Part shown: in pieces, positions 1 through 47,987 of the stretch
Position numbering within the stretch: the stretch's first letter is position 1
Layout of the letters: every line of letters begins with the position of its first letter
IMG/VR virus record: IMGVR_UViG_3300045996_001573
Span: 1-47,987 of that record
From: a virus
Reading direction: 5' to 3' (one strand)
DNA length: 47,987 nt
Translations under genes and position numbers: made by a program
The notes under the pieces: model-generated
The model's input: the letters and a program-made list of their open reading frames with translations, nothing else
Databases searched by the model: none
What the model was told of the DNA's origin: nothing

Positions 1-134
1 CGTTTTATGCCGGGTCGCTGGCCGTTACAGGATCTGCCGCCGCATTCGTAGTAACCGCCGCCGTCCACGCTGTGGTGCTGTCATCTTCCTTCGTCACCGT
101 CAACGTGCCGGCCGCGATGCTCCACTTGTTCCGC
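1..134. repeat. Left copy of 134-bp terminal redundancy
   Basis: These bases recur at 47854-47987 with a single difference, T at position 8 against C at 47861. Both copies lie in the 3' end of the same leftward gene, and the difference is synonymous (Ala GCA versus GCG, the last codon before the stop). The gene reads on normally across the junction, so the window is a circular or circularly permuted molecule of about 47,853 bp. A T7-like direct terminal repeat is less likely because the repeat lies inside a coding sequence. Confidence 0.95.
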
Positions 135-631
135 AGGAATCGCAGCGCGTTCAACGCAGACCGTGCAGCTTCACCCGTGATTGCGCTCCAATCCCGCTTG
201 AAGATCGCGTCAGCCACTTCGTTTAAATCATCGAGCTGAACAACGAAATTTGTCTCCATCAAGTTTGCGGTATCAGTCGCGGCCGTACCCTGAATTGACA
301 CGAGCAAGGATCTTGCACCAGCAACACTAAAACGTGCGTTCGCAAACTGAAGTTCGTACACACCCTTGTGGTTCGTTGAGCTAACTTCCTTGAAACGGCA
401 CTTGCCGCTCGTCGGATCTGCCCAAGTACCCAGAGTAGTAATACCTTCCACGTTCGAAGAGCCTGTCGTATATACCGATCCAGTGTCTTCGTTATCTGCA
501 ACAGCGGCGATACTCAAGCCTGTGCTTGTGTTGGTGAGGCCGGTGATGCCTCGTCCATCCGTCTGAGACTTGTCCAGCAATTTGACCCGGAGGATCATGC
601 TGGTCTGACTGTGTTTAACTGAAAGAAGCAT
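5..631 (-). CDS. Probable tail/virion structural protein, 208 aa
   Basis: I do not recognise a named family. The N-terminal half is a beta-rich, Gly/Thr-rich module (residues 1-130) beginning with MLLSVKHSQTSMILRVKLLD. A short helical stretch near residues 135-168 (DAIFKRDWSAITGEAARSAL) leads to a Trp-containing C-terminal strand pair (KWSIAAGTLTVTKEDDSTTA). The style is that of accessory tail or fibre-base proteins. The gene follows the 245-aa structural protein by one base and precedes the 781-aa repeat protein across the circular junction, with about 6 bases between its stop and the next start. Its 3' end is duplicated at 47858-47987 because the window overlaps itself. Role in the virion is inferred from position only. 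Confidence 0.7.
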   Translation of the reverse strand: MLLSVKHSQTSMILRVKLLDKSQTDGRGITGLTNTSTGLSIAAVADNEDTGSVYTTGSSNVEGITTLGTWADPTSGKCRFKEVSSTNHKGVYELQFANARFSVAGARSLLVSIQGTAATDTANLMETNFVVQLDDLNEVADAIFKRDWSAITGEAARSALNALRFLRNKWSIAAGTLTVTKEDDSTTAWTAAVTTNAAADPVTASDPA

Positions 632-632
632 G

Positions 633-1370
633 TTATCCTCTCATGTTTCCTGAAAGATCGAAGAAGCCGCCAGAGCGGTCCTTAGGGGAAGCTCCTCCCG
701 CCGCGGCCGCTTTGACAATAACTGTGAAGGCCAACCATCCCGAGGTCACTGATAAGGTAGCCGTAGCAGTTCCAGGAGTACCACCAGATGAGGTAGAAAC
801 TGCTGCTGCTACGCCCGTTGTAAAATCAGAGGTGGGAAGAGTTGCGACAAACTGGTTAGAAAGACTACTGATGTTCGGTGTGTTGTTTCCAGTACCTTCC
901 CAAAAGGCGACACGAAAAATTAAGTCTCCAGCCGAAGCAGAATCTGCATCTGGAAAGGTGATGGTAGTCCCAGAACCTTCAGCAGCAACAGCATCGACGA
1001 CTGGCGTAGAAATATCCACGCCACTCATGGCCATAATAATGCCGGTCTTTTGAGTTGCCGTCGTTGCGCTTGCATAGCTCAAGAGCATAGTTCCGTCGCT
1101 TGGCGTGTTATCCTGCCAAGCGTAAGCCATGCGCCCACGAGGGTTTTGCGTATCTCCAGACCACGCTAGCTGCGTCGCTGAGCCAGACGCATCAGACATC
1201 GTCAAGTCTTCAGTAGCAAGAAAGGCGTTTCTAGCTGCTAGTCCACAAAGCAAAAAGTTGCCGTCAACATCCCAATCTGTAGGAACTGTTAAGGAGAGAC
1301 CTCCACCTGCGTTACTAGCTACAGCAGTTCGATAGCCAGTTCCGGCTACGGTGCTAAAGGAAATTGCCAT
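633..1370 (-). CDS. Virion structural protein, 245 aa
   Basis: The protein is Ser/Thr/Ala/Gly-rich and predicted all-beta, with no signal peptide. It ends in a Gly-rich tail (KDRSGGFFDLSGNMRG). Residues 1-215 read as a jelly-roll-like sandwich, for example MAISFSTVAGTGYRTAVASN and TATLSVTSGWLAFTVIVKAA, a style common among phage appendage proteins. It sits between the 797-aa lectin-like protein and the 208-aa protein in the distal late operon and shares an overlapping stop/start with the upstream gene at 1370. No catalytic motif is visible. I infer a tail-fibre or tail-tip component. Confidence 0.7.
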   Translation of the reverse strand: MAISFSTVAGTGYRTAVASNAGGGLSLTVPTDWDVDGNFLLCGLAARNAFLATEDLTMSDASGSATQLAWSGDTQNPRGRMAYAWQDNTPSDGTMLLSYASATTATQKTGIIMAMSGVDISTPVVDAVAAEGSGTTITFPDADSASAGDLIFRVAFWEGTGNNTPNISSLSNQFVATLPTSDFTTGVAAAVSTSSGGTPGTATATLSVTSGWLAFTVIVKAAAAGGASPKDRSGGFFDLSGNMRG

Positions 1371-3763
1371 TACGTGAATCTCCCAAGATACTGCGTAGTA
1401 CCATCATCTTTGATAAGATGAAGGTGCTTTCCGCTTAAGTTGCTCCACTGGCCGAAGTTGGCTTTGACACGAATCTGAGTACCAGTCCAGCTAACGGGAA
1501 TGCAAACTTCCTGTCCGTTCGTCACGCTGTTCCAGACTGCATTGTCGGTGATCATAATACGTGCCAGGGATGTGGCAGTATAGATCTCACCAATCTCAAC
1601 GATTGGCAGCAGCGGCGGTGCCGGCGTGCTACCCGTGTCATAGCCAATCACGGCCATACGAATACCGCGCCCCGTCACATCCCGCCAGGCATTGAACACT
1701 TCGTTCGAGCCGGCCGATGCAGTGGAGCGCACGCTGTTCGCCATCATTGGTTTGATGTGTCCAGCGTTGCTGCCTTCGGGGCAATCCACCCAAGTCTCGA
1801 TCACCGTCCAAACGTTTGAATCTGGCTGATGACCGCCGAACTTTCGACCGGCCGTGTGCGCAGGATCTAGATTGTATCCCATGCCGTTGCAGACAATCGA
1901 CGTAATGCGGTGTTGATCGTCCGGTGCCCAGAAGCGGAACCACTTAATTTCTTCATACGGAGGTTTCTGACTGCAACGCACAAAAATACGTGCAAACATC
2001 CGGCTGTATTCCGGCCCCGGATTTTGTCCACCCATGGCAATAATGCCGTCGAGAGCGCCATCGGTGTACGCTCCGCCGATGACAGTGCCTAGCCGATAAT
2101 GTCGCGTCGAGTACGCCGTGCGCGGATTAACGGTCGAGAACAGCATCGACGTAGGGCTGCCGGGAGCGGTGCTCTCGCCTCCCACGTCGACATAAGCCAC
2201 GCCTCGCGGAACATTCGCACCATTTGCATATCCAGCGTACCCCGAAATGTTATCAATGTTGTCGTACCACCAATGAGATGGTCCAACGCCAAAGTTAGTT
2301 CCAGAGATAACCAACTCAGTTTGATGTGTTAACGTCCCGCTCCAAGTTACCGTGGTTCCTACTTGATCCGCGAAGCTCTTGAATCGACCAACTCGAGTTG
2401 CAACTCCACTTGAATTCACGAAGTACAAATATTTGCCTTCGAGAGTGGAATGCAGCCCCTTTCTCAGCAAGAATTTGATATGAGTGTTATCCCATTCAAT
2501 TGGAACGCAGAAGTCACGAAACGGCGTTACACTATTGCCAGTATTCCACGTAACTTCATCGCTCACAATCACACGGCAGAGTGAATCATCAATAAGCGTG
2601 GGACCATAGAGCGCGGCTGATCCAACAGGCTCTAGATTATTGCTGATTTGATCGAAGCGCACCTGACGCCAAATAGTTTCGTAGAAGCTCGTAGTGCTGG
2701 TAATATATCCACTGACACCATTCAGAGGCTTCCAACCAGAACCGCCAGCGCTGGTCGGCCGCGCGCCGTTCAGCCACGGGATGATAACGCCATCCGCCAC
2801 GTTCAAAGCCGACGAGGGAGTGAACTCATATTCGAATCGGTGCCAGTTCTGCCCAAGCGTCGCAACAATACCAGCAAGGTCGGTCATTCCCGCTTGGGTG
2901 GGATCTCCTTCATTAGGAATATGCTCGACGTGAACATGAGCCACGAAGCCTGCTTGTCCACCTGCCTGATATTGCAGGTTGAAATAGATGCTACCATTAG
3001 GCGGCGCTGGGCTGCCAGTAGCAGTCCACAATCGAAACGATTTCAGGTTGCTTGCAATCGCATCCGTCAGCACCGGCCAGTTGTAACGTCTATGTGTGAA
3101 AACATAGCGAAACACCGTGCCGATCGGAAGATTAACTCCCCACGAACCATGTGAATCGTGCTTGGCGGAACGCATAACCCCGGTTCCCCCGGAGGGGGAA
3201 ACTTCTTCGGTGCTGAAAGTCTGTAGATCCTGGAACCCATTGTCACCGAGGAACACGCTCGTCCCGCGGGAATAAGTTGGATCGGGGTTGTAGCTCCCGT
3301 TCATGGGAAAATAGAACTGAGGCTTGCCGTCGCCTAACTTGGTACCAAAACCCGTGCCAAAGATTTGTACAATTTCTTGGTCCTGTAACACGCCGGAAAC
3401 AGTAAATGTCCCATCCGGAATAAAGCCAACGGCTCCGGACGGTACACTTGATGCCACCGTTACAGAACATACGTGCGTAGCAAAGAGTCCTTCGGAGTCT
3501 GTCACTCGAACAGAGATCGACCCCGAGGGACTGCCGTTTACTACGGTTAGAAGTCCCGTAGTGCCATTTATGCTGTAGCCGAGAGGTGGCGTGCCGACAA
3601 GGCTAAACGTGATCGTATCCCAGGGATGAGGATCACTAGCCTTAACGCCGAAGTCATACGTTCCGCCACCCGAAGGGAAGTTCAGGGTGGTTGGCGTGTC
3701 GACGGCCCACGCCGGAGGCAGATTGATTACGGGTGTATTAGGAGCCGCGAAAAAATACGCCAC
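1370..3763 (-). CDS. Receptor-binding/tail appendage protein with Ig-like and duplicated lectin-like modules, 797 aa
   Basis: Residues 8-105 form a putative Ig/cadherin-like domain of the He_PIG type (ASDPHPWDTITFSLVG followed by LGYSINGTTGLLTVV). The rest is an internal duplication. Each half has an entry strand (IFGTGFGTKLGDGKP; VISGTNFGVGPSHWW), a large jelly-roll-like segment, and a similar closing module (SDEVTWNTGNS...CVPIEW...GKYLYFVNSSG...RVGRF against TDNAVWNSVTNG...CVPVSW-like...GKHLHLIKDDG...YLGRF). Such architecture suits a carbohydrate-binding tail fibre. The start is a GTG at 3763 overlapping the preceding gene by 26 bases, with no strong ribosome-binding site, so the exact start is uncertain. 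Receptor binding is inferred from the modules and from late-operon position. Confidence 0.75.
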   Translation of the reverse strand: MAYFFAAPNTPVINLPPAWAVDTPTTLNFPSGGGTYDFGVKASDPHPWDTITFSLVGTPPLGYSINGTTGLLTVVNGSPSGSISVRVTDSEGLFATHVCSVTVASSVPSGAVGFIPDGTFTVSGVLQDQEIVQIFGTGFGTKLGDGKPQFYFPMNGSYNPDPTYSRGTSVFLGDNGFQDLQTFSTEEVSPSGGTGVMRSAKHDSHGSWGVNLPIGTVFRYVFTHRRYNWPVLTDAIASNLKSFRLWTATGSPAPPNGSIYFNLQYQAGGQAGFVAHVHVEHIPNEGDPTQAGMTDLAGIVATLGQNWHRFEYEFTPSSALNVADGVIIPWLNGARPTSAGGSGWKPLNGVSGYITSTTSFYETIWRQVRFDQISNNLEPVGSAALYGPTLIDDSLCRVIVSDEVTWNTGNSVTPFRDFCVPIEWDNTHIKFLLRKGLHSTLEGKYLYFVNSSGVATRVGRFKSFADQVGTTVTWSGTLTHQTELVISGTNFGVGPSHWWYDNIDNISGYAGYANGANVPRGVAYVDVGGESTAPGSPTSMLFSTVNPRTAYSTRHYRLGTVIGGAYTDGALDGIIAMGGQNPGPEYSRMFARIFVRCSQKPPYEEIKWFRFWAPDDQHRITSIVCNGMGYNLDPAHTAGRKFGGHQPDSNVWTVIETWVDCPEGSNAGHIKPMMANSVRSTASAGSNEVFNAWRDVTGRGIRMAVIGYDTGSTPAPPLLPIVEIGEIYTATSLARIMITDNAVWNSVTNGQEVCIPVSWTGTQIRVKANFGQWSNLSGKHLHLIKDDGTTQYLGRFT

Positions 3764-4199
3764 CAGTCAGTTGGATGTCGGAGCCGTCTGGGGTCACCAC
3801 CGCATCAAACAACGTCAGCGGGATGATTGCAGAGTCTGCACCGCCAGTCGTATCCGAATCGTAGCATACTGCGATCTTGGAAATCGCGTTGCCCGTCGCG
3901 GCCGACCACGTTACCGTCGGCAGACTCACGTCATACCGATCGTTGCCGTCGTCTGGTGCCGGCAGAGCCGCCAGGTCCGCATCCGTCAGGGTCTTGCGGC
4001 CCATCGTGGTCTGCTCGTTCGTCGTACCTGCAAGCACGTCCGCGAGCGAATCCTTGTCAATCAGGGTTGCATCTGCTTCGAGGCCGCTCGTTTCGATCGG
4101 CACCAGAATCAGAGCACTGTTCGCGGGATCGTTCGATTTGACTCGATTGTAGTACTCGACCACACGACCCTTTGCGATGTTGAATACGATGTTTGCCAT
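3738..4199 (-). CDS. Small virion protein, 153 aa
   Basis: The start chosen is ATG at 4199, preceded by AGAGGA at a good distance; an in-frame ATG 18 bases further upstream has no such site. The sequence begins MANIVFNIAKGRVVEYYNRV and has a short helical start, then an Ala/Asp-rich segment with repeated acidic patches (DADLAALPAPDDGNDRYDV), and ends in hydrophobic beta strands. Proteins starting in this way are common next to tail hub genes in uncultivated podovirus-like phages and are usually annotated as structural. It lies in a tight run of three small genes downstream of the tail hub protein. No enzymatic motif is visible. Confidence 0.7.
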   Translation of the reverse strand: MANIVFNIAKGRVVEYYNRVKSNDPANSALILVPIETSGLEADATLIDKDSLADVLAGTTNEQTTMGRKTLTDADLAALPAPDDGNDRYDVSLPTVTWSAATGNAISKIAVCYDSDTTGGADSAIIPLTLFDAVVTPDGSDIQLTGGVFFRGS

Positions 4200-4200
4200 C

Positions 4201-4524
4201 TTAGCTGTCCTCTTCAATTCCTGTCAAAGTAAAAGAGACGTTCCCGTTCGACGATGCGACTCGAACCACATCCCCTTCCTGTATCGTGAAAGCGGAAGAG
4301 GACAACGAGTCGTTTGCTGCAATAGGCATATCCTTTACAAGATAATGCTTAGATTCAAGTGCCGCGCCGTTCGGAGAGATCGCTACAGTAAATAAGTCTA
4401 CTTGATCCCTGTTGCACACTACAAGTCGCACAGTAGCGTGCTTATTGCTTGGTGCAATATAGAGACTGGCAACGACGCCGCCATTCGGTGAGGCCTGTCC
4501 CAAAATTCCCAGCAGGCTTGCCAC
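4201..4524 (-). CDS. Small virion protein, 107 aa
   Basis: GTG start directly after the stop of the previous gene, giving tight translational coupling. The protein is predicted to be a single beta sandwich (VVASLYIAPSNKHATVRLVV, VRVASSNGNVSFTLTGIEED). This pattern resembles small phage proteins that decorate fibres or heads, including those with the fold described as head-fibre or decoration proteins, but I cannot assign a family. It is encoded among tail hub-associated small genes. Confidence 0.65.
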   Translation of the reverse strand: MASLLGILGQASPNGGVVASLYIAPSNKHATVRLVVCNRDQVDLFTVAISPNGAALESKHYLVKDMPIAANDSLSSSAFTIQEGDVVRVASSNGNVSFTLTGIEEDS

Positions 4525-4815
4525 TTATTCCCCCAAGAAGAACTTCATGGCCCGAGAGTTCTCATGAAACCCCGCTTCGACAAGCTGCCACATTCCACCA
4601 CGGTAGATGTATGTACCAGCGCCGCGGCCGGGATTCCACGTCACGCCATCAGCAATTCTCACCTCTCCTTCCACGGACTTCGGCGGAGCCGCATACGACG
4701 TAGCAAGGCGAAGGCTATCGCCCCCCTGCTCAAACGTTTCTGCAACCTTCCGAAGCTCCGCGGCAAACCAATACGGATCATAGGTCATCGGCACTGCACT
4801 GGGAAAATACTTCAT
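4525..4815 (-). CDS. Small conserved phage protein, 96 aa
   Basis: The protein begins MKYFPSAVPMTYDPYWFAAE, continues with a short helix (ELRKVAETFEQ), then a Gly-rich beta region (GRGAGTYIYRGGMWQLVEAG). The pattern 'one helix, then GxYxYRxGxW' is typical of short proteins found just after the tail hub gene in many podovirus-like genomes. Its stop and the next start are directly adjacent, and its start overlaps the hub-protein stop at 4815. Function is unknown; a virion or assembly role is inferred from context. Confidence 0.65.
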   Translation of the reverse strand: MKYFPSAVPMTYDPYWFAAELRKVAETFEQGGDSLRLATSYAAPPKSVEGEVRIADGVTWNPGRGAGTYIYRGGMWQLVEAGFHENSRAMKFFLGE

Positions 4816-6371
4816 TAGTACAGTCCTATTTCTTCAATTTCAAGATCGTATCGCTTGACTCGCCAAGCAAACTCCTCAGTCGAGGAGAACTTGACGCCAA
4901 GCATGCGACCAACCACGTCACAATCAATCTTTTGGTCAATCCCAATCACAAAGGGATACGGACCATAGACTGTTGGATCGGTCATCTGATCGTACGATGC
5001 CGTTAGGTAGACCTGGATTGTAGAACCTCGCGGCCCCTCGATGATCGGCCGAACTTCCTTCAACATCTTCACGGTGTTAGGACGCTCGAATCGAATGTGA
5101 TCCCGAGAAACATAGGCTTCGTATGGAGATCCATCGAAGGCCGAGGTCAATTCAATTGCGTAGGTCTTAACGTTCGTCGGACTTGCCAGCACCGTATTCG
5201 TCGACGGCAACGTAGAGATGTTCTGATTCCAAGTCACCGCGCCGGCCTGCCAGCCCTTCTGCAAAGTTTCCCAAGTGTTGGGCTGAGAATAGTTCACAGA
5301 TCCTGCGCAGCCGTGCACAACGCCGGGAAGCTCTCTCACTCCCCAAGTATTGTACTTCCAGTTCCAAACCAGAGCCAGCGTGCAGGTCTCATCGTTGACC
5401 TGGGGAAAGCAAATCCACAGCTCGTTGGCAGCTGGTGAAGGCATGGTAAAGGCTCGGCTCTGGAAATCCGAGTCAAGCTGCCGAAATAGCCACTTTCGAT
5501 TCCGTGCATCGATGACGGATTCAGGGGCTGTAGCTTGATGGACGTATACGTCGCCTCGACCCAGAACAAAGTGTCCACCTGGGAACTCCGTCACGCAATT
5601 CGTGCCAAGCGCTCCGCCGTAAAGGCCGGAGATCTTTTGGAAGCGGAAGATGAAGGGGCTGCCAATGAAGGAGACAGCGTAATATCCGCTCCGTTTATAG
5701 GCGATAAACTGCTCCCCTAACGCCAGTCCATCCATCAGCTCCGTCTGGTCATCCGCCAGGTCATATTCGCCCGCATCCTTTGTGGTATCCGTCACGTCCC
5801 ACGAACTCGGCAAGGTGCCAGGATCTGCAACGTGGGACCACTTCACTAAATGCGGATAATTGTTCCCATCTTTCGTAACGTTCAGTGCGATGAGATAATT
5901 GCGGAACGCCCGCATCACCTTACAGCGCACATTTGTGGGCCAATTTGTCAAATCCGCGCACTTGCCCGTGCCCGGCCAGAATTGCGGCAAATCGAAGCCA
6001 TTGTTCAGAATGACAATGCCCGAAAGCATCGTCGAATTCCACTTCGAATTTGGATCACCCGAATAATCCACATCCACGCCAGCGCTTTGCCGCGTGATAT
6101 TCGAGTGAATCAGGTCGGCGTCGATGCCATAAATCTTTTGCAGCCCCGCGTAGACCCACGCGTTTCCATTTACCGATAGGAAATTGGCCAAATGCCAGGG
6201 CTCTACGAGCGGCGTGCCGTTCACTGCAACGTGCCCGTACGCGCGCTCGGCAAATCCTTCGCGGAAAACGAAATTCTTCACCTGTGACCACGCGTTCGGA
6301 ACCAGCTCCTGAGGATGGATATCCAAAATCAGGCCGGCCTCGCCGCATTTATCGACTGGTACGATAGCCAT
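4815..6371 (-). CDS. Tail hub / packaged-DNA stabilisation-type virion protein, 518 aa
   Basis: This long all-beta protein has regular blade-like segments (YGHVAVNGTPLVEPWHLANF, NGNAWVYAGLQKIYGID, GIVILNNGFDLPQFWPGTG, QFIAYKRSGYYAVSFIGSP, HFVLGRGDVYVHQATAPESV). It resembles the large beta-propeller-like proteins that phages encode in place of the P22 gp10 tail-hub protein. Length (about 500 aa) and position, after the adaptor and fibre-like genes and before small tail genes, both fit. The stop/start overlap with its neighbours at 6371 and 4815 shows an operon. I cannot exclude a different structural role, since family assignment rests on fold style rather than on a signature motif. Confidence 0.7.
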   Translation of the reverse strand: MAIVPVDKCGEAGLILDIHPQELVPNAWSQVKNFVFREGFAERAYGHVAVNGTPLVEPWHLANFLSVNGNAWVYAGLQKIYGIDADLIHSNITRQSAGVDVDYSGDPNSKWNSTMLSGIVILNNGFDLPQFWPGTGKCADLTNWPTNVRCKVMRAFRNYLIALNVTKDGNNYPHLVKWSHVADPGTLPSSWDVTDTTKDAGEYDLADDQTELMDGLALGEQFIAYKRSGYYAVSFIGSPFIFRFQKISGLYGGALGTNCVTEFPGGHFVLGRGDVYVHQATAPESVIDARNRKWLFRQLDSDFQSRAFTMPSPAANELWICFPQVNDETCTLALVWNWKYNTWGVRELPGVVHGCAGSVNYSQPNTWETLQKGWQAGAVTWNQNISTLPSTNTVLASPTNVKTYAIELTSAFDGSPYEAYVSRDHIRFERPNTVKMLKEVRPIIEGPRGSTIQVYLTASYDQMTDPTVYGPYPFVIGIDQKIDCDVVGRMLGVKFSSTEEFAWRVKRYDLEIEEIGLY

Positions 6372-6970
6372 TAGCTTAGGTTCGTCCAGGTGCAGTTAAT
6401 GGTCACGGTATCTTGCGCCACTTCCCCGCTCACAGTATCCGTCACAGTAACACGCCAGACGGCAGATCTAGGATTGTTCTGATTAACCGACGGACAACCA
6501 AACGAAGGACGCTGGACTGACGTGCTGGTGATGCCAATCGTAGTATCACCGCTCACATACTCCCAGAGGTAGTTATACGAACCACTTCCACCCACGATGG
6601 TCGGAGCACCGACCTGCGTGTTGGAAGTCGGGCCGCTGACAGCAAAACCGCTTCCAGTTGAGTTCACGCTATTGGGATAATTCACACCCAAAAGTTGCGT
6701 CAGCGTTCGTGCGAAGGCCGTATTCGTACTCGTCGCCATTCCAGTCGTCTTAAACTGCTTCTTCGGCCGCGCGAACGCAGTGTTTGTGCTCGTCGCATGC
6801 GTATAGGTAACTTCACGGAAGCCGGGAAAAACGTGCTGCCGCTCTCCATTCTCATTATACGCATAAATCCCAAGGATCTTCTTCCTCGTTCCAATGGAGT
6901 TATTGACGTGTATCTGTTCAATACGCATGACAGTACTCGTCCCAGTCCGAATTATAATATTTTCGGCCAT
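6371..6970 (-). CDS. Virion protein with 'ATSTNTAFAR' repeats and PKD/Ig-like domain, 199 aa
   Basis: Residues 55-95 contain two copies of ATSTNTAFAR, about 19 residues apart (HATSTNTAFARPKKQF and MATSTNTAFARTLTQ). The same short repeat idea fills the 781-aa protein at 45506-47851, where it reads GxAxETDxALAL. The C-terminal 100 residues look like an Ig/PKD-type domain (PTIVGGSGSYNYLWEYVSGD, then AVWRVTVTDTVSG and AQDTVTINCTW). It lies between the fibre-like 193-aa protein and the tail hub protein and overlaps both by a base or so. Likely a tail accessory or fibre subunit; the repeat hints that it assembles with the 781-aa protein. Confidence 0.7.
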   Translation of the reverse strand: MAENIIIRTGTSTVMRIEQIHVNNSIGTRKKILGIYAYNENGERQHVFPGFREVTYTHATSTNTAFARPKKQFKTTGMATSTNTAFARTLTQLLGVNYPNSVNSTGSGFAVSGPTSNTQVGAPTIVGGSGSYNYLWEYVSGDTTIGITSTSVQRPSFGCPSVNQNNPRSAVWRVTVTDTVSGEVAQDTVTINCTWTNLS

Positions 6971-7551
6971 TAGTAGACAAGGTAAATGTCACCAGGTGTG
7001 CCGGTATCCGGTGGGACTACATCCACAAGGAAGACGCGGCCGGACGTCATACCGGCCGTGCCCCAGCGAAGGATGCCCAGACCTGCGGCCAGCGGGGGAG
7101 TAGTGAAGTTCCACGAACCTGTGATCGTTTCATTCGATCCCAGCCGGGCGAGGATGTTCGCATCGAGAACCTGAGTTTCAGGTACGAGCGATGTCGCATC
7201 CAGTACACCAATTCCATTGATAGTCGGCCGCGAGGTAAAGTCCCAGATTCCAGCAATCGTTTCATTCGCACTTAATCTCGCAAAGACCGCACCATCGGAG
7301 ATATCGGTCTCGGCGTGAGAGTGCCCAACATTCGACTTGCCGGCGAGTTGGCTTTGAATATTCGAACTCACCCCTGCAAGCATATTCATCTCGGCGGCCG
7401 TAACTGTGACAGCAGCCGCGAGATTCGGAAAAGTCGCCTTGATGGCAGACTTTAAAAGTCGGATGTGATCGTCACCGGCTGAAACGAGGTCCGTTCCGGC
7501 CGGATTACTCGGATTCAACCCATCAATATATGTTGCAGATTCTAATGGCAT
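6970..7551 (-). CDS. Tail-fibre-like protein, 193 aa
   Basis: The N-terminus has the widely seen phage fibre signature IDGLNPSNPAGTD followed by SAGDDHIRLLKSAIKATFPN. It continues with AAEMNMLAGVSSNIQSQL, which resembles trimeric fibre stalk segments. Two copies of a short segment follow (LSANETIAGIWDFTSRP and LGSNETITGSWNFTTPP), a repeat typical of side-tail-fibre shafts. The protein ends in GTPGDIYLVY. It sits just downstream of the adaptor gene. I infer a short tail fibre or fibre-attachment protein. Confidence 0.8.
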   Translation of the reverse strand: MPLESATYIDGLNPSNPAGTDLVSAGDDHIRLLKSAIKATFPNLAAAVTVTAAEMNMLAGVSSNIQSQLAGKSNVGHSHAETDISDGAVFARLSANETIAGIWDFTSRPTINGIGVLDATSLVPETQVLDANILARLGSNETITGSWNFTTPPLAAGLGILRWGTAGMTSGRVFLVDVVPPDTGTPGDIYLVY

Positions 7552-7552
7552 T

Positions 7553-8212
7553 TCATTCGTCCATTACGTAGTTCTGATCCGCGTCCTGAGAAGCTTGGTT
7601 CCGCTTGACCATCTCTCCGTACTTTCGGGCCTTGAGGCTTTCGAAATAGTTCACATTTTCCTTGTCTCGCAGATGCCGTGCGACTTCGATCCCAGCCGTT
7701 GCCAGCAACAACGTACCGACATAGTGAGACCAAAGTGTCGTAGCACCGGCGGCCGGAATCGTCGGATCTTTCTTATAGTAAGAAAGTCGATAGGTTCTCG
7801 GCACGATCTGCTTCTTGCGAATGTGAGCTACGCTGCCGTGCACATAGTATGCTTCGGGCAACGTAACTTCGTCAGCCACGCCAGGGGAAAGCCTTACCAG
7901 CTTATCGTAAGTATCTTGCCTTACCAACTTCACATACTGCTCATCCGTACGCGTGAGGTCTACGACACGAAGACCAAACTCGTCATCAGCGATACGGATA
8001 AATCCAGTATAAGCTGTCAAGGAAAAAGACTCATGAATACCAGTAACTTCTTGCTGGTCCTGCCACAGCAGAAACCACGGCAGCGTCACTCCCTCTTCCA
8101 AACTCTCCTGAGCGGCCGCGAGTTCAACCACAATCTTTGCATCAAGACTTGAATCTTGATGCCTTGAAACGCGAGTTTTGATCCTCGCAACCAGCTCGTC
8201 GATTGTAGCCAT
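7553..8212 (-). CDS. Head-tail adaptor-type protein, 219 aa
   Basis: A mostly helical protein starting MATIDELVARIKTRVSRHQD, with a central beta hairpin and a C-terminal helical region carrying 'WSHYVGTLLLATAGIEVARH' and a basic helix (SLKARKYGEMVKRNQ). The pattern of N-terminal helix pair, beta excursion and long C-terminal helix fits phage adaptor or connector proteins that dock onto the portal ring (gp6- or P22 gp4-like). It lies between the capsid/lysis cluster and the tail genes, as such adaptors usually do. The gene ends one base before the next start. The assignment is by position and fold style; no catalytic motif is seen. Confidence 0.65.
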   Translation of the reverse strand: MATIDELVARIKTRVSRHQDSSLDAKIVVELAAAQESLEEGVTLPWFLLWQDQQEVTGIHESFSLTAYTGFIRIADDEFGLRVVDLTRTDEQYVKLVRQDTYDKLVRLSPGVADEVTLPEAYYVHGSVAHIRKKQIVPRTYRLSYYKKDPTIPAAGATTLWSHYVGTLLLATAGIEVARHLRDKENVNYFESLKARKYGEMVKRNQASQDADQNYVMDE

Positions 8213-8275
8213 TACTCTATCGCAACCCCATCCAGAGACAGATTATAAGGTAGACTCCGCTAACCCACAGGTCAA

Positions 8276-8680
8276 CTAGGCGCTCCTTTCCAAGTCGATT
8301 CCAAGCTGGACCACGTGTCTTGGGTAAGGTTGAATTCCGTTTTCGTGCTTAATGATCGCAACGATAAGCGGCAAGAGTAGTTTGGGCACGTTGCAAGGCC
8401 GGTAGGGATCCGCTTGACACGCTTTCGCGGCCGCCTTGATATACGACTTAGTATCGTTTTCATGTGGTGGTGCCCATTCCTCAATCAACGAAGCTATCGT
8501 GTTTTGGCCTTCCCGCCAATCGCCGAGCAAAATCCGTGCGATTGCCCTAATTCCCCACTCAGGTCGAACAAAAGTAATGAACCGAGGGTCGAGCTGATTA
8601 ACGGACATTCCTTTCCATCGGATGGAATTCCGCTCGATATTCCCGGGATTGTTGTTTCTAATTCCCCTGGGCAGCGCCAT
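8276..8680 (-). CDS. Peptidoglycan-degrading enzyme of the 'structural protein P5'/lysozyme-like type, 134 aa
   Basis: The start chosen is ATG at 8680, with GGAGGG 9 bases upstream; a longer in-frame reading from 8734 lacks a comparable site. The protein begins MALPRGIRNNNPGNIERN, the hallmark of a phage muralytic family often annotated as 'structural protein P5' or lysozyme-like. Further family motifs are visible: FVRPEWGIRAIARIL (Glu candidate), EEWAPPHENDTKSYI and AIIKHENG. It overlaps the preceding small membrane protein gene by about 23 bases, which suggests paired lysis or entry functions. It may act as the endolysin or be a virion-borne wall hydrolase. No signal peptide is seen. Confidence 0.75.
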   Translation of the reverse strand: MALPRGIRNNNPGNIERNSIRWKGMSVNQLDPRFITFVRPEWGIRAIARILLGDWREGQNTIASLIEEWAPPHENDTKSYIKAAAKACQADPYRPCNVPKLLLPLIVAIIKHENGIQPYPRHVVQLGIDLERSA

Positions 8681-8915
8681 GATCTGATACCCTCCGCGGC
8701 GTAAAGCCATCTCGATACTGCAGATGCGTTTCAACTGCAGTCACTCGATGTTCCATAACAACCATGTGACTGTTCAATCTATTCAGCAACTCTCGCACTT
8801 CTCGTCGCAATCTCGATAGTTCCCACACGATCGCGATGCCGATCATGCCGACTACGGCCGCCCAGACTCCAAATGCTTGTGCCAGCGCCACAGGGTTTAT
8901 CGTTTCATTCAGCAT
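8658..8915 (-). CDS. Small membrane protein with coiled coil, holin candidate, 85 aa
   Basis: One strong transmembrane segment lies near residues 11-32 (ALAQAFGVWAAVVGMIGIAI). It is followed by a long charged helix of coiled-coil character (ELSRLRREVRELLNRLNSHM). This topology resembles XhlA-like or other holin-associated proteins. It is placed directly before, and overlaps, the muralytic gene, so a holin or pinholin role is plausible. A second candidate holin lies beside the spanin genes at 14433-14672, so which one makes the hole is open. Confidence 0.65.
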   Translation of the reverse strand: MLNETINPVALAQAFGVWAAVVGMIGIAIVWELSRLRREVRELLNRLNSHMVVMEHRVTAVETHLQYRDGFTPRRVSDHGAAQGN

Positions 8916-8932
8916 AAGTGAAGGTCCTTGTC

Positions 8933-8969
8933 TAAAAGAGGGGCGGATTATTTGTGATAACCCGCCCCT
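8933..8969 (-). terminator. Rho-independent terminator after the capsid gene
   Basis: On the minus strand a 13-bp stem with one G-U pair is formed by 8957-8969 and 8939-8951, with a 5-base loop. It is followed by a short U tract (complement of AAAA at 8934-8937). It stands 24 bases after the major capsid stop, so it should lower expression of downstream genes relative to the capsid gene. Confidence 0.85.
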
Positions 8970-8992
8970 AATTTCGCCCTCGCCCTCAAACC

Positions 8993-10222
8993 TTATGCAG
9001 TACCCGTGAAGTTCCCGTGGTAGCCCATCGTCAGGCTGCCGCCGCGGAACTCAGGCCCACCTTCCGTCAACCACTGACCCTTCTGTGCGTCCTGTCCCGG
9101 AGTCTGGATGTTGTCTTCGAACATCGTATCCGTGATATAACGCCACCGAATCTGCGAAGGATCGATGATGAACGCCGAAGCGGAGTACTTCGAAGTGTGG
9201 CGGCTCATCAGCGGATGGGTCTTGTAGAAGAACGTGCCCTGCGGGAACACGACCTTCGTCAACTCCATTCCGTAGACCTTCACCGTCGTACCGAAGTTCA
9301 CCTGGCCCTGCGCCTTGCACAGCTTGTTCAGCGTGTTCAGGTACACGTTGCCGCAGAAGACGATACGCTCATCTCCAGCCGGCGTGTCCCAGTTGAACAC
9401 GGAGTACGAAGCCGCCAGATAATCATCCCAGCTCGTCGTACCATCAAAGATGGTCGTATTCGCCGAGGGGATGAAGTCGCGCAGGCCGCCGAAGAAGCGA
9501 AGCGGCTTGCCGTTCGAGCCAGTCGTTTCGTGCTTCTGGCCGAACATCAGCTGAAGTTCGATGTCACGCGAGTGATCGAAGATCTTCCGCTTCTTTTCAT
9601 TTGCCAGCAGATCGCCCGTGCGAGTCTTGGTCTTCTTCGCCGTACGAGTCACCTCGTATGCCGACTTGAAGATCTGGCAGTAGTTGGAGTATTTGATCGG
9701 ATTGCGAGAAGTAGCGCTCGGCGCGGCCGAACCTTCCTCGTATGCCGACCCAATCTTCAACAGCCACGCATCATCTGCGATAGAACCCGCAGTCGTTCCC
9801 GCCACGCCACGCGTCGCAGTGAACGCAGTTGCAGACGAAACGGCCGTCACCATGATAATTTCATTATCAATGGCAGCGGATTCCGTCTTTTCCACCATCA
9901 GCAGGTCGCCCGGCTTCAGATGCGTTGCATTGCCCCACGGCACGTCAGTCGTCGCAGACGGGTCGCCCGAGTCCACGACGAACGCCGTATCGCCAGCAAC
10001 CATGCCCGTACCGTCGTTGAGCTGCAGACGGATGAGATCGTTCGGCTCATCCCACCATGCAAACTCCGGGTCGTCGACCGGCTCGTCCGCCATCTTGCCC
10101 ATGAGGGCATACATCGGCGCGGTGCCGTTCGGGTTACGCCACAGAATCATCTCACGGAACGACTTCGGTCGCTCGTCCGTGCCCCAATCACCAGTTCCAC
10201 GAAGTCCAGCTACAGCAGCCAT
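8993..10222 (-). CDS. Major capsid protein, SU10-type (DUF5309-like), 409 aa
   Basis: The sequence starts MAAVAGLRGTGDWGTDERPK and continues with a segment typical of SU10/DUF5309 capsid proteins: SFREMILWRNPNGTAPMYAL. An inserted beta-rich domain sits around residues 70-160 (GTGMVAGDTAFVVDSGD, VTAVSSATAFTATRGVAG). The family-typical helix region follows (YCQIFKSAYEVTRTAKKTKT, then RDIELQLMFGQKHETTGSNG). The C-terminal half forms the axial domain (DERIVFCGNVYLNTLNKLCK). It forms the icosahedral HK97-fold shell. It follows the scaffold gene by 12 bases, with an AGGTGAA-type ribosome site, and is followed by a strong terminator. Confidence 0.93.
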   Translation of the reverse strand: MAAVAGLRGTGDWGTDERPKSFREMILWRNPNGTAPMYALMGKMADEPVDDPEFAWWDEPNDLIRLQLNDGTGMVAGDTAFVVDSGDPSATTDVPWGNATHLKPGDLLMVEKTESAAIDNEIIMVTAVSSATAFTATRGVAGTTAGSIADDAWLLKIGSAYEEGSAAPSATSRNPIKYSNYCQIFKSAYEVTRTAKKTKTRTGDLLANEKKRKIFDHSRDIELQLMFGQKHETTGSNGKPLRFFGGLRDFIPSANTTIFDGTTSWDDYLAASYSVFNWDTPAGDERIVFCGNVYLNTLNKLCKAQGQVNFGTTVKVYGMELTKVVFPQGTFFYKTHPLMSRHTSKYSASAFIIDPSQIRWRYITDTMFEDNIQTPGQDAQKGQWLTEGGPEFRGGSLTMGYHGNFTGTA

Positions 10223-10234
10223 ATTTCACCTGAA

Positions 10235-11185
10235 TTAAAATCCGCTCCAATCTTCTTGAGCCAGTTGCGCCCACGGATTCGCATCCGAGGGGTTGGCCGG
10301 CGGCGCAAAGCCTCCACCAGCAGGCATCGGCGTGAAGGGCTGGTGCTGAAGTGGCGGCTGAGGCGGCCGCGGCACTCCACGATTACCATACTGAGACTGA
10401 ATACGGAATGCAGCCAAAGCCGCACCTTCTCTCATGATCTCTTCCCGCGTCGCCTGGGGCTTCATCTGGCGAACCATCTGCAGAGACTCTGCGATAGTCG
10501 GCTTCCACTCATCCCGGTTCAGCTTTGGAAATCTCGAGAAGAATTCCATTTCAGCTTTCTGTGCCCTCACGTGAGTTTCCAGATGCTGCTGGATCATCTG
10601 AGGAATGGCCTGTGCAACCTGCGAAGCAAGCTGCGTGGCAATCCCCACATGCATCCGCGCTGCCAATTTCGGCAACACCTCGTCTGGTGCTGAAATTAGT
10701 TGGGTTCGATCTTCATCGCTCAGCCTGTACTCGTTCGCCATGAGATAGTTCATGGCCTGAGTTTGCAGCTGAGCCATATCAACGGGCGCTGCGGTCTGTG
10801 GCGGCGCAACCGGAGGCTGAAACTCCGGCTGCTGAGGAACCGGAGCTACCGGTTCCGGGGCTGTCTGCACGGGGGTCGGAACCCCCGGCCCACTCAACAG
10901 GTCTTCGACACTCGGAGGTAAGTCCGGTACCGAAGGCGGCGGAGCGGGCGGAGCTACACTTGGTGCAACAGGCGCCACAGGCTGACTCGTCGACGGGGAC
11001 GAGTCAAAAACTTCATCTGCATCAAAGGCATCGTATAGCCCTTGCTGCGGTTCATTTCTGGGAGCAGGCGCAGCGGCCGGCTCGGGCGCGCTCGGTGGCG
11101 CGGCCTCCCCAAGAGTCTGTGCGGCAATCGCCGGATGTGACGGAATCACATTGTTATTCGCATTCACTCTATTGGGCGTTGGCAT
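10235..11185 (-). CDS. Capsid scaffolding protein, 316 aa
   Basis: The start at ATG 11185 is preceded by GAGGAG eight bases upstream; a start five codons earlier lacks this. Residues 20-150 are strongly Pro/Ala/Gln-rich and disordered. Residues 160-265 are helical and charged (AARMHVGIATQLASQVAQAI, RAQKAEMEFFSRFPKLNRDE). The end is again Pro-rich, with a C-terminal acidic/aromatic tip (WAQLAQEDWSGF). Disordered N-terminus, helical middle and placement between portal and capsid genes are classic for scaffolds that assemble the procapsid and then leave. No protease gene is adjacent. Confidence 0.85.
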   Translation of the reverse strand: MPTPNRVNANNNVIPSHPAIAAQTLGEAAPPSAPEPAAAPAPRNEPQQGLYDAFDADEVFDSSPSTSQPVAPVAPSVAPPAPPPSVPDLPPSVEDLLSGPGVPTPVQTAPEPVAPVPQQPEFQPPVAPPQTAAPVDMAQLQTQAMNYLMANEYRLSDEDRTQLISAPDEVLPKLAARMHVGIATQLASQVAQAIPQMIQQHLETHVRAQKAEMEFFSRFPKLNRDEWKPTIAESLQMVRQMKPQATREEIMREGAALAAFRIQSQYGNRGVPRPPQPPLQHQPFTPMPAGGGFAPPANPSDANPWAQLAQEDWSGF

Positions 11186-11474
11186 CTCTAATCTCCTCAA
11201 GTTTTTCCGTATAGACTCTGTGGATCTCGTTATACATGTCGTTCGGCAACCGTATAGCGAGTGCTAAGCCATGTGCGAGGCCAAGTTTGTAGTTTCGGCT
11301 GAATACGTCCTCCAATGCGAGGATCGGATTCTGCCCAACTTCATTCAGCCTCACCTGTATCTGTCCTTGGATAATCTCAACCACTCGGGCCCATGGCTGG
11401 AATTTGAGGAGGGACTGGAGTTCCTCCAGACGCTCCCGGGCCGCCCGCATTTCTTCCTTTAGCTCCTGCTCCAC
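11169..11474 (-). CDS. Small helical protein overlapping the portal gene, 101 aa
   Basis: A GTG start at 11474 has GGAGG five bases upstream, which supports a start inside the 3' end of the portal gene (98-base overlap). The protein is nearly all helix and opens with a coiled-coil stretch, MEQELKEEMRAARERLEELQ. It sits between portal and scaffold, so an assembly or minor head role is possible. I do not recognise the family. Confidence 0.65.
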   Translation of the reverse strand: MEQELKEEMRAARERLEELQSLLKFQPWARVVEIIQGQIQVRLNEVGQNPILALEDVFSRNYKLGLAHGLALAIRLPNDMYNEIHRVYTEKLEEIRDANAQ

Positions 11475-13323
11475 CTTGACCTCCGATAGGAATTACGTTG
11501 CTACCTGGCATCGCGCCGGGCTGCATGATCTGAATCTTGAAGTTGTTGATATTCTTCAAGCCCCCGAGCTGTGCAACCCATCCAAAAATCTGGCCGAGAT
11601 CGTACTGCTGAATCACCTGCGGCACCTGCGCCATCTGCTGGAGCAGCTGTGTCCACATGTTCACCTGTGCGAATCTATCGATCGGCAGCGTGCCGTCGAC
11701 AGGAATGAAGTCATACTGTCCTTGAATGTCCTGCGGCGTCACGTTCAATGCCTGCGCCGCACCGGGAGCCTTCCATGAATCCCCTGCGATACGCACCTTC
11801 ATCGCCACATCCATCAACTGTTGGGTCTGCTGCAAAAGCAACTGCGACAGACCGCTAAAGCCAGTCGCAGAGAAATACTCTGCATTCGTCTTAAGCCTGT
11901 TAATACCAAAGGACGAAGATGTTCGCACTTCCGTCGCAGTCTTTCGGCCGCCTGACTGCAGCATTCCCATGATGGAATCATTGACACCGCTGACCCTCTG
12001 GATCATCGAAGCGACCAACTGACTATCGGCCATGTGGGCCTGAGTCACGTTACTGGTCGGGAACTGCGTTATGGCCGTACGAACATCCTGTCCATACATT
12101 TCTTCTTTGAGCCGGATGATCTTGCCCGGCTCTGGACTCAGCACATCCTTCATCACAACACGGCTTGGATCAACAACGAACATGTCGTTGAGCGACTTCC
12201 TCGTGTTGTAGAAGTGCGTATTGACCAGCCAAGTCATGATGTCATTCATTGGCTTGACGATGTCAAACATTCCTCGTTTGAACATCGCATAGCCGTCTGG
12301 CTCAAGTTCCAAGATCTCATAAGGGAACTTGTTATGATAGAGCCCGAGAGGCTGCGCTTGGACTACGACGCTTTCATTGGCGACAACAAATGCCCATTTC
12401 TCAGGAAAGTTCGATTCGTCCAATCCCCAGTCTCTCGGGATTAACTCAATAACCATTTCGAGAAGTTCGACATTCTGCATGTCCATGGTCTCGAGCCATG
12501 TGGTATCCTCAGGGCCGAACGGCTTCGACACCTGGGAGCTGGGCCATACTCGCTGTGACTCGCGAGAATAGCGTGCGACGCGAAGCGCATCAAGGTTAAA
12601 GTACGCACCTGAGCTCGCGCGCTTCAGGATCTCATTCCATCCCGTCTGGCAGAGGCGGCCGCAAAACTCCCCGTCTTGGAAATTGAGAATGGTCACTCGT
12701 GGATCGGGCAAAAAGTCATAGGGGCGGACATTGAACACCCGATTCCCCTTGTAGCCCGGAATAGCGATACGGCGCATTTCTCTGTGCGTCGTACCGAGGT
12801 CCACATCCATGAAGGTATCTGGAACCTCTACCTCCCGATTCACCACCACCTTTTCATCTGCCCAATATGTGCAGACGATTCCAAGCCCATACTTGCCGAC
12901 GTCAAGTAGCCAAATGTACAATGGCGGGAGTATGCGGCCGCGATTCACCTGATAGTCGATTAGCGACTCGACAGCAATGCTGGCGCTCTGCGGATTCTCA
13001 GAATACGCGCCATACTGAAAGATCGGGGACCGGGAGAGAAAGACGCTTGTCCAATACGTATGCGCCGACATCAACACCGCATAGTCATACGGGACATAAA
13101 TCGTCGTGAATTGCGGATCACCTCCTTCGCGCTTTGTTCTACGCTTGGCGTCCGCGTCTTTCTCCGGCATGTACGCAAGGAAGGCTTCGTCATTCTGCCT
13201 CCACTTGGTATGCCTCTCCCGCATCTTTTCTTCAGAGAAGCGCTTTCGCCGTACCACGGCATCGAGAACAAACTGATGCAGTTTGCTGCCGAAGCGCATT
13301 CTCTCGCGAAGTTCTTTCATCAC
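11377..13323 (-). CDS. Portal protein, 648 aa
   Basis: The sequence reads as a podovirus-type portal. It has an N-terminal helical region with basic patches (MMKELRERMRFGSKLHQFVL), a wing/stem region (QFTTIYVPYDYAVLMSAHTY, WLLDVGKYGLGIVCTYWADE), conserved motifs in the clip/stem (YHNKFPYEILELEPDGYAMF, MTWLVNTHFYNTRKSLNDMF) and the crown helix region with SGGRKTATEVRTSSSFG, a recurring portal signature. The last 40 residues are Gly/Pro-rich and disordered, and this is where the next gene overlaps. Twelve copies would form the DNA gateway at the capsid vertex. The start lies in the 3' end of the preceding FN3-type gene. Confidence 0.92.
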   Translation of the reverse strand: MMKELRERMRFGSKLHQFVLDAVVRRKRFSEEKMRERHTKWRQNDEAFLAYMPEKDADAKRRTKREGGDPQFTTIYVPYDYAVLMSAHTYWTSVFLSRSPIFQYGAYSENPQSASIAVESLIDYQVNRGRILPPLYIWLLDVGKYGLGIVCTYWADEKVVVNREVEVPDTFMDVDLGTTHREMRRIAIPGYKGNRVFNVRPYDFLPDPRVTILNFQDGEFCGRLCQTGWNEILKRASSGAYFNLDALRVARYSRESQRVWPSSQVSKPFGPEDTTWLETMDMQNVELLEMVIELIPRDWGLDESNFPEKWAFVVANESVVVQAQPLGLYHNKFPYEILELEPDGYAMFKRGMFDIVKPMNDIMTWLVNTHFYNTRKSLNDMFVVDPSRVVMKDVLSPEPGKIIRLKEEMYGQDVRTAITQFPTSNVTQAHMADSQLVASMIQRVSGVNDSIMGMLQSGGRKTATEVRTSSSFGINRLKTNAEYFSATGFSGLSQLLLQQTQQLMDVAMKVRIAGDSWKAPGAAQALNVTPQDIQGQYDFIPVDGTLPIDRFAQVNMWTQLLQQMAQVPQVIQQYDLGQIFGWVAQLGGLKNINNFKIQIMQPGAMPGSNVIPIGGQGGAGAKGRNAGGPGASGGTPVPPQIPAMGPSG

Positions 13324-13658
13324 TTCACCGTCAGCAACACAGGCCGATTCGGTCGTGCGTTTCGGCAGACCGTCACGCTTGGATCAGACTCGAGGCCATC
13401 GGTATCGACCGTGTAAAGCGTCACACAGACCTTACCGCTGACAGTTCCCGTGTCGAGGGTGTACGCTGTGCCAACAGGAATCATCTTAGCCGGCTGCGCA
13501 ACGCCACGAAGCGTCCACACCAGCCGATATCCCTGAATCTCAGTCAGCGGCAAAGCGCTGCCATCTTCGCGGGCAGTCGGCTGTGCCCACGTCAGTGCAG
13601 CGGTGTCTGCCCATGCCGCTGACGACAGGAGAAGAAGTATGACTCCGAAGCGTTTCAT
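13320..13658 (-). CDS. Exported fibronectin-type-III-like protein, 112 aa
   Basis: Residues 1-17 are a signal peptide (MKRFGVILLLLSSAAWA, cleavage after AWA). The mature part is a single FN3-like sandwich (LTWAQPTAREDGSALPLTEI, then GYRLVWTLRG and YTLDTGTVSGKVCVTLYTVD). The start has AAGGAG eight bases upstream. A secreted single-domain FN3 protein just before the portal gene is a recurring oddity in related phages. It could act in the periplasm or at the cell surface, for example in superinfection exclusion or adhesion, but nothing in the sequence proves that. Confidence 0.75.
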   Translation of the reverse strand: MKRFGVILLLLSSAAWADTAALTWAQPTAREDGSALPLTEIQGYRLVWTLRGVAQPAKMIPVGTAYTLDTGTVSGKVCVTLYTVDTDGLESDPSVTVCRNARPNRPVLLTVK

Positions 13659-13712
13659 CAGTACGTCTCCTTGCCCTTACGCTCGGGCAGGCACGGCCGA
13701 TCGACGAACGCC

Positions 13713-13961
13713 TTAGCTCCAGTGCTTTGGAACATGGGCTCCGTCACGGGCCTCGTCTTCGATGGCGCGCTGGACTTCGAGATCTTCTTCTCGACGCTGC
13801 GCAACTCTTGCTCGCTTTTCATCTTTCCACCTCTTCACGACCACCTGCGGCGGCTCGCAATTCATACAATGCTTTACGCCCTTGATATCTACCCAGATCC
13901 GATCGGAGCCACAAGCTCCACACATCTTTCTAGGAAGTATTAACAGCGATTCCTGTAACAT
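13713..13961 (-). CDS. Small zinc-ribbon-like protein, 82 aa
   Basis: Two cysteine pairs, CGAC and CMNC, sit 15 residues apart (residues 14-17 and 32-35), as in a zinc ribbon. The rest is a highly charged helix (KRWKDEKRARVAQRREEDLE). The gene follows the Rz1 gene with its start touching the Rz1 stop. Function is unknown; a nucleic-acid or protein-binding role would fit a zinc ribbon. Confidence 0.65.
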   Translation of the reverse strand: MLQESLLILPRKMCGACGSDRIWVDIKGVKHCMNCEPPQVVVKRWKDEKRARVAQRREEDLEVQRAIEDEARDGAHVPKHWS

Positions 13962-14249
13962 TTACCTATCCTGCTTCTCGGCTTTGGACGTGTCAATAGT
14001 AGCAAGAGCGGCGATCCGGCATTTGTAATACTGATCGACCACTCGCTTCAACGTCAGTGTCGTTGCTCCAAAGCTCGCATCACTGGGCGGTGTCAGCTTC
14101 GGGCACGACATCAAGAGCATCGTGCTGTCGGTCTTCGGGGGCGATGAAGGCATCAGTGAGCACGCTGAAAGCAGCATCAGAATGCCCACACTCAGTATAG
14201 ACAGGCTTCTCGACAATCTCTTTTTCGAGCCGTTGCGTAGTGTAGACAT
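13962..14249 (-). CDS. Rz1: Outer-membrane spanin lipoprotein (Rz1-like), 95 aa
   Basis: The protein has a lipoprotein signal: basic start, hydrophobic core and lipobox LLSAC with the acylated Cys at residue 30. The mature part carries the family pattern CPKLTPPSDASFGATT and VVDQYYKCRIAALA, known from Rz1/LysC-type proteins of Gram-negative phages. Its start lies inside the Rz gene in another frame (170-base overlap), the classic embedded arrangement. With Rz it bridges the periplasm and fuses the inner and outer membranes in the last step of lysis. This is the best evidence that the host is Gram-negative. Confidence 0.88.
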   Translation of the reverse strand: MSTLRNGSKKRLSRSLSILSVGILMLLSACSLMPSSPPKTDSTMLLMSCPKLTPPSDASFGATTLTLKRVVDQYYKCRIAALATIDTSKAEKQDR

Positions 14250-14436
14250 TCTTCACCTCAATCTTTGCAATCTCCAAAGCGGCCGTTTCACGCATGAGAC
14301 GGGCCGAATCCTCGATTGCGTTAGTAATCTTCTGATGCTCAGCACGTTCCAGGCGGCGGCCGTCGGCTCTACCACCCGCGTAAGCGCCGAACAGAAATAC
14401 CAACACGACCACAGCAAAGATACCTGTCATGTTCAT
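14080..14436 (-). CDS. Rz: Inner-membrane spanin (Rz-like), 118 aa
   Basis: One N-terminal transmembrane segment (residues 5-22, GIFAVVVLVFLFGAYAGG) is followed by a long charged periplasmic helix (RAEHQKITNAIEDSARLM, RLEKEIVEKP). Next is VYTECGHSDAAFSVLTDAF, which matches the EKPVYxxC segment conserved in phage Rz-like proteins. The Rz1 gene begins within it in a different frame. The start overlaps the stop of the putative holin gene. It partners with Rz1 to disrupt the outer membrane. Confidence 0.85.
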   Translation of the reverse strand: MNMTGIFAVVVLVFLFGAYAGGRADGRRLERAEHQKITNAIEDSARLMRETAALEIAKIEVKNVYTTQRLEKEIVEKPVYTECGHSDAAFSVLTDAFIAPEDRQHDALDVVPEADTAQ

Positions 14437-14672
14437 TGGGGGGCCCCTATCTTATACTGAACCCTTTGCGGCAGAAGGATCTCAATCAAACCGAGGACAA
14501 TGAGACCCCCTTGCATCCACAGCTCGCCACGGGACGTATGATCCAGTGCGTGCCAGCCTCCAGCAGAAACGATTTTAATGATGCCAGAAAGAGTGCTGGG
14601 CTCCTTAAGGCGATCGAGGAGAAACCACACAATCTTCAAAAGGGTGTCCTTCACGGCGCGGCCCTCTTCCAC
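14433..14672 (-). CDS. Putative holin, 79 aa
   Basis: Small protein with one or two hydrophobic segments: a weaker one near residues 8-20 (DTLLKIVWFLLD) and a clear one near residues 53-67 (MQGGLIVLGLIEILLP). A central GIIKIVSAGGW stretch resembles phage holins that begin 'TLSGIIxLxxAxG'. It overlaps the end of the terminase large subunit gene by 22 bases and is directly followed by Rz/Rz1, the usual neighbour of a holin. The call rests on size, membrane character and context. Confidence 0.6.
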   Translation of the reverse strand: MEEGRAVKDTLLKIVWFLLDRLKEPSTLSGIIKIVSAGGWHALDHTSRGELWMQGGLIVLGLIEILLPQRVQYKIGAPQ

Positions 14673-16138
14673 TCCAAGGCGGGAGTGTCATCATCATCCT
14701 GTGTTAGATAGTCTGCGCCTTGTTCGGCGCGTGGTGACAAAGTCATGTCACACATGGCCGACACATCAAGTAAGTCCTTATACTTGATGTTCGGGAAGTT
14801 CGTGAAATCTTCGATAAACTGATAGTGGTCCTTGTGGACGAACAGACATCCTGAACTGGCGCGGCCGGAATGGGCCTGGATAATGCGTTCCGTCTTACCC
14901 TTGGGTATGCCCTGTCCCTTTGTTCCAAGCTCAACGATTCGCACGTGCTTCATACGGCCCGCTTGCATTTCTCTCTCGAGGAACCACTTAAGCGTGCGTT
15001 GATAAGCCACGCCTTCAACTCCCCAGCGGCGTACCTGATATTTGCGTCCCAGACGCTCGATAGCCTTCGCAACTGCATCTGGGTCTTGATCACGGGCCGT
15101 TTCGTATTCAAGGACATATTTGTTCCCACGCCAGTAGGCACAAACCATGATAGCCTGAAGGTCCGTCTGCGCATTCTTCATACGCGCCGCGTCACTGAGG
15201 ACGGGAGCCGGGTCAATGGCACCGATGATGATTGGATTCGGCGGTAACACTTCCCAATACTTCAGCCACTCAGCCCGAAACTCGCAAGTTTCTCGGGCTG
15301 ACATCGTGCACATCTTCTCTCGCATCCAGATCGAAAGCTGATTGCGTTGGATGGCTGAGTGCTTTTCTTTGAGAATCTCTTCCTTCGTCCAGCGTTGCGG
15401 CCACGTCGGATTGGCCAACTCCTCGCTCTCATTATCCAAAATGCCATAGCGCAAGCTTTTGAACTCTTCGCTCTTGTAGCACAGATCCGTCAGGTCATCT
15501 ACTGCGAGCGGCGTTTGCAGCAGAGCCAGGCATGCAGTGGGGTCTTCACTCGCTGGAACGAGAGACTCTTTGATGCCGCCGAAGAAAAGCTCTGCCAGCT
15601 TTTGTCTTTGTTCAGGAGTGGCCGTGTTCTCTTCGTCGCAGGGGTCGTCGACGACGATGGTGTCGGGACGATGGCCTTTGACATTAACGCCGCGGATCGA
15701 TCCCGAGGAACCCAAGGCCATAACTCGGATCGGGTACTTGTCGGTCCCGTGAAGGATTTCGATGTCGCCCGCGGTCCACTTGTCGCCAGGGCTAAGACCA
15801 AAAGTCCGAGCGAATAGATGATTATATTCAATCTGCTGTTTGAGCCATTCGACTGAGAGTATGGCATGGGATTCGCTCTTTCCAATATAGAGCAGGGTGT
15901 GGGAGAAGCCGTAGGCTATGCGCTTTGCAGTGAACATGCGCGCGATGGAGGTCTTCGAAGAACCTCGATACATCTGTGCATTCGAATAGCGATTGTGCTC
16001 GAACAGCTCCCAGAGGTCCCTGTGCATGGGAGGAGATTCTTGCCGACATACGTCAGGAAAGAAATAGTGGGAGAAGAAGATGGAGTCCGTGGCACCAAGC
16101 AGCACGGCCTCTTCGCTGCGGATTAGTTCGGCCGCCAT
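14651..16138 (-). CDS. terL: Terminase large subunit, 495 aa
   Basis: ATPase half: an atypical Walker A, RGSSKTS at residues 58-64, and Walker B IVVDDP at 161-166, followed by acidic residues. A coupling motif LLQTPLAVDD lies near 207-215. Nuclease half (RNase H-like): GAIDP with Asp309, GVEG with Glu375, and the C-terminal acidic pair around Asp458/Asp464 (YKDLLDVSAMCD). The length is usual for the family. It powers DNA translocation into the procapsid through the portal and cuts the genome. The start at 16138 has GGAG seven bases upstream. Together with the repeat-free ends it may support headful packaging, but that cannot be settled from sequence alone. Confidence 0.93.
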   Translation of the reverse strand: MAAELIRSEEAVLLGATDSIFFSHYFFPDVCRQESPPMHRDLWELFEHNRYSNAQMYRGSSKTSIARMFTAKRIAYGFSHTLLYIGKSESHAILSVEWLKQQIEYNHLFARTFGLSPGDKWTAGDIEILHGTDKYPIRVMALGSSGSIRGVNVKGHRPDTIVVDDPCDEENTATPEQRQKLAELFFGGIKESLVPASEDPTACLALLQTPLAVDDLTDLCYKSEEFKSLRYGILDNESEELANPTWPQRWTKEEILKEKHSAIQRNQLSIWMREKMCTMSARETCEFRAEWLKYWEVLPPNPIIIGAIDPAPVLSDAARMKNAQTDLQAIMVCAYWRGNKYVLEYETARDQDPDAVAKAIERLGRKYQVRRWGVEGVAYQRTLKWFLEREMQAGRMKHVRIVELGTKGQGIPKGKTERIIQAHSGRASSGCLFVHKDHYQFIEDFTNFPNIKYKDLLDVSAMCDMTLSPRAEQGADYLTQDDDDTPALEWKRAAP

Positions 16139-16632
16139 ATGTGCACTCCAAACTCGCCCGGCTTCACCTTCGTAACCTCGTCACGGAGTGCAACCTTGCA
16201 TGGAAACTCGACAAACTTGTCGTACCAATAGACAACTTCGCAGACAGAAAAGCGCCAAAGGCCCCGCTCCTTGGCGTGTATCCATTTGTCCAAGAGGGGA
16301 AGGTACTTGTCATAAAGCTGGAAATACGCGTCAGCGGTATGATTATACTTGACTTCGATAATTGTAATGATACCCTTTTCGAAATCGAAGAGAATACCGT
16401 CCGGCTGTGCGTAGTTGATAATTTTAGGGGAGGAGAGACGCCTATAGGCGAACCACACAGAAGGAACGTAAAGTGCTCCGAACTGCTGCTCAAAATGATT
16501 ATGAACCTTCCGCTCGTATCGCAGCCCCATCCCTTTGCGGCCGCGTGCGCGATGAGCTTGGACAAATGTGGGCACACCGTCGTATGCCTCCACTTCTATC
16601 AAATCATTCAGATTCTGGTGCGGGGAGCGCAT
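16123..16632 (-). CDS. PD-(D/E)XK-type nuclease between the terminase genes, 169 aa
   Basis: The protein contains a compact PD-(D/E)XK core: YAQPDGILFDF supplies the Pro-Asp, and ITIIEVKYNHTADAYFQLYD supplies Glu-x-Lys plus a following Gln-x-x-x-Tyr-like pattern. An upstream helix with GLRYERKVHNHFEQQFG provides a possible first acidic residue. Lengths and spacing fit small phage endonucleases. I chose ATG 16632; a GTG at 16683 in the same frame would add 17 residues but overlap terS by 80 bases. It lies between terS and terL, so a packaging-linked or recombination-linked cut is an attractive guess. Confidence 0.75.
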   Translation of the reverse strand: MRSPHQNLNDLIEVEAYDGVPTFVQAHRARGRKGMGLRYERKVHNHFEQQFGALYVPSVWFAYRRLSSPKIINYAQPDGILFDFEKGIITIIEVKYNHTADAYFQLYDKYLPLLDKWIHAKERGLWRFSVCEVVYWYDKFVEFPCKVALRDEVTKVKPGEFGVHIWRPN

Positions 16633-17092
16633 ATGTAGTTCGGGTCGTTTTGCGGAAGATCTCGCGGGCCTCTGCCAACACACCTGCGTTGACCGGCCGC
16701 GTTACTTCTTGTGTGTGCTCTTCAGTCACTGTTTGTCGCTGCCGCGAGGGAGCGAATCCGACGGCGGCAGCAGTCTTGTTTGCAATATCGAGGACGAGCC
16801 TATCGTCGACGTCGTCTGCGGCGAGAATGTCCTCGAGCTTTTCAAAAGCCTTCAGGCTGATGTCCAATTGCTTGAGCAGAAGCTTGTCTCGCATCTCCGT
16901 TTCATACGCGGCCCGCCGCTTTGCCCAATACTCTCTAAACACGTCACTTTTCATGACGACGGAGAGCCAGCTCCTCGATATATTCATAACATTGCACAGC
17001 TTCTGCAGATTCTTTTCGCTTGCGTTCGCAAGCAGCCAGTCGGCAATCTGCTCGTGCCTGTGCGAGATGTTGTGGATTTGAACCTCGGCCAT
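16604..17092 (-). CDS. terS: Terminase small subunit-like DNA-binding protein, 162 aa
   Basis: Residues 25-50 form a helix-turn-helix (SEKNLQKLCNVMNISRSWLS). This is followed by FREYWAKRRAAYETEMRDKL, a long helix typical of phage small terminases and helix-turn-helix packaging proteins. A second helical segment suits ring oligomerisation, and the tail is disordered. It is the first gene after the late promoter and lies two genes before terL. The ribosome site AAGGAAG is directly before ATG 17092. It would recognise the packaging site. The family assignment is by architecture and context. Confidence 0.78.
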   Translation of the reverse strand: MAEVQIHNISHRHEQIADWLLANASEKNLQKLCNVMNISRSWLSVVMKSDVFREYWAKRRAAYETEMRDKLLLKQLDISLKAFEKLEDILAADDVDDRLVLDIANKTAAAVGFAPSRQRQTVTEEHTQEVTRPVNAGVLAEAREIFRKTTRTTYALPAPESE

Positions 17093-17207
17093 CTTCCTTC
17101 TGCCGCTTTTGTCCTCGACGTAGGCAATAACTTACACCCCGGTGAGCCACAGGGCAAATAGATCATGGGAAGGAGGTCCCAAGGGAAATCGGAGCAGGTT
17201 ATTTTGG

Positions 17208-17235
17208 ATAATAGGGCCAGTCTCGGACGTGGCAA
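17208..17235 (-). promoter_or_regulatory. Late promoter, sigma70-like
   Basis: On the minus strand: TTGCCA (17230-17235), 16-base spacer, TATTAT (17208-17213). Predicted start about 17201, giving a leader of about 108 bases before terS. It is the only good promoter I see before the leftward late block. Confidence 0.65.
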
Positions 17236-17327
17236 TAAACCCACGCGCGACGGCCCCCGGCAGGGGGGTGAGGCCGGGATAGGGTGGTTCATCTAGGGCG
17301 CTGTAACCCATTGATTTCATTGGCGAT

Positions 17328-17356
17328 TTGACTCTTAGGCGGCTTTATGAGACTAT
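17328..17356 (+). promoter_or_regulatory. Candidate early promoter
   Basis: TTGACT at 17328-17333, 17-base spacer, then GACTAT (17351-17356), with an overlapping CTATAT. The -35 box is strong and the -10 box poor. Position upstream of the 155-aa gene supports it. Confidence 0.45.
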
Positions 17357-17416
17357 ATGTCCGCCGGTTCTGCCGGCCTTTGATCTCTTTAAACCTGCTG
17401 AAACTAGGAGAATGCA

Positions 17417-17884
17417 ATGGCTGCAAAGTCAGAGCGCAAGACGATGTCGTATGAGTGGTCCGGCTCGGTGCTGTTCCTCAGCGACAATGACAAAGTGGTC
17501 CGCAAGTTCGACTTCGCGGAGATTCCCGAAGAACTCGACGAGCAGTTCCTGCTGCTCGGCCGCAAGACCAAGCTCGCAAACTTCGCTGCGAGCGCCAAGT
17601 CCGAAGGGCGCGACAGGCTCGAAATGCTCGACGAGGGCTGGAACCTGCTGAAGTCCGGAAACTGGGAATTCGAGCGACAGGGCGGCGGACCGACGGTGAG
17701 CGCGGAAGTCGAAGCGCTCGCCGAGATGAAAGGGACCAGCGTCGCGGCGATCCAGAAGGCTCTCCGAGAGTACGACGCCGAGACTCGCAAGGGAATCCTC
17801 GCGAATGAGAAGGTCCAGAAGATCGCGGCCCGGATTCGGGCGGACCGAGAGTCAGGCGAAGCTCTCGACTTGACCGACCTGTAA
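17417..17884 (+). CDS. Conserved early phage protein, paralogue of the 163-aa protein, 155 aa
   Basis: ATG 17417 has AGGAG six bases upstream. The N-terminal half carries KVVRKFDFAEIPEELDEQF and LLGRKTKLANFAASAKSEG. This fits a widespread phage family of about 150 residues with unknown function, in which 'FDxxxLPExxxxxLxLxGLxxKLxD' is conserved. The C-terminal half (residues 92-155) is clearly homologous to the end of the protein at 18027-18518: VSAEVEALAEMKGTSVA here against VSAEVEALAELKGISVA there, then LREY...KILANEKV-like text. It ends in LDLTDL. It is a monocistronic unit with its own terminator. Confidence 0.75.
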   Translation: MAAKSERKTMSYEWSGSVLFLSDNDKVVRKFDFAEIPEELDEQFLLLGRKTKLANFAASAKSEGRDRLEMLDEGWNLLKSGNWEFERQGGGPTVSAEVEALAEMKGTSVAAIQKALREYDAETRKGILANEKVQKIAARIRADRESGEALDLTDL

Positions 17885-17892
17885 GGTCACGA

Positions 17893-17922
17893 GGGGTGGG
17901 GAGAAATCCTCACCCCTTTTTT
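17893..17922 (+). terminator. Rho-independent terminator after the 155-aa gene
   Basis: Ten-bp stem (17893-17902 with 17907-17916, one G-U pair), loop GAAA, then six T. It is strong and blocks rightward transcription towards the convergent paralogue. Confidence 0.9.
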
Positions 17923-17974
17923 ATTGGCATTATTATTTTATTAAAATCAACAGCCGAGCCGAATTTATTTTGGG

Positions 17975-18001
17975 CAAAAGAAAAGGGGGCCGAAGCCCCC
18001 T
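17975..18001 (-). terminator. Rho-independent terminator after the 163-aa gene
   Basis: On the minus strand a 7-bp stem AGGGGGC/GCCCCCT (17995-18001 with 17984-17990) and a TTCG tetraloop precede TTTTCTTTT. With the terminator at 17893 it separates the two convergent paralogues. Confidence 0.88.
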
Positions 18002-18026
18002 CGTCTTTGCACCAGGGCGAATGCCC

Positions 18027-18518
18027 TTATGCGAGGTCGTCCAAGCTCACGTCCGAAGTTTCGCGCGCAGCCCGGATCTCCTTGGCCTTGGCCACGATCT
18101 TCTCGTTGCCGAGGATCTTGTCACGCTGCTCCTTCGTGTACTTGCGCAGCGCGGCCTGAGCCTGAGCAACGCTGATTCCCTTCAGCTCAGCCAGTGCCTC
18201 GACCTCAGCACTGACCACGGGCGCACCGGCCCGACGCTCACGCTCGTACTGACCGGACTTGAACATCGCGAACACTTCGCGCATGGCATCGAGCTTCTCG
18301 GGGCCGCTGTCCGTATCGCTGGAGCGATCCTGAAGCAGCTTGCTCAGCCCATACAGTGCAACCGTGGGCTTGATGTTGTCGGGAAGTTCATTCGCCTTGA
18401 ACGTCTCCGTTTCCACGACATCGCCTGATTCGCGCTCGATGACCTGCACGTTGACCGTCGCATCCTCGGGCTTGAGTTCGACGGCGAGGCGGAAGGCAGA
18501 CTTTTCGGTAATAGGCAT
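18027..18518 (-). CDS. Conserved early phage protein, convergent paralogue, 163 aa
   Basis: ATG 18518 has CTGGAG six bases upstream and lies about 50 bases behind a near-consensus promoter. The middle portion (FKANELPDNIKPTVALYGLS, then KLLQDRSSDT) shows the phage-wide family core also seen in the 155-aa protein. The C-terminal 65 residues match it closely (VVSAEVEALAELKGISVAQA; LGNEKIVAKAKEIRAARE). It ends VSLDDLA. It is the only leftward gene in the early block and is bounded by its own promoter and terminator, so expression is likely independent and perhaps very early. Function is unknown. Confidence 0.78.
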   Translation of the reverse strand: MPITEKSAFRLAVELKPEDATVNVQVIERESGDVVETETFKANELPDNIKPTVALYGLSKLLQDRSSDTDSGPEKLDAMREVFAMFKSGQYERERRAGAPVVSAEVEALAELKGISVAQAQAALRKYTKEQRDKILGNEKIVAKAKEIRAARETSDVSLDDLA

Positions 18519-18577
18519 TTTAATCTCCAGTTTGCTTTGATGAACAATCGTCGGGCGAATTGCCCTAACGCCCCCTG

Positions 18578-18606
18578 ATTCTAGGCGCTGCGCCCTTATT
18601 TGTCAA
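18578..18606 (-). promoter_or_regulatory. Strong leftward sigma70 promoter
   Basis: On the minus strand: TTGACA (18601-18606), 17-base spacer, TAGAAT (18578-18583). It drives the 163-aa gene at 18027-18518. Confidence 0.85.
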
Positions 18607-18652
18607 GACGCAAGCTACGCTAATTCGTCGGGTCACAAAAGCCCTATAAAAC

Positions 18653-18669
18653 CCCACATACGCCCACAT
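18653..18669 (-). repeat. ATGTGGG double box, left arm
   Basis: Read on the minus strand it is ATGTGGGCGTATGTGGG. The right arm at 18804-18820 is the same apart from one base, in the opposite orientation. Each arm is itself a tandem pair of ATGTGGG ten bases apart, about one helical turn, as expected for paired protein binding. Confidence 0.8.
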
Positions 18670-18803
18670 TAACAGAAAACTCGACAAACCGGAGCCCGTA
18701 GTCGGAGCCCTGCCGACGGTTGGGGTAAGGGGATTTTTTTATTTTTTTTTTCTTAACAATACCTTCCCGACCCTCCCGTCCGCCCCCCGCATAAAATTCT
18801 ACC

Positions 18804-18820
18804 ATGTGGGCTTATGTGGG
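18804..18820 (+). repeat. ATGTGGG double box, right arm
   Basis: ATGTGGGCTTATGTGGG, inverted partner of 18653-18669 with one mismatch. It lies 46 bases upstream of the -35 box of the rightward promoter and overlaps the first GGGCTTAT repeat. Confidence 0.8.
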
Positions 18821-18865
18821 CGCGACTAGGGCTTATCTAAGGTCCATCGCCTCGCCACGGATCGC

Positions 18866-18894
18866 TTGACCTATGCACAGCGCGATGCTATCAT
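18866..18894 (+). promoter_or_regulatory. Strong rightward sigma70 promoter
   Basis: TTGACC (18866-18871), 17-base spacer, TATCAT (18889-18894). It lies directly before the 203-aa gene. The -35 box overlaps a longer but unlikely reading of that gene, which supports the downstream ATG. Confidence 0.85.
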
Positions 18895-18922
18895 ATGTGG
18901 TTTGATAACTGTGGAGACTCAA

Positions 18923-19534
18923 ATGCCTGGACCAAAATACCCACAAGCATATCCTCGATATTTCCATGAACTCGCAGCGAGATTGATAGAGGAACGGCCC
19001 GCGAGGATGGAAGTGGACCTGCCAATGCAAGCAGGATATGCCCGCTCGCACTTCAATTACTTCCGACAGTCATGGATACGCTATTACGAATTTCTTCAAA
19101 AGCAGAAAGATTATCAGAAAGCTGAAGCAGCGATGGATACCTATAACAGGCTCGCTTCATACATGGTGCAGATCGCTCCACCACGCACTCTAATCTTTAC
19201 ATCGAAGGATATTCCACAAGACCTGGCAATTAGAACAGAAGGCCAGGTGCCTGAAGGTATCTTTGACTCTTGGCTTCCAAAGCGACAAGACATCAAAGAG
19301 AGCAAGCCACACAATAAGCGGTCCGGCCGCATCAAGCTCGCAAATACCGAGAATATTCCAGAGTTTGATCAAAAGAAAATCGACGAGGATGCCGCTCGAA
19401 TCCTCGGCATTACTACAAAAGCGGATAGGAAAGCAGAGCAGGTTATACCCGATAATCCGCCCCAAGATCCAACATCCAACAAATACGGACTACCAATCGG
19501 GCCGCCTCCAGGCTTTGAAGACAAGAAAGACTAG
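18923..19534 (+). CDS. Unknown early protein, 203 aa
   Basis: ATG 18923 has GGAG upstream and lies about 20 bases after the predicted transcription start. The protein begins MPGPKYPQAYPRYFHELAAR. It has a helical N-terminal half with many aromatic residues (HFNYFRQSWIRYYEFLQKQK), a middle segment ending in PEGIFDSWLPKR, and a charged, Pro-rich, probably disordered tail ending GPPPGFEDKKD. I do not recognise the family. As the first gene behind a strong promoter in the control region it may act early, for example on the host or on replication start. Confidence 0.7.
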   Translation: MPGPKYPQAYPRYFHELAARLIEERPARMEVDLPMQAGYARSHFNYFRQSWIRYYEFLQKQKDYQKAEAAMDTYNRLASYMVQIAPPRTLIFTSKDIPQDLAIRTEGQVPEGIFDSWLPKRQDIKESKPHNKRSGRIKLANTENIPEFDQKKIDEDAARILGITTKADRKAEQVIPDNPPQDPTSNKYGLPIGPPPGFEDKKD

Positions 19535-19546
19535 CCCCCGTCGTCC

Positions 19547-19575
19547 TTGACATGTCCATAATCCGCCCTTATAAT
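19547..19575 (+). promoter_or_regulatory. Perfect-consensus sigma70 promoter
   Basis: TTGACA (19547-19552), exactly 17 bases, TATAAT (19570-19575). It is the best promoter in the window and should drive the small-gene run from 19628 onward. Confidence 0.93.
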
Positions 19576-19627
19576 GGAAGGTGTTTCAGAGAAATCCGCT
19601 TCAAACAAAGTCGAACAGGAGTGCAGA

Positions 19628-19831
19628 ATGGCAAAACGCAAATTGCTCAATGTCCGTACGCACCTGGATCATATCCAAATGATCTTGGACGGACTCCAAA
19701 AGAACGGCTACTCCCCTCTGCTCAAGCATGAGGTTGCAGTAGCTTCCCTTGTGAATCGGGCTCTGCTTCGTAAGCACGATGAAGCCAAGCAGGCCGGCAA
19801 TCGCAAAGACATCCGAGTCGAGGCCAAATAA
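19628..19831 (+). CDS. Small early protein, 67 aa
   Basis: The start at ATG 19628 has AGGAG upstream; a longer in-frame reading would begin inside the -10 box of the promoter and is rejected. The protein begins MAKRKLLNVRTHLDHIQMIL and is helical and basic (LVNRALLRKHDEAKQAGN). Function unknown. First gene of the long early operon. Confidence 0.7.
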   Translation: MAKRKLLNVRTHLDHIQMILDGLQKNGYSPLLKHEVAVASLVNRALLRKHDEAKQAGNRKDIRVEAK

Positions 19832-19832
19832 A

Positions 19833-20018
19833 ATGCCACAGTGCAATAACATCGCCACCGCAATCCTCACTCTCTTCGAGCCTCAGCTCATCATCGAGGC
19901 CTGTGAGGTCCAAGCAACACTCATAATCCGGGAGAAAAACATCACCACGTTCTTCTTCGGCGACAATACTTTTATCGAAATCACCCACGACGGCGCGATT
20001 TCCGGCCGCGTGCACTAG
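19833..20018 (+). CDS. Small early protein, 61 aa
   Basis: The ATG begins one base after the stop of the previous gene. The sequence starts MPQCNNIATAILTLFEPQLI and has strands CEVQATLIIREKNITTFFFG. No motif is recognised. Coupled to its neighbours in the early operon. Confidence 0.6.
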   Translation: MPQCNNIATAILTLFEPQLIIEACEVQATLIIREKNITTFFFGDNTFIEITHDGAISGRVH

Positions 20019-20026
20019 GGGGACAA

Positions 20027-20248
20027 ATGTACTACAGCATAAATGTAGCTCGCAAGCGGAAAGGACATGTGCCACCCAAACACATCTTCCGAACCGCAGA
20101 AGATTCCGTTCAATTCCTCCAAGATGCCAAGGACATCTGCAGAGCACTTCGCACAGTTTATCCCGCGAAGGACTTCGAAATCACACTGACCCGTGAATCC
20201 ATCGTCGGTCAAGAAATGGACTGGGAGACAGAGAATGGCCAAAATTGA
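20027..20248 (+). CDS. Small early protein, 73 aa
   Basis: It begins MYYSINVARKRKGHVPPKHI. A mixed alpha/beta layout (strand, helix EDSVQFLQDAKDICRALRTV, strand FEITLTRES) resembles the small single-domain host-interaction or accessory proteins common in early phage operons. A start upstream is blocked by the previous gene end at 20018. A GGGG stretch upstream can serve as a ribosome site. Function unknown. Confidence 0.65.
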   Translation: MYYSINVARKRKGHVPPKHIFRTAEDSVQFLQDAKDICRALRTVYPAKDFEITLTRESIVGQEMDWETENGQN

Positions 20249-20825
20249 CTTATCCGAGTTCCTTCCCAAAAAAGGATCTCTCGACGAGTTCCTACCCAAG
20301 CCTCCACCCAAGCCCGTCGAGGAACTGGGCAAACCCGAAGCAGTCATCCTGTTCTGGCGAGAAGAAGTCTGCTCTTGCGGCCGCGTCTACGAGTGCGAAG
20401 AGCACGGGCCGACCATCCGCCATACTCTGTATCGTCGGCAGGGCTTCGCACGCGTAGTCCTCGGCAAGGTCTACATTCCAGTCGTTCCCAACATGGACCT
20501 GAGCGAGCTGCCGCAAGAAACCAAAATCACACGAAAGAAGATCTTCTGCTGTCCAATTTGCTTCGGCTCCAGGCCAAGCCTTCCGCTCTTTCCGGAGCAA
20601 AAACCAGCCTTCGTCGTAGCTGGAAACGGTGACGCGGCATCCCCACACCTTATGGCCTGGAAGCAAGCCCATGCCACTGCGAACCAACAAGAGGTCGAAA
20701 AGACCCTCCACGATATGCAGAAGCGGAACGTCGACATCGACGATCTGCTCCAATTCCGAACCACTGAAATGGACCTCAAGTCCACCTTTCAGTCCTTGTG
20801 CGATCCTGAATCAAACCGAGACTAG
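20235..20825 (+). CDS. Cysteine-rich early protein, 196 aa
   Basis: ATG 20235 overlaps the previous gene by 14 bases. The N-terminus has a twice-repeated linear motif, LSEFLPK and LDEFLPK, joined to a Pro-rich stretch. Two cysteine groups follow: CSCGRVYECEEHG near residue 50, and CCPIC near residue 100. They could form one zinc site. The C-terminal part is helical and ends near ESNRD. No family recognised. The doubled LxEFLPK may be a short binding motif for a partner protein. Confidence 0.65.
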   Translation: MAKIDLSEFLPKKGSLDEFLPKPPPKPVEELGKPEAVILFWREEVCSCGRVYECEEHGPTIRHTLYRRQGFARVVLGKVYIPVVPNMDLSELPQETKITRKKIFCCPICFGSRPSLPLFPEQKPAFVVAGNGDAASPHLMAWKQAHATANQQEVEKTLHDMQKRNVDIDDLLQFRTTEMDLKSTFQSLCDPESNRD

Positions 20826-20834
20826 GAGAGAAGA

Positions 20835-20996
20835 ATGAAACTTCGCACCCGAACGGCCCGTTGCTGGTCCAATCCTCCGGGCACCAAACTCGTCAAACGC
20901 TTCATCAAAGCGTCGAAGCGCGAGTATCCGCAGTACCTGGACGAGCTTCGCTGGCTCGCCCCGCGCGATCCGCTGCTTGCTCGCAAGGGCGGCTGA
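20835..20996 (+). CDS. Very small basic early protein, 53 aa
   Basis: ATG 20835 has a clear AGGAGAG site and begins nine bases after the previous stop. The product starts MKLRTRTARCWSNPPGTKLV and continues KRFIKASKREYPQYLDELRW, ending LLARKGG. It is strongly basic with a Trp-containing helix. It is too short for default gene callers but well supported by site, spacing and composition. Function unknown. Confidence 0.65.
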   Translation: MKLRTRTARCWSNPPGTKLVKRFIKASKREYPQYLDELRWLAPRDPLLARKGG

Positions 20997-21005
20997 CCCA
21001 TCTTC

Positions 21006-21049
21006 GATGGCGCATTGCGGTGCGCCATCCTGGATGGGAAGTCCCCATC
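21006..21049 (+). promoter_or_regulatory. Two consecutive RNA hairpins in a short intergenic gap
   Basis: A perfect 9-bp stem (GATGGCGCA 21006-21014 with TGCGCCATC 21021-21029) is followed by a 6-bp stem (GATGGG 21033-21038 with CCCATC 21044-21049). No U tract follows, so they are not typical terminators. They lie directly before the ribosome site of the 62-aa gene and may be processing, stability or attenuation signals. Confidence 0.55.
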
Positions 21050-21062
21050 ATAGGAGTGCAAC

Positions 21063-21251
21063 ATGACCTATCGAACCGTTGAAGTCGTTTGCCCGGAATG
21101 CGACAAGCTCGATGTCACAAACGTCGAAATCGACGAAGAGGAAAATGACTATTATGTCAATACGCGTTGTGTTGACTGCACGAACCCCTATGCCATTAGG
21201 ATCGAGCTTCACATCATCCCCACGGCATATCGTCTGGTCAAAGGAGAATAA
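21063..21251 (+). CDS. Small zinc-ribbon protein, 62 aa
   Basis: CPEC (residues 10-13) and CVDC (near 36-39) form a zinc-ribbon spacing. The start MTYRTVEVVCPECDKLDVTN and strands around IRIELHIIPTAYRLV complete a small beta domain. It has an AGGAG-type site upstream. Function unknown; nucleic-acid or protein binding is possible. Confidence 0.7.
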   Translation: MTYRTVEVVCPECDKLDVTNVEIDEEENDYYVNTRCVDCTNPYAIRIELHIIPTAYRLVKGE

Positions 21252-21252
21252 A

Positions 21253-21492
21253 GTGGCGAAGCGAGTCACAAAGGCTGATCGCGCGACGTTAATGGAAACG
21301 GCCGTGATCATTCGCCACCAGCTCGACATGATCGCCATCAAGAACGGTCAAGTCGATCCCATCAACTCAACCATTCTTTTGGATTGTGCTAGTCAGATCG
21401 AATACATTGGTCTGATCGGCGGCGATCCTCGTCCGTCTCGAATCCCTCCTCACAAGCGGCTCAAAGGAGAAAGAAATGCCAACGCTTCATGA
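21253..21492 (+). CDS. Small early protein, 79 aa
   Basis: The GTG at 21253 has AAGGAG upstream, spans the one-base gap after the previous stop, and keeps the operon tight. The product begins MAKRVTKADRATLMETAVII. It is helical (RHQLDMIAIKNGQ...LLDCASQIEYIGLI) with a basic tail. A longer reading in the same frame is a shadow of the 62-aa gene. Function unknown. Confidence 0.65.
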   Translation: MAKRVTKADRATLMETAVIIRHQLDMIAIKNGQVDPINSTILLDCASQIEYIGLIGGDPRPSRIPPHKRLKGERNANAS

Positions 21493-21784
21493 CTGTCTTC
21501 GCACCGACCTCGAATATCACAGCCGCCAAGTTCAGGCCTGTGCCAGGCTTCTTGGCATTCCGAACTGGCGCGAGGTCGACTCCATCATTGTCTATGCTCG
21601 TGAGCCGCTTGAGATGGCCATATGGGGAACCGAAGTCACCAACAAGGATCTCGAAGCATTCTTCGGCTACCCTGCAGTGAAGAAGGACGACCATCTCATC
21701 GAGATGAACCTCTACGAGTACAAGAACAACATGCTCTCTATCCGTCTCCATGTCAAGAAGGGAGATGAAAATGAATCTCGATGA
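21476..21784 (+). CDS. Unknown early protein, 102 aa
   Basis: AAAGGAG lies just before ATG 21476. It begins MPTLHDCLRTDLEYHSRQVQ and is mixed alpha/beta, with a charged C-terminus. It overlaps both the preceding and the helicase gene by a few bases. No family recognised. Confidence 0.65.
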   Translation: MPTLHDCLRTDLEYHSRQVQACARLLGIPNWREVDSIIVYAREPLEMAIWGTEVTNKDLEAFFGYPAVKKDDHLIEMNLYEYKNNMLSIRLHVKKGDENESR

Positions 21785-23222
21785 TCTCATCGACCGGCCC
21801 GCGTCCAGAACCTGGAGCCCCTTTCAGGAGGACATTTTCTCTGCCCTGATTATGCCCGATAATCTGCTCATAGAAGCAGTCGCGGGCTCGGGCAAGACCT
21901 CAACAATCCTCGAATGCATGAATCGCATCCAAGGCAAATCCCTCTTCCTTGCCTTCAACAAGGCAATTGCAGATGACCTTCGGTCCAAGGTCCGAGGGGC
22001 GGAAGTCAAGACGCTCAACGGGCTCGGGCATAGCATCCTCACGAAGCGCTTGCCCGGCATTCCACTCGAAACGTGGAAGACTGCCAACGCCGTCCGATCC
22101 AAGCTCTCCACTGAGGAGTATCCTCAGATCGGTGCCCAAGTCGGCCGCCTCGTCGGCTTCGCCAAAAACTCTGCCTTCGGCATCTACAACACGGCGTCGA
22201 AGAAGGACTTCATGATCCTTGCTGATGGAATGGAACTCGACATTCCATACGAATTTCTTAACAAAGCGTGCCAAACAGCGCACCTCGTATTCCAAGAAGT
22301 CATCTCCGATTTCACCCACTTCGATTTCGACGATCAGCTCTTCATGCCGGTGTTTCACGATTGGACCTTCCCAACGTATGACACTGTGTTCGTGGATGAG
22401 GCCCAAGATCTCAACTCCATTCAGCATCTCATGCTTGATAGATTGAGACAAAAAGGTGCTCGAATCATCGGAGTCGGTGATACACGGCAGGCGATCTATG
22501 GCTTCCGCGGCGCGCTTCACAATTCGATGGAAGTGCTAAAGGATCAGTTCGGCATGATCGAGTATCCACTCTCGATCACCTATCGCTGTGATCGCAGCAT
22601 CGTCGCGCTAGCACAGTCCATCGTTCCGCAGATTGTCGCCCGCGAAGGCGCAGCCAATGGCACCATCGAGTACACCGACACAGTGAATATCCACGCGCTG
22701 CGCGATGGCGACCTCGTTGTCTGCCGCAACAACGCTCCAATCTTTTCCCTCGCCATGAGGGCTCTGATCGAACGGCGGCCGGTCAGGGTCCTGAGCAATT
22801 TCGTCGATCAGCTCAAAGGCTTCATCAAGTCCTTCAAGACTCGAGACCTCACAATCTTTGAAGAACGATTGACGAAGTGGTACGAGAACGAGATGAAATC
22901 GGCCGAGGAGAGTGAGTTCTTTGGTCGACAGCACTACCTCACGGACAAATACGAAAGCGTCCTATCCCTCTTGAAGGAAGCCGAATCCCTCGACGACATG
23001 CTCAACGCGCTCGAGCGCTTCGGCAACTCTCGCACCGGCCCCGTGATCTCCACGATCCACAAGGCCAAAGGTCTCGAAGCAGAGAACGTCACGATCCTCC
23101 ATCGCGAAAAGCTTCCCTCCCGCTATGCCATAACCGAGGCTTCCCTTATCCAAGAAAATAACCTATTATACGTCGCTATCACCCGCGCCAAGCACAACCT
23201 GACCATTCACTGTGGAGAGTGA
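21771..23222 (+). CDS. UvrD/PcrA-like superfamily 1 DNA helicase, 483 aa
   Basis: ATG 21771 has AAGGGAG six bases upstream and is preferred over the longer reading. Motifs in order: Q-like motif in TWSPFQEDIFSAL; Walker A AGSGKT (residues 38-43); motif II VFVDEAQD (206-213); motif III GVGDTRQAIYGFRGA (234-248); motif IV/V near TIHKAKGLEAENV; motif VI LLYVAITRAKHNL at the C-terminus. It is shorter than cellular UvrD (about 720 aa), so accessory subdomains are reduced. It unwinds DNA during replication or recombination. The N-terminus reads MNLDDLIDR, matching the LDDL tails found on other early proteins. Confidence 0.9.
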   Translation: MNLDDLIDRPASRTWSPFQEDIFSALIMPDNLLIEAVAGSGKTSTILECMNRIQGKSLFLAFNKAIADDLRSKVRGAEVKTLNGLGHSILTKRLPGIPLETWKTANAVRSKLSTEEYPQIGAQVGRLVGFAKNSAFGIYNTASKKDFMILADGMELDIPYEFLNKACQTAHLVFQEVISDFTHFDFDDQLFMPVFHDWTFPTYDTVFVDEAQDLNSIQHLMLDRLRQKGARIIGVGDTRQAIYGFRGALHNSMEVLKDQFGMIEYPLSITYRCDRSIVALAQSIVPQIVAREGAANGTIEYTDTVNIHALRDGDLVVCRNNAPIFSLAMRALIERRPVRVLSNFVDQLKGFIKSFKTRDLTIFEERLTKWYENEMKSAEESEFFGRQHYLTDKYESVLSLLKEAESLDDMLNALERFGNSRTGPVISTIHKAKGLEAENVTILHREKLPSRYAITEASLIQENNLLYVAITRAKHNLTIHCGE

Positions 23223-23223
23223 C

Positions 23224-23580
23224 ATGACCTTCGGAGCCAAAACCATCATGAAAGATGAGCTCGACCTCAAGTCAATGGGACATCTCTCGTTCTTCCTGAA
23301 CAGCGTCATGCACGAAGCTGTTCACGATATCATCGTCACTGAGGTCGAGAACGACGACGAACTGTTGAACGTTGCTCGCAAGTGCTTCAACGAACTCGTG
23401 CAATTTGCCAAGGTCGACGCACAGTCTCCGGGCATGATGATGAACGTCAACATCCTGTCTCATCTTCTCGAAGGCCGCATGAACTTGCAGAGCATTAAGA
23501 CCGAAGTCCACCGAATCCAGGATCTCTACGATGCCGAGAAGTCTCGGCGCGCCGCTGAGTGCGAAGCAGATGAAGAATGA
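23224..23580 (+). CDS. Unknown helical early protein, 118 aa
   Basis: ATG 23224 follows the helicase stop by one base and has GGAG upstream. It begins MTFGAKTIMKDELDLKSMGH and is mainly helical and acidic (EVENDDELLNVARKCFNELV). A His-Glu pair (NSVMHEAVHDI) superficially resembles HExxH but lacks other protease features. No function assigned. Confidence 0.6.
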   Translation: MTFGAKTIMKDELDLKSMGHLSFFLNSVMHEAVHDIIVTEVENDDELLNVARKCFNELVQFAKVDAQSPGMMMNVNILSHLLEGRMNLQSIKTEVHRIQDLYDAEKSRRAAECEADEE

Positions 23581-23875
23581 GCTAGAAGCTCTCGACCTGG
23601 CCACGCTCGAAATGAACGTCGGCGTGGCCCAGGCCGTCTCAGACGTCCTCGACGGAATCAAAACTCCGAAGGAACTGATGCATCACGTCACAGTCTCCTA
23701 CGAGCATTTGATTTCTCGAGTGCAAATCCAAGATCTCGGCGAGGTCGTCATGGTCAAGCTCGTGGCCTATGCACTGCAGAACCAGTGCCAGGTCCTAGGC
23801 ATGATCGAAGACCTCGACCGTGAGATCAAAAACCTCAATGCGGAAATAGAACGGAGGAGCAATGCCTCGGCATAA
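23570..23875 (+). CDS. Unknown helical early protein, 101 aa
   Basis: The best starting point is ATG 23570 (MKNELEALDLATLEMNVGVA); an alternative ATG at 23531 has an AGGA site but would overlap the previous gene by 50 bases. The product is helical with a C-terminal heptad-like region (MIEDLDREIKNLNAEIERRS). It shows weak layout similarity to the preceding 118-aa protein and may be a partner. Function unknown. Confidence 0.6.
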   Translation: MKNELEALDLATLEMNVGVAQAVSDVLDGIKTPKELMHHVTVSYEHLISRVQIQDLGEVVMVKLVAYALQNQCQVLGMIEDLDREIKNLNAEIERRSNASA

Positions 23876-24089
23876 ACAAACCGATCGGCCCGTCAACAAA
23901 AAGCTGTCCCTTCGACAGAGCGTTGTCGAACAAGTCGACGCGGCACTCGTTGACCCACTGACCAAGAAGCCAGAGTTTGGCTCTTGGTCTGAGGTAATCG
24001 AAGCCCTGCTCGAAGGATGGCTCGACGGCCGCTTCAAAATCCACAAGGATTCCTACTCCACCAATCTGAAGGATCTTATCGATGGATAA
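23862..24089 (+). CDS. Ribbon-helix-helix-like small protein, 75 aa
   Basis: GGAGGAG stands just before ATG 23862. The order strand-helix-helix is visible: KKLSLRQSVVEQVDAALVD, a short turn, then FGSWSEVIEALLEGWLDG. This resembles MetJ/Arc-type repressors ('xxSxxxxxxxDxx...SRSExIxxxL'). It ends TNLKDLIDG. It could be a transcription or replication regulator of the early operon. Medium confidence, because the first strand is short. Confidence 0.6.
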   Translation: MPRHKQTDRPVNKKLSLRQSVVEQVDAALVDPLTKKPEFGSWSEVIEALLEGWLDGRFKIHKDSYSTNLKDLIDG

Positions 24090-24258
24090 ATTAGACGCAG
24101 CCATCGCCACACTAGCCACGCTCGTGGGGCTTGGCGTTATCCTTCTCGTCGTCGCAATTGTCTGCCTCGGCCTCCACACCATCTTCTGCGGCAAGGAAGT
24201 ACGGATGTGGCGGAAAGAGGACAAGGCCCGTCAAGCTTGGAGGAAGATGCAATCATGA
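24082..24258 (+). CDS. Small single-span membrane protein, 58 aa
   Basis: ATG 24082 overlaps the end of the previous gene. The product begins MDKLDAAIATLATLVGLGVI, and the segment around residues 12-33 (LVGLGVILLVVAIVCLGL) is a transmembrane helix followed by a basic C-terminus (EVRMWRKEDKARQAWRK). An early membrane protein of this size may modify the host envelope, for example in superinfection exclusion. Function unproven. Confidence 0.65.
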   Translation: MDKLDAAIATLATLVGLGVILLVVAIVCLGLHTIFCGKEVRMWRKEDKARQAWRKMQS

Positions 24259-24323
24259 CACGGGAATTCAAATCTCGTGCAGAGCAGCGACGCTTCGAAT
24301 TCAACCGTCCAAAGGAGGATCGA

Positions 24324-24551
24324 ATGACACGCTATTATCAAATCACTATCGCCGAGGACAATGGAACAATCCGTTCCATTCTATTCCTCCCTCCCGATCT
24401 TCTCGACGTTTTCGAAGAGTCCGTCGATGATCTGACATTCCAGTCCGTCGAAGCCCTTCAAAGCGACGCCGATCCCACTCCGTGGTGTCATGCTTGCGGA
24501 GCCATGAACTCCGTCGATTGTGTGTGCGATCCCATAGCAGAAAACGAATGA
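24324..24551 (+). CDS. Small Cys-containing early protein, 75 aa, possible alternative start at 24255
   Basis: ATG 24324 has a near-perfect AAAGGAGGA site. A second in-frame ATG at 24255 overlaps the previous stop (ATGA) and would add 23 mostly basic residues (MTREFKSRAEQRRFEFNRPK). Both could be used. The main product begins MTRYYQITIAEDNGTIRSIL and has strands with an acidic centre and a C-terminal CHAC...CVC group that may bind metal. Function unknown. Confidence 0.6.
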   Translation: MTRYYQITIAEDNGTIRSILFLPPDLLDVFEESVDDLTFQSVEALQSDADPTPWCHACGAMNSVDCVCDPIAENE

Positions 24552-24634
24552 AGTACAAACGCACCCACATCTACAAGGCCATCATAATGGTCCCAATTCT
24601 TTTGCTGATTCTCTTTGCTTTCGGAGCATTCTAA
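24548..24634 (+). CDS. Tiny single-span membrane peptide, 28 aa
   Basis: The ATG overlaps the previous stop (ATGA) and its TAA overlaps the next ATG (TAATG), so it is coupled on both sides. The product starts MKYKRTHIYKAII and continues MVPILLLILFAFGAF: a basic head and one hydrophobic helix. Very small but well placed. It may anchor or assist the large protein that follows, or simply affect the membrane. Confidence 0.55.
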   Translation: MKYKRTHIYKAIIMVPILLLILFAFGAF

Positions 24635-26226
24635 TGTCTGATCGCGGCATGACCGTCAACTTCACTCCTCCCGGCCCGCCCAACCTCGGGCCGGTGTGGG
24701 ATGATGTTCCCACGCAGGAACTAACAGTCGGAGTTCCATTCACTCTAACCCTTCATGACTTTTGTCATGATCCCGAAGGAAATGTTCTCTCCTTCATCCA
24801 AACCTCCGGCACTCCAATCACCGGCACCTCCTTCAACGATCCTCTTGACCAGGTTTCCGGCACGCCCGCGGCCATCGGCAACACGACCATGACGTTCCGT
24901 GCCAGTGATGGTAACACTACAGCGGACAAGACAATTACCTTCAATTGTCTGAACGCTGACGTGACTCCGCCTCCGGCTCCAGCTTCACTCACGGCCACAG
25001 CCGTTTCCAACAACCAAATCGATCTCGCGTGGACTGCCGTCACGGACCCCGTTGTTGCCAATGCCAGAACAACCGGCCTCGCTGGATACCGACTGTTCCG
25101 CAACGGCCTCTTCCTCAAGAACGTCCCATCCACTCAGCTCACCTACAGCGACACGGGGCTTCCACCCAATGCCACCTATCGCTACAACGTCAAGGGTTAC
25201 GATGGGAATAACAACCCCTCGGAGCCCTGGTCAGCTGACGCCTTTGCTACAACCCTTGCTTCGCGCAAAGACATTCACGGCCACTACTCCTTCCCGCTCA
25301 AGAACAATCGAAGCCAGTCCAACATGCAGGCTATGATCGAACCTGCAACGCGCGGCTTCTTCAAACGATATGAGTGGAAGCAGTTCGAAACTTCTCTTGG
25401 AGTCTACAACTTCACGGAGCTTCTCTCCGATCTGAATTGGGCTCAAACCCAAGGAATGCGCTTCGTCCCCTTCGTTGAACACAAGACCTTCAAAACCTTC
25501 GCATCTTGTGTTCCGGCCTACCTCGATGCCTATACGTTGACTGCGACAGATGGTGACGTTCACGCTGCAATATGGGCACCGTACGTCATAACAAGATACC
25601 TTGCACTGATGCAGGCTATCGCGACGAATTTCAACTCCCATCCTGCCTTCTGGGGCGTCTCCTCCATGGAGACTGCGATGGGTGGATTCACTGACGCCGA
25701 GTGTGGAACAGATGCCGACGGTCAAGTCCCGGCCGGCAAACTCTATCCTCCATACTCTCCGGCCGCGTTCCGGGACGCATGGATTCAGATCCTTCAGTCC
25801 TGTGCCACGATCTTTCCATCAACTCGATTCTGGTTTGGCTCGAACTTCATTCGTGACAACAACAGCGGATCAATCCTCGCAGAAATCATTAACGCAACGA
25901 AGAGTCTGAATTCTTATGTGATGTGGGGGCCGGACTGCCTACCGAACAATAGCTCCCTTCTCACCAGATTCTATCCCTATTTTGATCAGTTCCAGAATGA
26001 CGTGCCGCTCGCAATCCACGCTCAGCCCGACTCATACAACCACACGAAGCCGGGTGGTGGATTCTACAATATGTCAGAGATCTTTCTCTACGGCCGCGAT
26101 GAACTTCACGTCAACGCCTTTATCTGGACATATATCCCGAATCCCAAGGAGCCGGGAGCGTATGATTATGATGACGCGCGGCCGATCATGAACCAGTATC
26201 CGAACTTTAACTTGGAGGCATGGTGA
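24634..26226 (+). CDS. Ig-like/FN3/glycoside-hydrolase-like protein in the early block, 530 aa
   Basis: Three parts are visible. Residues 15-105 are an Ig/cadherin-like domain (VPFTLTLHDFCHDPEGNVLS). Residues 112-205 are an FN3 domain (PPPAPASLTATAVSNNQIDL). Residues 215-530 resemble a TIM-barrel glycosidase of the GH5/GH42 kind: RYEWKQFETSLGVYNF, then GMRFVPFVEHKTF, HPAFWGVSSMETAMGG with Glu346 as acid/base candidate, and AFIWTYIPNPKEPGAYDYDD. A second catalytic carboxylate is not obvious. There is no signal peptide. Such proteins are usually tail depolymerases, yet this one lies among replication genes and far from tail genes. It ends the first long early operon. Confidence 0.72.
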   Translation: MSDRGMTVNFTPPGPPNLGPVWDDVPTQELTVGVPFTLTLHDFCHDPEGNVLSFIQTSGTPITGTSFNDPLDQVSGTPAAIGNTTMTFRASDGNTTADKTITFNCLNADVTPPPAPASLTATAVSNNQIDLAWTAVTDPVVANARTTGLAGYRLFRNGLFLKNVPSTQLTYSDTGLPPNATYRYNVKGYDGNNNPSEPWSADAFATTLASRKDIHGHYSFPLKNNRSQSNMQAMIEPATRGFFKRYEWKQFETSLGVYNFTELLSDLNWAQTQGMRFVPFVEHKTFKTFASCVPAYLDAYTLTATDGDVHAAIWAPYVITRYLALMQAIATNFNSHPAFWGVSSMETAMGGFTDAECGTDADGQVPAGKLYPPYSPAAFRDAWIQILQSCATIFPSTRFWFGSNFIRDNNSGSILAEIINATKSLNSYVMWGPDCLPNNSSLLTRFYPYFDQFQNDVPLAIHAQPDSYNHTKPGGGFYNMSEIFLYGRDELHVNAFIWTYIPNPKEPGAYDYDDARPIMNQYPNFNLEAW

Positions 26227-26495
26227 TGACTGCGACCAGAACAATTGAAAGGCTTCGAGAGGACAACGAGCGCCTGCGGGCGGCACTCATCCAAGCCGAG
26301 GCGGATTTGATTCTGGCGAAGATGCGACCGCTGCCAACAGCGGATCAACCGGCGGTAGTGCGGTGCAGCCAATGCGACTCGACCGATGTCTACGCGAGTT
26401 ACGAGTGTCGGGAATGCGCGTACAAATGGGCGGCAGCGGATCAACCGTCCGATGACGGCCACCCTCCACTCTCTGGCCCTTCGTTCGGAACCTAA
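26226..26495 (+). CDS. Coiled-coil plus zinc-ribbon protein, 89 aa
   Basis: ATG 26226 overlaps the previous stop and has GGAGG seven bases upstream. The N-terminus is a helix (RTIERLREDNERLRAALIQA) of leucine-zipper style. The second half carries CSQC (near residues 47-50) and CREC (near 61-64), a zinc ribbon. This pair of modules suits a small regulatory or adaptor protein. The exact role is unknown. Confidence 0.65.
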   Translation: MTATRTIERLREDNERLRAALIQAEADLILAKMRPLPTADQPAVVRCSQCDSTDVYASYECRECAYKWAAADQPSDDGHPPLSGPSFGT

Positions 26496-26503
26496 CGTCC
26501 CGA

Positions 26504-26532
26504 TTGACCTGTCCGGGGCAAACCTTTATAAT
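26504..26532 (+). promoter_or_regulatory. Strong sigma70 promoter for the recombination/replication operon
   Basis: TTGACC (26504-26509), 17-base spacer, TATAAT (26527-26532). It opens a second early operon starting at 26562. Confidence 0.9.
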
Positions 26533-26561
26533 CCCCCCACTTTGCAAAGAGGAGATTGCAA

Positions 26562-26741
26562 ATGCTTAAGCCAGAAGAACTAAACGATCTACGCAAGCGC
26601 GTGCTTGCCGGTGAAGGGTTCACTTATGAGGAACTCTCGCAGGCCGTGAAGCAAATGATCGCTGACCGGCTGTCGAACTTCGAAAAGCCTACCAAGGCGA
26701 AAGCCAAGTCGACTCCCGTCAACCTCGACGACCTTATCTAA
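26562..26741 (+). CDS. Small early protein with LDDLI tail, 59 aa
   Basis: The ATG at 26562 has AGAGGAG upstream and follows the promoter by about 25 bases. The product begins MLKPEELNDLRKRVLAGEGF and TYEELSQAVKQMIADRL, a helical pair, then a basic linker and the acidic-hydrophobic end VNLDDLI. Short proteins of the 'LRxxVLAGExxTxEELxxA' type are common next to phage recombination nucleases. Function unknown; the tail may be a docking peptide. Confidence 0.7.
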   Translation: MLKPEELNDLRKRVLAGEGFTYEELSQAVKQMIADRLSNFEKPTKAKAKSTPVNLDDLI

Positions 26742-26750
26742 GGGGGATCT

Positions 26751-27656
26751 ATGGAGTTCCCCAGGGTCATTTCGTCCAGCATTCGTGAGGACTTCTCACG
26801 GTGTCCTCAAAAGTTTTTCAATTCAACTATTTTGGGCATCCAGCCCAAAGGCGAGGAAATAAATGTCCATCTTACGGCAGGCGGGGCCTACGCCGCGGCA
26901 TTGGAAAGTCTCCGTCGAGAGTATTACACTACTGGTGACTATGATAAAGCCATCGCCAGCGGACTTGAAGCGCTTATCAAATCATATGGGCCGCACGACC
27001 CCCACGAAGGCGAAACAAAAACTCTTGACCGGACCATCGCGGCGTACATAGAACACCTGGTTCGCTACCCGCCGGCCACGGATCACATCAAACCATCGAT
27101 GGGTCCGAACGGCCCGCGGGTCGAGTTCAGCTTCGCTCTAGAGCTTCCCTTCCACCATCCGGTGACGAATGAGCCCATTCTATTCAGCGGCCGGTTCGAC
27201 CAGCTTGCCGACTTCAACGGAGCCCTATTCATCTTCGATGATAAGACTACCGGAAGCCTTTCGAAGTATTGGCGCCAGCAGTGGGATTTGCGAAGCCAGA
27301 TCACTGGCTATGTCATGGGCGCTCAACTCCTCGGCTATAACGTCGTCGGTGCCATCCTTAGAGGAATGGCAATCCTCAAGACGAAATGCGATACACAAGA
27401 AGCAATCACTCATCGTCCGCAGTGGATGATAGATCGATGGAAAACCCGTCTGTTTTATGACGTCGAGCGAATGCTTGACATGTGGTACAAGGGATACTGG
27501 CCTCACCAAGGTGAGGAAAACGGGGCCTGCTCAACCTACGGCCTGTGCAATTACTATGCACTGTGCACTGCTGCGCAGCCGGAACATTACATCGACGTAA
27601 TGTACGAACGCAAGCGTTGGGATCCCATCGACAGGGAAATGAAGGAGAGCGTGTGA
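26751..27656 (+). CDS. Cas4/RecB-like PD-(D/E)XK nuclease with Fe-S cluster cysteines, 301 aa
   Basis: Core motifs: Asp150 in SGRFDQLADF, Asp163-Asp164-Lys165 in FIFDDKTTG, and Gln183/Tyr187 in RSQITGY. Cys18 (FSRCPQKF) with Cys260, Cys266 and Cys272 (ACSTYGLCNYYALC) gives the one-plus-three arrangement that holds a 4Fe-4S cluster in Cas4/AddB-type nucleases. It is probably a single-strand DNA exonuclease used in recombination or end processing. Neighbours (Sak4-like ATPase, ssDNA-binding-like protein) fit a recombination module. GGGGGATCT lies before the start. Confidence 0.88.
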   Translation: MEFPRVISSSIREDFSRCPQKFFNSTILGIQPKGEEINVHLTAGGAYAAALESLRREYYTTGDYDKAIASGLEALIKSYGPHDPHEGETKTLDRTIAAYIEHLVRYPPATDHIKPSMGPNGPRVEFSFALELPFHHPVTNEPILFSGRFDQLADFNGALFIFDDKTTGSLSKYWRQQWDLRSQITGYVMGAQLLGYNVVGAILRGMAILKTKCDTQEAITHRPQWMIDRWKTRLFYDVERMLDMWYKGYWPHQGEENGACSTYGLCNYYALCTAAQPEHYIDVMYERKRWDPIDREMKESV

Positions 27657-27967
27657 AGCGCATCTACATCGCATCGCCGTACACATTGGGCGATCCGGCT
27701 CAGAACGTTTTGCGCTCCGTCAAGTTCGCAGAGAAGCTAATTCGCGGTGGGAATATGCCCATCCTTCCGCTTCTCTGCCATCTCTGGCACCTGCAATCTC
27801 CGCAGCACTACAGCTATTGGATCGACTACTCATTAAAGCTGCTCGAAATGTGCGACATGGTGATGCGGCTGCCGGGAGAATCCAAGGGAGCGGATAACGA
27901 AGTTGCTCACGCACAATCACTCGGCATCCCAGTCATGTACTGCGATGACAAGTGGAGCTACGTATGA
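27653..27967 (+). CDS. DUF4406/nucleoside 2-deoxyribosyltransferase-like protein, 104 aa
   Basis: A GTG start at 27653 overlaps the previous stop and has AAGGAGAG upstream. The sequence begins MKRIYIASPYTLGDPAQNVL and ends with LPGESKGADNEVAHAQSLGI, the pattern of small Rossmann-like proteins related to nucleoside 2-deoxyribosyltransferases (DUF4406 and relatives). The acidic residue in GESxGADxE is a candidate catalytic Glu. It may act on nucleotides or nucleosides during infection. Substrate unknown. Confidence 0.75.
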   Translation: MKRIYIASPYTLGDPAQNVLRSVKFAEKLIRGGNMPILPLLCHLWHLQSPQHYSYWIDYSLKLLEMCDMVMRLPGESKGADNEVAHAQSLGIPVMYCDDKWSYV

Positions 27968-28104
27968 AAACTCTGCTTGGAGTTTTATGCCTTTCTATCC
28001 TGTGGCCGGGACTTGCCATAGGCTTTCTCGCAGGCCTGCTAATCGGTAGCATTCGCTACGGAATCGTATTGTCTGTCAGATTCATGGAATGGATAAAAGC
28101 GTGA
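27964..28104 (+). CDS. Small membrane protein, 46 aa
   Basis: ATGA overlap with the previous stop. The product starts MKTLLGVLCLSILWPGLAIG and continues FLAGLLIGSIRYGIVLSVRF, hydrophobic throughout with one or two membrane segments. It could be an exported or inner-membrane peptide; no cleavage site is certain. Function unknown. Confidence 0.6.
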   Translation: MKTLLGVLCLSILWPGLAIGFLAGLLIGSIRYGIVLSVRFMEWIKA

Positions 28105-28442
28105 TTCCCTTCGACGTATTCTGCGGGGATGAATACCTAGGCACGGGAGTGGCCGATCATGACATATCATATCATTATTTCTGCCCGGCATGTGGAAATG
28201 TTTGGGCTAGAACGATCTCTGCGCGGGGCATTCAACACGCTACTACAGCGGTGCATTGTCCCGAACATCCGCCAGAGGCTGGATCTGCCTATCTCCCACC
28301 TGTGCTCTATCAAGATTTCCGCTATTACAAATCTCGATGGCCAGCAGAAGCCCTCGTTCGAGATTTCTTGTATTTGATGGAGCTGAACTCCGCCCCTGTT
28401 ATCGCCCATAACCTGCCCGAGAATCCACATGCAAACCACTAA
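28089..28442 (+). CDS. Zinc-ribbon-like early protein, 117 aa
   Basis: It begins MDKSVIPFDVFCGDEYLGTG. CPAC (near residues 32-35) is followed about 24 residues later by CPEH, a Cys3His zinc-ribbon pattern. The C-terminal half has aromatic and acidic stretches (QDFRYYKSRWPAEALVRDF). The start lies inside the previous small membrane protein gene. Function unknown. Confidence 0.62.
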   Translation: MDKSVIPFDVFCGDEYLGTGVADHDISYHYFCPACGNVWARTISARGIQHATTAVHCPEHPPEAGSAYLPPVLYQDFRYYKSRWPAEALVRDFLYLMELNSAPVIAHNLPENPHANH

Positions 28443-28620
28443 GGAACGTCTGGACCGCATGATCGTCCGCCTCGTCTACGTCCGTAACCTCATTACGAAG
28501 CACGAGCACGAGATCGACTTCAACCTCGACCTCCATCCATCCGAAGCCGAAGTCACTGCCCTATTCGAAAACGCCCAGCAAATTACAGAGGACATCTCTC
28601 ATGACAATGCCAGGGACTAA
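28429..28620 (+). CDS. Small helical protein, 63 aa
   Basis: It begins MQTTKERLDRMIVRLVYVRN and is mostly helical and acidic at the end. It overlaps both neighbours by 14-20 bases. It precedes the Sak4-like ATPase, so an accessory role is possible. No family recognised. Confidence 0.6.
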   Translation: MQTTKERLDRMIVRLVYVRNLITKHEHEIDFNLDLHPSEAEVTALFENAQQITEDISHDNARD

Positions 28621-29425
28621 CGTCCTACTTATCGGCCCTCCAGGGTCAGGGAAGACACACTCCATTCGCACGCTCTGCGATGCGGGGCTGGAAGTCTTTT
28701 GCATCTTCACCGAACCGGGAATGGAAGTTCTCGGTGACGTGCCAGATTCAAAGCTGCACTGGCATTACATCCCTCCTTCACAGCCATCTTGGGATGCAAT
28801 GATCGACAACGCAACAAAGGTAAATACCTTCGACGCAGGTGCCCTCCAGAAGATGGCAGGGATGAACAAACGTGAATACGCCCAATTCGTCAACGTCCTT
28901 AAGGTCTGTAATAACTTTGTCGATCAGCGGACTGGGAAAGAATACGGACCCATTGATAACTTTGGAACGGACCGAGCCGTCGTCATCGACTCCCTGTCTG
29001 GGATCAATATCATGCTCCTCGATCTCGCAGTTGGAGGGAAACCCATCCGCACCCAGCCGGACTGGGGAGTGGCAATTGACACAGAAGAGAAATTCCTCAA
29101 TCGACTTTCCCTCGGTATGCGCTCTCACTTTGTTCTTATCGCCCACGTTGATCGACACACTGATCAAGTCCTTGGAGGAGTCAAGCTCTTTCCGGCTGCA
29201 CTTGGTCAGAAACTCCCCCCAATCGTCAGCAGATTCTTCTCAGACATGATCTTCTGCCAAGTCGAAGGGGACAAGTTTGTGTGGTCTACTTCCGTAGCTG
29301 GAATGGACCCCAAAACTCGCAATCTTCCGATTGCGAAGTCTCTGCCGCCGACCTTCGTTCCGATTATTGAGAATTGGAAGAAGCAAGGCGGCATCATCTC
29401 AACCGCAACCACTAAGGTAGCATGA
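28601..29425 (+). CDS. Sak4-like/RecA-fold ATPase (single-strand annealing type), 274 aa
   Basis: Walker A GPPGSGKT at residues 12-19 and Walker B AVVID at 126-130 followed by SLSG. A conserved stretch FVLIAHVDRHTD gives a sensor-type region, and RFFSDMIFCQVEGDKFVWST is the closing beta region seen in phage AAA/Sak4 proteins. Such proteins bind single-stranded DNA and promote annealing together with an SSB. The gene directly downstream encodes an SSB-like protein and the nuclease lies three genes upstream, forming a recombination unit. AGAGGA stands before ATG 28601. Confidence 0.82.
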   Translation: MTMPGTNVLLIGPPGSGKTHSIRTLCDAGLEVFCIFTEPGMEVLGDVPDSKLHWHYIPPSQPSWDAMIDNATKVNTFDAGALQKMAGMNKREYAQFVNVLKVCNNFVDQRTGKEYGPIDNFGTDRAVVIDSLSGINIMLLDLAVGGKPIRTQPDWGVAIDTEEKFLNRLSLGMRSHFVLIAHVDRHTDQVLGGVKLFPAALGQKLPPIVSRFFSDMIFCQVEGDKFVWSTSVAGMDPKTRNLPIAKSLPPTFVPIIENWKKQGGIISTATTKVA

Positions 29426-29880
29426 CAATGTTCGATCCCAATACATTCCTCAGCGAAACCGTTACCGGCGCAAACGACACCAAGTACGTGCCAGTCCCGC
29501 AAGGTGAATACCCCGCCATCATCAAGGAAGTCAAGGCCCGACAGATGGACCGGAAGGACCGGCCCGGCGAGAAGTCCACGGTCGCGGACATCGTCTATGA
29601 GATCGACGATGCCAACGTCAAACAGGTCACTGGCCTGGACAATCCGACGGTTCGTCAGTCCGTCTGGCTCGACCTGACACCGAACGGCAAGCTCGACATG
29701 AGCAAGGGCAAGAACATTCAGCTGGGCAAGCTTCGCGAAGCCCTCGGTCTGAATGACGATACGAAGCCGTTCAGCTTCGATCAGTTGCCCGGCCGCGCGG
29801 CGATCATCGCGATCGAACACAACCCCGGCAAGAACGAAGGGGAAGTGTTCGCCAACGTGAGCAAGGTCGGGAAGCTCTAA
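29422..29880 (+). CDS. Probable ssDNA-binding protein of a phage family, 152 aa
   Basis: The ATG overlaps the previous stop. It begins MTMFDPNTFLSETVTGANDT with the patterns VPVPQGEYPAIIKEV and VRQSVWLDLTPNGKLDMSKG, then KNIQLGKLREALGL. This is a recurrent phage protein encoded directly after Sak4-like ATPases and usually treated as SSB-like (OB-fold) or DUF669-like. No acidic SSB tip is present at its end. Binding of single-stranded DNA is an inference from the partner gene. Confidence 0.68.
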   Translation: MTMFDPNTFLSETVTGANDTKYVPVPQGEYPAIIKEVKARQMDRKDRPGEKSTVADIVYEIDDANVKQVTGLDNPTVRQSVWLDLTPNGKLDMSKGKNIQLGKLREALGLNDDTKPFSFDQLPGRAAIIAIEHNPGKNEGEVFANVSKVGKL

Positions 29881-30015
29881 GTTGACACGCGGGACTGGTG
29901 CGATGCCGCCCTCAGAAGCTAAAAGCACAGAGGGAGTCCTGTTTTCAAATTATGTGGCGAGCGCGGCGCAATCTCCTACCTTGGCCTGGCGAGGTCCGCG
30001 ACCCAGGCTCATATT
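29881..30015. other. 135-bp region without a firm gene
   Basis: TTGACA occurs at 29883-29888 but no matching -10 box is found 15-19 bases away. Two overlapping short readings start at 29903 (39 aa) and 29952 (27 aa). Neither has good support, although the second, MWRARRNLLPWPGEVRDPGS, has unusual Trp/Pro content. Confidence 0.5.
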
Positions 30016-30192
30016 ATGCTGACAGATCAAGATAAACGTCTGTTAGATCGTCTCGATCCCGTCGATGTCATAGAGCACTATGGCGTGGCGCAACTCTTAT
30101 CCTTCGTCGATCCACTTCATGCCATCTCAATCTGGGGCTGGCTCAACACCTTCAACGCATTGGAAAAATATGAAGCTCATAAACCTGAGTGA
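30016..30192 (+). CDS. Small early protein, 58 aa
   Basis: It begins MLTDQDKRLLDRLDPVDVIE and continues HYGVAQLLSFVDPLHAISIW. It is acidic and helical with aromatic residues at the end. It overlaps the ParB-methyltransferase start by 23 bases. The ribosome site is weak, but codon use and coupling to the next gene support it. Function unknown. Confidence 0.6.
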   Translation: MLTDQDKRLLDRLDPVDVIEHYGVAQLLSFVDPLHAISIWGWLNTFNALEKYEAHKPE

Positions 30193-31456
30193 ACTGGTCG
30201 TTCCAGAGAACCGTCAGCGGAGAGAGTTCAATGAAAAGGCCCTCGAAGAACTTACCCAATCCATCCGTGACATTGGACTCCTCCAGCCCATCGTCCTCAG
30301 AAACGACGGCCGCACCCTTCTCGCGGGTGAACGACGAACTCGTGCTTTACGTCGAATCTTTGAACAAGATTCAACTACAAAGCTACATCATGACGGAGTT
30401 ACCTTCAACGGTAGTACAGCCCCTTACGTCCTTGCTTCGGAGCTATCTGAAGCCCAGCTTTTCCAAGCCGAACTCGAAGAAAATATCCGCCGTAGTGATC
30501 TTACCTGGCAAGAACGAGTTCGTTCCTTGTCTGAGCTTCATAAGCTTCGGTCCGGTCAAGCTGCGGCCATTGGGAAAGTCCAGACTTTCAAAGACACAGC
30601 CAGCGAAGTCCGTGGGGAAGAGGCCGAGGGTATACAGATCACGGAAATCTCGAACGCCGTCATCCTCGCAGACTTCCTAGACGATCCCTTTATTGCTGCT
30701 GCGAAGGACGAGAAGGAAGCTCGCAAGATCCTTCGCGACGAAATGAAGGACAAAGAGCGCCGCAAGCGGCAGCTCGACTTCGACGAGAACTCTGTCCCTC
30801 ACAAGCTTTTCTTGGACTCATGCCTAAGCATTGGTCCCGAATTCAACAACTTCTTTGATTGCATTGTTACAGATCCTCCCTATGGGATCGACATCCACAA
30901 GAAGGAAACTTTCGATACGCACTCTCACGAGTACGACGATTCGGACGAATACTTCTCTGATCTTCTCGATCGCCTCCCCTCCTTAATGCACCGGATCTGT
31001 AAGGAGGATGCTCATGTCTATGTCTTCTGCGACATCAGACGTTTCAACGATCTCTTTGTCGCTTTCGAACTTGGGGGATGGACGGTGTGGCCTCGACCTC
31101 TCATATGGGACAAAGGGAACACAGGTTCATTTGGAAATATCGAGTATGGCTTTAGAGCCTGCTATGATGCCATTCTTTTTGCTCGCAAGGGAGATAGGAA
31201 AGTTACTGCGGGTTATAGAGACGTTATCCCAATCACACAGCCTACCAACCTTCCCCACCCAGCCGGGAAGCCGTCACTCCTGTTCGCTGACCTCATCAAG
31301 CGATCATGCCTTCCAGGAGATAGAGTCGCGGATCTCTTTTGTGGACACGGTCCCATATTTCCCGCAGCTGTAGAGCAAAAGGTTATCGCGTTCGGTTGGG
31401 AAATCAATCCCAAGTATCATGCAATGGCATTGGAACAACTGGAGAAAATCAAGTGA
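30170..31456 (+). CDS. ParB-domain/DNA methyltransferase fusion, 428 aa
   Basis: Residues 1-120 are a ParB/Spo0J nuclease-like domain with the GERR box at 53-56 (LLAGERRTRAL) and ELEENIRRSDLTW. Residues 200-428 are a DNA methyltransferase: motif IV DPPYG at 235-239, then HPAGKP near 363, and motif I ADLFCGHGP at 387-395. The order (catalytic motif before the AdoMet-binding motif) is that of the beta class, which makes N6-methyladenine or N4-methylcytosine. The start at 30170 is chosen because the longer reading crosses the upstream gene. No restriction partner is nearby, so it is likely an orphan methylase that protects phage DNA or marks it. Confidence 0.88.
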   Translation: MKLINLSELVVPENRQRREFNEKALEELTQSIRDIGLLQPIVLRNDGRTLLAGERRTRALRRIFEQDSTTKLHHDGVTFNGSTAPYVLASELSEAQLFQAELEENIRRSDLTWQERVRSLSELHKLRSGQAAAIGKVQTFKDTASEVRGEEAEGIQITEISNAVILADFLDDPFIAAAKDEKEARKILRDEMKDKERRKRQLDFDENSVPHKLFLDSCLSIGPEFNNFFDCIVTDPPYGIDIHKKETFDTHSHEYDDSDEYFSDLLDRLPSLMHRICKEDAHVYVFCDIRRFNDLFVAFELGGWTVWPRPLIWDKGNTGSFGNIEYGFRACYDAILFARKGDRKVTAGYRDVIPITQPTNLPHPAGKPSLLFADLIKRSCLPGDRVADLFCGHGPIFPAAVEQKVIAFGWEINPKYHAMALEQLEKIK

Positions 31457-31776
31457 ACTACCCTCAAGGTATGAAGAATATGTATGCGGAAGGATCGTTG
31501 ATAGCGAAGGCAAGTTGTCCTGTGAAGGAATCTACGAGCCTTCAGACTGTCGTTGCCTCCGCACACCATCAAGTCGAAACCCTCGACAAGGCGCTTGAAA
31601 ATCTCTATGCCAAGTTGAATCCGATCATTCGTCCCGAGGAAGCCAACATTCCTTCTTCTCCACGGCCCTCGTACGAGCCCGGTGCCGTGCTTCGCAACAG
31701 CATGATCGACCTCGTCGTTCGACTGGAGAACATCGTCGAGCGAGTCCACAGAATTACGGAACAGACCGACCTCTAG
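31453..31776 (+). CDS. Unknown early protein, 107 aa
   Basis: The GTG at 31453 overlaps the preceding stop (GTGA) and has TGGAG upstream. The product begins MNYPQGMKNMYAEGSLIAKA. The central and terminal parts are helical (HHQVETLDKALENLYAKLNP, VRLENIVERVHRITEQ). It ends the operon segment before the structured RNA at 31785-31870. No family recognised. Confidence 0.62.
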   Translation: MNYPQGMKNMYAEGSLIAKASCPVKESTSLQTVVASAHHQVETLDKALENLYAKLNPIIRPEEANIPSSPRPSYEPGAVLRNSMIDLVVRLENIVERVHRITEQTDL

Positions 31777-31784
31777 GTTTCCCC

Positions 31785-31870
31785 CCGTCCGGGAGCTCTC
31801 AGCGCAGCCAGCTACGCAGTGCTGCACTCCCACTTCACGCGTAGTGCGTTGATCTCCCGGCCGGCTTTTT
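31785..31870 (+). ncRNA. Long structured RNA ending in a U tract (elaborate terminator or small RNA)
   Basis: Nested pairings: CCG 31785-31787 with CGG 31862-31864; CCGGGAG 31789-31795 with CTCCCGG 31854-31860; GCGCA 31802-31806 with TGCGT 31845-31849 (one G-U); CTACGC 31812-31817 with GCGTAG 31839-31844. A GTGCTGCAC mini-hairpin sits at the top. TTTTT follows one base after the stem (31866-31870). This is far more elaborate than a plain terminator and could be a stable RNA, or a regulated terminator just before the polymerase genes. Confidence 0.6.
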
Positions 31871-31873
31871 AAT

Positions 31874-32002
31874 ATGTCCCGCAAGAAGCGAAACAGGAGG
31901 TTGAAATGTGAGTGCGATGGATGGTGGTTTCCCCATCGCATTGGATCTCGGTCTCTCAATCCTCGTTGGCCCGGCTGTCTCAGGAGTAAGCCGAAGTGGT
32001 AA
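31874..32002 (+). CDS. Tiny Cys-rich protein, 42 aa
   Basis: ATG 31874 opens a short frame starting MSRKKRNRRLKCECDGWW, followed by FPHRIGSRSLNPRWPGC, so it has a basic head and a CxC...C group. The 'CxCxGxWFPHRxGS' style resembles small zinc-binding phage proteins. Its own ribosome site is not evident. AGGAGG at 31895-31900 instead precedes a GTG at 31908 in another frame. It overlaps the polymerase gene start by seven bases. Confidence 0.5.
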   Translation: MSRKKRNRRLKCECDGWWFPHRIGSRSLNPRWPGCLRSKPKW

Positions 32003-33645
32003 GAAAAATAGTTCGTGGGAGCAAGGACGCTTCTGTCTTAATTTTGGGCGAAGCACCGGGCGTGGACGAAATGCGATCCGGCCTGCCCTTCGTCGGCTCT
32101 TCAGGACGAGAGCTGTCGAAGATGCTTCGAGAAGCACAGATCGACGAAGAGCAATGCTTCATTGCCAATGTATGCAACGAACGGCCGCCCGATAACAACT
32201 TCTCAGCATGGATGCCTGAGACAAAGAAAGAAGCTGCAGCCGTCGGCGCAACGTGGTACAAGAAAAAATGGGTCCTACCGCCAGTACTGGAAGGACTCCG
32301 TCAGCTCGAAGAAACACTAGCAGAGCTACCAAACCTCCAGCTCGTCATCCCTCTGGGCAACGTTCCCCTTTGGGCCATGACAGATCATTGGGGCATCACG
32401 AAGTGGCGGGGCTCTCAGCTCAAGTTAAATTCGACGCGACAGCTTTCCCTCGTTCCTACCTACCATCCGGCCGCGGTTCTGCGGACGTGGGAATGGCGGT
32501 GGATCGCCGTTCAGGATCTTAAGCGTGCCAAGGAGTGGCTCAACACTGGACTAAAGGTGCCTGAGTATGAGTTTCTTCTTCGTCCTTCTTATAGTAGTGT
32601 CCTGTCTTTTCTCAATGGACTTATTCATGAGCTTGATAATCGCAGACTACCACTCGCTGTCGACCTGGAAACACGTGGTCGCCACATTGCTTGCATCGGG
32701 CTTGCTGACAGCAGTTCTCGTGCGCTTTGCATCCCATTCATGACAATGACCGGACCTTATTGGTCCGTCGAAGAGGAATGCAGGATCGTCTGGTTCCTCT
32801 ACAAAATACTAACGCATCGTAATTGCGAAGTCATAGGGCAGAACTACTTATATGATCGGCAGTACATCGCTCGGAGATGGGGGTTCCGTTCGAACCTTTC
32901 ACATGACACCATGGTCAAGCATCACCTTGCATTTCCCGGAGTATCAAAGGGACTTGATTTCATATGTTCAATCTACAATCATTTTTATTCGTACTGGAAA
33001 GACGAATCAAAGGATTGGGATCCAGCCATCGGTGAGTCACAGCTCTGGGAATATAACTGCAAAGACGCGGTTGGTACCTTTGAGGCTAATGGTCACCTCG
33101 ATCATACAATCAAAACTTTTTGCCTCGAAGACCAATTAAAATTCCAGATGGACACCGCGGAGATTGCATTTGATATGATGCTCCGCGGAGTTAGGGTTGA
33201 CCAAGATTATAAGATGGAGCTGCACTATAAGTTGTGTGGAATGCTGAAGGAACAGCTGGATCTGATTAAGCTCCTCACAGGAGTGGAACTTGAACCCTCG
33301 TCCCCGAAGCAGGTCCACTCCTTCTGCTATGGTGTCCTTGGATTACCGCACATTTATAAGTCTGATAAGAAGAAAAAGACGAGCCGCTTAACTGCGGATA
33401 AGGAAGCAGTTGAAGAGTGGCTTCAAGTCTGCGATCCACTATTCAAGCCCATACTTCAAGCTATCGTAGACTACAGATCTCTTCAAGTTTATAACTCTAC
33501 CTTCGCCCTCGCTCCGCTTGATGACGATGCACGGTTCCGTTGCTCGATCAACGTAGCCGGGCCGGAGACATTCCGCTGGTCCACCAGTGAAGATGCCTTC
33601 GGCTACGGTACAAACATGCAGAACATTCCACGAGTTGATGACTGA
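31996..33645 (+). CDS. Uracil-DNA-glycosylase-like domain fused to 3'-5' exonuclease and front half of family A DNA polymerase, 549 aa
   Basis: Residues 10-175 resemble family 4/5 UDGs: GEAPG at 18-22, FVGSSGREL at 32-40 and HPAAVLR at 157-163; the usual N-terminal Fe-S cysteines are absent. Residues 215-365 are a DEDDy exonuclease: Asp223/Glu225 (AVDLETRG), Asp287 (NYLYDRQYI), Tyr353/Asp357 (YNCKDAVG). Residues 370-549 are the thumb and early palm of PolA, with RLTADKEAVEEWL and TFRWST...TNMQNIP, then stop. Motifs A, B and C are missing here and are encoded two genes on (34156-34932). A stop codon upstream limits the start to GTG 31996, which has CAGGAG upstream. Confidence 0.88.
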   Translation: MVRKIVRGSKDASVLILGEAPGVDEMRSGLPFVGSSGRELSKMLREAQIDEEQCFIANVCNERPPDNNFSAWMPETKKEAAAVGATWYKKKWVLPPVLEGLRQLEETLAELPNLQLVIPLGNVPLWAMTDHWGITKWRGSQLKLNSTRQLSLVPTYHPAAVLRTWEWRWIAVQDLKRAKEWLNTGLKVPEYEFLLRPSYSSVLSFLNGLIHELDNRRLPLAVDLETRGRHIACIGLADSSSRALCIPFMTMTGPYWSVEEECRIVWFLYKILTHRNCEVIGQNYLYDRQYIARRWGFRSNLSHDTMVKHHLAFPGVSKGLDFICSIYNHFYSYWKDESKDWDPAIGESQLWEYNCKDAVGTFEANGHLDHTIKTFCLEDQLKFQMDTAEIAFDMMLRGVRVDQDYKMELHYKLCGMLKEQLDLIKLLTGVELEPSSPKQVHSFCYGVLGLPHIYKSDKKKKTSRLTADKEAVEEWLQVCDPLFKPILQAIVDYRSLQVYNSTFALAPLDDDARFRCSINVAGPETFRWSTSEDAFGYGTNMQNIPRVDD

Positions 33646-34187
33646 TGTTATCTGGTATCGCCCTTCTCGACGGCCTGCCGTTTCGAGTTCAATGCTCCAT
33701 TGTCCTACGCAAAGGGGACGGGGACATCTACATCTCCGGCCCTGTTGATAATACAATCGAGGAGAGTATCAATGAATCAATCGGATTCGCCAACACAATC
33801 TGCGACCACGAGGGCATTAAGTTCCCGTCACTTGGAAATAAAAATATCCTTGTCCGAATCGGACTCCCCCTTTCGCATGCCCCTATTGTCGGTCCAAGCC
33901 TCGGACTTCTCCTTGGACTGCAACTTACATTTGCCATCACAGGACGACGTCCTCCGTATCATGCATTTGTTACAGGAGAACTTAATTCAAAGGGCGATGT
34001 CTTTGCTGTTGGAGGAATTGCTGCGAAGCGCAAAGGAGCAGCGGAGCTTGGTGGAGAACGCCTCGTCCTCCCAGCTTCTCAGCTTGATTTCTTCTCAACC
34101 GAAATCATCCAAATCCCCGTGACCTCGATCTTCGAGGCTTATTCCATTCTGACTTATGGAGATAAGAGTGGAAAAACCCAACGTTAG
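33645..34187 (+). CDS. Stand-alone Lon-type (S16) protease domain between the DNA polymerase halves, 180 aa
   Basis: ATG 33645 overlaps the polymerase stop (TGATG). The sequence matches the proteolytic domain of Lon: ISGPVDNTIEESINESIGFA, then VGPSLGLLLGLQL with Ser85, GRRPPYHAFVTGELNSKG, and VFAVGGIAAKRKGA with Lys128. The Ser-Lys distance of 43 residues equals that of E. coli Lon (Ser679/Lys722). There is no AAA+ ATPase part and no N-terminal substrate-binding domain. The protein might process the polymerase fragments, the fused UDG part, or a host factor. The 3' end overlaps the second polymerase gene by 32 bases. Confidence 0.85.
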   Translation: MLSGIALLDGLPFRVQCSIVLRKGDGDIYISGPVDNTIEESINESIGFANTICDHEGIKFPSLGNKNILVRIGLPLSHAPIVGPSLGLLLGLQLTFAITGRRPPYHAFVTGELNSKGDVFAVGGIAAKRKGAAELGGERLVLPASQLDFFSTEIIQIPVTSIFEAYSILTYGDKSGKTQR

Positions 34188-34932
34188 AAAGATGTTCATT
34201 CCAGATAAGGACCACATTATCTGCGAGGTCGACCTCAAGCAGGCCGACGCCCAAGTCGTAGCGTGGGAAGCACAAGATCCCATCCTCATGGACCTATTCT
34301 CAAGGGACGACGTCGATGTTCATACCGAGAATGCCAAAGTCGCTTTCGCTGTGGATTCAATTACAAAACACATGCGACAAACTTCAAAGTCGCTTGTCCA
34401 CGCTACCAACTACTACGGAAAGCCGCGTGGAATTGCAAAGAAGATTGGACTTACAACGTCGCAAGTTACAGTATTTCAAACCCGGTGGTTTCGAGAACAT
34501 CCATGGATTCGAGAGTGGCATCAACGGGTTGAACGAGATCTTATGCTCACTCGAGTCACTCGCAACATCCTTGGATTCCGCAAAATCTGGTTCGAGCGCC
34601 TCGACAACTTGCTGCCAGAAGCCCTTGCTTGGATTCCACAGTCAACTGTGGCGCTTGTCATCAATCGCGGTATGCAGAACATTAAGCAAAGAGTTCCAGA
34701 TGTTGTGCCCCTTTTGCAGGTCCACGACTCATTTCTCTTCCAGCTTCACCGAGATGCATTTTATGCTAACTTGCCCAGGGTGCAAGACGCAATGGCAGTG
34801 GCCCTTCCCTACCCTCGACCCCTCGTAATTCCGGTAACACTTAAGACTTCACTTATCTCATGGGGAGATATGCTCAGCACGACCTGGGACGGCCAGTGCA
34901 AAATCGACGGGAAATACCGGCCTGTTATCTGA
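34156..34932 (+). CDS. Back half of family A DNA polymerase (catalytic palm), 258 aa
   Basis: Motif A is ICEVDLKQADAQVVAW with Asp26. DVDVHTENA follows at 52-60 (the DxHT motif). Motif B is RQTSKSLVHATNYYG with Arg74, Lys78 and Tyr86/Tyr87. Motif C is LLQVHDSFLF with His190-Asp191. The sequence starts just where PolA proteins continue after their NIP motif (VRKMFIPDKDHIICEVD), so it completes the 549-aa protein. ATG 34156 lacks a good ribosome site; GTG 34168, four codons later, has GGAG seven bases upstream and may be the true start. The two halves must assemble to make an active enzyme. Confidence 0.88.
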   Translation: MEIRVEKPNVRKMFIPDKDHIICEVDLKQADAQVVAWEAQDPILMDLFSRDDVDVHTENAKVAFAVDSITKHMRQTSKSLVHATNYYGKPRGIAKKIGLTTSQVTVFQTRWFREHPWIREWHQRVERDLMLTRVTRNILGFRKIWFERLDNLLPEALAWIPQSTVALVINRGMQNIKQRVPDVVPLLQVHDSFLFQLHRDAFYANLPRVQDAMAVALPYPRPLVIPVTLKTSLISWGDMLSTTWDGQCKIDGKYRPVI

Positions 34933-34951
34933 AATAAACCGAGCAGGTTTC

Positions 34952-36289
34952 GTGTCTAGAAACTTCGACAACTGGATCAACGGCTACATAGATTACACTG
35001 ATAATCTCGAAGCCCCACTTGTCTTTCATCTTTGGACCGGGATTGCCACAATCGCAGGCGCACTTCGAGGTAAGTGCTGGATCGACATGGGCTACTTCAA
35101 GTGGAAGCCCAACTTCTTTGTTGTCTTTGTCGCACCGCCGGGAATCGTCTCCAAGTCCACCACGTTAAACGTGGGGATGGGGCTCCTCCGTCAGGTAGAA
35201 GGGGTGCATTTCGGCCCCGAATCTGCGACTTGGCAAGCAGTCACTGATGCATTCCGTGAAGCTGAAGAAGTAGTTCCCCAGATCGCTGATAAGATGTCTG
35301 CGTTGACTATCGTCGCAAGCGAACTTGGCACCTTTCTCGACCCAAAGAATCGAGAGATGATCGATATCTTGAACGACCTCTGGGACGGCCGCTCCGTTCC
35401 GTGGCAGAGGCGCACTAAAGGAGAAGGCACAACGGAAATCCAGAACCCATGGCTTAACTTCGCTGGTTGTACTACTCCAGCTTGGATTCAAGAAAACTTC
35501 CCCCAATACGCTATCGGCGGCGGCTTCACCAGCCGAACCGTATTCGTCTACGGGGAGGAGAAGCGTGCGCTGATCGCATATCCTAAGCTCGAGATGGATT
35601 CCCTTGGCAACCAATACGCTAGCGATCGCCTCAAACTGGTCAACGATCTGCGTAAAATATCCGCGCTGGCGGGCGAGTTCGTACTGACGAATGACGCCAT
35701 TGAGTGGGGCAAGGATTGGTACGCACGGCACTGGAAGCACGCGCCCCAGAATCTGAACCTTGAGTTGTATGGGGGATACATCGCCCGGAAACAAACCCAC
35801 ATTCATAAGCTTGCGATGGTCATTTCGGCCGCTGAACGGGACGATATGGTTATTCATCCAAGCGATCTCGCTAGAGGACATGAGCTTATCACCTCATTGG
35901 AACCAAGTTTCGCACGAGTGTTCTCGGCCCTCGCCGACAACAGGGAAGTTCATTATTTGGCAGCGTTGATCAAACTCGTTGAGCGGCATCGCAAGATTTC
36001 CAAGGTCGAGCTTTGGAGACAGATGATGCACATCATGACACACGATCAGTTCGAAGGTGCCCTTCGCGGCGCGCTCATCGCTGAACGCGTCCGCGAGTTC
36101 TCCAACGGTTCAGGACACTTTATCGTTGCACCCCATAAATCTGATCAATCTCCTGGTATAACCGGCGATACCCCTTCTCACTCGGTAGTCCCATTTCCCT
36201 CTGATTTATCTTCTTCTGCCGAGCCTTCATCGACCGACGAATCTTCTCACTTGTCAGCCGCAGCATCGGGTCCGGGACTTCCTCATTGA
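34952..36289 (+). CDS. DUF3987-type replication protein (helicase/primase-associated ATPase), 445 aa
   Basis: The start is GTG 34952. It opens with helical text (NFDNWINGYIDYTDNLEAPL), then FHLWTGIATIAGALRGKCWI, a pattern of DUF3987 and primase-linked phage proteins. A degenerate P-loop, APPGIVSKST (61-70), lacks the second Gly. A DILNDLWDGRSVPWQRR stretch follows, then helical regions with a possible winged-helix near residues 330-380 (HYLAALIKLVERHRKISKVE). It probably supplies the replicative helicase or primase function for the split polymerase. The last 56 residues are low-complexity Ser/Pro-rich and overlap the convergent giant virion gene. Confidence 0.75.
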   Translation: MSRNFDNWINGYIDYTDNLEAPLVFHLWTGIATIAGALRGKCWIDMGYFKWKPNFFVVFVAPPGIVSKSTTLNVGMGLLRQVEGVHFGPESATWQAVTDAFREAEEVVPQIADKMSALTIVASELGTFLDPKNREMIDILNDLWDGRSVPWQRRTKGEGTTEIQNPWLNFAGCTTPAWIQENFPQYAIGGGFTSRTVFVYGEEKRALIAYPKLEMDSLGNQYASDRLKLVNDLRKISALAGEFVLTNDAIEWGKDWYARHWKHAPQNLNLELYGGYIARKQTHIHKLAMVISAAERDDMVIHPSDLARGHELITSLEPSFARVFSALADNREVHYLAALIKLVERHRKISKVELWRQMMHIMTHDQFEGALRGALIAERVREFSNGSGHFIVAPHKSDQSPGITGDTPSHSVVPFPSDLSSSAEPSSTDESSHLSAAASGPGLPH

Positions 36290-39200
36290 AGTCTAGCTTG
36301 GCCTGATTTGCATCCGCCATTAACTCCGGATCTTGGGAGCGCTTAGCAAATGCCCAATTCTCCATCACCATTGCTTGCCGCATGGTCCAGTATCTGCGCA
36401 AGTTTTCCTTCGCTCCGATCACTTCGTAGGCTTCGCTTATTTTCGTCTGCTGGAAGCCGAGCATATTCAGGGCCAAGCCCATACGATCCTCGGGGTTGTT
36501 CGGATCCCAAGTTGCAATGGCTCCACCACCTCGAAACTCTTCTGCACCAACAGAAGTTCTCCTCGCAGCTTGACTTGCCGCTTTCAGTGCCGATGGCATC
36601 GCACGTTCCCAAACCTTCCACGTATCAGGATTCTGGTCGACCATGGCTCGGAAGAATCCATATCCAACTCCCGCAACAGGCCCTAGAACATCTACTAGAG
36701 TTCTGCCGAACTTCTTATCCGGATCACGTTCCGTGGCTGTCAGTTTGTCTGTCCCAGGTAACCATCGTCCAACTCCAAGAGAGCCCGATAGATCTACCTC
36801 TGGAACTGGAACTCCGGCCAAAGACAAAAGGTGCATAGGACCGAGACCGTAATGTTTACTCCAACCATGCAAGAGCATTTCTGGGTTGTCAGTAATATTC
36901 TGTGCCGCACGACGAAGCTCCGTGCGGGCGTCCGTATATGGATCTTCCCACCCAAGAGCTTCTTTGAGCTCCCGCGAAGTCCAATCGAACAGATCGAGGA
37001 TGTTGTCCGCGAATGGAATTCCTTGGTATCCGGCAGCGAGGAGCATCATGACCCAGACTCGAAGAGCCGTTTTCTTTCCTTTGCCCCCTCCCATGAGGTA
37101 TGCCAATCCTTGCATATAGCTCCAGAAGAGGAAGAATACGCTCTTTTTTCCGCGTGCGAAGGGCGCTCTGTTCCACTTCGCATACTCGAACATCGCGCTC
37201 TGGACGGCCTCTTTAGCCTCGGCGAATGCCTGCTCCTCGTTCCCGCCGTTCGCTTCCAGAGCAAGTCTCCTCGCAGCTATAAAGGTTACATATCTGTTGA
37301 TAGATTCGACGTGTCGAAACATCCATGACCCGGCCCAGGCGATCTGATTCAATCTCCTCTGTGCATCCGTCTCAGGAGCAATCCGTTGCAGTACACTACT
37401 TTCACTAAAACCTGCAAGTACAGTGGCAAGGCTTTCGTCCAAGAAGCCTTCCTCAATGCCCCGCTGGATCGATTTCTCGAGCGCAGACTTCGGGATATCC
37501 TTACTGCGCAAGATCCTGAAAGCTTCTTTGTACGAGCTCGACAGTGCAGCCAAAGCTTTCGCCTCATTAAAGCGTGCACTCAAATACGGGAAGGCGACCA
37601 TCGGTACCTGTGTAAGGTTGACCATTGCGGACTTAACATTGAATCCAAGGTACCACATGAACCCTACGGCACGAAGCCCCGCCCAATCGTTTTCGGGATT
37701 CATGATATATTTGTAGTGCTGTCCCCAATAATCTCGAATAGTTCCCGCATTTATGCCTGCTTCATCAGCATATTTGCGAACTTCACTGAGCGCAGCATCC
37801 ATATCCTGGCCATTCTCGATACGCGCAATATGCCCGGCCGCGTTGAGGAAGTAACTTGCATATACGCGCGTTGCATCCTGCGAGAAGCCTTTCAGGCCCT
37901 TACGGTGGACCATGCTCTTCAAGAATCTCTGGCCGGGAGACTTAGTGAAGTAAATCTCCTTGAGAAGCTCCTTCTGCGCTTCAGTCAAATCCAAGTGCTC
38001 TTGCAACACCTCGTACAGAGCAGGCGGCATTCCTAGGAATGTGAACTCCTGATCCGACACCAGCCCCGTGCCGATGTCGAAGTTCTTCTGGTCGTATTCC
38101 TTCGGGAAGGACTTCAGCGCATCCTGCATATCCCTATAACTTTCATAGGTTTCGAAATGGACCATCTGGCCTTTCGCGTTGTCTCGTGGCCCGTAGTATT
38201 TGGTGCCATCAAGGACGACAGTATTCTTCGCTCGGACCCAAATTGCATAACGACCGAAGCGCATATACGGGAAGTAATCCCGCTTACGCAGCTCGTTGAT
38301 CTGGGCGTGTACCTTGAGCAGCCGCCCACCAAGCTCCAAGTTCTTGAGCTCTTGCGTGAGCATATCTTGGAACGCCTTTTCATTTTTCCCGTTAGCAGCA
38401 GCGGTACGGTCGGAAAGATAGGCCTTGTAAAGTTTGTCAGCGTACGCGGAGTCGTCGACTTCCTTCCTGATAGTCTGCTTAATGATCGCGTTCTCAAGCT
38501 GGTCGAGGAGAGAACGGAAGCTCTCTCGAATCTGAGCGTAGATTCGAAGGCCGTGCTCATCAACGATACCATGCTCTTTCAGCATGGCCTCACGTTCCTC
38601 TTGAGTAAGCCCTTCGCCGGTCATCTTAATCTTCTTATCGCTTGCTGCCGTGATGCTGAGCAGAGCTTCGGCCAGCCGGTTGGATTTCGTTTTATTGTAG
38701 GTCTGCCAGTCCTCGAGTAACGTAACAGGAGCATTCTGCAATGAAGCCTTTCGAGCCGCCCATCGCTGAACAAACTTTATGTAGTCTGCTACTCCTGGAA
38801 CGTTATATCGTTCAGCAAATTGCAGAGGCTGCAAGAATAGACCCGCGGCTTTTGCAGTCCACACCGACGAAAACGAGTCAACAGATCGCTCTAGCACAGC
38901 AGCGCTGGCTTTGGCAGGCATGATCTCATTGCCCCTGCCAAGCATTGTGTTGATTGGTCTCGTAGGCTCGCTACGAAGTGCGGCCGCCGTATCTCGCAGC
39001 AGCTTCACCACATCCTTCTCATTAAAGGGCAGGGCCTTCTGCGCCGCATCCTGCCAAGCATCGGGAAGGATTCGAATCAGATTCCTGATCCAAGCTCGCA
39101 CGGTCGTAACGACCCGATCCAAGAAGCTCTGTTCAAACGGCTCGAGCTCATTCCCCGAATACTTCTTCTCCGCAATGTAGGCAATTGCCTCATCTGCACT

Positions 39201-42020
39201 GAACACGTCGGCAAGCCCCGTTTCTCCTTCCTTGCGGTACTTGTATCCTGATGGAGACTTGCCTTCACGTTCAATCTGCTTCAGCGCCTCGCGATTGTAC
39301 TGTGCGTAGGCCCACATCACTCGCGCCCAATTCTCCGTGGATAGCGTGGCCCGCAGTCCGAAGTGCGCAAGCATTTCGTGCACTAGCGTCGACACCGCTT
39401 CGGCCGGATGATTATGTGCATCAATATTGATGTACACAGTTCCAGGCTTACCAGCACTAAACACTCCTCGCGACCGAATCAGCATCCTCTTTTCCTCATG
39501 CGTCATATCCTTTGACGACATAATTTCTGCCACAGACATAATTACCAACTTCGGTCGAATCATGAAGGATCTCCAGACCTTCTCCACCGCCTTATACGCC
39601 TCAGCTACAACAGGCGACTGCATGACGCCAGTCGCTACGTCGGCGGCTTCCTCGGCCGTCGAATAGTATCCCAGCGAATACGATACACCTTCATGCTGCT
39701 TCACGGCCTCGTAGCCAGAGTCTCGCTGAAAGATGATGGCATTCTGTTCGACATTAATCGCTCGAACCTTCTCGGGATTCTCCTTCGGAATGATTCGCCA
39801 GCCCGGCTTCTCGATGGCGAATCTCTGGCCCAGCACGGCCGGCTGAACATTTCGCATCTTCATGATGGCGCGAGTCGCCTTTGAATACCTAATATTCTTT
39901 CTCGCCTTCTTCAGAAGCGTAGCTTCCTCAGCCGAGAATTGATCAGCTTGGTCCGCAGGGACCGTCTCATAGATCCCCACTCGCGTGTTGAGATCCACAC
40001 CAGTCCTTCTCTTAGCATCCAAACGATCAAAGATTTCCTGCTCGCGTGTGCTAAGCCCATCGAACATATCCTTCTCAGCCAAGCTATCATATTGCTTTGC
40101 CTCGAATACAGTTAAGTTCGGATAGCTCGGAGCTTCTTTCGTCGCTTGCGCGGCGTTAGTAATTTCCCCGAGAGTCTCATCAATTTTCTGCCCAACGACG
40201 CTGACAGTCTCCCCTTCATTTGGATTGTTAACTCCTTTCAGGTTCGCGAGTCTCGCCAGTCTCTCGTCCATCGCGGCCAGCGTCTTAGCCGCAGCCTTCT
40301 TCATCTCTCCATCCGTGGTGCGATAGTTATCCTTATTGTTGATAAATTCATTCCTTGCATCGAGCAGCTTCATCATGTCAACATCGTTGACGATCATAGA
40401 AACGGCCGCTTCGCCTTCCGGATTTCTCAGTCCACTCGGCTGCTTCTTCGGTTTAATCTGCTCGATCTGCACCACGGCCTGTTCAATCGGAGTCGCTGGC
40501 TGCGGGATGCTCATAGCCATCTGGCTGTGCCCATCCGGCTGGGCCGCGACGTGCATCCCATATTCATCAAACACGTAGCTCTGGGACTTCGCATACACCG
40601 CGGCCGTAGCACCCTGCTGCGCCGTTCCCAAATCTGGATACACTCCTAACTGGTTCCCATAGACATCGAAGGCTTCGAAGCCTTGCGGCGTCGCCATGAT
40701 CTGGGCCTTGCCTGCATCCACATTGTTCGTCGGCGCGTCCAAATACCACGCATCTCCGCGCTGCTGCCAGCCCGGCATGATCGTCGTGTAGTTCGCTGTG
40801 GAAGGCGGAGCAGCAACCGTGTCTGAAAGCGGGTCATATTTAACCTGCATCTGCTCCTTGACGATCCGCATATAATCATTTGCGGACGTCTTAATTGCAC
40901 CAGTCTTACTGTCGTACAGATTACGAAAGTCAAAGCCGCTCGGAGCCTGCGGATCCGCGCCGCTCGGAACATTCTTGAATTCGAAGTCCGTCGGAGGCTG
41001 GAACGTCAGCTGCTTTGGCGTTTCCGCTTGCTGCAGATTCTCATCTACTTCCGTAATCCCGGGAGGCGGAGGAGTTCTCGCTGGAGCATATAATCCAAAC
41101 ACGCCAAAAAGGCTCGCACCCGCTGCCGCGTTGTAAAGCTGGGATTTTTGATCATCCGTAATAGGACCATCATATCCAGTGAAGAAGTTGTCGAGTTCGA
41201 CATTGATGATCTCCTGCATCGTTTCCGTAGGGACTTCTGATGCAATCAAGACCGCGGCATTTCCAGCCGCCCTCTTCAAATATCCCGCTTCACTGAGCTT
41301 TCGAATTATTGCAGATTCAAACGGCTTCGCGATACCTGTAGTTTTTGCCAGTGTCCAGAACGGGATGAAGTCCAGCATGGCCTTTCCAAGGCCGCTTCCA
41401 ATCACCCTGAGATCAGTGATATCCGCGTTATTCTGCTGTGCAATTTCGACGGATTCACCTGTCATCTGTGCCGCGTCAGACGCGAAGGCCGTACCGTAGC
41501 CAGCGACCTTTGCGGCCGTGGCTCCAGCTCCGAGCGCCCGTGCTCCTAGTCCTGCGACACCGCCAGGGATGGCGATGCTCGCAAGCATGGGGACCTGTTC
41601 GCCAAGCGTCTCAATCGCCCAGGTCGCAAAGTCTCCGGCATCCTGAATGTTCTCGATGCCCGGCACGGCCCGTGGATATTTCTCACCCGCGGCCTTCCAG
41701 TCCTGTGCCTTGCGGCTAAAGTACTCCGCGAACTGTGGAATGCTCAGCGCCTGCGATGCAAGCTGGCCGGCATTCATAATATTCGCGCCAGTATTGTACG
41801 TCCCACGCTTCACCGAGGACACGAATCCCGGTGAATTGATGGGCTCGCTCGGCTGTCCCGCATCGGGTTGAATCCCGAGGTAGTCGTGTAAGCTCATTCC
41901 TCCTTCAGGAATTCCCAGGACTTGTCTTAGTCCTGGGTCTTTAACATCAACCCACATCGTACGAACACGATTGGGGTCTTGTGCAGTTTTACCAAACCAC
42001 TCTTCGGGATTGATACCCAT
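36120..42020 (-). CDS. Giant internal virion/DNA-ejection protein with zincin-like and LPD38-like regions, 1966 aa
   Basis: An Ala/Gly-rich hydrophobic segment lies near residues 150-190 (SIAIPGGVAGLGARALGAGA). A HExxxH motif (STLVHEMLAHFGLR, near residue 880) is typical of the zincin-like part of large polyvalent phage proteins. Long helices follow. Near residues 1620-1680 is an LPD38-like region (KKSVFFLFWSYMQGLAYLMG). Length and last position in the late operon fit internal head proteins ejected with the DNA, like T7 gp16. They may form a channel and cut the cell wall or host proteins. The 3' end overlaps the convergent DUF3987 gene by 170 bases. Confidence 0.88.
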   Translation of the reverse strand: MGINPEEWFGKTAQDPNRVRTMWVDVKDPGLRQVLGIPEGGMSLHDYLGIQPDAGQPSEPINSPGFVSSVKRGTYNTGANIMNAGQLASQALSIPQFAEYFSRKAQDWKAAGEKYPRAVPGIENIQDAGDFATWAIETLGEQVPMLASIAIPGGVAGLGARALGAGATAAKVAGYGTAFASDAAQMTGESVEIAQQNNADITDLRVIGSGLGKAMLDFIPFWTLAKTTGIAKPFESAIIRKLSEAGYLKRAAGNAAVLIASEVPTETMQEIINVELDNFFTGYDGPITDDQKSQLYNAAAGASLFGVFGLYAPARTPPPPGITEVDENLQQAETPKQLTFQPPTDFEFKNVPSGADPQAPSGFDFRNLYDSKTGAIKTSANDYMRIVKEQMQVKYDPLSDTVAAPPSTANYTTIMPGWQQRGDAWYLDAPTNNVDAGKAQIMATPQGFEAFDVYGNQLGVYPDLGTAQQGATAAVYAKSQSYVFDEYGMHVAAQPDGHSQMAMSIPQPATPIEQAVVQIEQIKPKKQPSGLRNPEGEAAVSMIVNDVDMMKLLDARNEFINNKDNYRTTDGEMKKAAAKTLAAMDERLARLANLKGVNNPNEGETVSVVGQKIDETLGEITNAAQATKEAPSYPNLTVFEAKQYDSLAEKDMFDGLSTREQEIFDRLDAKRRTGVDLNTRVGIYETVPADQADQFSAEEATLLKKARKNIRYSKATRAIMKMRNVQPAVLGQRFAIEKPGWRIIPKENPEKVRAINVEQNAIIFQRDSGYEAVKQHEGVSYSLGYYSTAEEAADVATGVMQSPVVAEAYKAVEKVWRSFMIRPKLVIMSVAEIMSSKDMTHEEKRMLIRSRGVFSAGKPGTVYINIDAHNHPAEAVSTLVHEMLAHFGLRATLSTENWARVMWAYAQYNREALKQIEREGKSPSGYKYRKEGETGLADVFSADEAIAYIAEKKYSGNELEPFEQSFLDRVVTTVRAWIRNLIRILPDAWQDAAQKALPFNEKDVVKLLRDTAAALRSEPTRPINTMLGRGNEIMPAKASAAVLERSVDSFSSVWTAKAAGLFLQPLQFAERYNVPGVADYIKFVQRWAARKASLQNAPVTLLEDWQTYNKTKSNRLAEALLSITAASDKKIKMTGEGLTQEEREAMLKEHGIVDEHGLRIYAQIRESFRSLLDQLENAIIKQTIRKEVDDSAYADKLYKAYLSDRTAAANGKNEKAFQDMLTQELKNLELGGRLLKVHAQINELRKRDYFPYMRFGRYAIWVRAKNTVVLDGTKYYGPRDNAKGQMVHFETYESYRDMQDALKSFPKEYDQKNFDIGTGLVSDQEFTFLGMPPALYEVLQEHLDLTEAQKELLKEIYFTKSPGQRFLKSMVHRKGLKGFSQDATRVYASYFLNAAGHIARIENGQDMDAALSEVRKYADEAGINAGTIRDYWGQHYKYIMNPENDWAGLRAVGFMWYLGFNVKSAMVNLTQVPMVAFPYLSARFNEAKALAALSSSYKEAFRILRSKDIPKSALEKSIQRGIEEGFLDESLATVLAGFSESSVLQRIAPETDAQRRLNQIAWAGSWMFRHVESINRYVTFIAARRLALEANGGNEEQAFAEAKEAVQSAMFEYAKWNRAPFARGKKSVFFLFWSYMQGLAYLMGGGKGKKTALRVWVMMLLAAGYQGIPFADNILDLFDWTSRELKEALGWEDPYTDARTELRRAAQNITDNPEMLLHGWSKHYGLGPMHLLSLAGVPVPEVDLSGSLGVGRWLPGTDKLTATERDPDKKFGRTLVDVLGPVAGVGYGFFRAMVDQNPDTWKVWERAMPSALKAASQAARRTSVGAEEFRGGGAIATWDPNNPEDRMGLALNMLGFQQTKISEAYEVIGAKENLRRYWTMRQAMVMENWAFAKRSQDPELMADANQAKLDFNEEVPDPMLRLTSEKIRRSMKARQKKINQREMGLPSEKGYRRLYQEIDQIYGVQR

Positions 42021-42970
42021 TAGAATTTCTCTTTCGGCCTGTTCTGAGTTTCACCCAAACGGCGCGTCTGTTCACCCAGGACGCCACCAACCTTACGTGC
42101 GGTCTCAACCTCACGCTGCGTGTTGACCCGACGCTGTTCTGCAGCCGGCAACGACTTAGGCTGCGGACGATTCTTCGGTTTCGCCGTCGCAGGAATCGGG
42201 GCCGGATTGGCCGGATTCGCTGGCGGCGGAGCATCCATGATCGTCAGAAGTCCAGAATAGCTCGGATCGAGCAACATCTTCGGACGCAAAACTTGCAACA
42301 GAGCTTCTTGGAAAACCATGGACTTGCCCATTTCATTGGCTGCCGTCATGATATCCGTAGCTGCCTTTAGCTCCGCATCTCCGATAAACGGCGTTCTCGT
42401 CTGCGACGCCCGCAAAGACATCTGAGACTGGAACTCTCCCAGCCTCCGATTCATCTCTGCAATCTGCAGGTCGGTCATATTGTCCTGCGTATTCATCTGC
42501 TGCTGCGTGCGGATCTGATTCTCAGCCACCGTCCGATCAGCCATCGTGTTCTCACGAGTGGCCGCGACTTGATCCCTTGCCACGCCAAGCTGACCCTGCT
42601 GATACTCTCCCTGCTGAGTAATGGCCTGCTGCCGCCGTGCCTCTTCTTCCTGAAGCCTGACCTCATCCCGCTGAGAACGTCCCAGCTCATGGCGAAAAGC
42701 CAGCGAACCAACAGCACGCTCACCAAGAGCAGCAAGAGGACTCTGACCCTGACGCCTATTCTGTGCAAGACTGGCCAAGAACACAAGACTCGTCATCAGA
42801 TTCTCGGGCTTCTGAATCCACTGTTTCATCTGTGCAAACTGTGGACTCTTCATCATCTCAGTCTGCTGCTGATTTGGCACCAGACTTTGCCCCGTCAACG
42901 CCTGTCCAATTTCTGGCTGGGGAGCGGCGTTCTTTTCCTCCTGTGCCAGCACTTCTCCAATATTCGGCAT
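42020..42970 (-). CDS. Internal virion protein, 316 aa
   Basis: Gln/Arg/Ala-rich and helical. Residues 85-175 form a long coiled coil with many Gln and Arg (RSQRDEVRLQEEEARRQQAI, DRTVAENQIRTQQQMNTQDN). The C-terminal part is Pro-rich and basic. It overlaps the next two genes at stop/start (TAATG). Together with its neighbours it forms the ejection-protein set. No enzymatic motif is seen. Confidence 0.75.
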   Translation of the reverse strand: MPNIGEVLAQEEKNAAPQPEIGQALTGQSLVPNQQQTEMMKSPQFAQMKQWIQKPENLMTSLVFLASLAQNRRQGQSPLAALGERAVGSLAFRHELGRSQRDEVRLQEEEARRQQAITQQGEYQQGQLGVARDQVAATRENTMADRTVAENQIRTQQQMNTQDNMTDLQIAEMNRRLGEFQSQMSLRASQTRTPFIGDAELKAATDIMTAANEMGKSMVFQEALLQVLRPKMLLDPSYSGLLTIMDAPPPANPANPAPIPATAKPKNRPQPKSLPAAEQRRVNTQREVETARKVGGVLGEQTRRLGETQNRPKEKF

Positions 42971-43587
42971 TACATAGTCCTCGGAAGGGACGCGAGAATT
43001 TGCGCCAGCGTCTGCCTCTGCGGCAGGCCAAAGACACTTTGCTGTCCGCCCTGACCTCCAGCGGCACCGGCGGTATGAATTCCGCGAGATCTATCGGGCT
43101 GGCCAAAGCCCAGCATCGGCGCTAGCTTCGCAAGAATATCCGCGCTCGCACCCAGGGTTGACAGGACATCCCCCACTCCACCCTTCTGCGGTGCCGGCGG
43201 CGTGCCAGTCGCAGCAGGGCTAGGGCTATATGGAACATTCAACGGGCCGGTCGGTTTCGGCATATTGTCCATATAGTTGAAGGATGGCGTCGCCTGCATC
43301 TGACTCGGCATTGGACTATTCTGAATCGGCATCTGCGACAGAATACTTCCAATGCCCATCATTGCAGTCGGATCAGTCTGCGGCTGCAATGCCGGCAGGG
43401 CCTGCGGAGGAGTCGTAGGCTGGCCCATCGTAAAGATGTCTTGCGCCTGCGACTGTGGAGCACCACCAGCAGGAGCGGCCGTAGTGGTCGTCTTGTTGGT
43501 GGGATTTTCCTGCAGAGCAGCTGAGCCCATTGTGCCGGCCGCGCTGATGAGCGACAGGACAATCAAATCATCGATTCCGAATACCAT
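42970..43587 (-). CDS. Small Pro/Gln-rich internal virion protein with N-terminal membrane segment, 205 aa
   Basis: An N-terminal hydrophobic segment (FGIDDLIVLSLISAAGTMGS) is followed by a Pro/Gln/Met/Thr-rich disordered body and a short C-terminal helix (QRQTLAQILASLPRTM). Such layout is usual for small ejection or head-internal proteins encoded before the giant protein. Virion membership is inferred. Confidence 0.68.
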   Translation of the reverse strand: MVFGIDDLIVLSLISAAGTMGSAALQENPTNKTTTTAAPAGGAPQSQAQDIFTMGQPTTPPQALPALQPQTDPTAMMGIGSILSQMPIQNSPMPSQMQATPSFNYMDNMPKPTGPLNVPYSPSPAATGTPPAPQKGGVGDVLSTLGASADILAKLAPMLGFGQPDRSRGIHTAGAAGGQGGQQSVFGLPQRQTLAQILASLPRTM

Positions 43588-43590
43588 GGC

Positions 43591-45045
43591 TTAGAACCCC
43601 CATCGAATGGCTTGGAACGGATTCTGCTGCATCATATGATTTAGATAATCCATCGACGGATTACCACTTGGCTGCTGATACGCAGGCTGTTGCGTTCCAA
43701 TCGGCAACGGTTGATTTTGATAGTACGGAGTGTAATTCCCGGCCTTGCTCGCACCACCATACGGGTCAGCACTCGCACCATATGGACCCGAGATCCAGTT
43801 CTGATACTGAGTCAGCATGTTCATTGGAGCATACTGCTCGTAGAACCACCGCTCGACAGCCGCGTCCGTATTGGCCTGATCCATGCCCTGCTGCTGCAGG
43901 CCGGTCTGATTCGCCAAGGCCAGGTTTGCATTCGACGCCTGATTCAATCCCGGCAGCAGTGCAAGGTTCTGCACCTGCGACTGCAGGTTCTGCCCCGATC
44001 CCGTTCCAATCATATTTCCTGAGAGGCTTCCGGCCGCGTTAGCTGCTTGATTTCCAAGCTGCTGTCCTTGTCCAAGAAGACCACCCACCAGTCCGGCCTG
44101 TCCGAGCCCAGACTGCATCGTCGCCTGCCTTTGCTGTTCCGCGAGCTGTTGAGCTGCGAGAGAGTTGCCAGCATTAGCCTGCTGTCCCTGCGATACGAGA
44201 CCGAGCGCATTCATTCTCTCCTGCGAACCCGTGTCGAAGGCCTGACCGAACAGCCGCGCAATCACGTCACCCTGTGCGAGCTGATGCTGTCCGGCGGCAA
44301 TTCCCTCTGCAACGCCCTGCCGCGTGCCGCCCAGCTGTCCAGCCATGTTCGCCTGCGAAGCAATCGCCGGCATAACATTCTGCGAGAACTGCTGGTTCTG
44401 ACTACGCAGCGCGGCATTGACAATATCCCCCGTATAGGGATTCATGCCATTGGAATACAGGCTCTGCATTAGAGCTGGATTCGCGTTCATCTGGCCGAAC
44501 TGGTTCTGCGGCGTGGAGACGGCTGCAGCACCCTGGCTGGCCTGACCCAGGCCACCGTAGAACGCCGGCAGTGCGCTGCTTGCCAGTGACTGCGTCGGAT
44601 TCATCATCGATGACTGAAGCAATTGATTTACGGCCGTATTATAGGGCATAACCTGCCCCTGTCCGACCGCTCCGGCCAGCGTTCCACCCTGAGCACCCTG
44701 CATAGCAGTCTGCATACCCTGCTGCAGCGCGCCAGTATTCTGGTTGGTCGCACCGTAGATATTGCTTTGGCTCTGCGCTAGATTCGGGTTCGTCCCAGCG
44801 ACCGTACTGCCCGGATAATACTGCGGAGCACCTTGGTTATAAAGGTTCGAAGCTTCGCTAAACAGGCCCTGAATGTAAGGAGTCTGCTGGCTCCAAGGAC
44901 CCGTCGGAGTAAACTGCTGAGTCGTTCCACCACCACCCCCTTTCGCAAGAGCGACGCTCCCGCGATACCTAAAATGTACGTGCGGCGGCTCGAACACATA
45001 ACGTGCTCCGTCCCACCGGCCCTTTCGTTTCAATGCGATCAGCAT
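43591..45045 (-). CDS. Gln/Ala/Gly-rich internal virion or DNA-transfer protein, 484 aa
   Basis: The body is Gln-, Asn-, Ala- and Gly-rich with a repeating helical pattern (QGMQTAMQGAQGGTLAGAVG, SQEISGN-free Gln stretches, QLAEQQRQATMQSGLGQAGL). A Gly run (GGGGGTTQQFTPTGPWSQQ) near residue 36 matches the beginning of similar phage proteins, so the first 30 residues may be an extension. The start overlaps the previous stop as TGATG. It is usual just before the giant protein gene set and probably forms part of the ejected channel. Confidence 0.78.
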   Translation of the reverse strand: MLIALKRKGRWDGARYVFEPPHVHFRYRGSVALAKGGGGGTTQQFTPTGPWSQQTPYIQGLFSEASNLYNQGAPQYYPGSTVAGTNPNLAQSQSNIYGATNQNTGALQQGMQTAMQGAQGGTLAGAVGQGQVMPYNTAVNQLLQSSMMNPTQSLASSALPAFYGGLGQASQGAAAVSTPQNQFGQMNANPALMQSLYSNGMNPYTGDIVNAALRSQNQQFSQNVMPAIASQANMAGQLGGTRQGVAEGIAAGQHQLAQGDVIARLFGQAFDTGSQERMNALGLVSQGQQANAGNSLAAQQLAEQQRQATMQSGLGQAGLVGGLLGQGQQLGNQAANAAGSLSGNMIGTGSGQNLQSQVQNLALLPGLNQASNANLALANQTGLQQQGMDQANTDAAVERWFYEQYAPMNMLTQYQNWISGPYGASADPYGGASKAGNYTPYYQNQPLPIGTQQPAYQQPSGNPSMDYLNHMMQQNPFQAIRWGF

Positions 45046-45527
45046 CAGTGTGTGCTCCCGCCAATAACCTTCACAATAACATCATATTGATGGGAAAAGC
45101 CGTGCTTCCGCATAGCTTTCGTAACCCCTTTTCGACAGCTGGCTTCAATCTCTGAACAACCAAACTGCCGTGCCCAATTCGCCACGACGTCCAACATCAG
45201 TGCGCAGCCTTCCAAGTCACTCCCAACAATCCAGTCCACGCACAGCCTCTTAACATTCGGATATCTTATTACTCGCGTTATTCCTACCAACACTAAGGTA
45301 GCACCTTTCTCGGCAATTAGCCAGAGTTGCGCTTCCCCTACCGTCAGACGTCGATACAACTCATCCACATCATATTCGCTGAACTCCCGCTCCTGCATAG
45401 CTTCAACAATGCGGTCGCGAATGTTCGGAAAGACGTAAGGCACACCCTCGTGCGAAACGAGTGTCAGCTCGTACTTTCCGACAGGCTCAGCTGTAAGAGT
45501 CTTAGCTACGCTACAAACCTTGTCCAC
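45045..45527 (-). CDS. GNAT-like acetyltransferase-fold protein in the virion gene block, 160 aa
   Basis: The order beta-alpha-beta fits a GNAT fold: VDELYRRLTVGEAQLWLIAE, VGITRVIRYPNVKRLCVDWI, VVANWARQFGCSEIEASCRK, TKAMRKHGFSHQYDVIVKVI. The late 'GF' and KxMRKxGF resemble the end of GNAT domains. Phages often carry one such gene just before the ejection proteins. A clear acetyl-CoA Q/RxxGxG/A loop is not evident, so activity is uncertain. The gene overlaps the repeat-rich protein gene by 22 bases. Confidence 0.7.
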   Translation of the reverse strand: MDKVCSVAKTLTAEPVGKYELTLVSHEGVPYVFPNIRDRIVEAMQEREFSEYDVDELYRRLTVGEAQLWLIAEKGATLVLVGITRVIRYPNVKRLCVDWIVGSDLEGCALMLDVVANWARQFGCSEIEASCRKGVTKAMRKHGFSHQYDVIVKVIGGSTH

Positions 45528-47851
45528 ATCCTTCTCCCCGTTCCAGATGTATCACTAAACTTAGGAAAGACTACTTCCCCATTCCTCTTGATCTGGAAGA
45601 ACAACGCTGTGTCTCTTTCAACAGCGGTGCGAGAAACAATCATGGGAGCTTTAGCGGTGTTCCCGCCAAGCGCCATCCCAATGCCCTGTTTCTTGTAGGT
45701 GATAAGATCTGGGCACGAGTCAATTTCCGTAGCGACTCGAACCTGGAGAACAAGGCTGAGCGGAACCGCGACCGCCTGAGCCTGTTCGACTGCAATCTGA
45801 ACTTCCCGCAACCTCGCCAAACGAGGAGCAAGAGCCGCATCGATTTCAACTGCGAGGCCGTAGTTGTACAGCTGTCCAATCGGACGAGATAGTGCAACAT
45901 CCGTCTCAGTCGCTGTACCGACGGAGATGAATGTAGTCTGCTTGAACGCCAGCGCTTCGTTAAGGCTGACTGCGAACTTCGTTGTGACGAGCTTGCGGTA
46001 GATCAGCTGGAATGCTGTATCTACTTCGGTTGCAATACCGATATCCGGCACAATACCGAACGGCCGCGACAGCGCCGTATTGACGCTCGTCGCAAGACCA
46101 ATCGGCAGTACGTATCCCGTCGAAAGCGGCAGCGCAGTATCAACTTCCGTAGCAAAGCCAACAGGCTTCGCCTTCGTGATACCACTCGAATATCCGATAG
46201 GTACTTCTTGCGCCCATCGAACAGAGATTAGCTTCGGCTCTCCTGGGATGGAAAGTGCCAGTGCCGAATCCGTTTCAATTGCAACTCCATAAGAAATGAA
46301 GTTGCCGGGAACCATGCCGTACTTGAAGCGAAGCGGAACGTAGAATCCGCCTCCGCCAAAGCCCAACTGAACAGCAATATTCGTCGACTGCGCTAGACCG
46401 ACCGCACGGAATCTCGTCAGAGTCCTACTAAAGGCCTGATCAGTCTCCGTCGCCATTCCATACGAAATGTCGATCGAAGTCTGCGTACCGAAGTAGAACA
46501 TTCGCGGCGGATACAATCCACCAACGGTGCTACCAGCACCGACACTAGGGGCTAGCGCAGCGTTGACTGACGTTGCCAGTCCAACGGTGCGGAATTTGAT
46601 TCGTCCCAGCGCCAGGCTCGAGTCCGTCTCGGCCGCGAAACTATACGCCTTAGTCTTGGTCCTTGCCAGCGTAAAGGCAGAATCCGTCTCCGTTGCTATC
46701 CCGACGGCCTCGATTCGCGCCACCGAGAGAGCAAGTGCCGTTCCTGTCGAAGTTCCAAAGCCAATAGCTAGAATCTTAACGCGGCCGAGTGCGAGGCTTG
46801 AATCTATTTCAGCTGCAAAGCTATATGCTTTAGTCTTTATCTTTCCCAGCGTGAACGCAGAGTCCGTCTCCTCCGCCATTCCGATGGTTTCATTCGAGCC
46901 CATCGAAAGAGCAAGAGCCGTCTCTGTCGAAGCACCAAACCCAATGCTTCGAATCTTGGTACGGGCTAGAGCGAAGCTAGAATCCGTTTCGTCAGCTGCA
47001 CCAGTTGCTCGAGCCTTGAAGTATGCAAGGCCCAGCGCACTATCAGTGGTATTTCCAAATCCAATTGCTTGGATCTTGGTACGGCCAAGCGCAAGCCCGA
47101 GGTCTGTTTCATCTGCCTGCCCGGCCAGCCGAATTTTGATTCGACCTAAGGCATACGCAGAATCCGTTTCAATGCCGATACCATACGGCAGCGTCAGATC
47201 ATCAGTGCCACCCCAATAGAACCAGAGCGGCGGCCAAAAGCCAGGAATGGAGTCTATAAAGACGTTACAAGCAAGGGCTGTATCCGTCTCGGCGGCAACG
47301 CCAGTCGCGATAATCTTTATCGGAGCAAGCGCAAGAGCCGTGTCAGTTTCAGTAGATACACCAGTATTAATGACAGGCGTATATGTCACTTCCATGGTGA
47401 CATAATCTACTCGCACATCATGTGCGGTGGTGAACCAGAATCTTACGCCGAAGTTAGCATCTTTGACAATTGCAGTCGTTAACGTGGCACCCCACACGTC
47501 GGCACTGCCGCCATACGTATAGGTTGCTTTGCCCGTGCCGGATATTGTTAACGCTTTCGACGATCCAATCAGAAGGTCGAGGTTGCTCTGCAGTCGAGCA
47601 TTTAGGGATTCTGTTCCACCTGAATGCTCAGATGCTTCGATAACAACCGATATTCCATTGATGGTTGAACCATCAGGAATAGACGAGAAGTCGAAGTTTC
47701 GCGCCTTTAGATAGTTTGAAGACGCACCAGCATTGCATGTGGCGTCCGTGGCATCGTCAGCTGTGACGCTCCCCGGAGAGGTCCACGCAGTTAAGCCGAT
47801 ACCGGTGTCATTCTCACCGGTACCGGCAAACTTTGGTCCAGTCGTCGGCAC
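45506..47851 (-). CDS. Repeat-rich virion appendage protein with GxAxETDxALAL repeats, 781 aa
   Basis: Residues 1-160 form a beta-rich head domain (GTGENDTGIGLTAWTSPGSV; DVRVDYVTMEVTYTP). From there on about 25 copies of a 20-30-residue unit follow: GVSTETDTALAL, GIGIETDSAYALG, GQADETDLGLALG, GLATSVNTALSRP and others. A larger unit of about 59 residues is duplicated in tandem near 46602-46958 (IGFGASTETALALS...AYSFAAEIDSSLALGR against IGFGTSTGTALALS...AYSFAAETDSSLALGR). Likely a long fibre or spike shaft made of stacked strands. Start is GTG 47851. The gene reads out of the circular junction. Confidence 0.8.
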   Translation of the reverse strand: MPTTGPKFAGTGENDTGIGLTAWTSPGSVTADDATDATCNAGASSNYLKARNFDFSSIPDGSTINGISVVIEASEHSGGTESLNARLQSNLDLLIGSSKALTISGTGKATYTYGGSADVWGATLTTAIVKDANFGVRFWFTTAHDVRVDYVTMEVTYTPVINTGVSTETDTALALAPIKIIATGVAAETDTALACNVFIDSIPGFWPPLWFYWGGTDDLTLPYGIGIETDSAYALGRIKIRLAGQADETDLGLALGRTKIQAIGFGNTTDSALGLAYFKARATGAADETDSSFALARTKIRSIGFGASTETALALSMGSNETIGMAEETDSAFTLGKIKTKAYSFAAEIDSSLALGRVKILAIGFGTSTGTALALSVARIEAVGIATETDSAFTLARTKTKAYSFAAETDSSLALGRIKFRTVGLATSVNAALAPSVGAGSTVGGLYPPRMFYFGTQTSIDISYGMATETDQAFSRTLTRFRAVGLAQSTNIAVQLGFGGGGFYVPLRFKYGMVPGNFISYGVAIETDSALALSIPGEPKLISVRWAQEVPIGYSSGITKAKPVGFATEVDTALPLSTGYVLPIGLATSVNTALSRPFGIVPDIGIATEVDTAFQLIYRKLVTTKFAVSLNEALAFKQTTFISVGTATETDVALSRPIGQLYNYGLAVEIDAALAPRLARLREVQIAVEQAQAVAVPLSLVLQVRVATEIDSCPDLITYKKQGIGMALGGNTAKAPMIVSRTAVERDTALFFQIKRNGEVVFPKFSDTSGTGRRMWTRFVA
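46602..46958 (-). repeat. Tandem super-repeat within the 781-aa gene
   Basis: Two consecutive units of about 178 bp encode almost the same 59 residues, each ending AYSFAAExDSSLALGR. They stand out from the other, more diverged copies, which points to a later segmental duplication. Boundaries are approximate. Confidence 0.7.
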
Positions 47852-47853
47852 GA

Positions 47854-47987
47854 CGTTTTACGCCGGGTCGCTGGCCGTTACAGGATCTGCCGCCGCATTC
47901 GTAGTAACCGCCGCCGTCCACGCTGTGGTGCTGTCATCTTCCTTCGTCACCGTCAACGTGCCGGCCGCGATGCTCCACTTGTTCCGC
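47854..47987. repeat. Right copy of 134-bp terminal redundancy
   Basis: Same as 1-134 apart from one base (47861 C against position 8 T). On the minus strand it repeats the last 43 codons of the 208-aa gene; this is not a second gene. Confidence 0.95.

Follow-up and report, generated by a model that had tools for sequence, protein, structure and literature searches.

A phage family A DNA polymerase split at a recurrently cut loop, with a Lon-type protease domain encoded between its halves

Fission of the gene for an essential enzyme has usually been seen once per enzyme. In Aeromonas phage Aeh1, nrdA is split with mobE between its halves, whose products together form an active enzyme; in Aeromonas phage 25, the split polymerase halves encoded by genes 43A and 43B co-purify with polymerase activity (PMC2988022). 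In the Methylophilales (OM43) phages MEP401 and MEP402, two ORFs encode a family A DNA polymerase and a small ORF lies between them, an arrangement described as common in that group (PMC10580990). Our search of the open-licence literature found no report of a Lon, dUTPase or ribonucleotide reductase (RNR) gene between polymerase halves.

The window analysed here is a stretch of 47,987 nucleotides from an IMG/VR virus record (IMGVR_UViG_3300045996_001573), in which an earlier note had described a polymerase gene cut after the NIP motif and before motif A. The stop codon at 33643–33645, the Pfam matches of the two halves and the positions of the motifs confirm this cut (Table 1). The ORF at 34156–34932 covers positions 137–366 of the DNA_pol_A model (PF00476), and the N half contains the start of the same domain at 8e-6, a match that taken alone falls below the gathering score. 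The DNA_pol_A match and the presence of both catalytic Asp residues (motifs A and C) across the two chains place the enzyme in family A. Alignment with intact relatives shows that the halves are complementary, with no sequence lost, and puts the cut in the Klenow loop between NLQNIP and RRIRQAF, which we take to be residues ~682–687. An AF2 model of one intact relative (L034; pLDDT 94, pTM 0.91) matches the Klenow fold, and its lowest-scoring ten-residue block (70), residues 531–540, lies within this linker.

Table 1. Coordinates of the split polymerase, the gene in its junction and the flanking genes in the window
Feature	Position	Strand	Basis or remark
ParB-N6/N4 methyltransferase gene	30080..31456	+	upstream neighbour, conserved
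Likely RBS of N half, AGGAG	31982..31986	+	sequence; precedes GTG 31996
Polymerase N half, 549 aa	31996..33645	+	UDG + 3'-5' exonuclease + thumb/first PolA part; ends NMQNIPRVDD, then stop
UDG domain, aa 8-168	32017..32499	+	Pfam PF03167 5e-21
3'-5' exonuclease domain, aa 205-368	32608..33099	+	Pfam PF01612 1.1e-8
NMQNIP motif	33613..33630	+	4 codons before cut
TGATG, N-half stop and Lon-gene ATG	33643..33647	+	1-base overlap (TGA 33643-33645, ATG 33645-33647)
Stand-alone Lon (S16) proteolytic domain, 180 aa, slot cargo	33645..34187	+	Pfam Lon_C; PDB Lon and LonB matches; homologues in L018, L248
Ser85, putative nucleophile (AGC)	33897..33899	+	invariant in three Lon cargos
Lys128, putative general base (AAG)	34026..34028	+	invariant; 43 residues past Ser85
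Likely RBS of C half, GGAG	34158..34161	+	within Lon gene
Polymerase C half (palm + fingers), likely GTG start	34168..34932	+	Pfam DNA_pol_A 3.7e-25; alternative start ATG 34156
Motif A, DLKQADAQ	34231..34254	+	catalytic Asp present; Asp in place of Glu710
Motif C, VHDS	34720..34731	+	catalytic Asp present; Ser in place of Glu883
DUF3987 / phage primase-like gene	34952..36289	+	downstream neighbour, conserved; phrog_14296 2e-79

The gene overlaps that the earlier note described on both sides of the inserted gene fare differently. The one-base TGATG overlap stands. Of the two C-half starts that had been left open, the GTG at 34168 is more likely than the ATG at 34156, because a GGAG motif precedes it and because it matches the starts of relatives; from this start codon the overlap between the Lon gene and the C half would be 20 bases rather than 32.

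We compiled 154 non-redundant polymerase relatives, mostly from IMG/VR, with most loci lying on metagenome contigs. The polymerase is intact in 85 of these and cut in the same loop in 68, a split share of 44% that does not equate to a population frequency because the queries came partly from split C halves. Split N halves typically end in NLQNIPKGDEE directly before the stop codon, mostly following the pattern N.QN[IVL]PxGxEE, and the N half of the window ends at the same place; the C halves begin M..LPNVRK, a few residues ahead of PN[VI]R. Two further candidates for this split, Kuura (L005) and ctLwi270 (L008), were rejected, as their cut lies between the exonuclease and polymerase domains. 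Recurrence of the cut in 68 of 154 relatives, including the isolate Vibrio phage VS-ABTNL-3, shows that it is no assembly error. The earlier reading of a real, translationally coupled split, as opposed to a frameshift error, is supported.

In the tree of relatives there are 12–16 changes between the split and intact states, at least 9–10 of which are forced by well-supported branches. An AU test rejects a single split clade (p 3e-60), indicating that fission and/or re-fusion has recurred, although, because the tree is unrooted, gain and loss are not separable. The junctions range from −4 to 2,899 nt in length, and at 43 of the 68 split loci the stop and start codons overlap, either as ATGA or by one base. 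These features make it very improbable that the polymerase is rejoined at the RNA or protein level by a group I intron, an intein or programmed frameshifting. The halves in the window happen to share one frame, and an intron has been suggested for the OM43 phage MEP401 (PMC10580990), but the junctions vary freely in length and frame, a stop, a Shine–Dalgarno (SD) sequence and a start of their own being present in most, and the window has no Rfam match and no intein domain by Pfam.

The codons at the cut suggest why this loop is used. An SD core is present in the N-half tail codons of 65 of 68 split loci versus 34 of 71 intact ones, and the first Gly codon after NIP is purine-ended at 52 of 61 split loci versus 1028 of 2364 background Gly codons in the same ORFs, comparisons in which the relatedness of the loci inflates the p-values. 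The SD-bearing version of the NIPKGDEE linker codons is AAGGGAGA; in the window, the N-half tail (CGAGTTGATGACTGATG) is without the core found in the 65 loci. We read the N-half tail codons as doubling as a Shine–Dalgarno signal for the next gene. A split is at first surprising in an essential gene and might point to a decayed pseudogene in a phage replicated by another polymerase. Such decay is hardly credible given this signal of selection for SD at the junction and the retention of motifs and reading frames in both halves at 68 loci.

The junction is also a slot for other genes. It is empty at 12 of the 68 split loci and otherwise carries a dUTPase (19), RNR (5), HNH (4), MazG (3), Lon (3), methyltransferase (2) or an unassigned gene. 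Where such genes were matched they mostly lie in the slot: all 3 Lon matches, all 5 RNR matches and 22 of 26 dUTPase matches. Cargo also differs between near-identical polymerases, L088 having an HNH-like ORF in the slot and L089 an empty slot with an ATGA overlap. With dozens of related viruses cut at the same place and carrying other genes there, the arrangement is a gene slot that recurs rather than a single accident. Lon is one of its occupants, and the earlier treatment of split and Lon gene as a single event or system finds no support, since this cut is also seen with an empty junction or with a different gene there.

Some of this cargo invites another account of the split, in which a homing endonuclease interrupted the gene first and was later replaced by other genes, including Lon. 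There is a precedent in mobE of Aeh1 nrdA (PMC2988022), and HNH-type ORFs occupy the slot at L016, L024, L088 and L116. We nevertheless consider this origin unlikely, if worth keeping in view, because such an ORF is found at only 4 of 68 split loci, the 12 empty slots are too short to hold a remnant and the SD signal in the tail would be enough to explain fission.

In the window the cargo is, as first described, a 180-residue Lon proteolytic domain without an ATPase. It matches PF05362 (Lon_C) at 1.2e-10 and 41.7 bits against a gathering score of 21.1; the matches are limited to the proteolytic-domain part of Lon models, and the chain has no AAA+ ATPase. Ser85 and Lys128, at the Lon spacing of 43, both align to the Lon dyad region. 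Because an AF2 model built from two sequences only reached pLDDT 36.7, we take the dyad geometry from the sequence alignment. Lon profile similarity extends to RadA (1e-7) and birnavirus VP4 (0.0008, from L018), with values of 0.097 for SepM and 0.35 for CalpL.

Recurrence of the gene order, which the earlier note had proposed to check, is seen for the cut and, for Lon between the halves, in three phages: the window, L018 (64.8 bits to PF05362) and L248. An intact polymerase with a Lon-like gene elsewhere had been named earlier as a case against the reading; none of the 85 intact relatives has a Lon gene in the flanking DNA covered, which extends up to ~4.5 kb on either side. Single-sequence searches of IMG/VR with the Lon protein or the C half gave no matches, alignment queries being required to find relatives there, and further IMG/VR scans for Lon returned the L018 contig again and nothing else. 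The three phages form one polymerase clade (support 100 and 99) and share the ParB-methylase and DUF3987 neighbours, with identities of 31–35% for Lon, 50–52% for the N half and 45–55% for the C half. Retention of the slot position across so diverged a clade, together with the invariant dyad, makes a mobile-element remnant, one of the origins raised earlier, unlikely; from sequence, the cargo is probably a maintained, ATPase-free Ser-Lys protease.

Lon-like domains can function without proteolysis, as in RadA, and the cargo could similarly be a scaffold or nucleic-acid-binding module. The RadA profile match is consistent with this, as is the L248 protein, which lacks part of the GGI motif and fits not Lon_C but only the ChlI/RadA-type model (24.6 against a cut-off of 27). 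The invariance of Ser85 and Lys128 at Lon spacing in all three proteins, at 31–35% identity, argues the other way, and we regard a non-proteolytic role as a minority possibility. It is rather improbable that the polymerase itself is the target of the Lon-type protein, which would trim a chain end, remove one half or limit polymerase lifetime, and whose position between the halves would then be functional. Its translational coupling to both halves and its fixed position across the diverged clade fit such a role, but at 65 of the 68 split loci the split is maintained with no Lon gene, the N-half and C-half ends of the Lon phages resemble those of other split phages, and slot cargo generally has no relation to polymerase processing. 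Most likely, the Lon-type protein would cleave (or bind) a separate target during replication.

We propose that the phage makes its family A polymerase as two chains, one with the UDG, proofreading exonuclease and thumb and the other with the palm and fingers, which would associate after translation. The cut falls in a flexible palm loop, running from NLQNIP to the strand leading into motif A, whose P-K-G-D-E codons (CCNAARGGNGAYGAR) in this polymerase clade can resemble a Shine–Dalgarno site. A stop or frameshift in the loop could leave behind a stop codon with a ribosome binding site and an ATG close by, so that two half-genes coupled in translation would arise at little cost, which would account for repeated fission, and probably re-fusion too, at one and the same place. 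After the split, the junction would be an ordinary operon boundary accepting coupled cargo, mainly DNA-precursor enzymes and some homing-type endonucleases. The Lon-type Ser-Lys protease of the window's clade would most simply reflect one acquisition followed by vertical retention, and would be made together with the polymerase. To this whole explanation, comprising a two-chain polymerase, recurrent fission at one loop, a coupled-cargo slot and the clade's Lon-type protease, we assign a probability of about 0.72.

A broader reading seems to us an even bet: that, in a phage polymerase family of wide distribution, the loop preceding motif A is an evolvable point of fission since the codons of a conserved linker also serve as a ribosome binding site, that a two-subunit enzyme arose many times, that a standing slot ties the synthesis of the polymerase to that of changing partners (dUTPase, RNR, MazG, endonuclease, Lon protease), and that the partner in one clade is a dedicated, ATP-independent protease of the Lon type. 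A single loop of this polymerase has repeatedly been cut, and probably rejoined, and loci with and without cargo are close enough to compare, which offers a direct test of how an enzyme turns into two subunits and, in the linker codons as a ribosome binding site, a concrete hypothesis for the choice of cut point. The loop also offers designers of split enzymes a natural place at which family A polymerases could be divided, and the slot is a search handle, as many partner genes of unknown function are located there. With its Lon cargo, the replication operon encodes a candidate phage protease independent of ATP, a combination for which we found no report in the open-licence literature searched.

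Among known systems, Lon-type domains without the Lon AAA+ ATPase occur in birnavirus VP4, CalpL, SepM and RadA; relative to these, the Lon cargo shows weak or no profile similarity past the S16 core and sits in a different context. The ATP-dependent proteases LonA and LonB carry the AAA+ ATPase in the same chain, unlike the window protein. Aeh1 nrdA/mobE is similar in that the coding sequence of an essential phage enzyme of DNA metabolism is divided in two by an unrelated gene, but in that case the insert encodes a homing endonuclease and the event is single, whereas here a family A polymerase is cut recurrently at one loop and the cargo is mostly not an endonuclease, being Lon in the window. 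Aeromonas phage 25 likewise splits a replicative polymerase, although one of family B, with a seg endonuclease and an untranslated insert. MEP401 and MEP402 share the family A polymerase in two ORFs with an ORF between, but belong to another polymerase clade, without UDG, have an uncharacterized cargo of 77 aa and are cut later, just before motif A (N half ending SSSPNLQNFDGEIKTLFLSRYGE, C half beginning MILNADAKALEW). The isolate Vibrio phage vB_VspS_VS-ABTNL-3 (PVS_27-29; L003) matches the window in its UDG-exo-PolA family, cut site and cargo size; its cargo, considered as a Lon-like gene and rejected, is unrelated, being a 184-aa phage protein whose relatives occur in many further phages. 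The split polymerase with Lon is a further form of phage 'genes-in-pieces' enzymes.

In the 47,987-base viral record, a family A DNA polymerase (PolA) is encoded as two ORFs, the N half and the C half, and the junction between them (the slot) holds a gene for a Lon proteolytic domain. Profile comparison of this ORF gave no match to the Lon ATPase part. The N-half stop and the Lon start share bases in the sequence TGATG. For the C half, the GTG at 34168 appears to be the better start, because GGAG lies 6 bases upstream and relatives begin at the same place. The earlier note's account of a split polymerase enclosing a Lon gene agrees with these results, except that the second overlap is 20 bases from this start and not 32.

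Features of the split polymerase region and its surroundings in the viral record
Feature	Position	Description
Polymerase N half, 549 aa	31996-33645	Uracil-DNA glycosylase (UDG), 3'-5' exonuclease and first third of the family A polymerase domain; stop after NMQNIPRVDD
Lon proteolytic domain ORF, 180 aa	33645-34187	PF05362, 1.2e-10, above gathering score
Polymerase C half	from 34156 or 34168	PF00476 positions 137-366, 3.7e-25
1,966-aa protein	36120-42020 (-)	DarB-like antirestriction similarity

Alignment-based scans of IMG/VR and genomes, together with annotated phages, gave 247 polymerase loci, reduced to 154 at 95% C-half identity. In this mostly metagenomic sample, biased to relatives of split C halves, 85 loci are intact, 68 split and 1 cut off. 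Most split N halves end in N(L/M)QN(I/L/V)PxGxxE followed by the stop, most C halves start a few residues ahead of PN(V/I)R, and the gap between them spans -4 to 2,899 bases. An isolate, Vibrio phage VS-ABTNL-3, has the same cut, with an unrelated 184-aa protein in between; in both Microcystis phage Mel-JY34 and phage ctMlz233 the polymerase is intact. Related polymerases of Caulobacter phage Kuura (L005 4950-8354), which has two small ORFs between its parts, and of ctLwi270 (L008 1727-4364) are cut elsewhere, at the boundary of the exonuclease and polymerase domains.

The split state requires 16 changes over 146 rows of a tree computed without the linker, at least 10 of the changes being forced by strongly supported branches. 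A 56-row IQ-TREE set, likewise without the linker, gives 12 changes, at least 9 of them so forced, and the AU test on that set rejects a single split clade (p 3e-60). Fission and re-fusion are indistinguishable on these trees, so re-fusions are likely among the changes, for example in L124 and L066, intact loci within split clades.

The slot is empty (gap under 90 bases) in 12 of the 68 split loci. It holds a dUTPase in 19, a ribonucleotide reductase (RNR) in 5, an HNH-type endonuclease in 4, MazG-type and Lon cargo in 3 each, a methyltransferase and a deoxyribosyltransferase in 2 each, an RNase_T exonuclease in 1 and DUF3310 by itself in 1; cargo in 17 is without assignment. One dUTPase locus with an extra HNH-type ORF is entered under both counts, and a second also holds a DUF3310 protein. 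The near-identical polymerases L088 and L089 differ in having an HNH-like ORF and an empty slot, respectively. In the surrounding DNA examined for intact polymerases, dUTPase was found once, and Lon and RNR not at all. The RNR cargos (about 570 aa) occur in one supported clade (L113, L115, L137, L152 and L249), and L115 carries a staphylococcal-nuclease-like gene beside RNR. The commonest identified cargo is dUTPase, and the window's N half is fused to UDG; uracil exclusion may be a theme common to both.

Matched to solved structures, the C halves begin at about Klenow residue 687-689. With NLQNIP at residues 675-680 in the known Klenow numbering, this places the cut in the loop 682-687, which sets UDG, exonuclease and thumb apart from palm and fingers, going by the domain layout of known PolA structures. 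The intact relative L034 (786 aa) was modelled with AlphaFold2 from 38 sequences (pLDDT 94, pTM 0.91); the model matches the fold of Klenow and other PolA structures, and its least confident 10-residue block (531-540, pLDDT 70) lies in the linker between NIP and LPNIRK. Klenow position 762 is His in 119 of 122 detected members of this polymerase clade (34387-34413 in the window), paired with HDS in motif C and DLxxADxQ in motif A. A viral PolA survey describes residue 762 as Phe, Tyr or Leu, and a text search of it for 'histidine' and 'His762' gave no match (PMC6302109).

The codons after NIP suggest why this loop is used. A Shine-Dalgarno (SD) core is encoded in 65 of 68 split tails versus 34 of 71 intact linkers, a comparison of related loci that makes p-values optimistic. 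The first Gly codon after NIP is purine-ending in 52 of 61 split loci versus 1028 of 2364 Gly codons elsewhere in those ORFs (again related loci); intact linkers did not differ from background in this respect. Many intact members already have a PKGDE-like linker, and its coding sequence can look like an SD. A stop or frameshift at the linker could then leave behind a functional ribosome binding site and a restart. The window's own tail is without an SD core, so coupling there must rest on the stop/start overlap.

In two relatives the slot likewise holds a Lon domain: L018 (IMG/VR) and L248, whose contig, binned as an Ignavibacteria genome, is probably viral judging by its neighbours. Both share the window's flanking genes, a ParB-methylase upstream and a DUF3987 primase-like gene downstream, and the three polymerases form one clade (support 100 and 99 in two trees). 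The Lon proteins are 31-35% identical, compared with 50-52% for the N halves and 45-55% for the C halves. Ser85 and Lys128 are nonetheless invariant, the pattern of a maintained, putative active-site dyad. The L248 protein could have a non-proteolytic role, as it is the most diverged and its sole model match is ChlI/RadA-type, slightly below cut-off. Beside the Lon gene, the L248 slot has a 76-aa PhD/YefM-like antitoxin ORF (4767-4997); in L018 a 68-aa hydrophobic, probably membrane-spanning ORF (3712-3918) precedes it. In both, a large reverse ORF follows the primase-like gene, as in the window.

The likeliest reading is that the phage polymerase consists of two chains and that a putative Lon-type protease is its translationally coupled cargo. 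Action of the protease on the polymerase is possible, but the majority of split relatives manage without Lon. We infer that the halves assemble, given that both are maintained and that the split phage enzymes Aeh1 NrdA and phage 25 gp43A/43B do so (PMC2988022). Phage enzymes split around an intervening gene are already known, and OM43 phages have a published split family A polymerase around a small ORF of unknown function, tentatively attributed to an intron (PMC10580990). That polymerase belongs to another clade and is cut later, just before motif A, whereas the window's family is cut in the loop after NIP. As far as we searched the literature, the repeated cuts at one loop and their explanation by an SD are new, and so are the variety of cargo and the occurrence of Lon in the slot.
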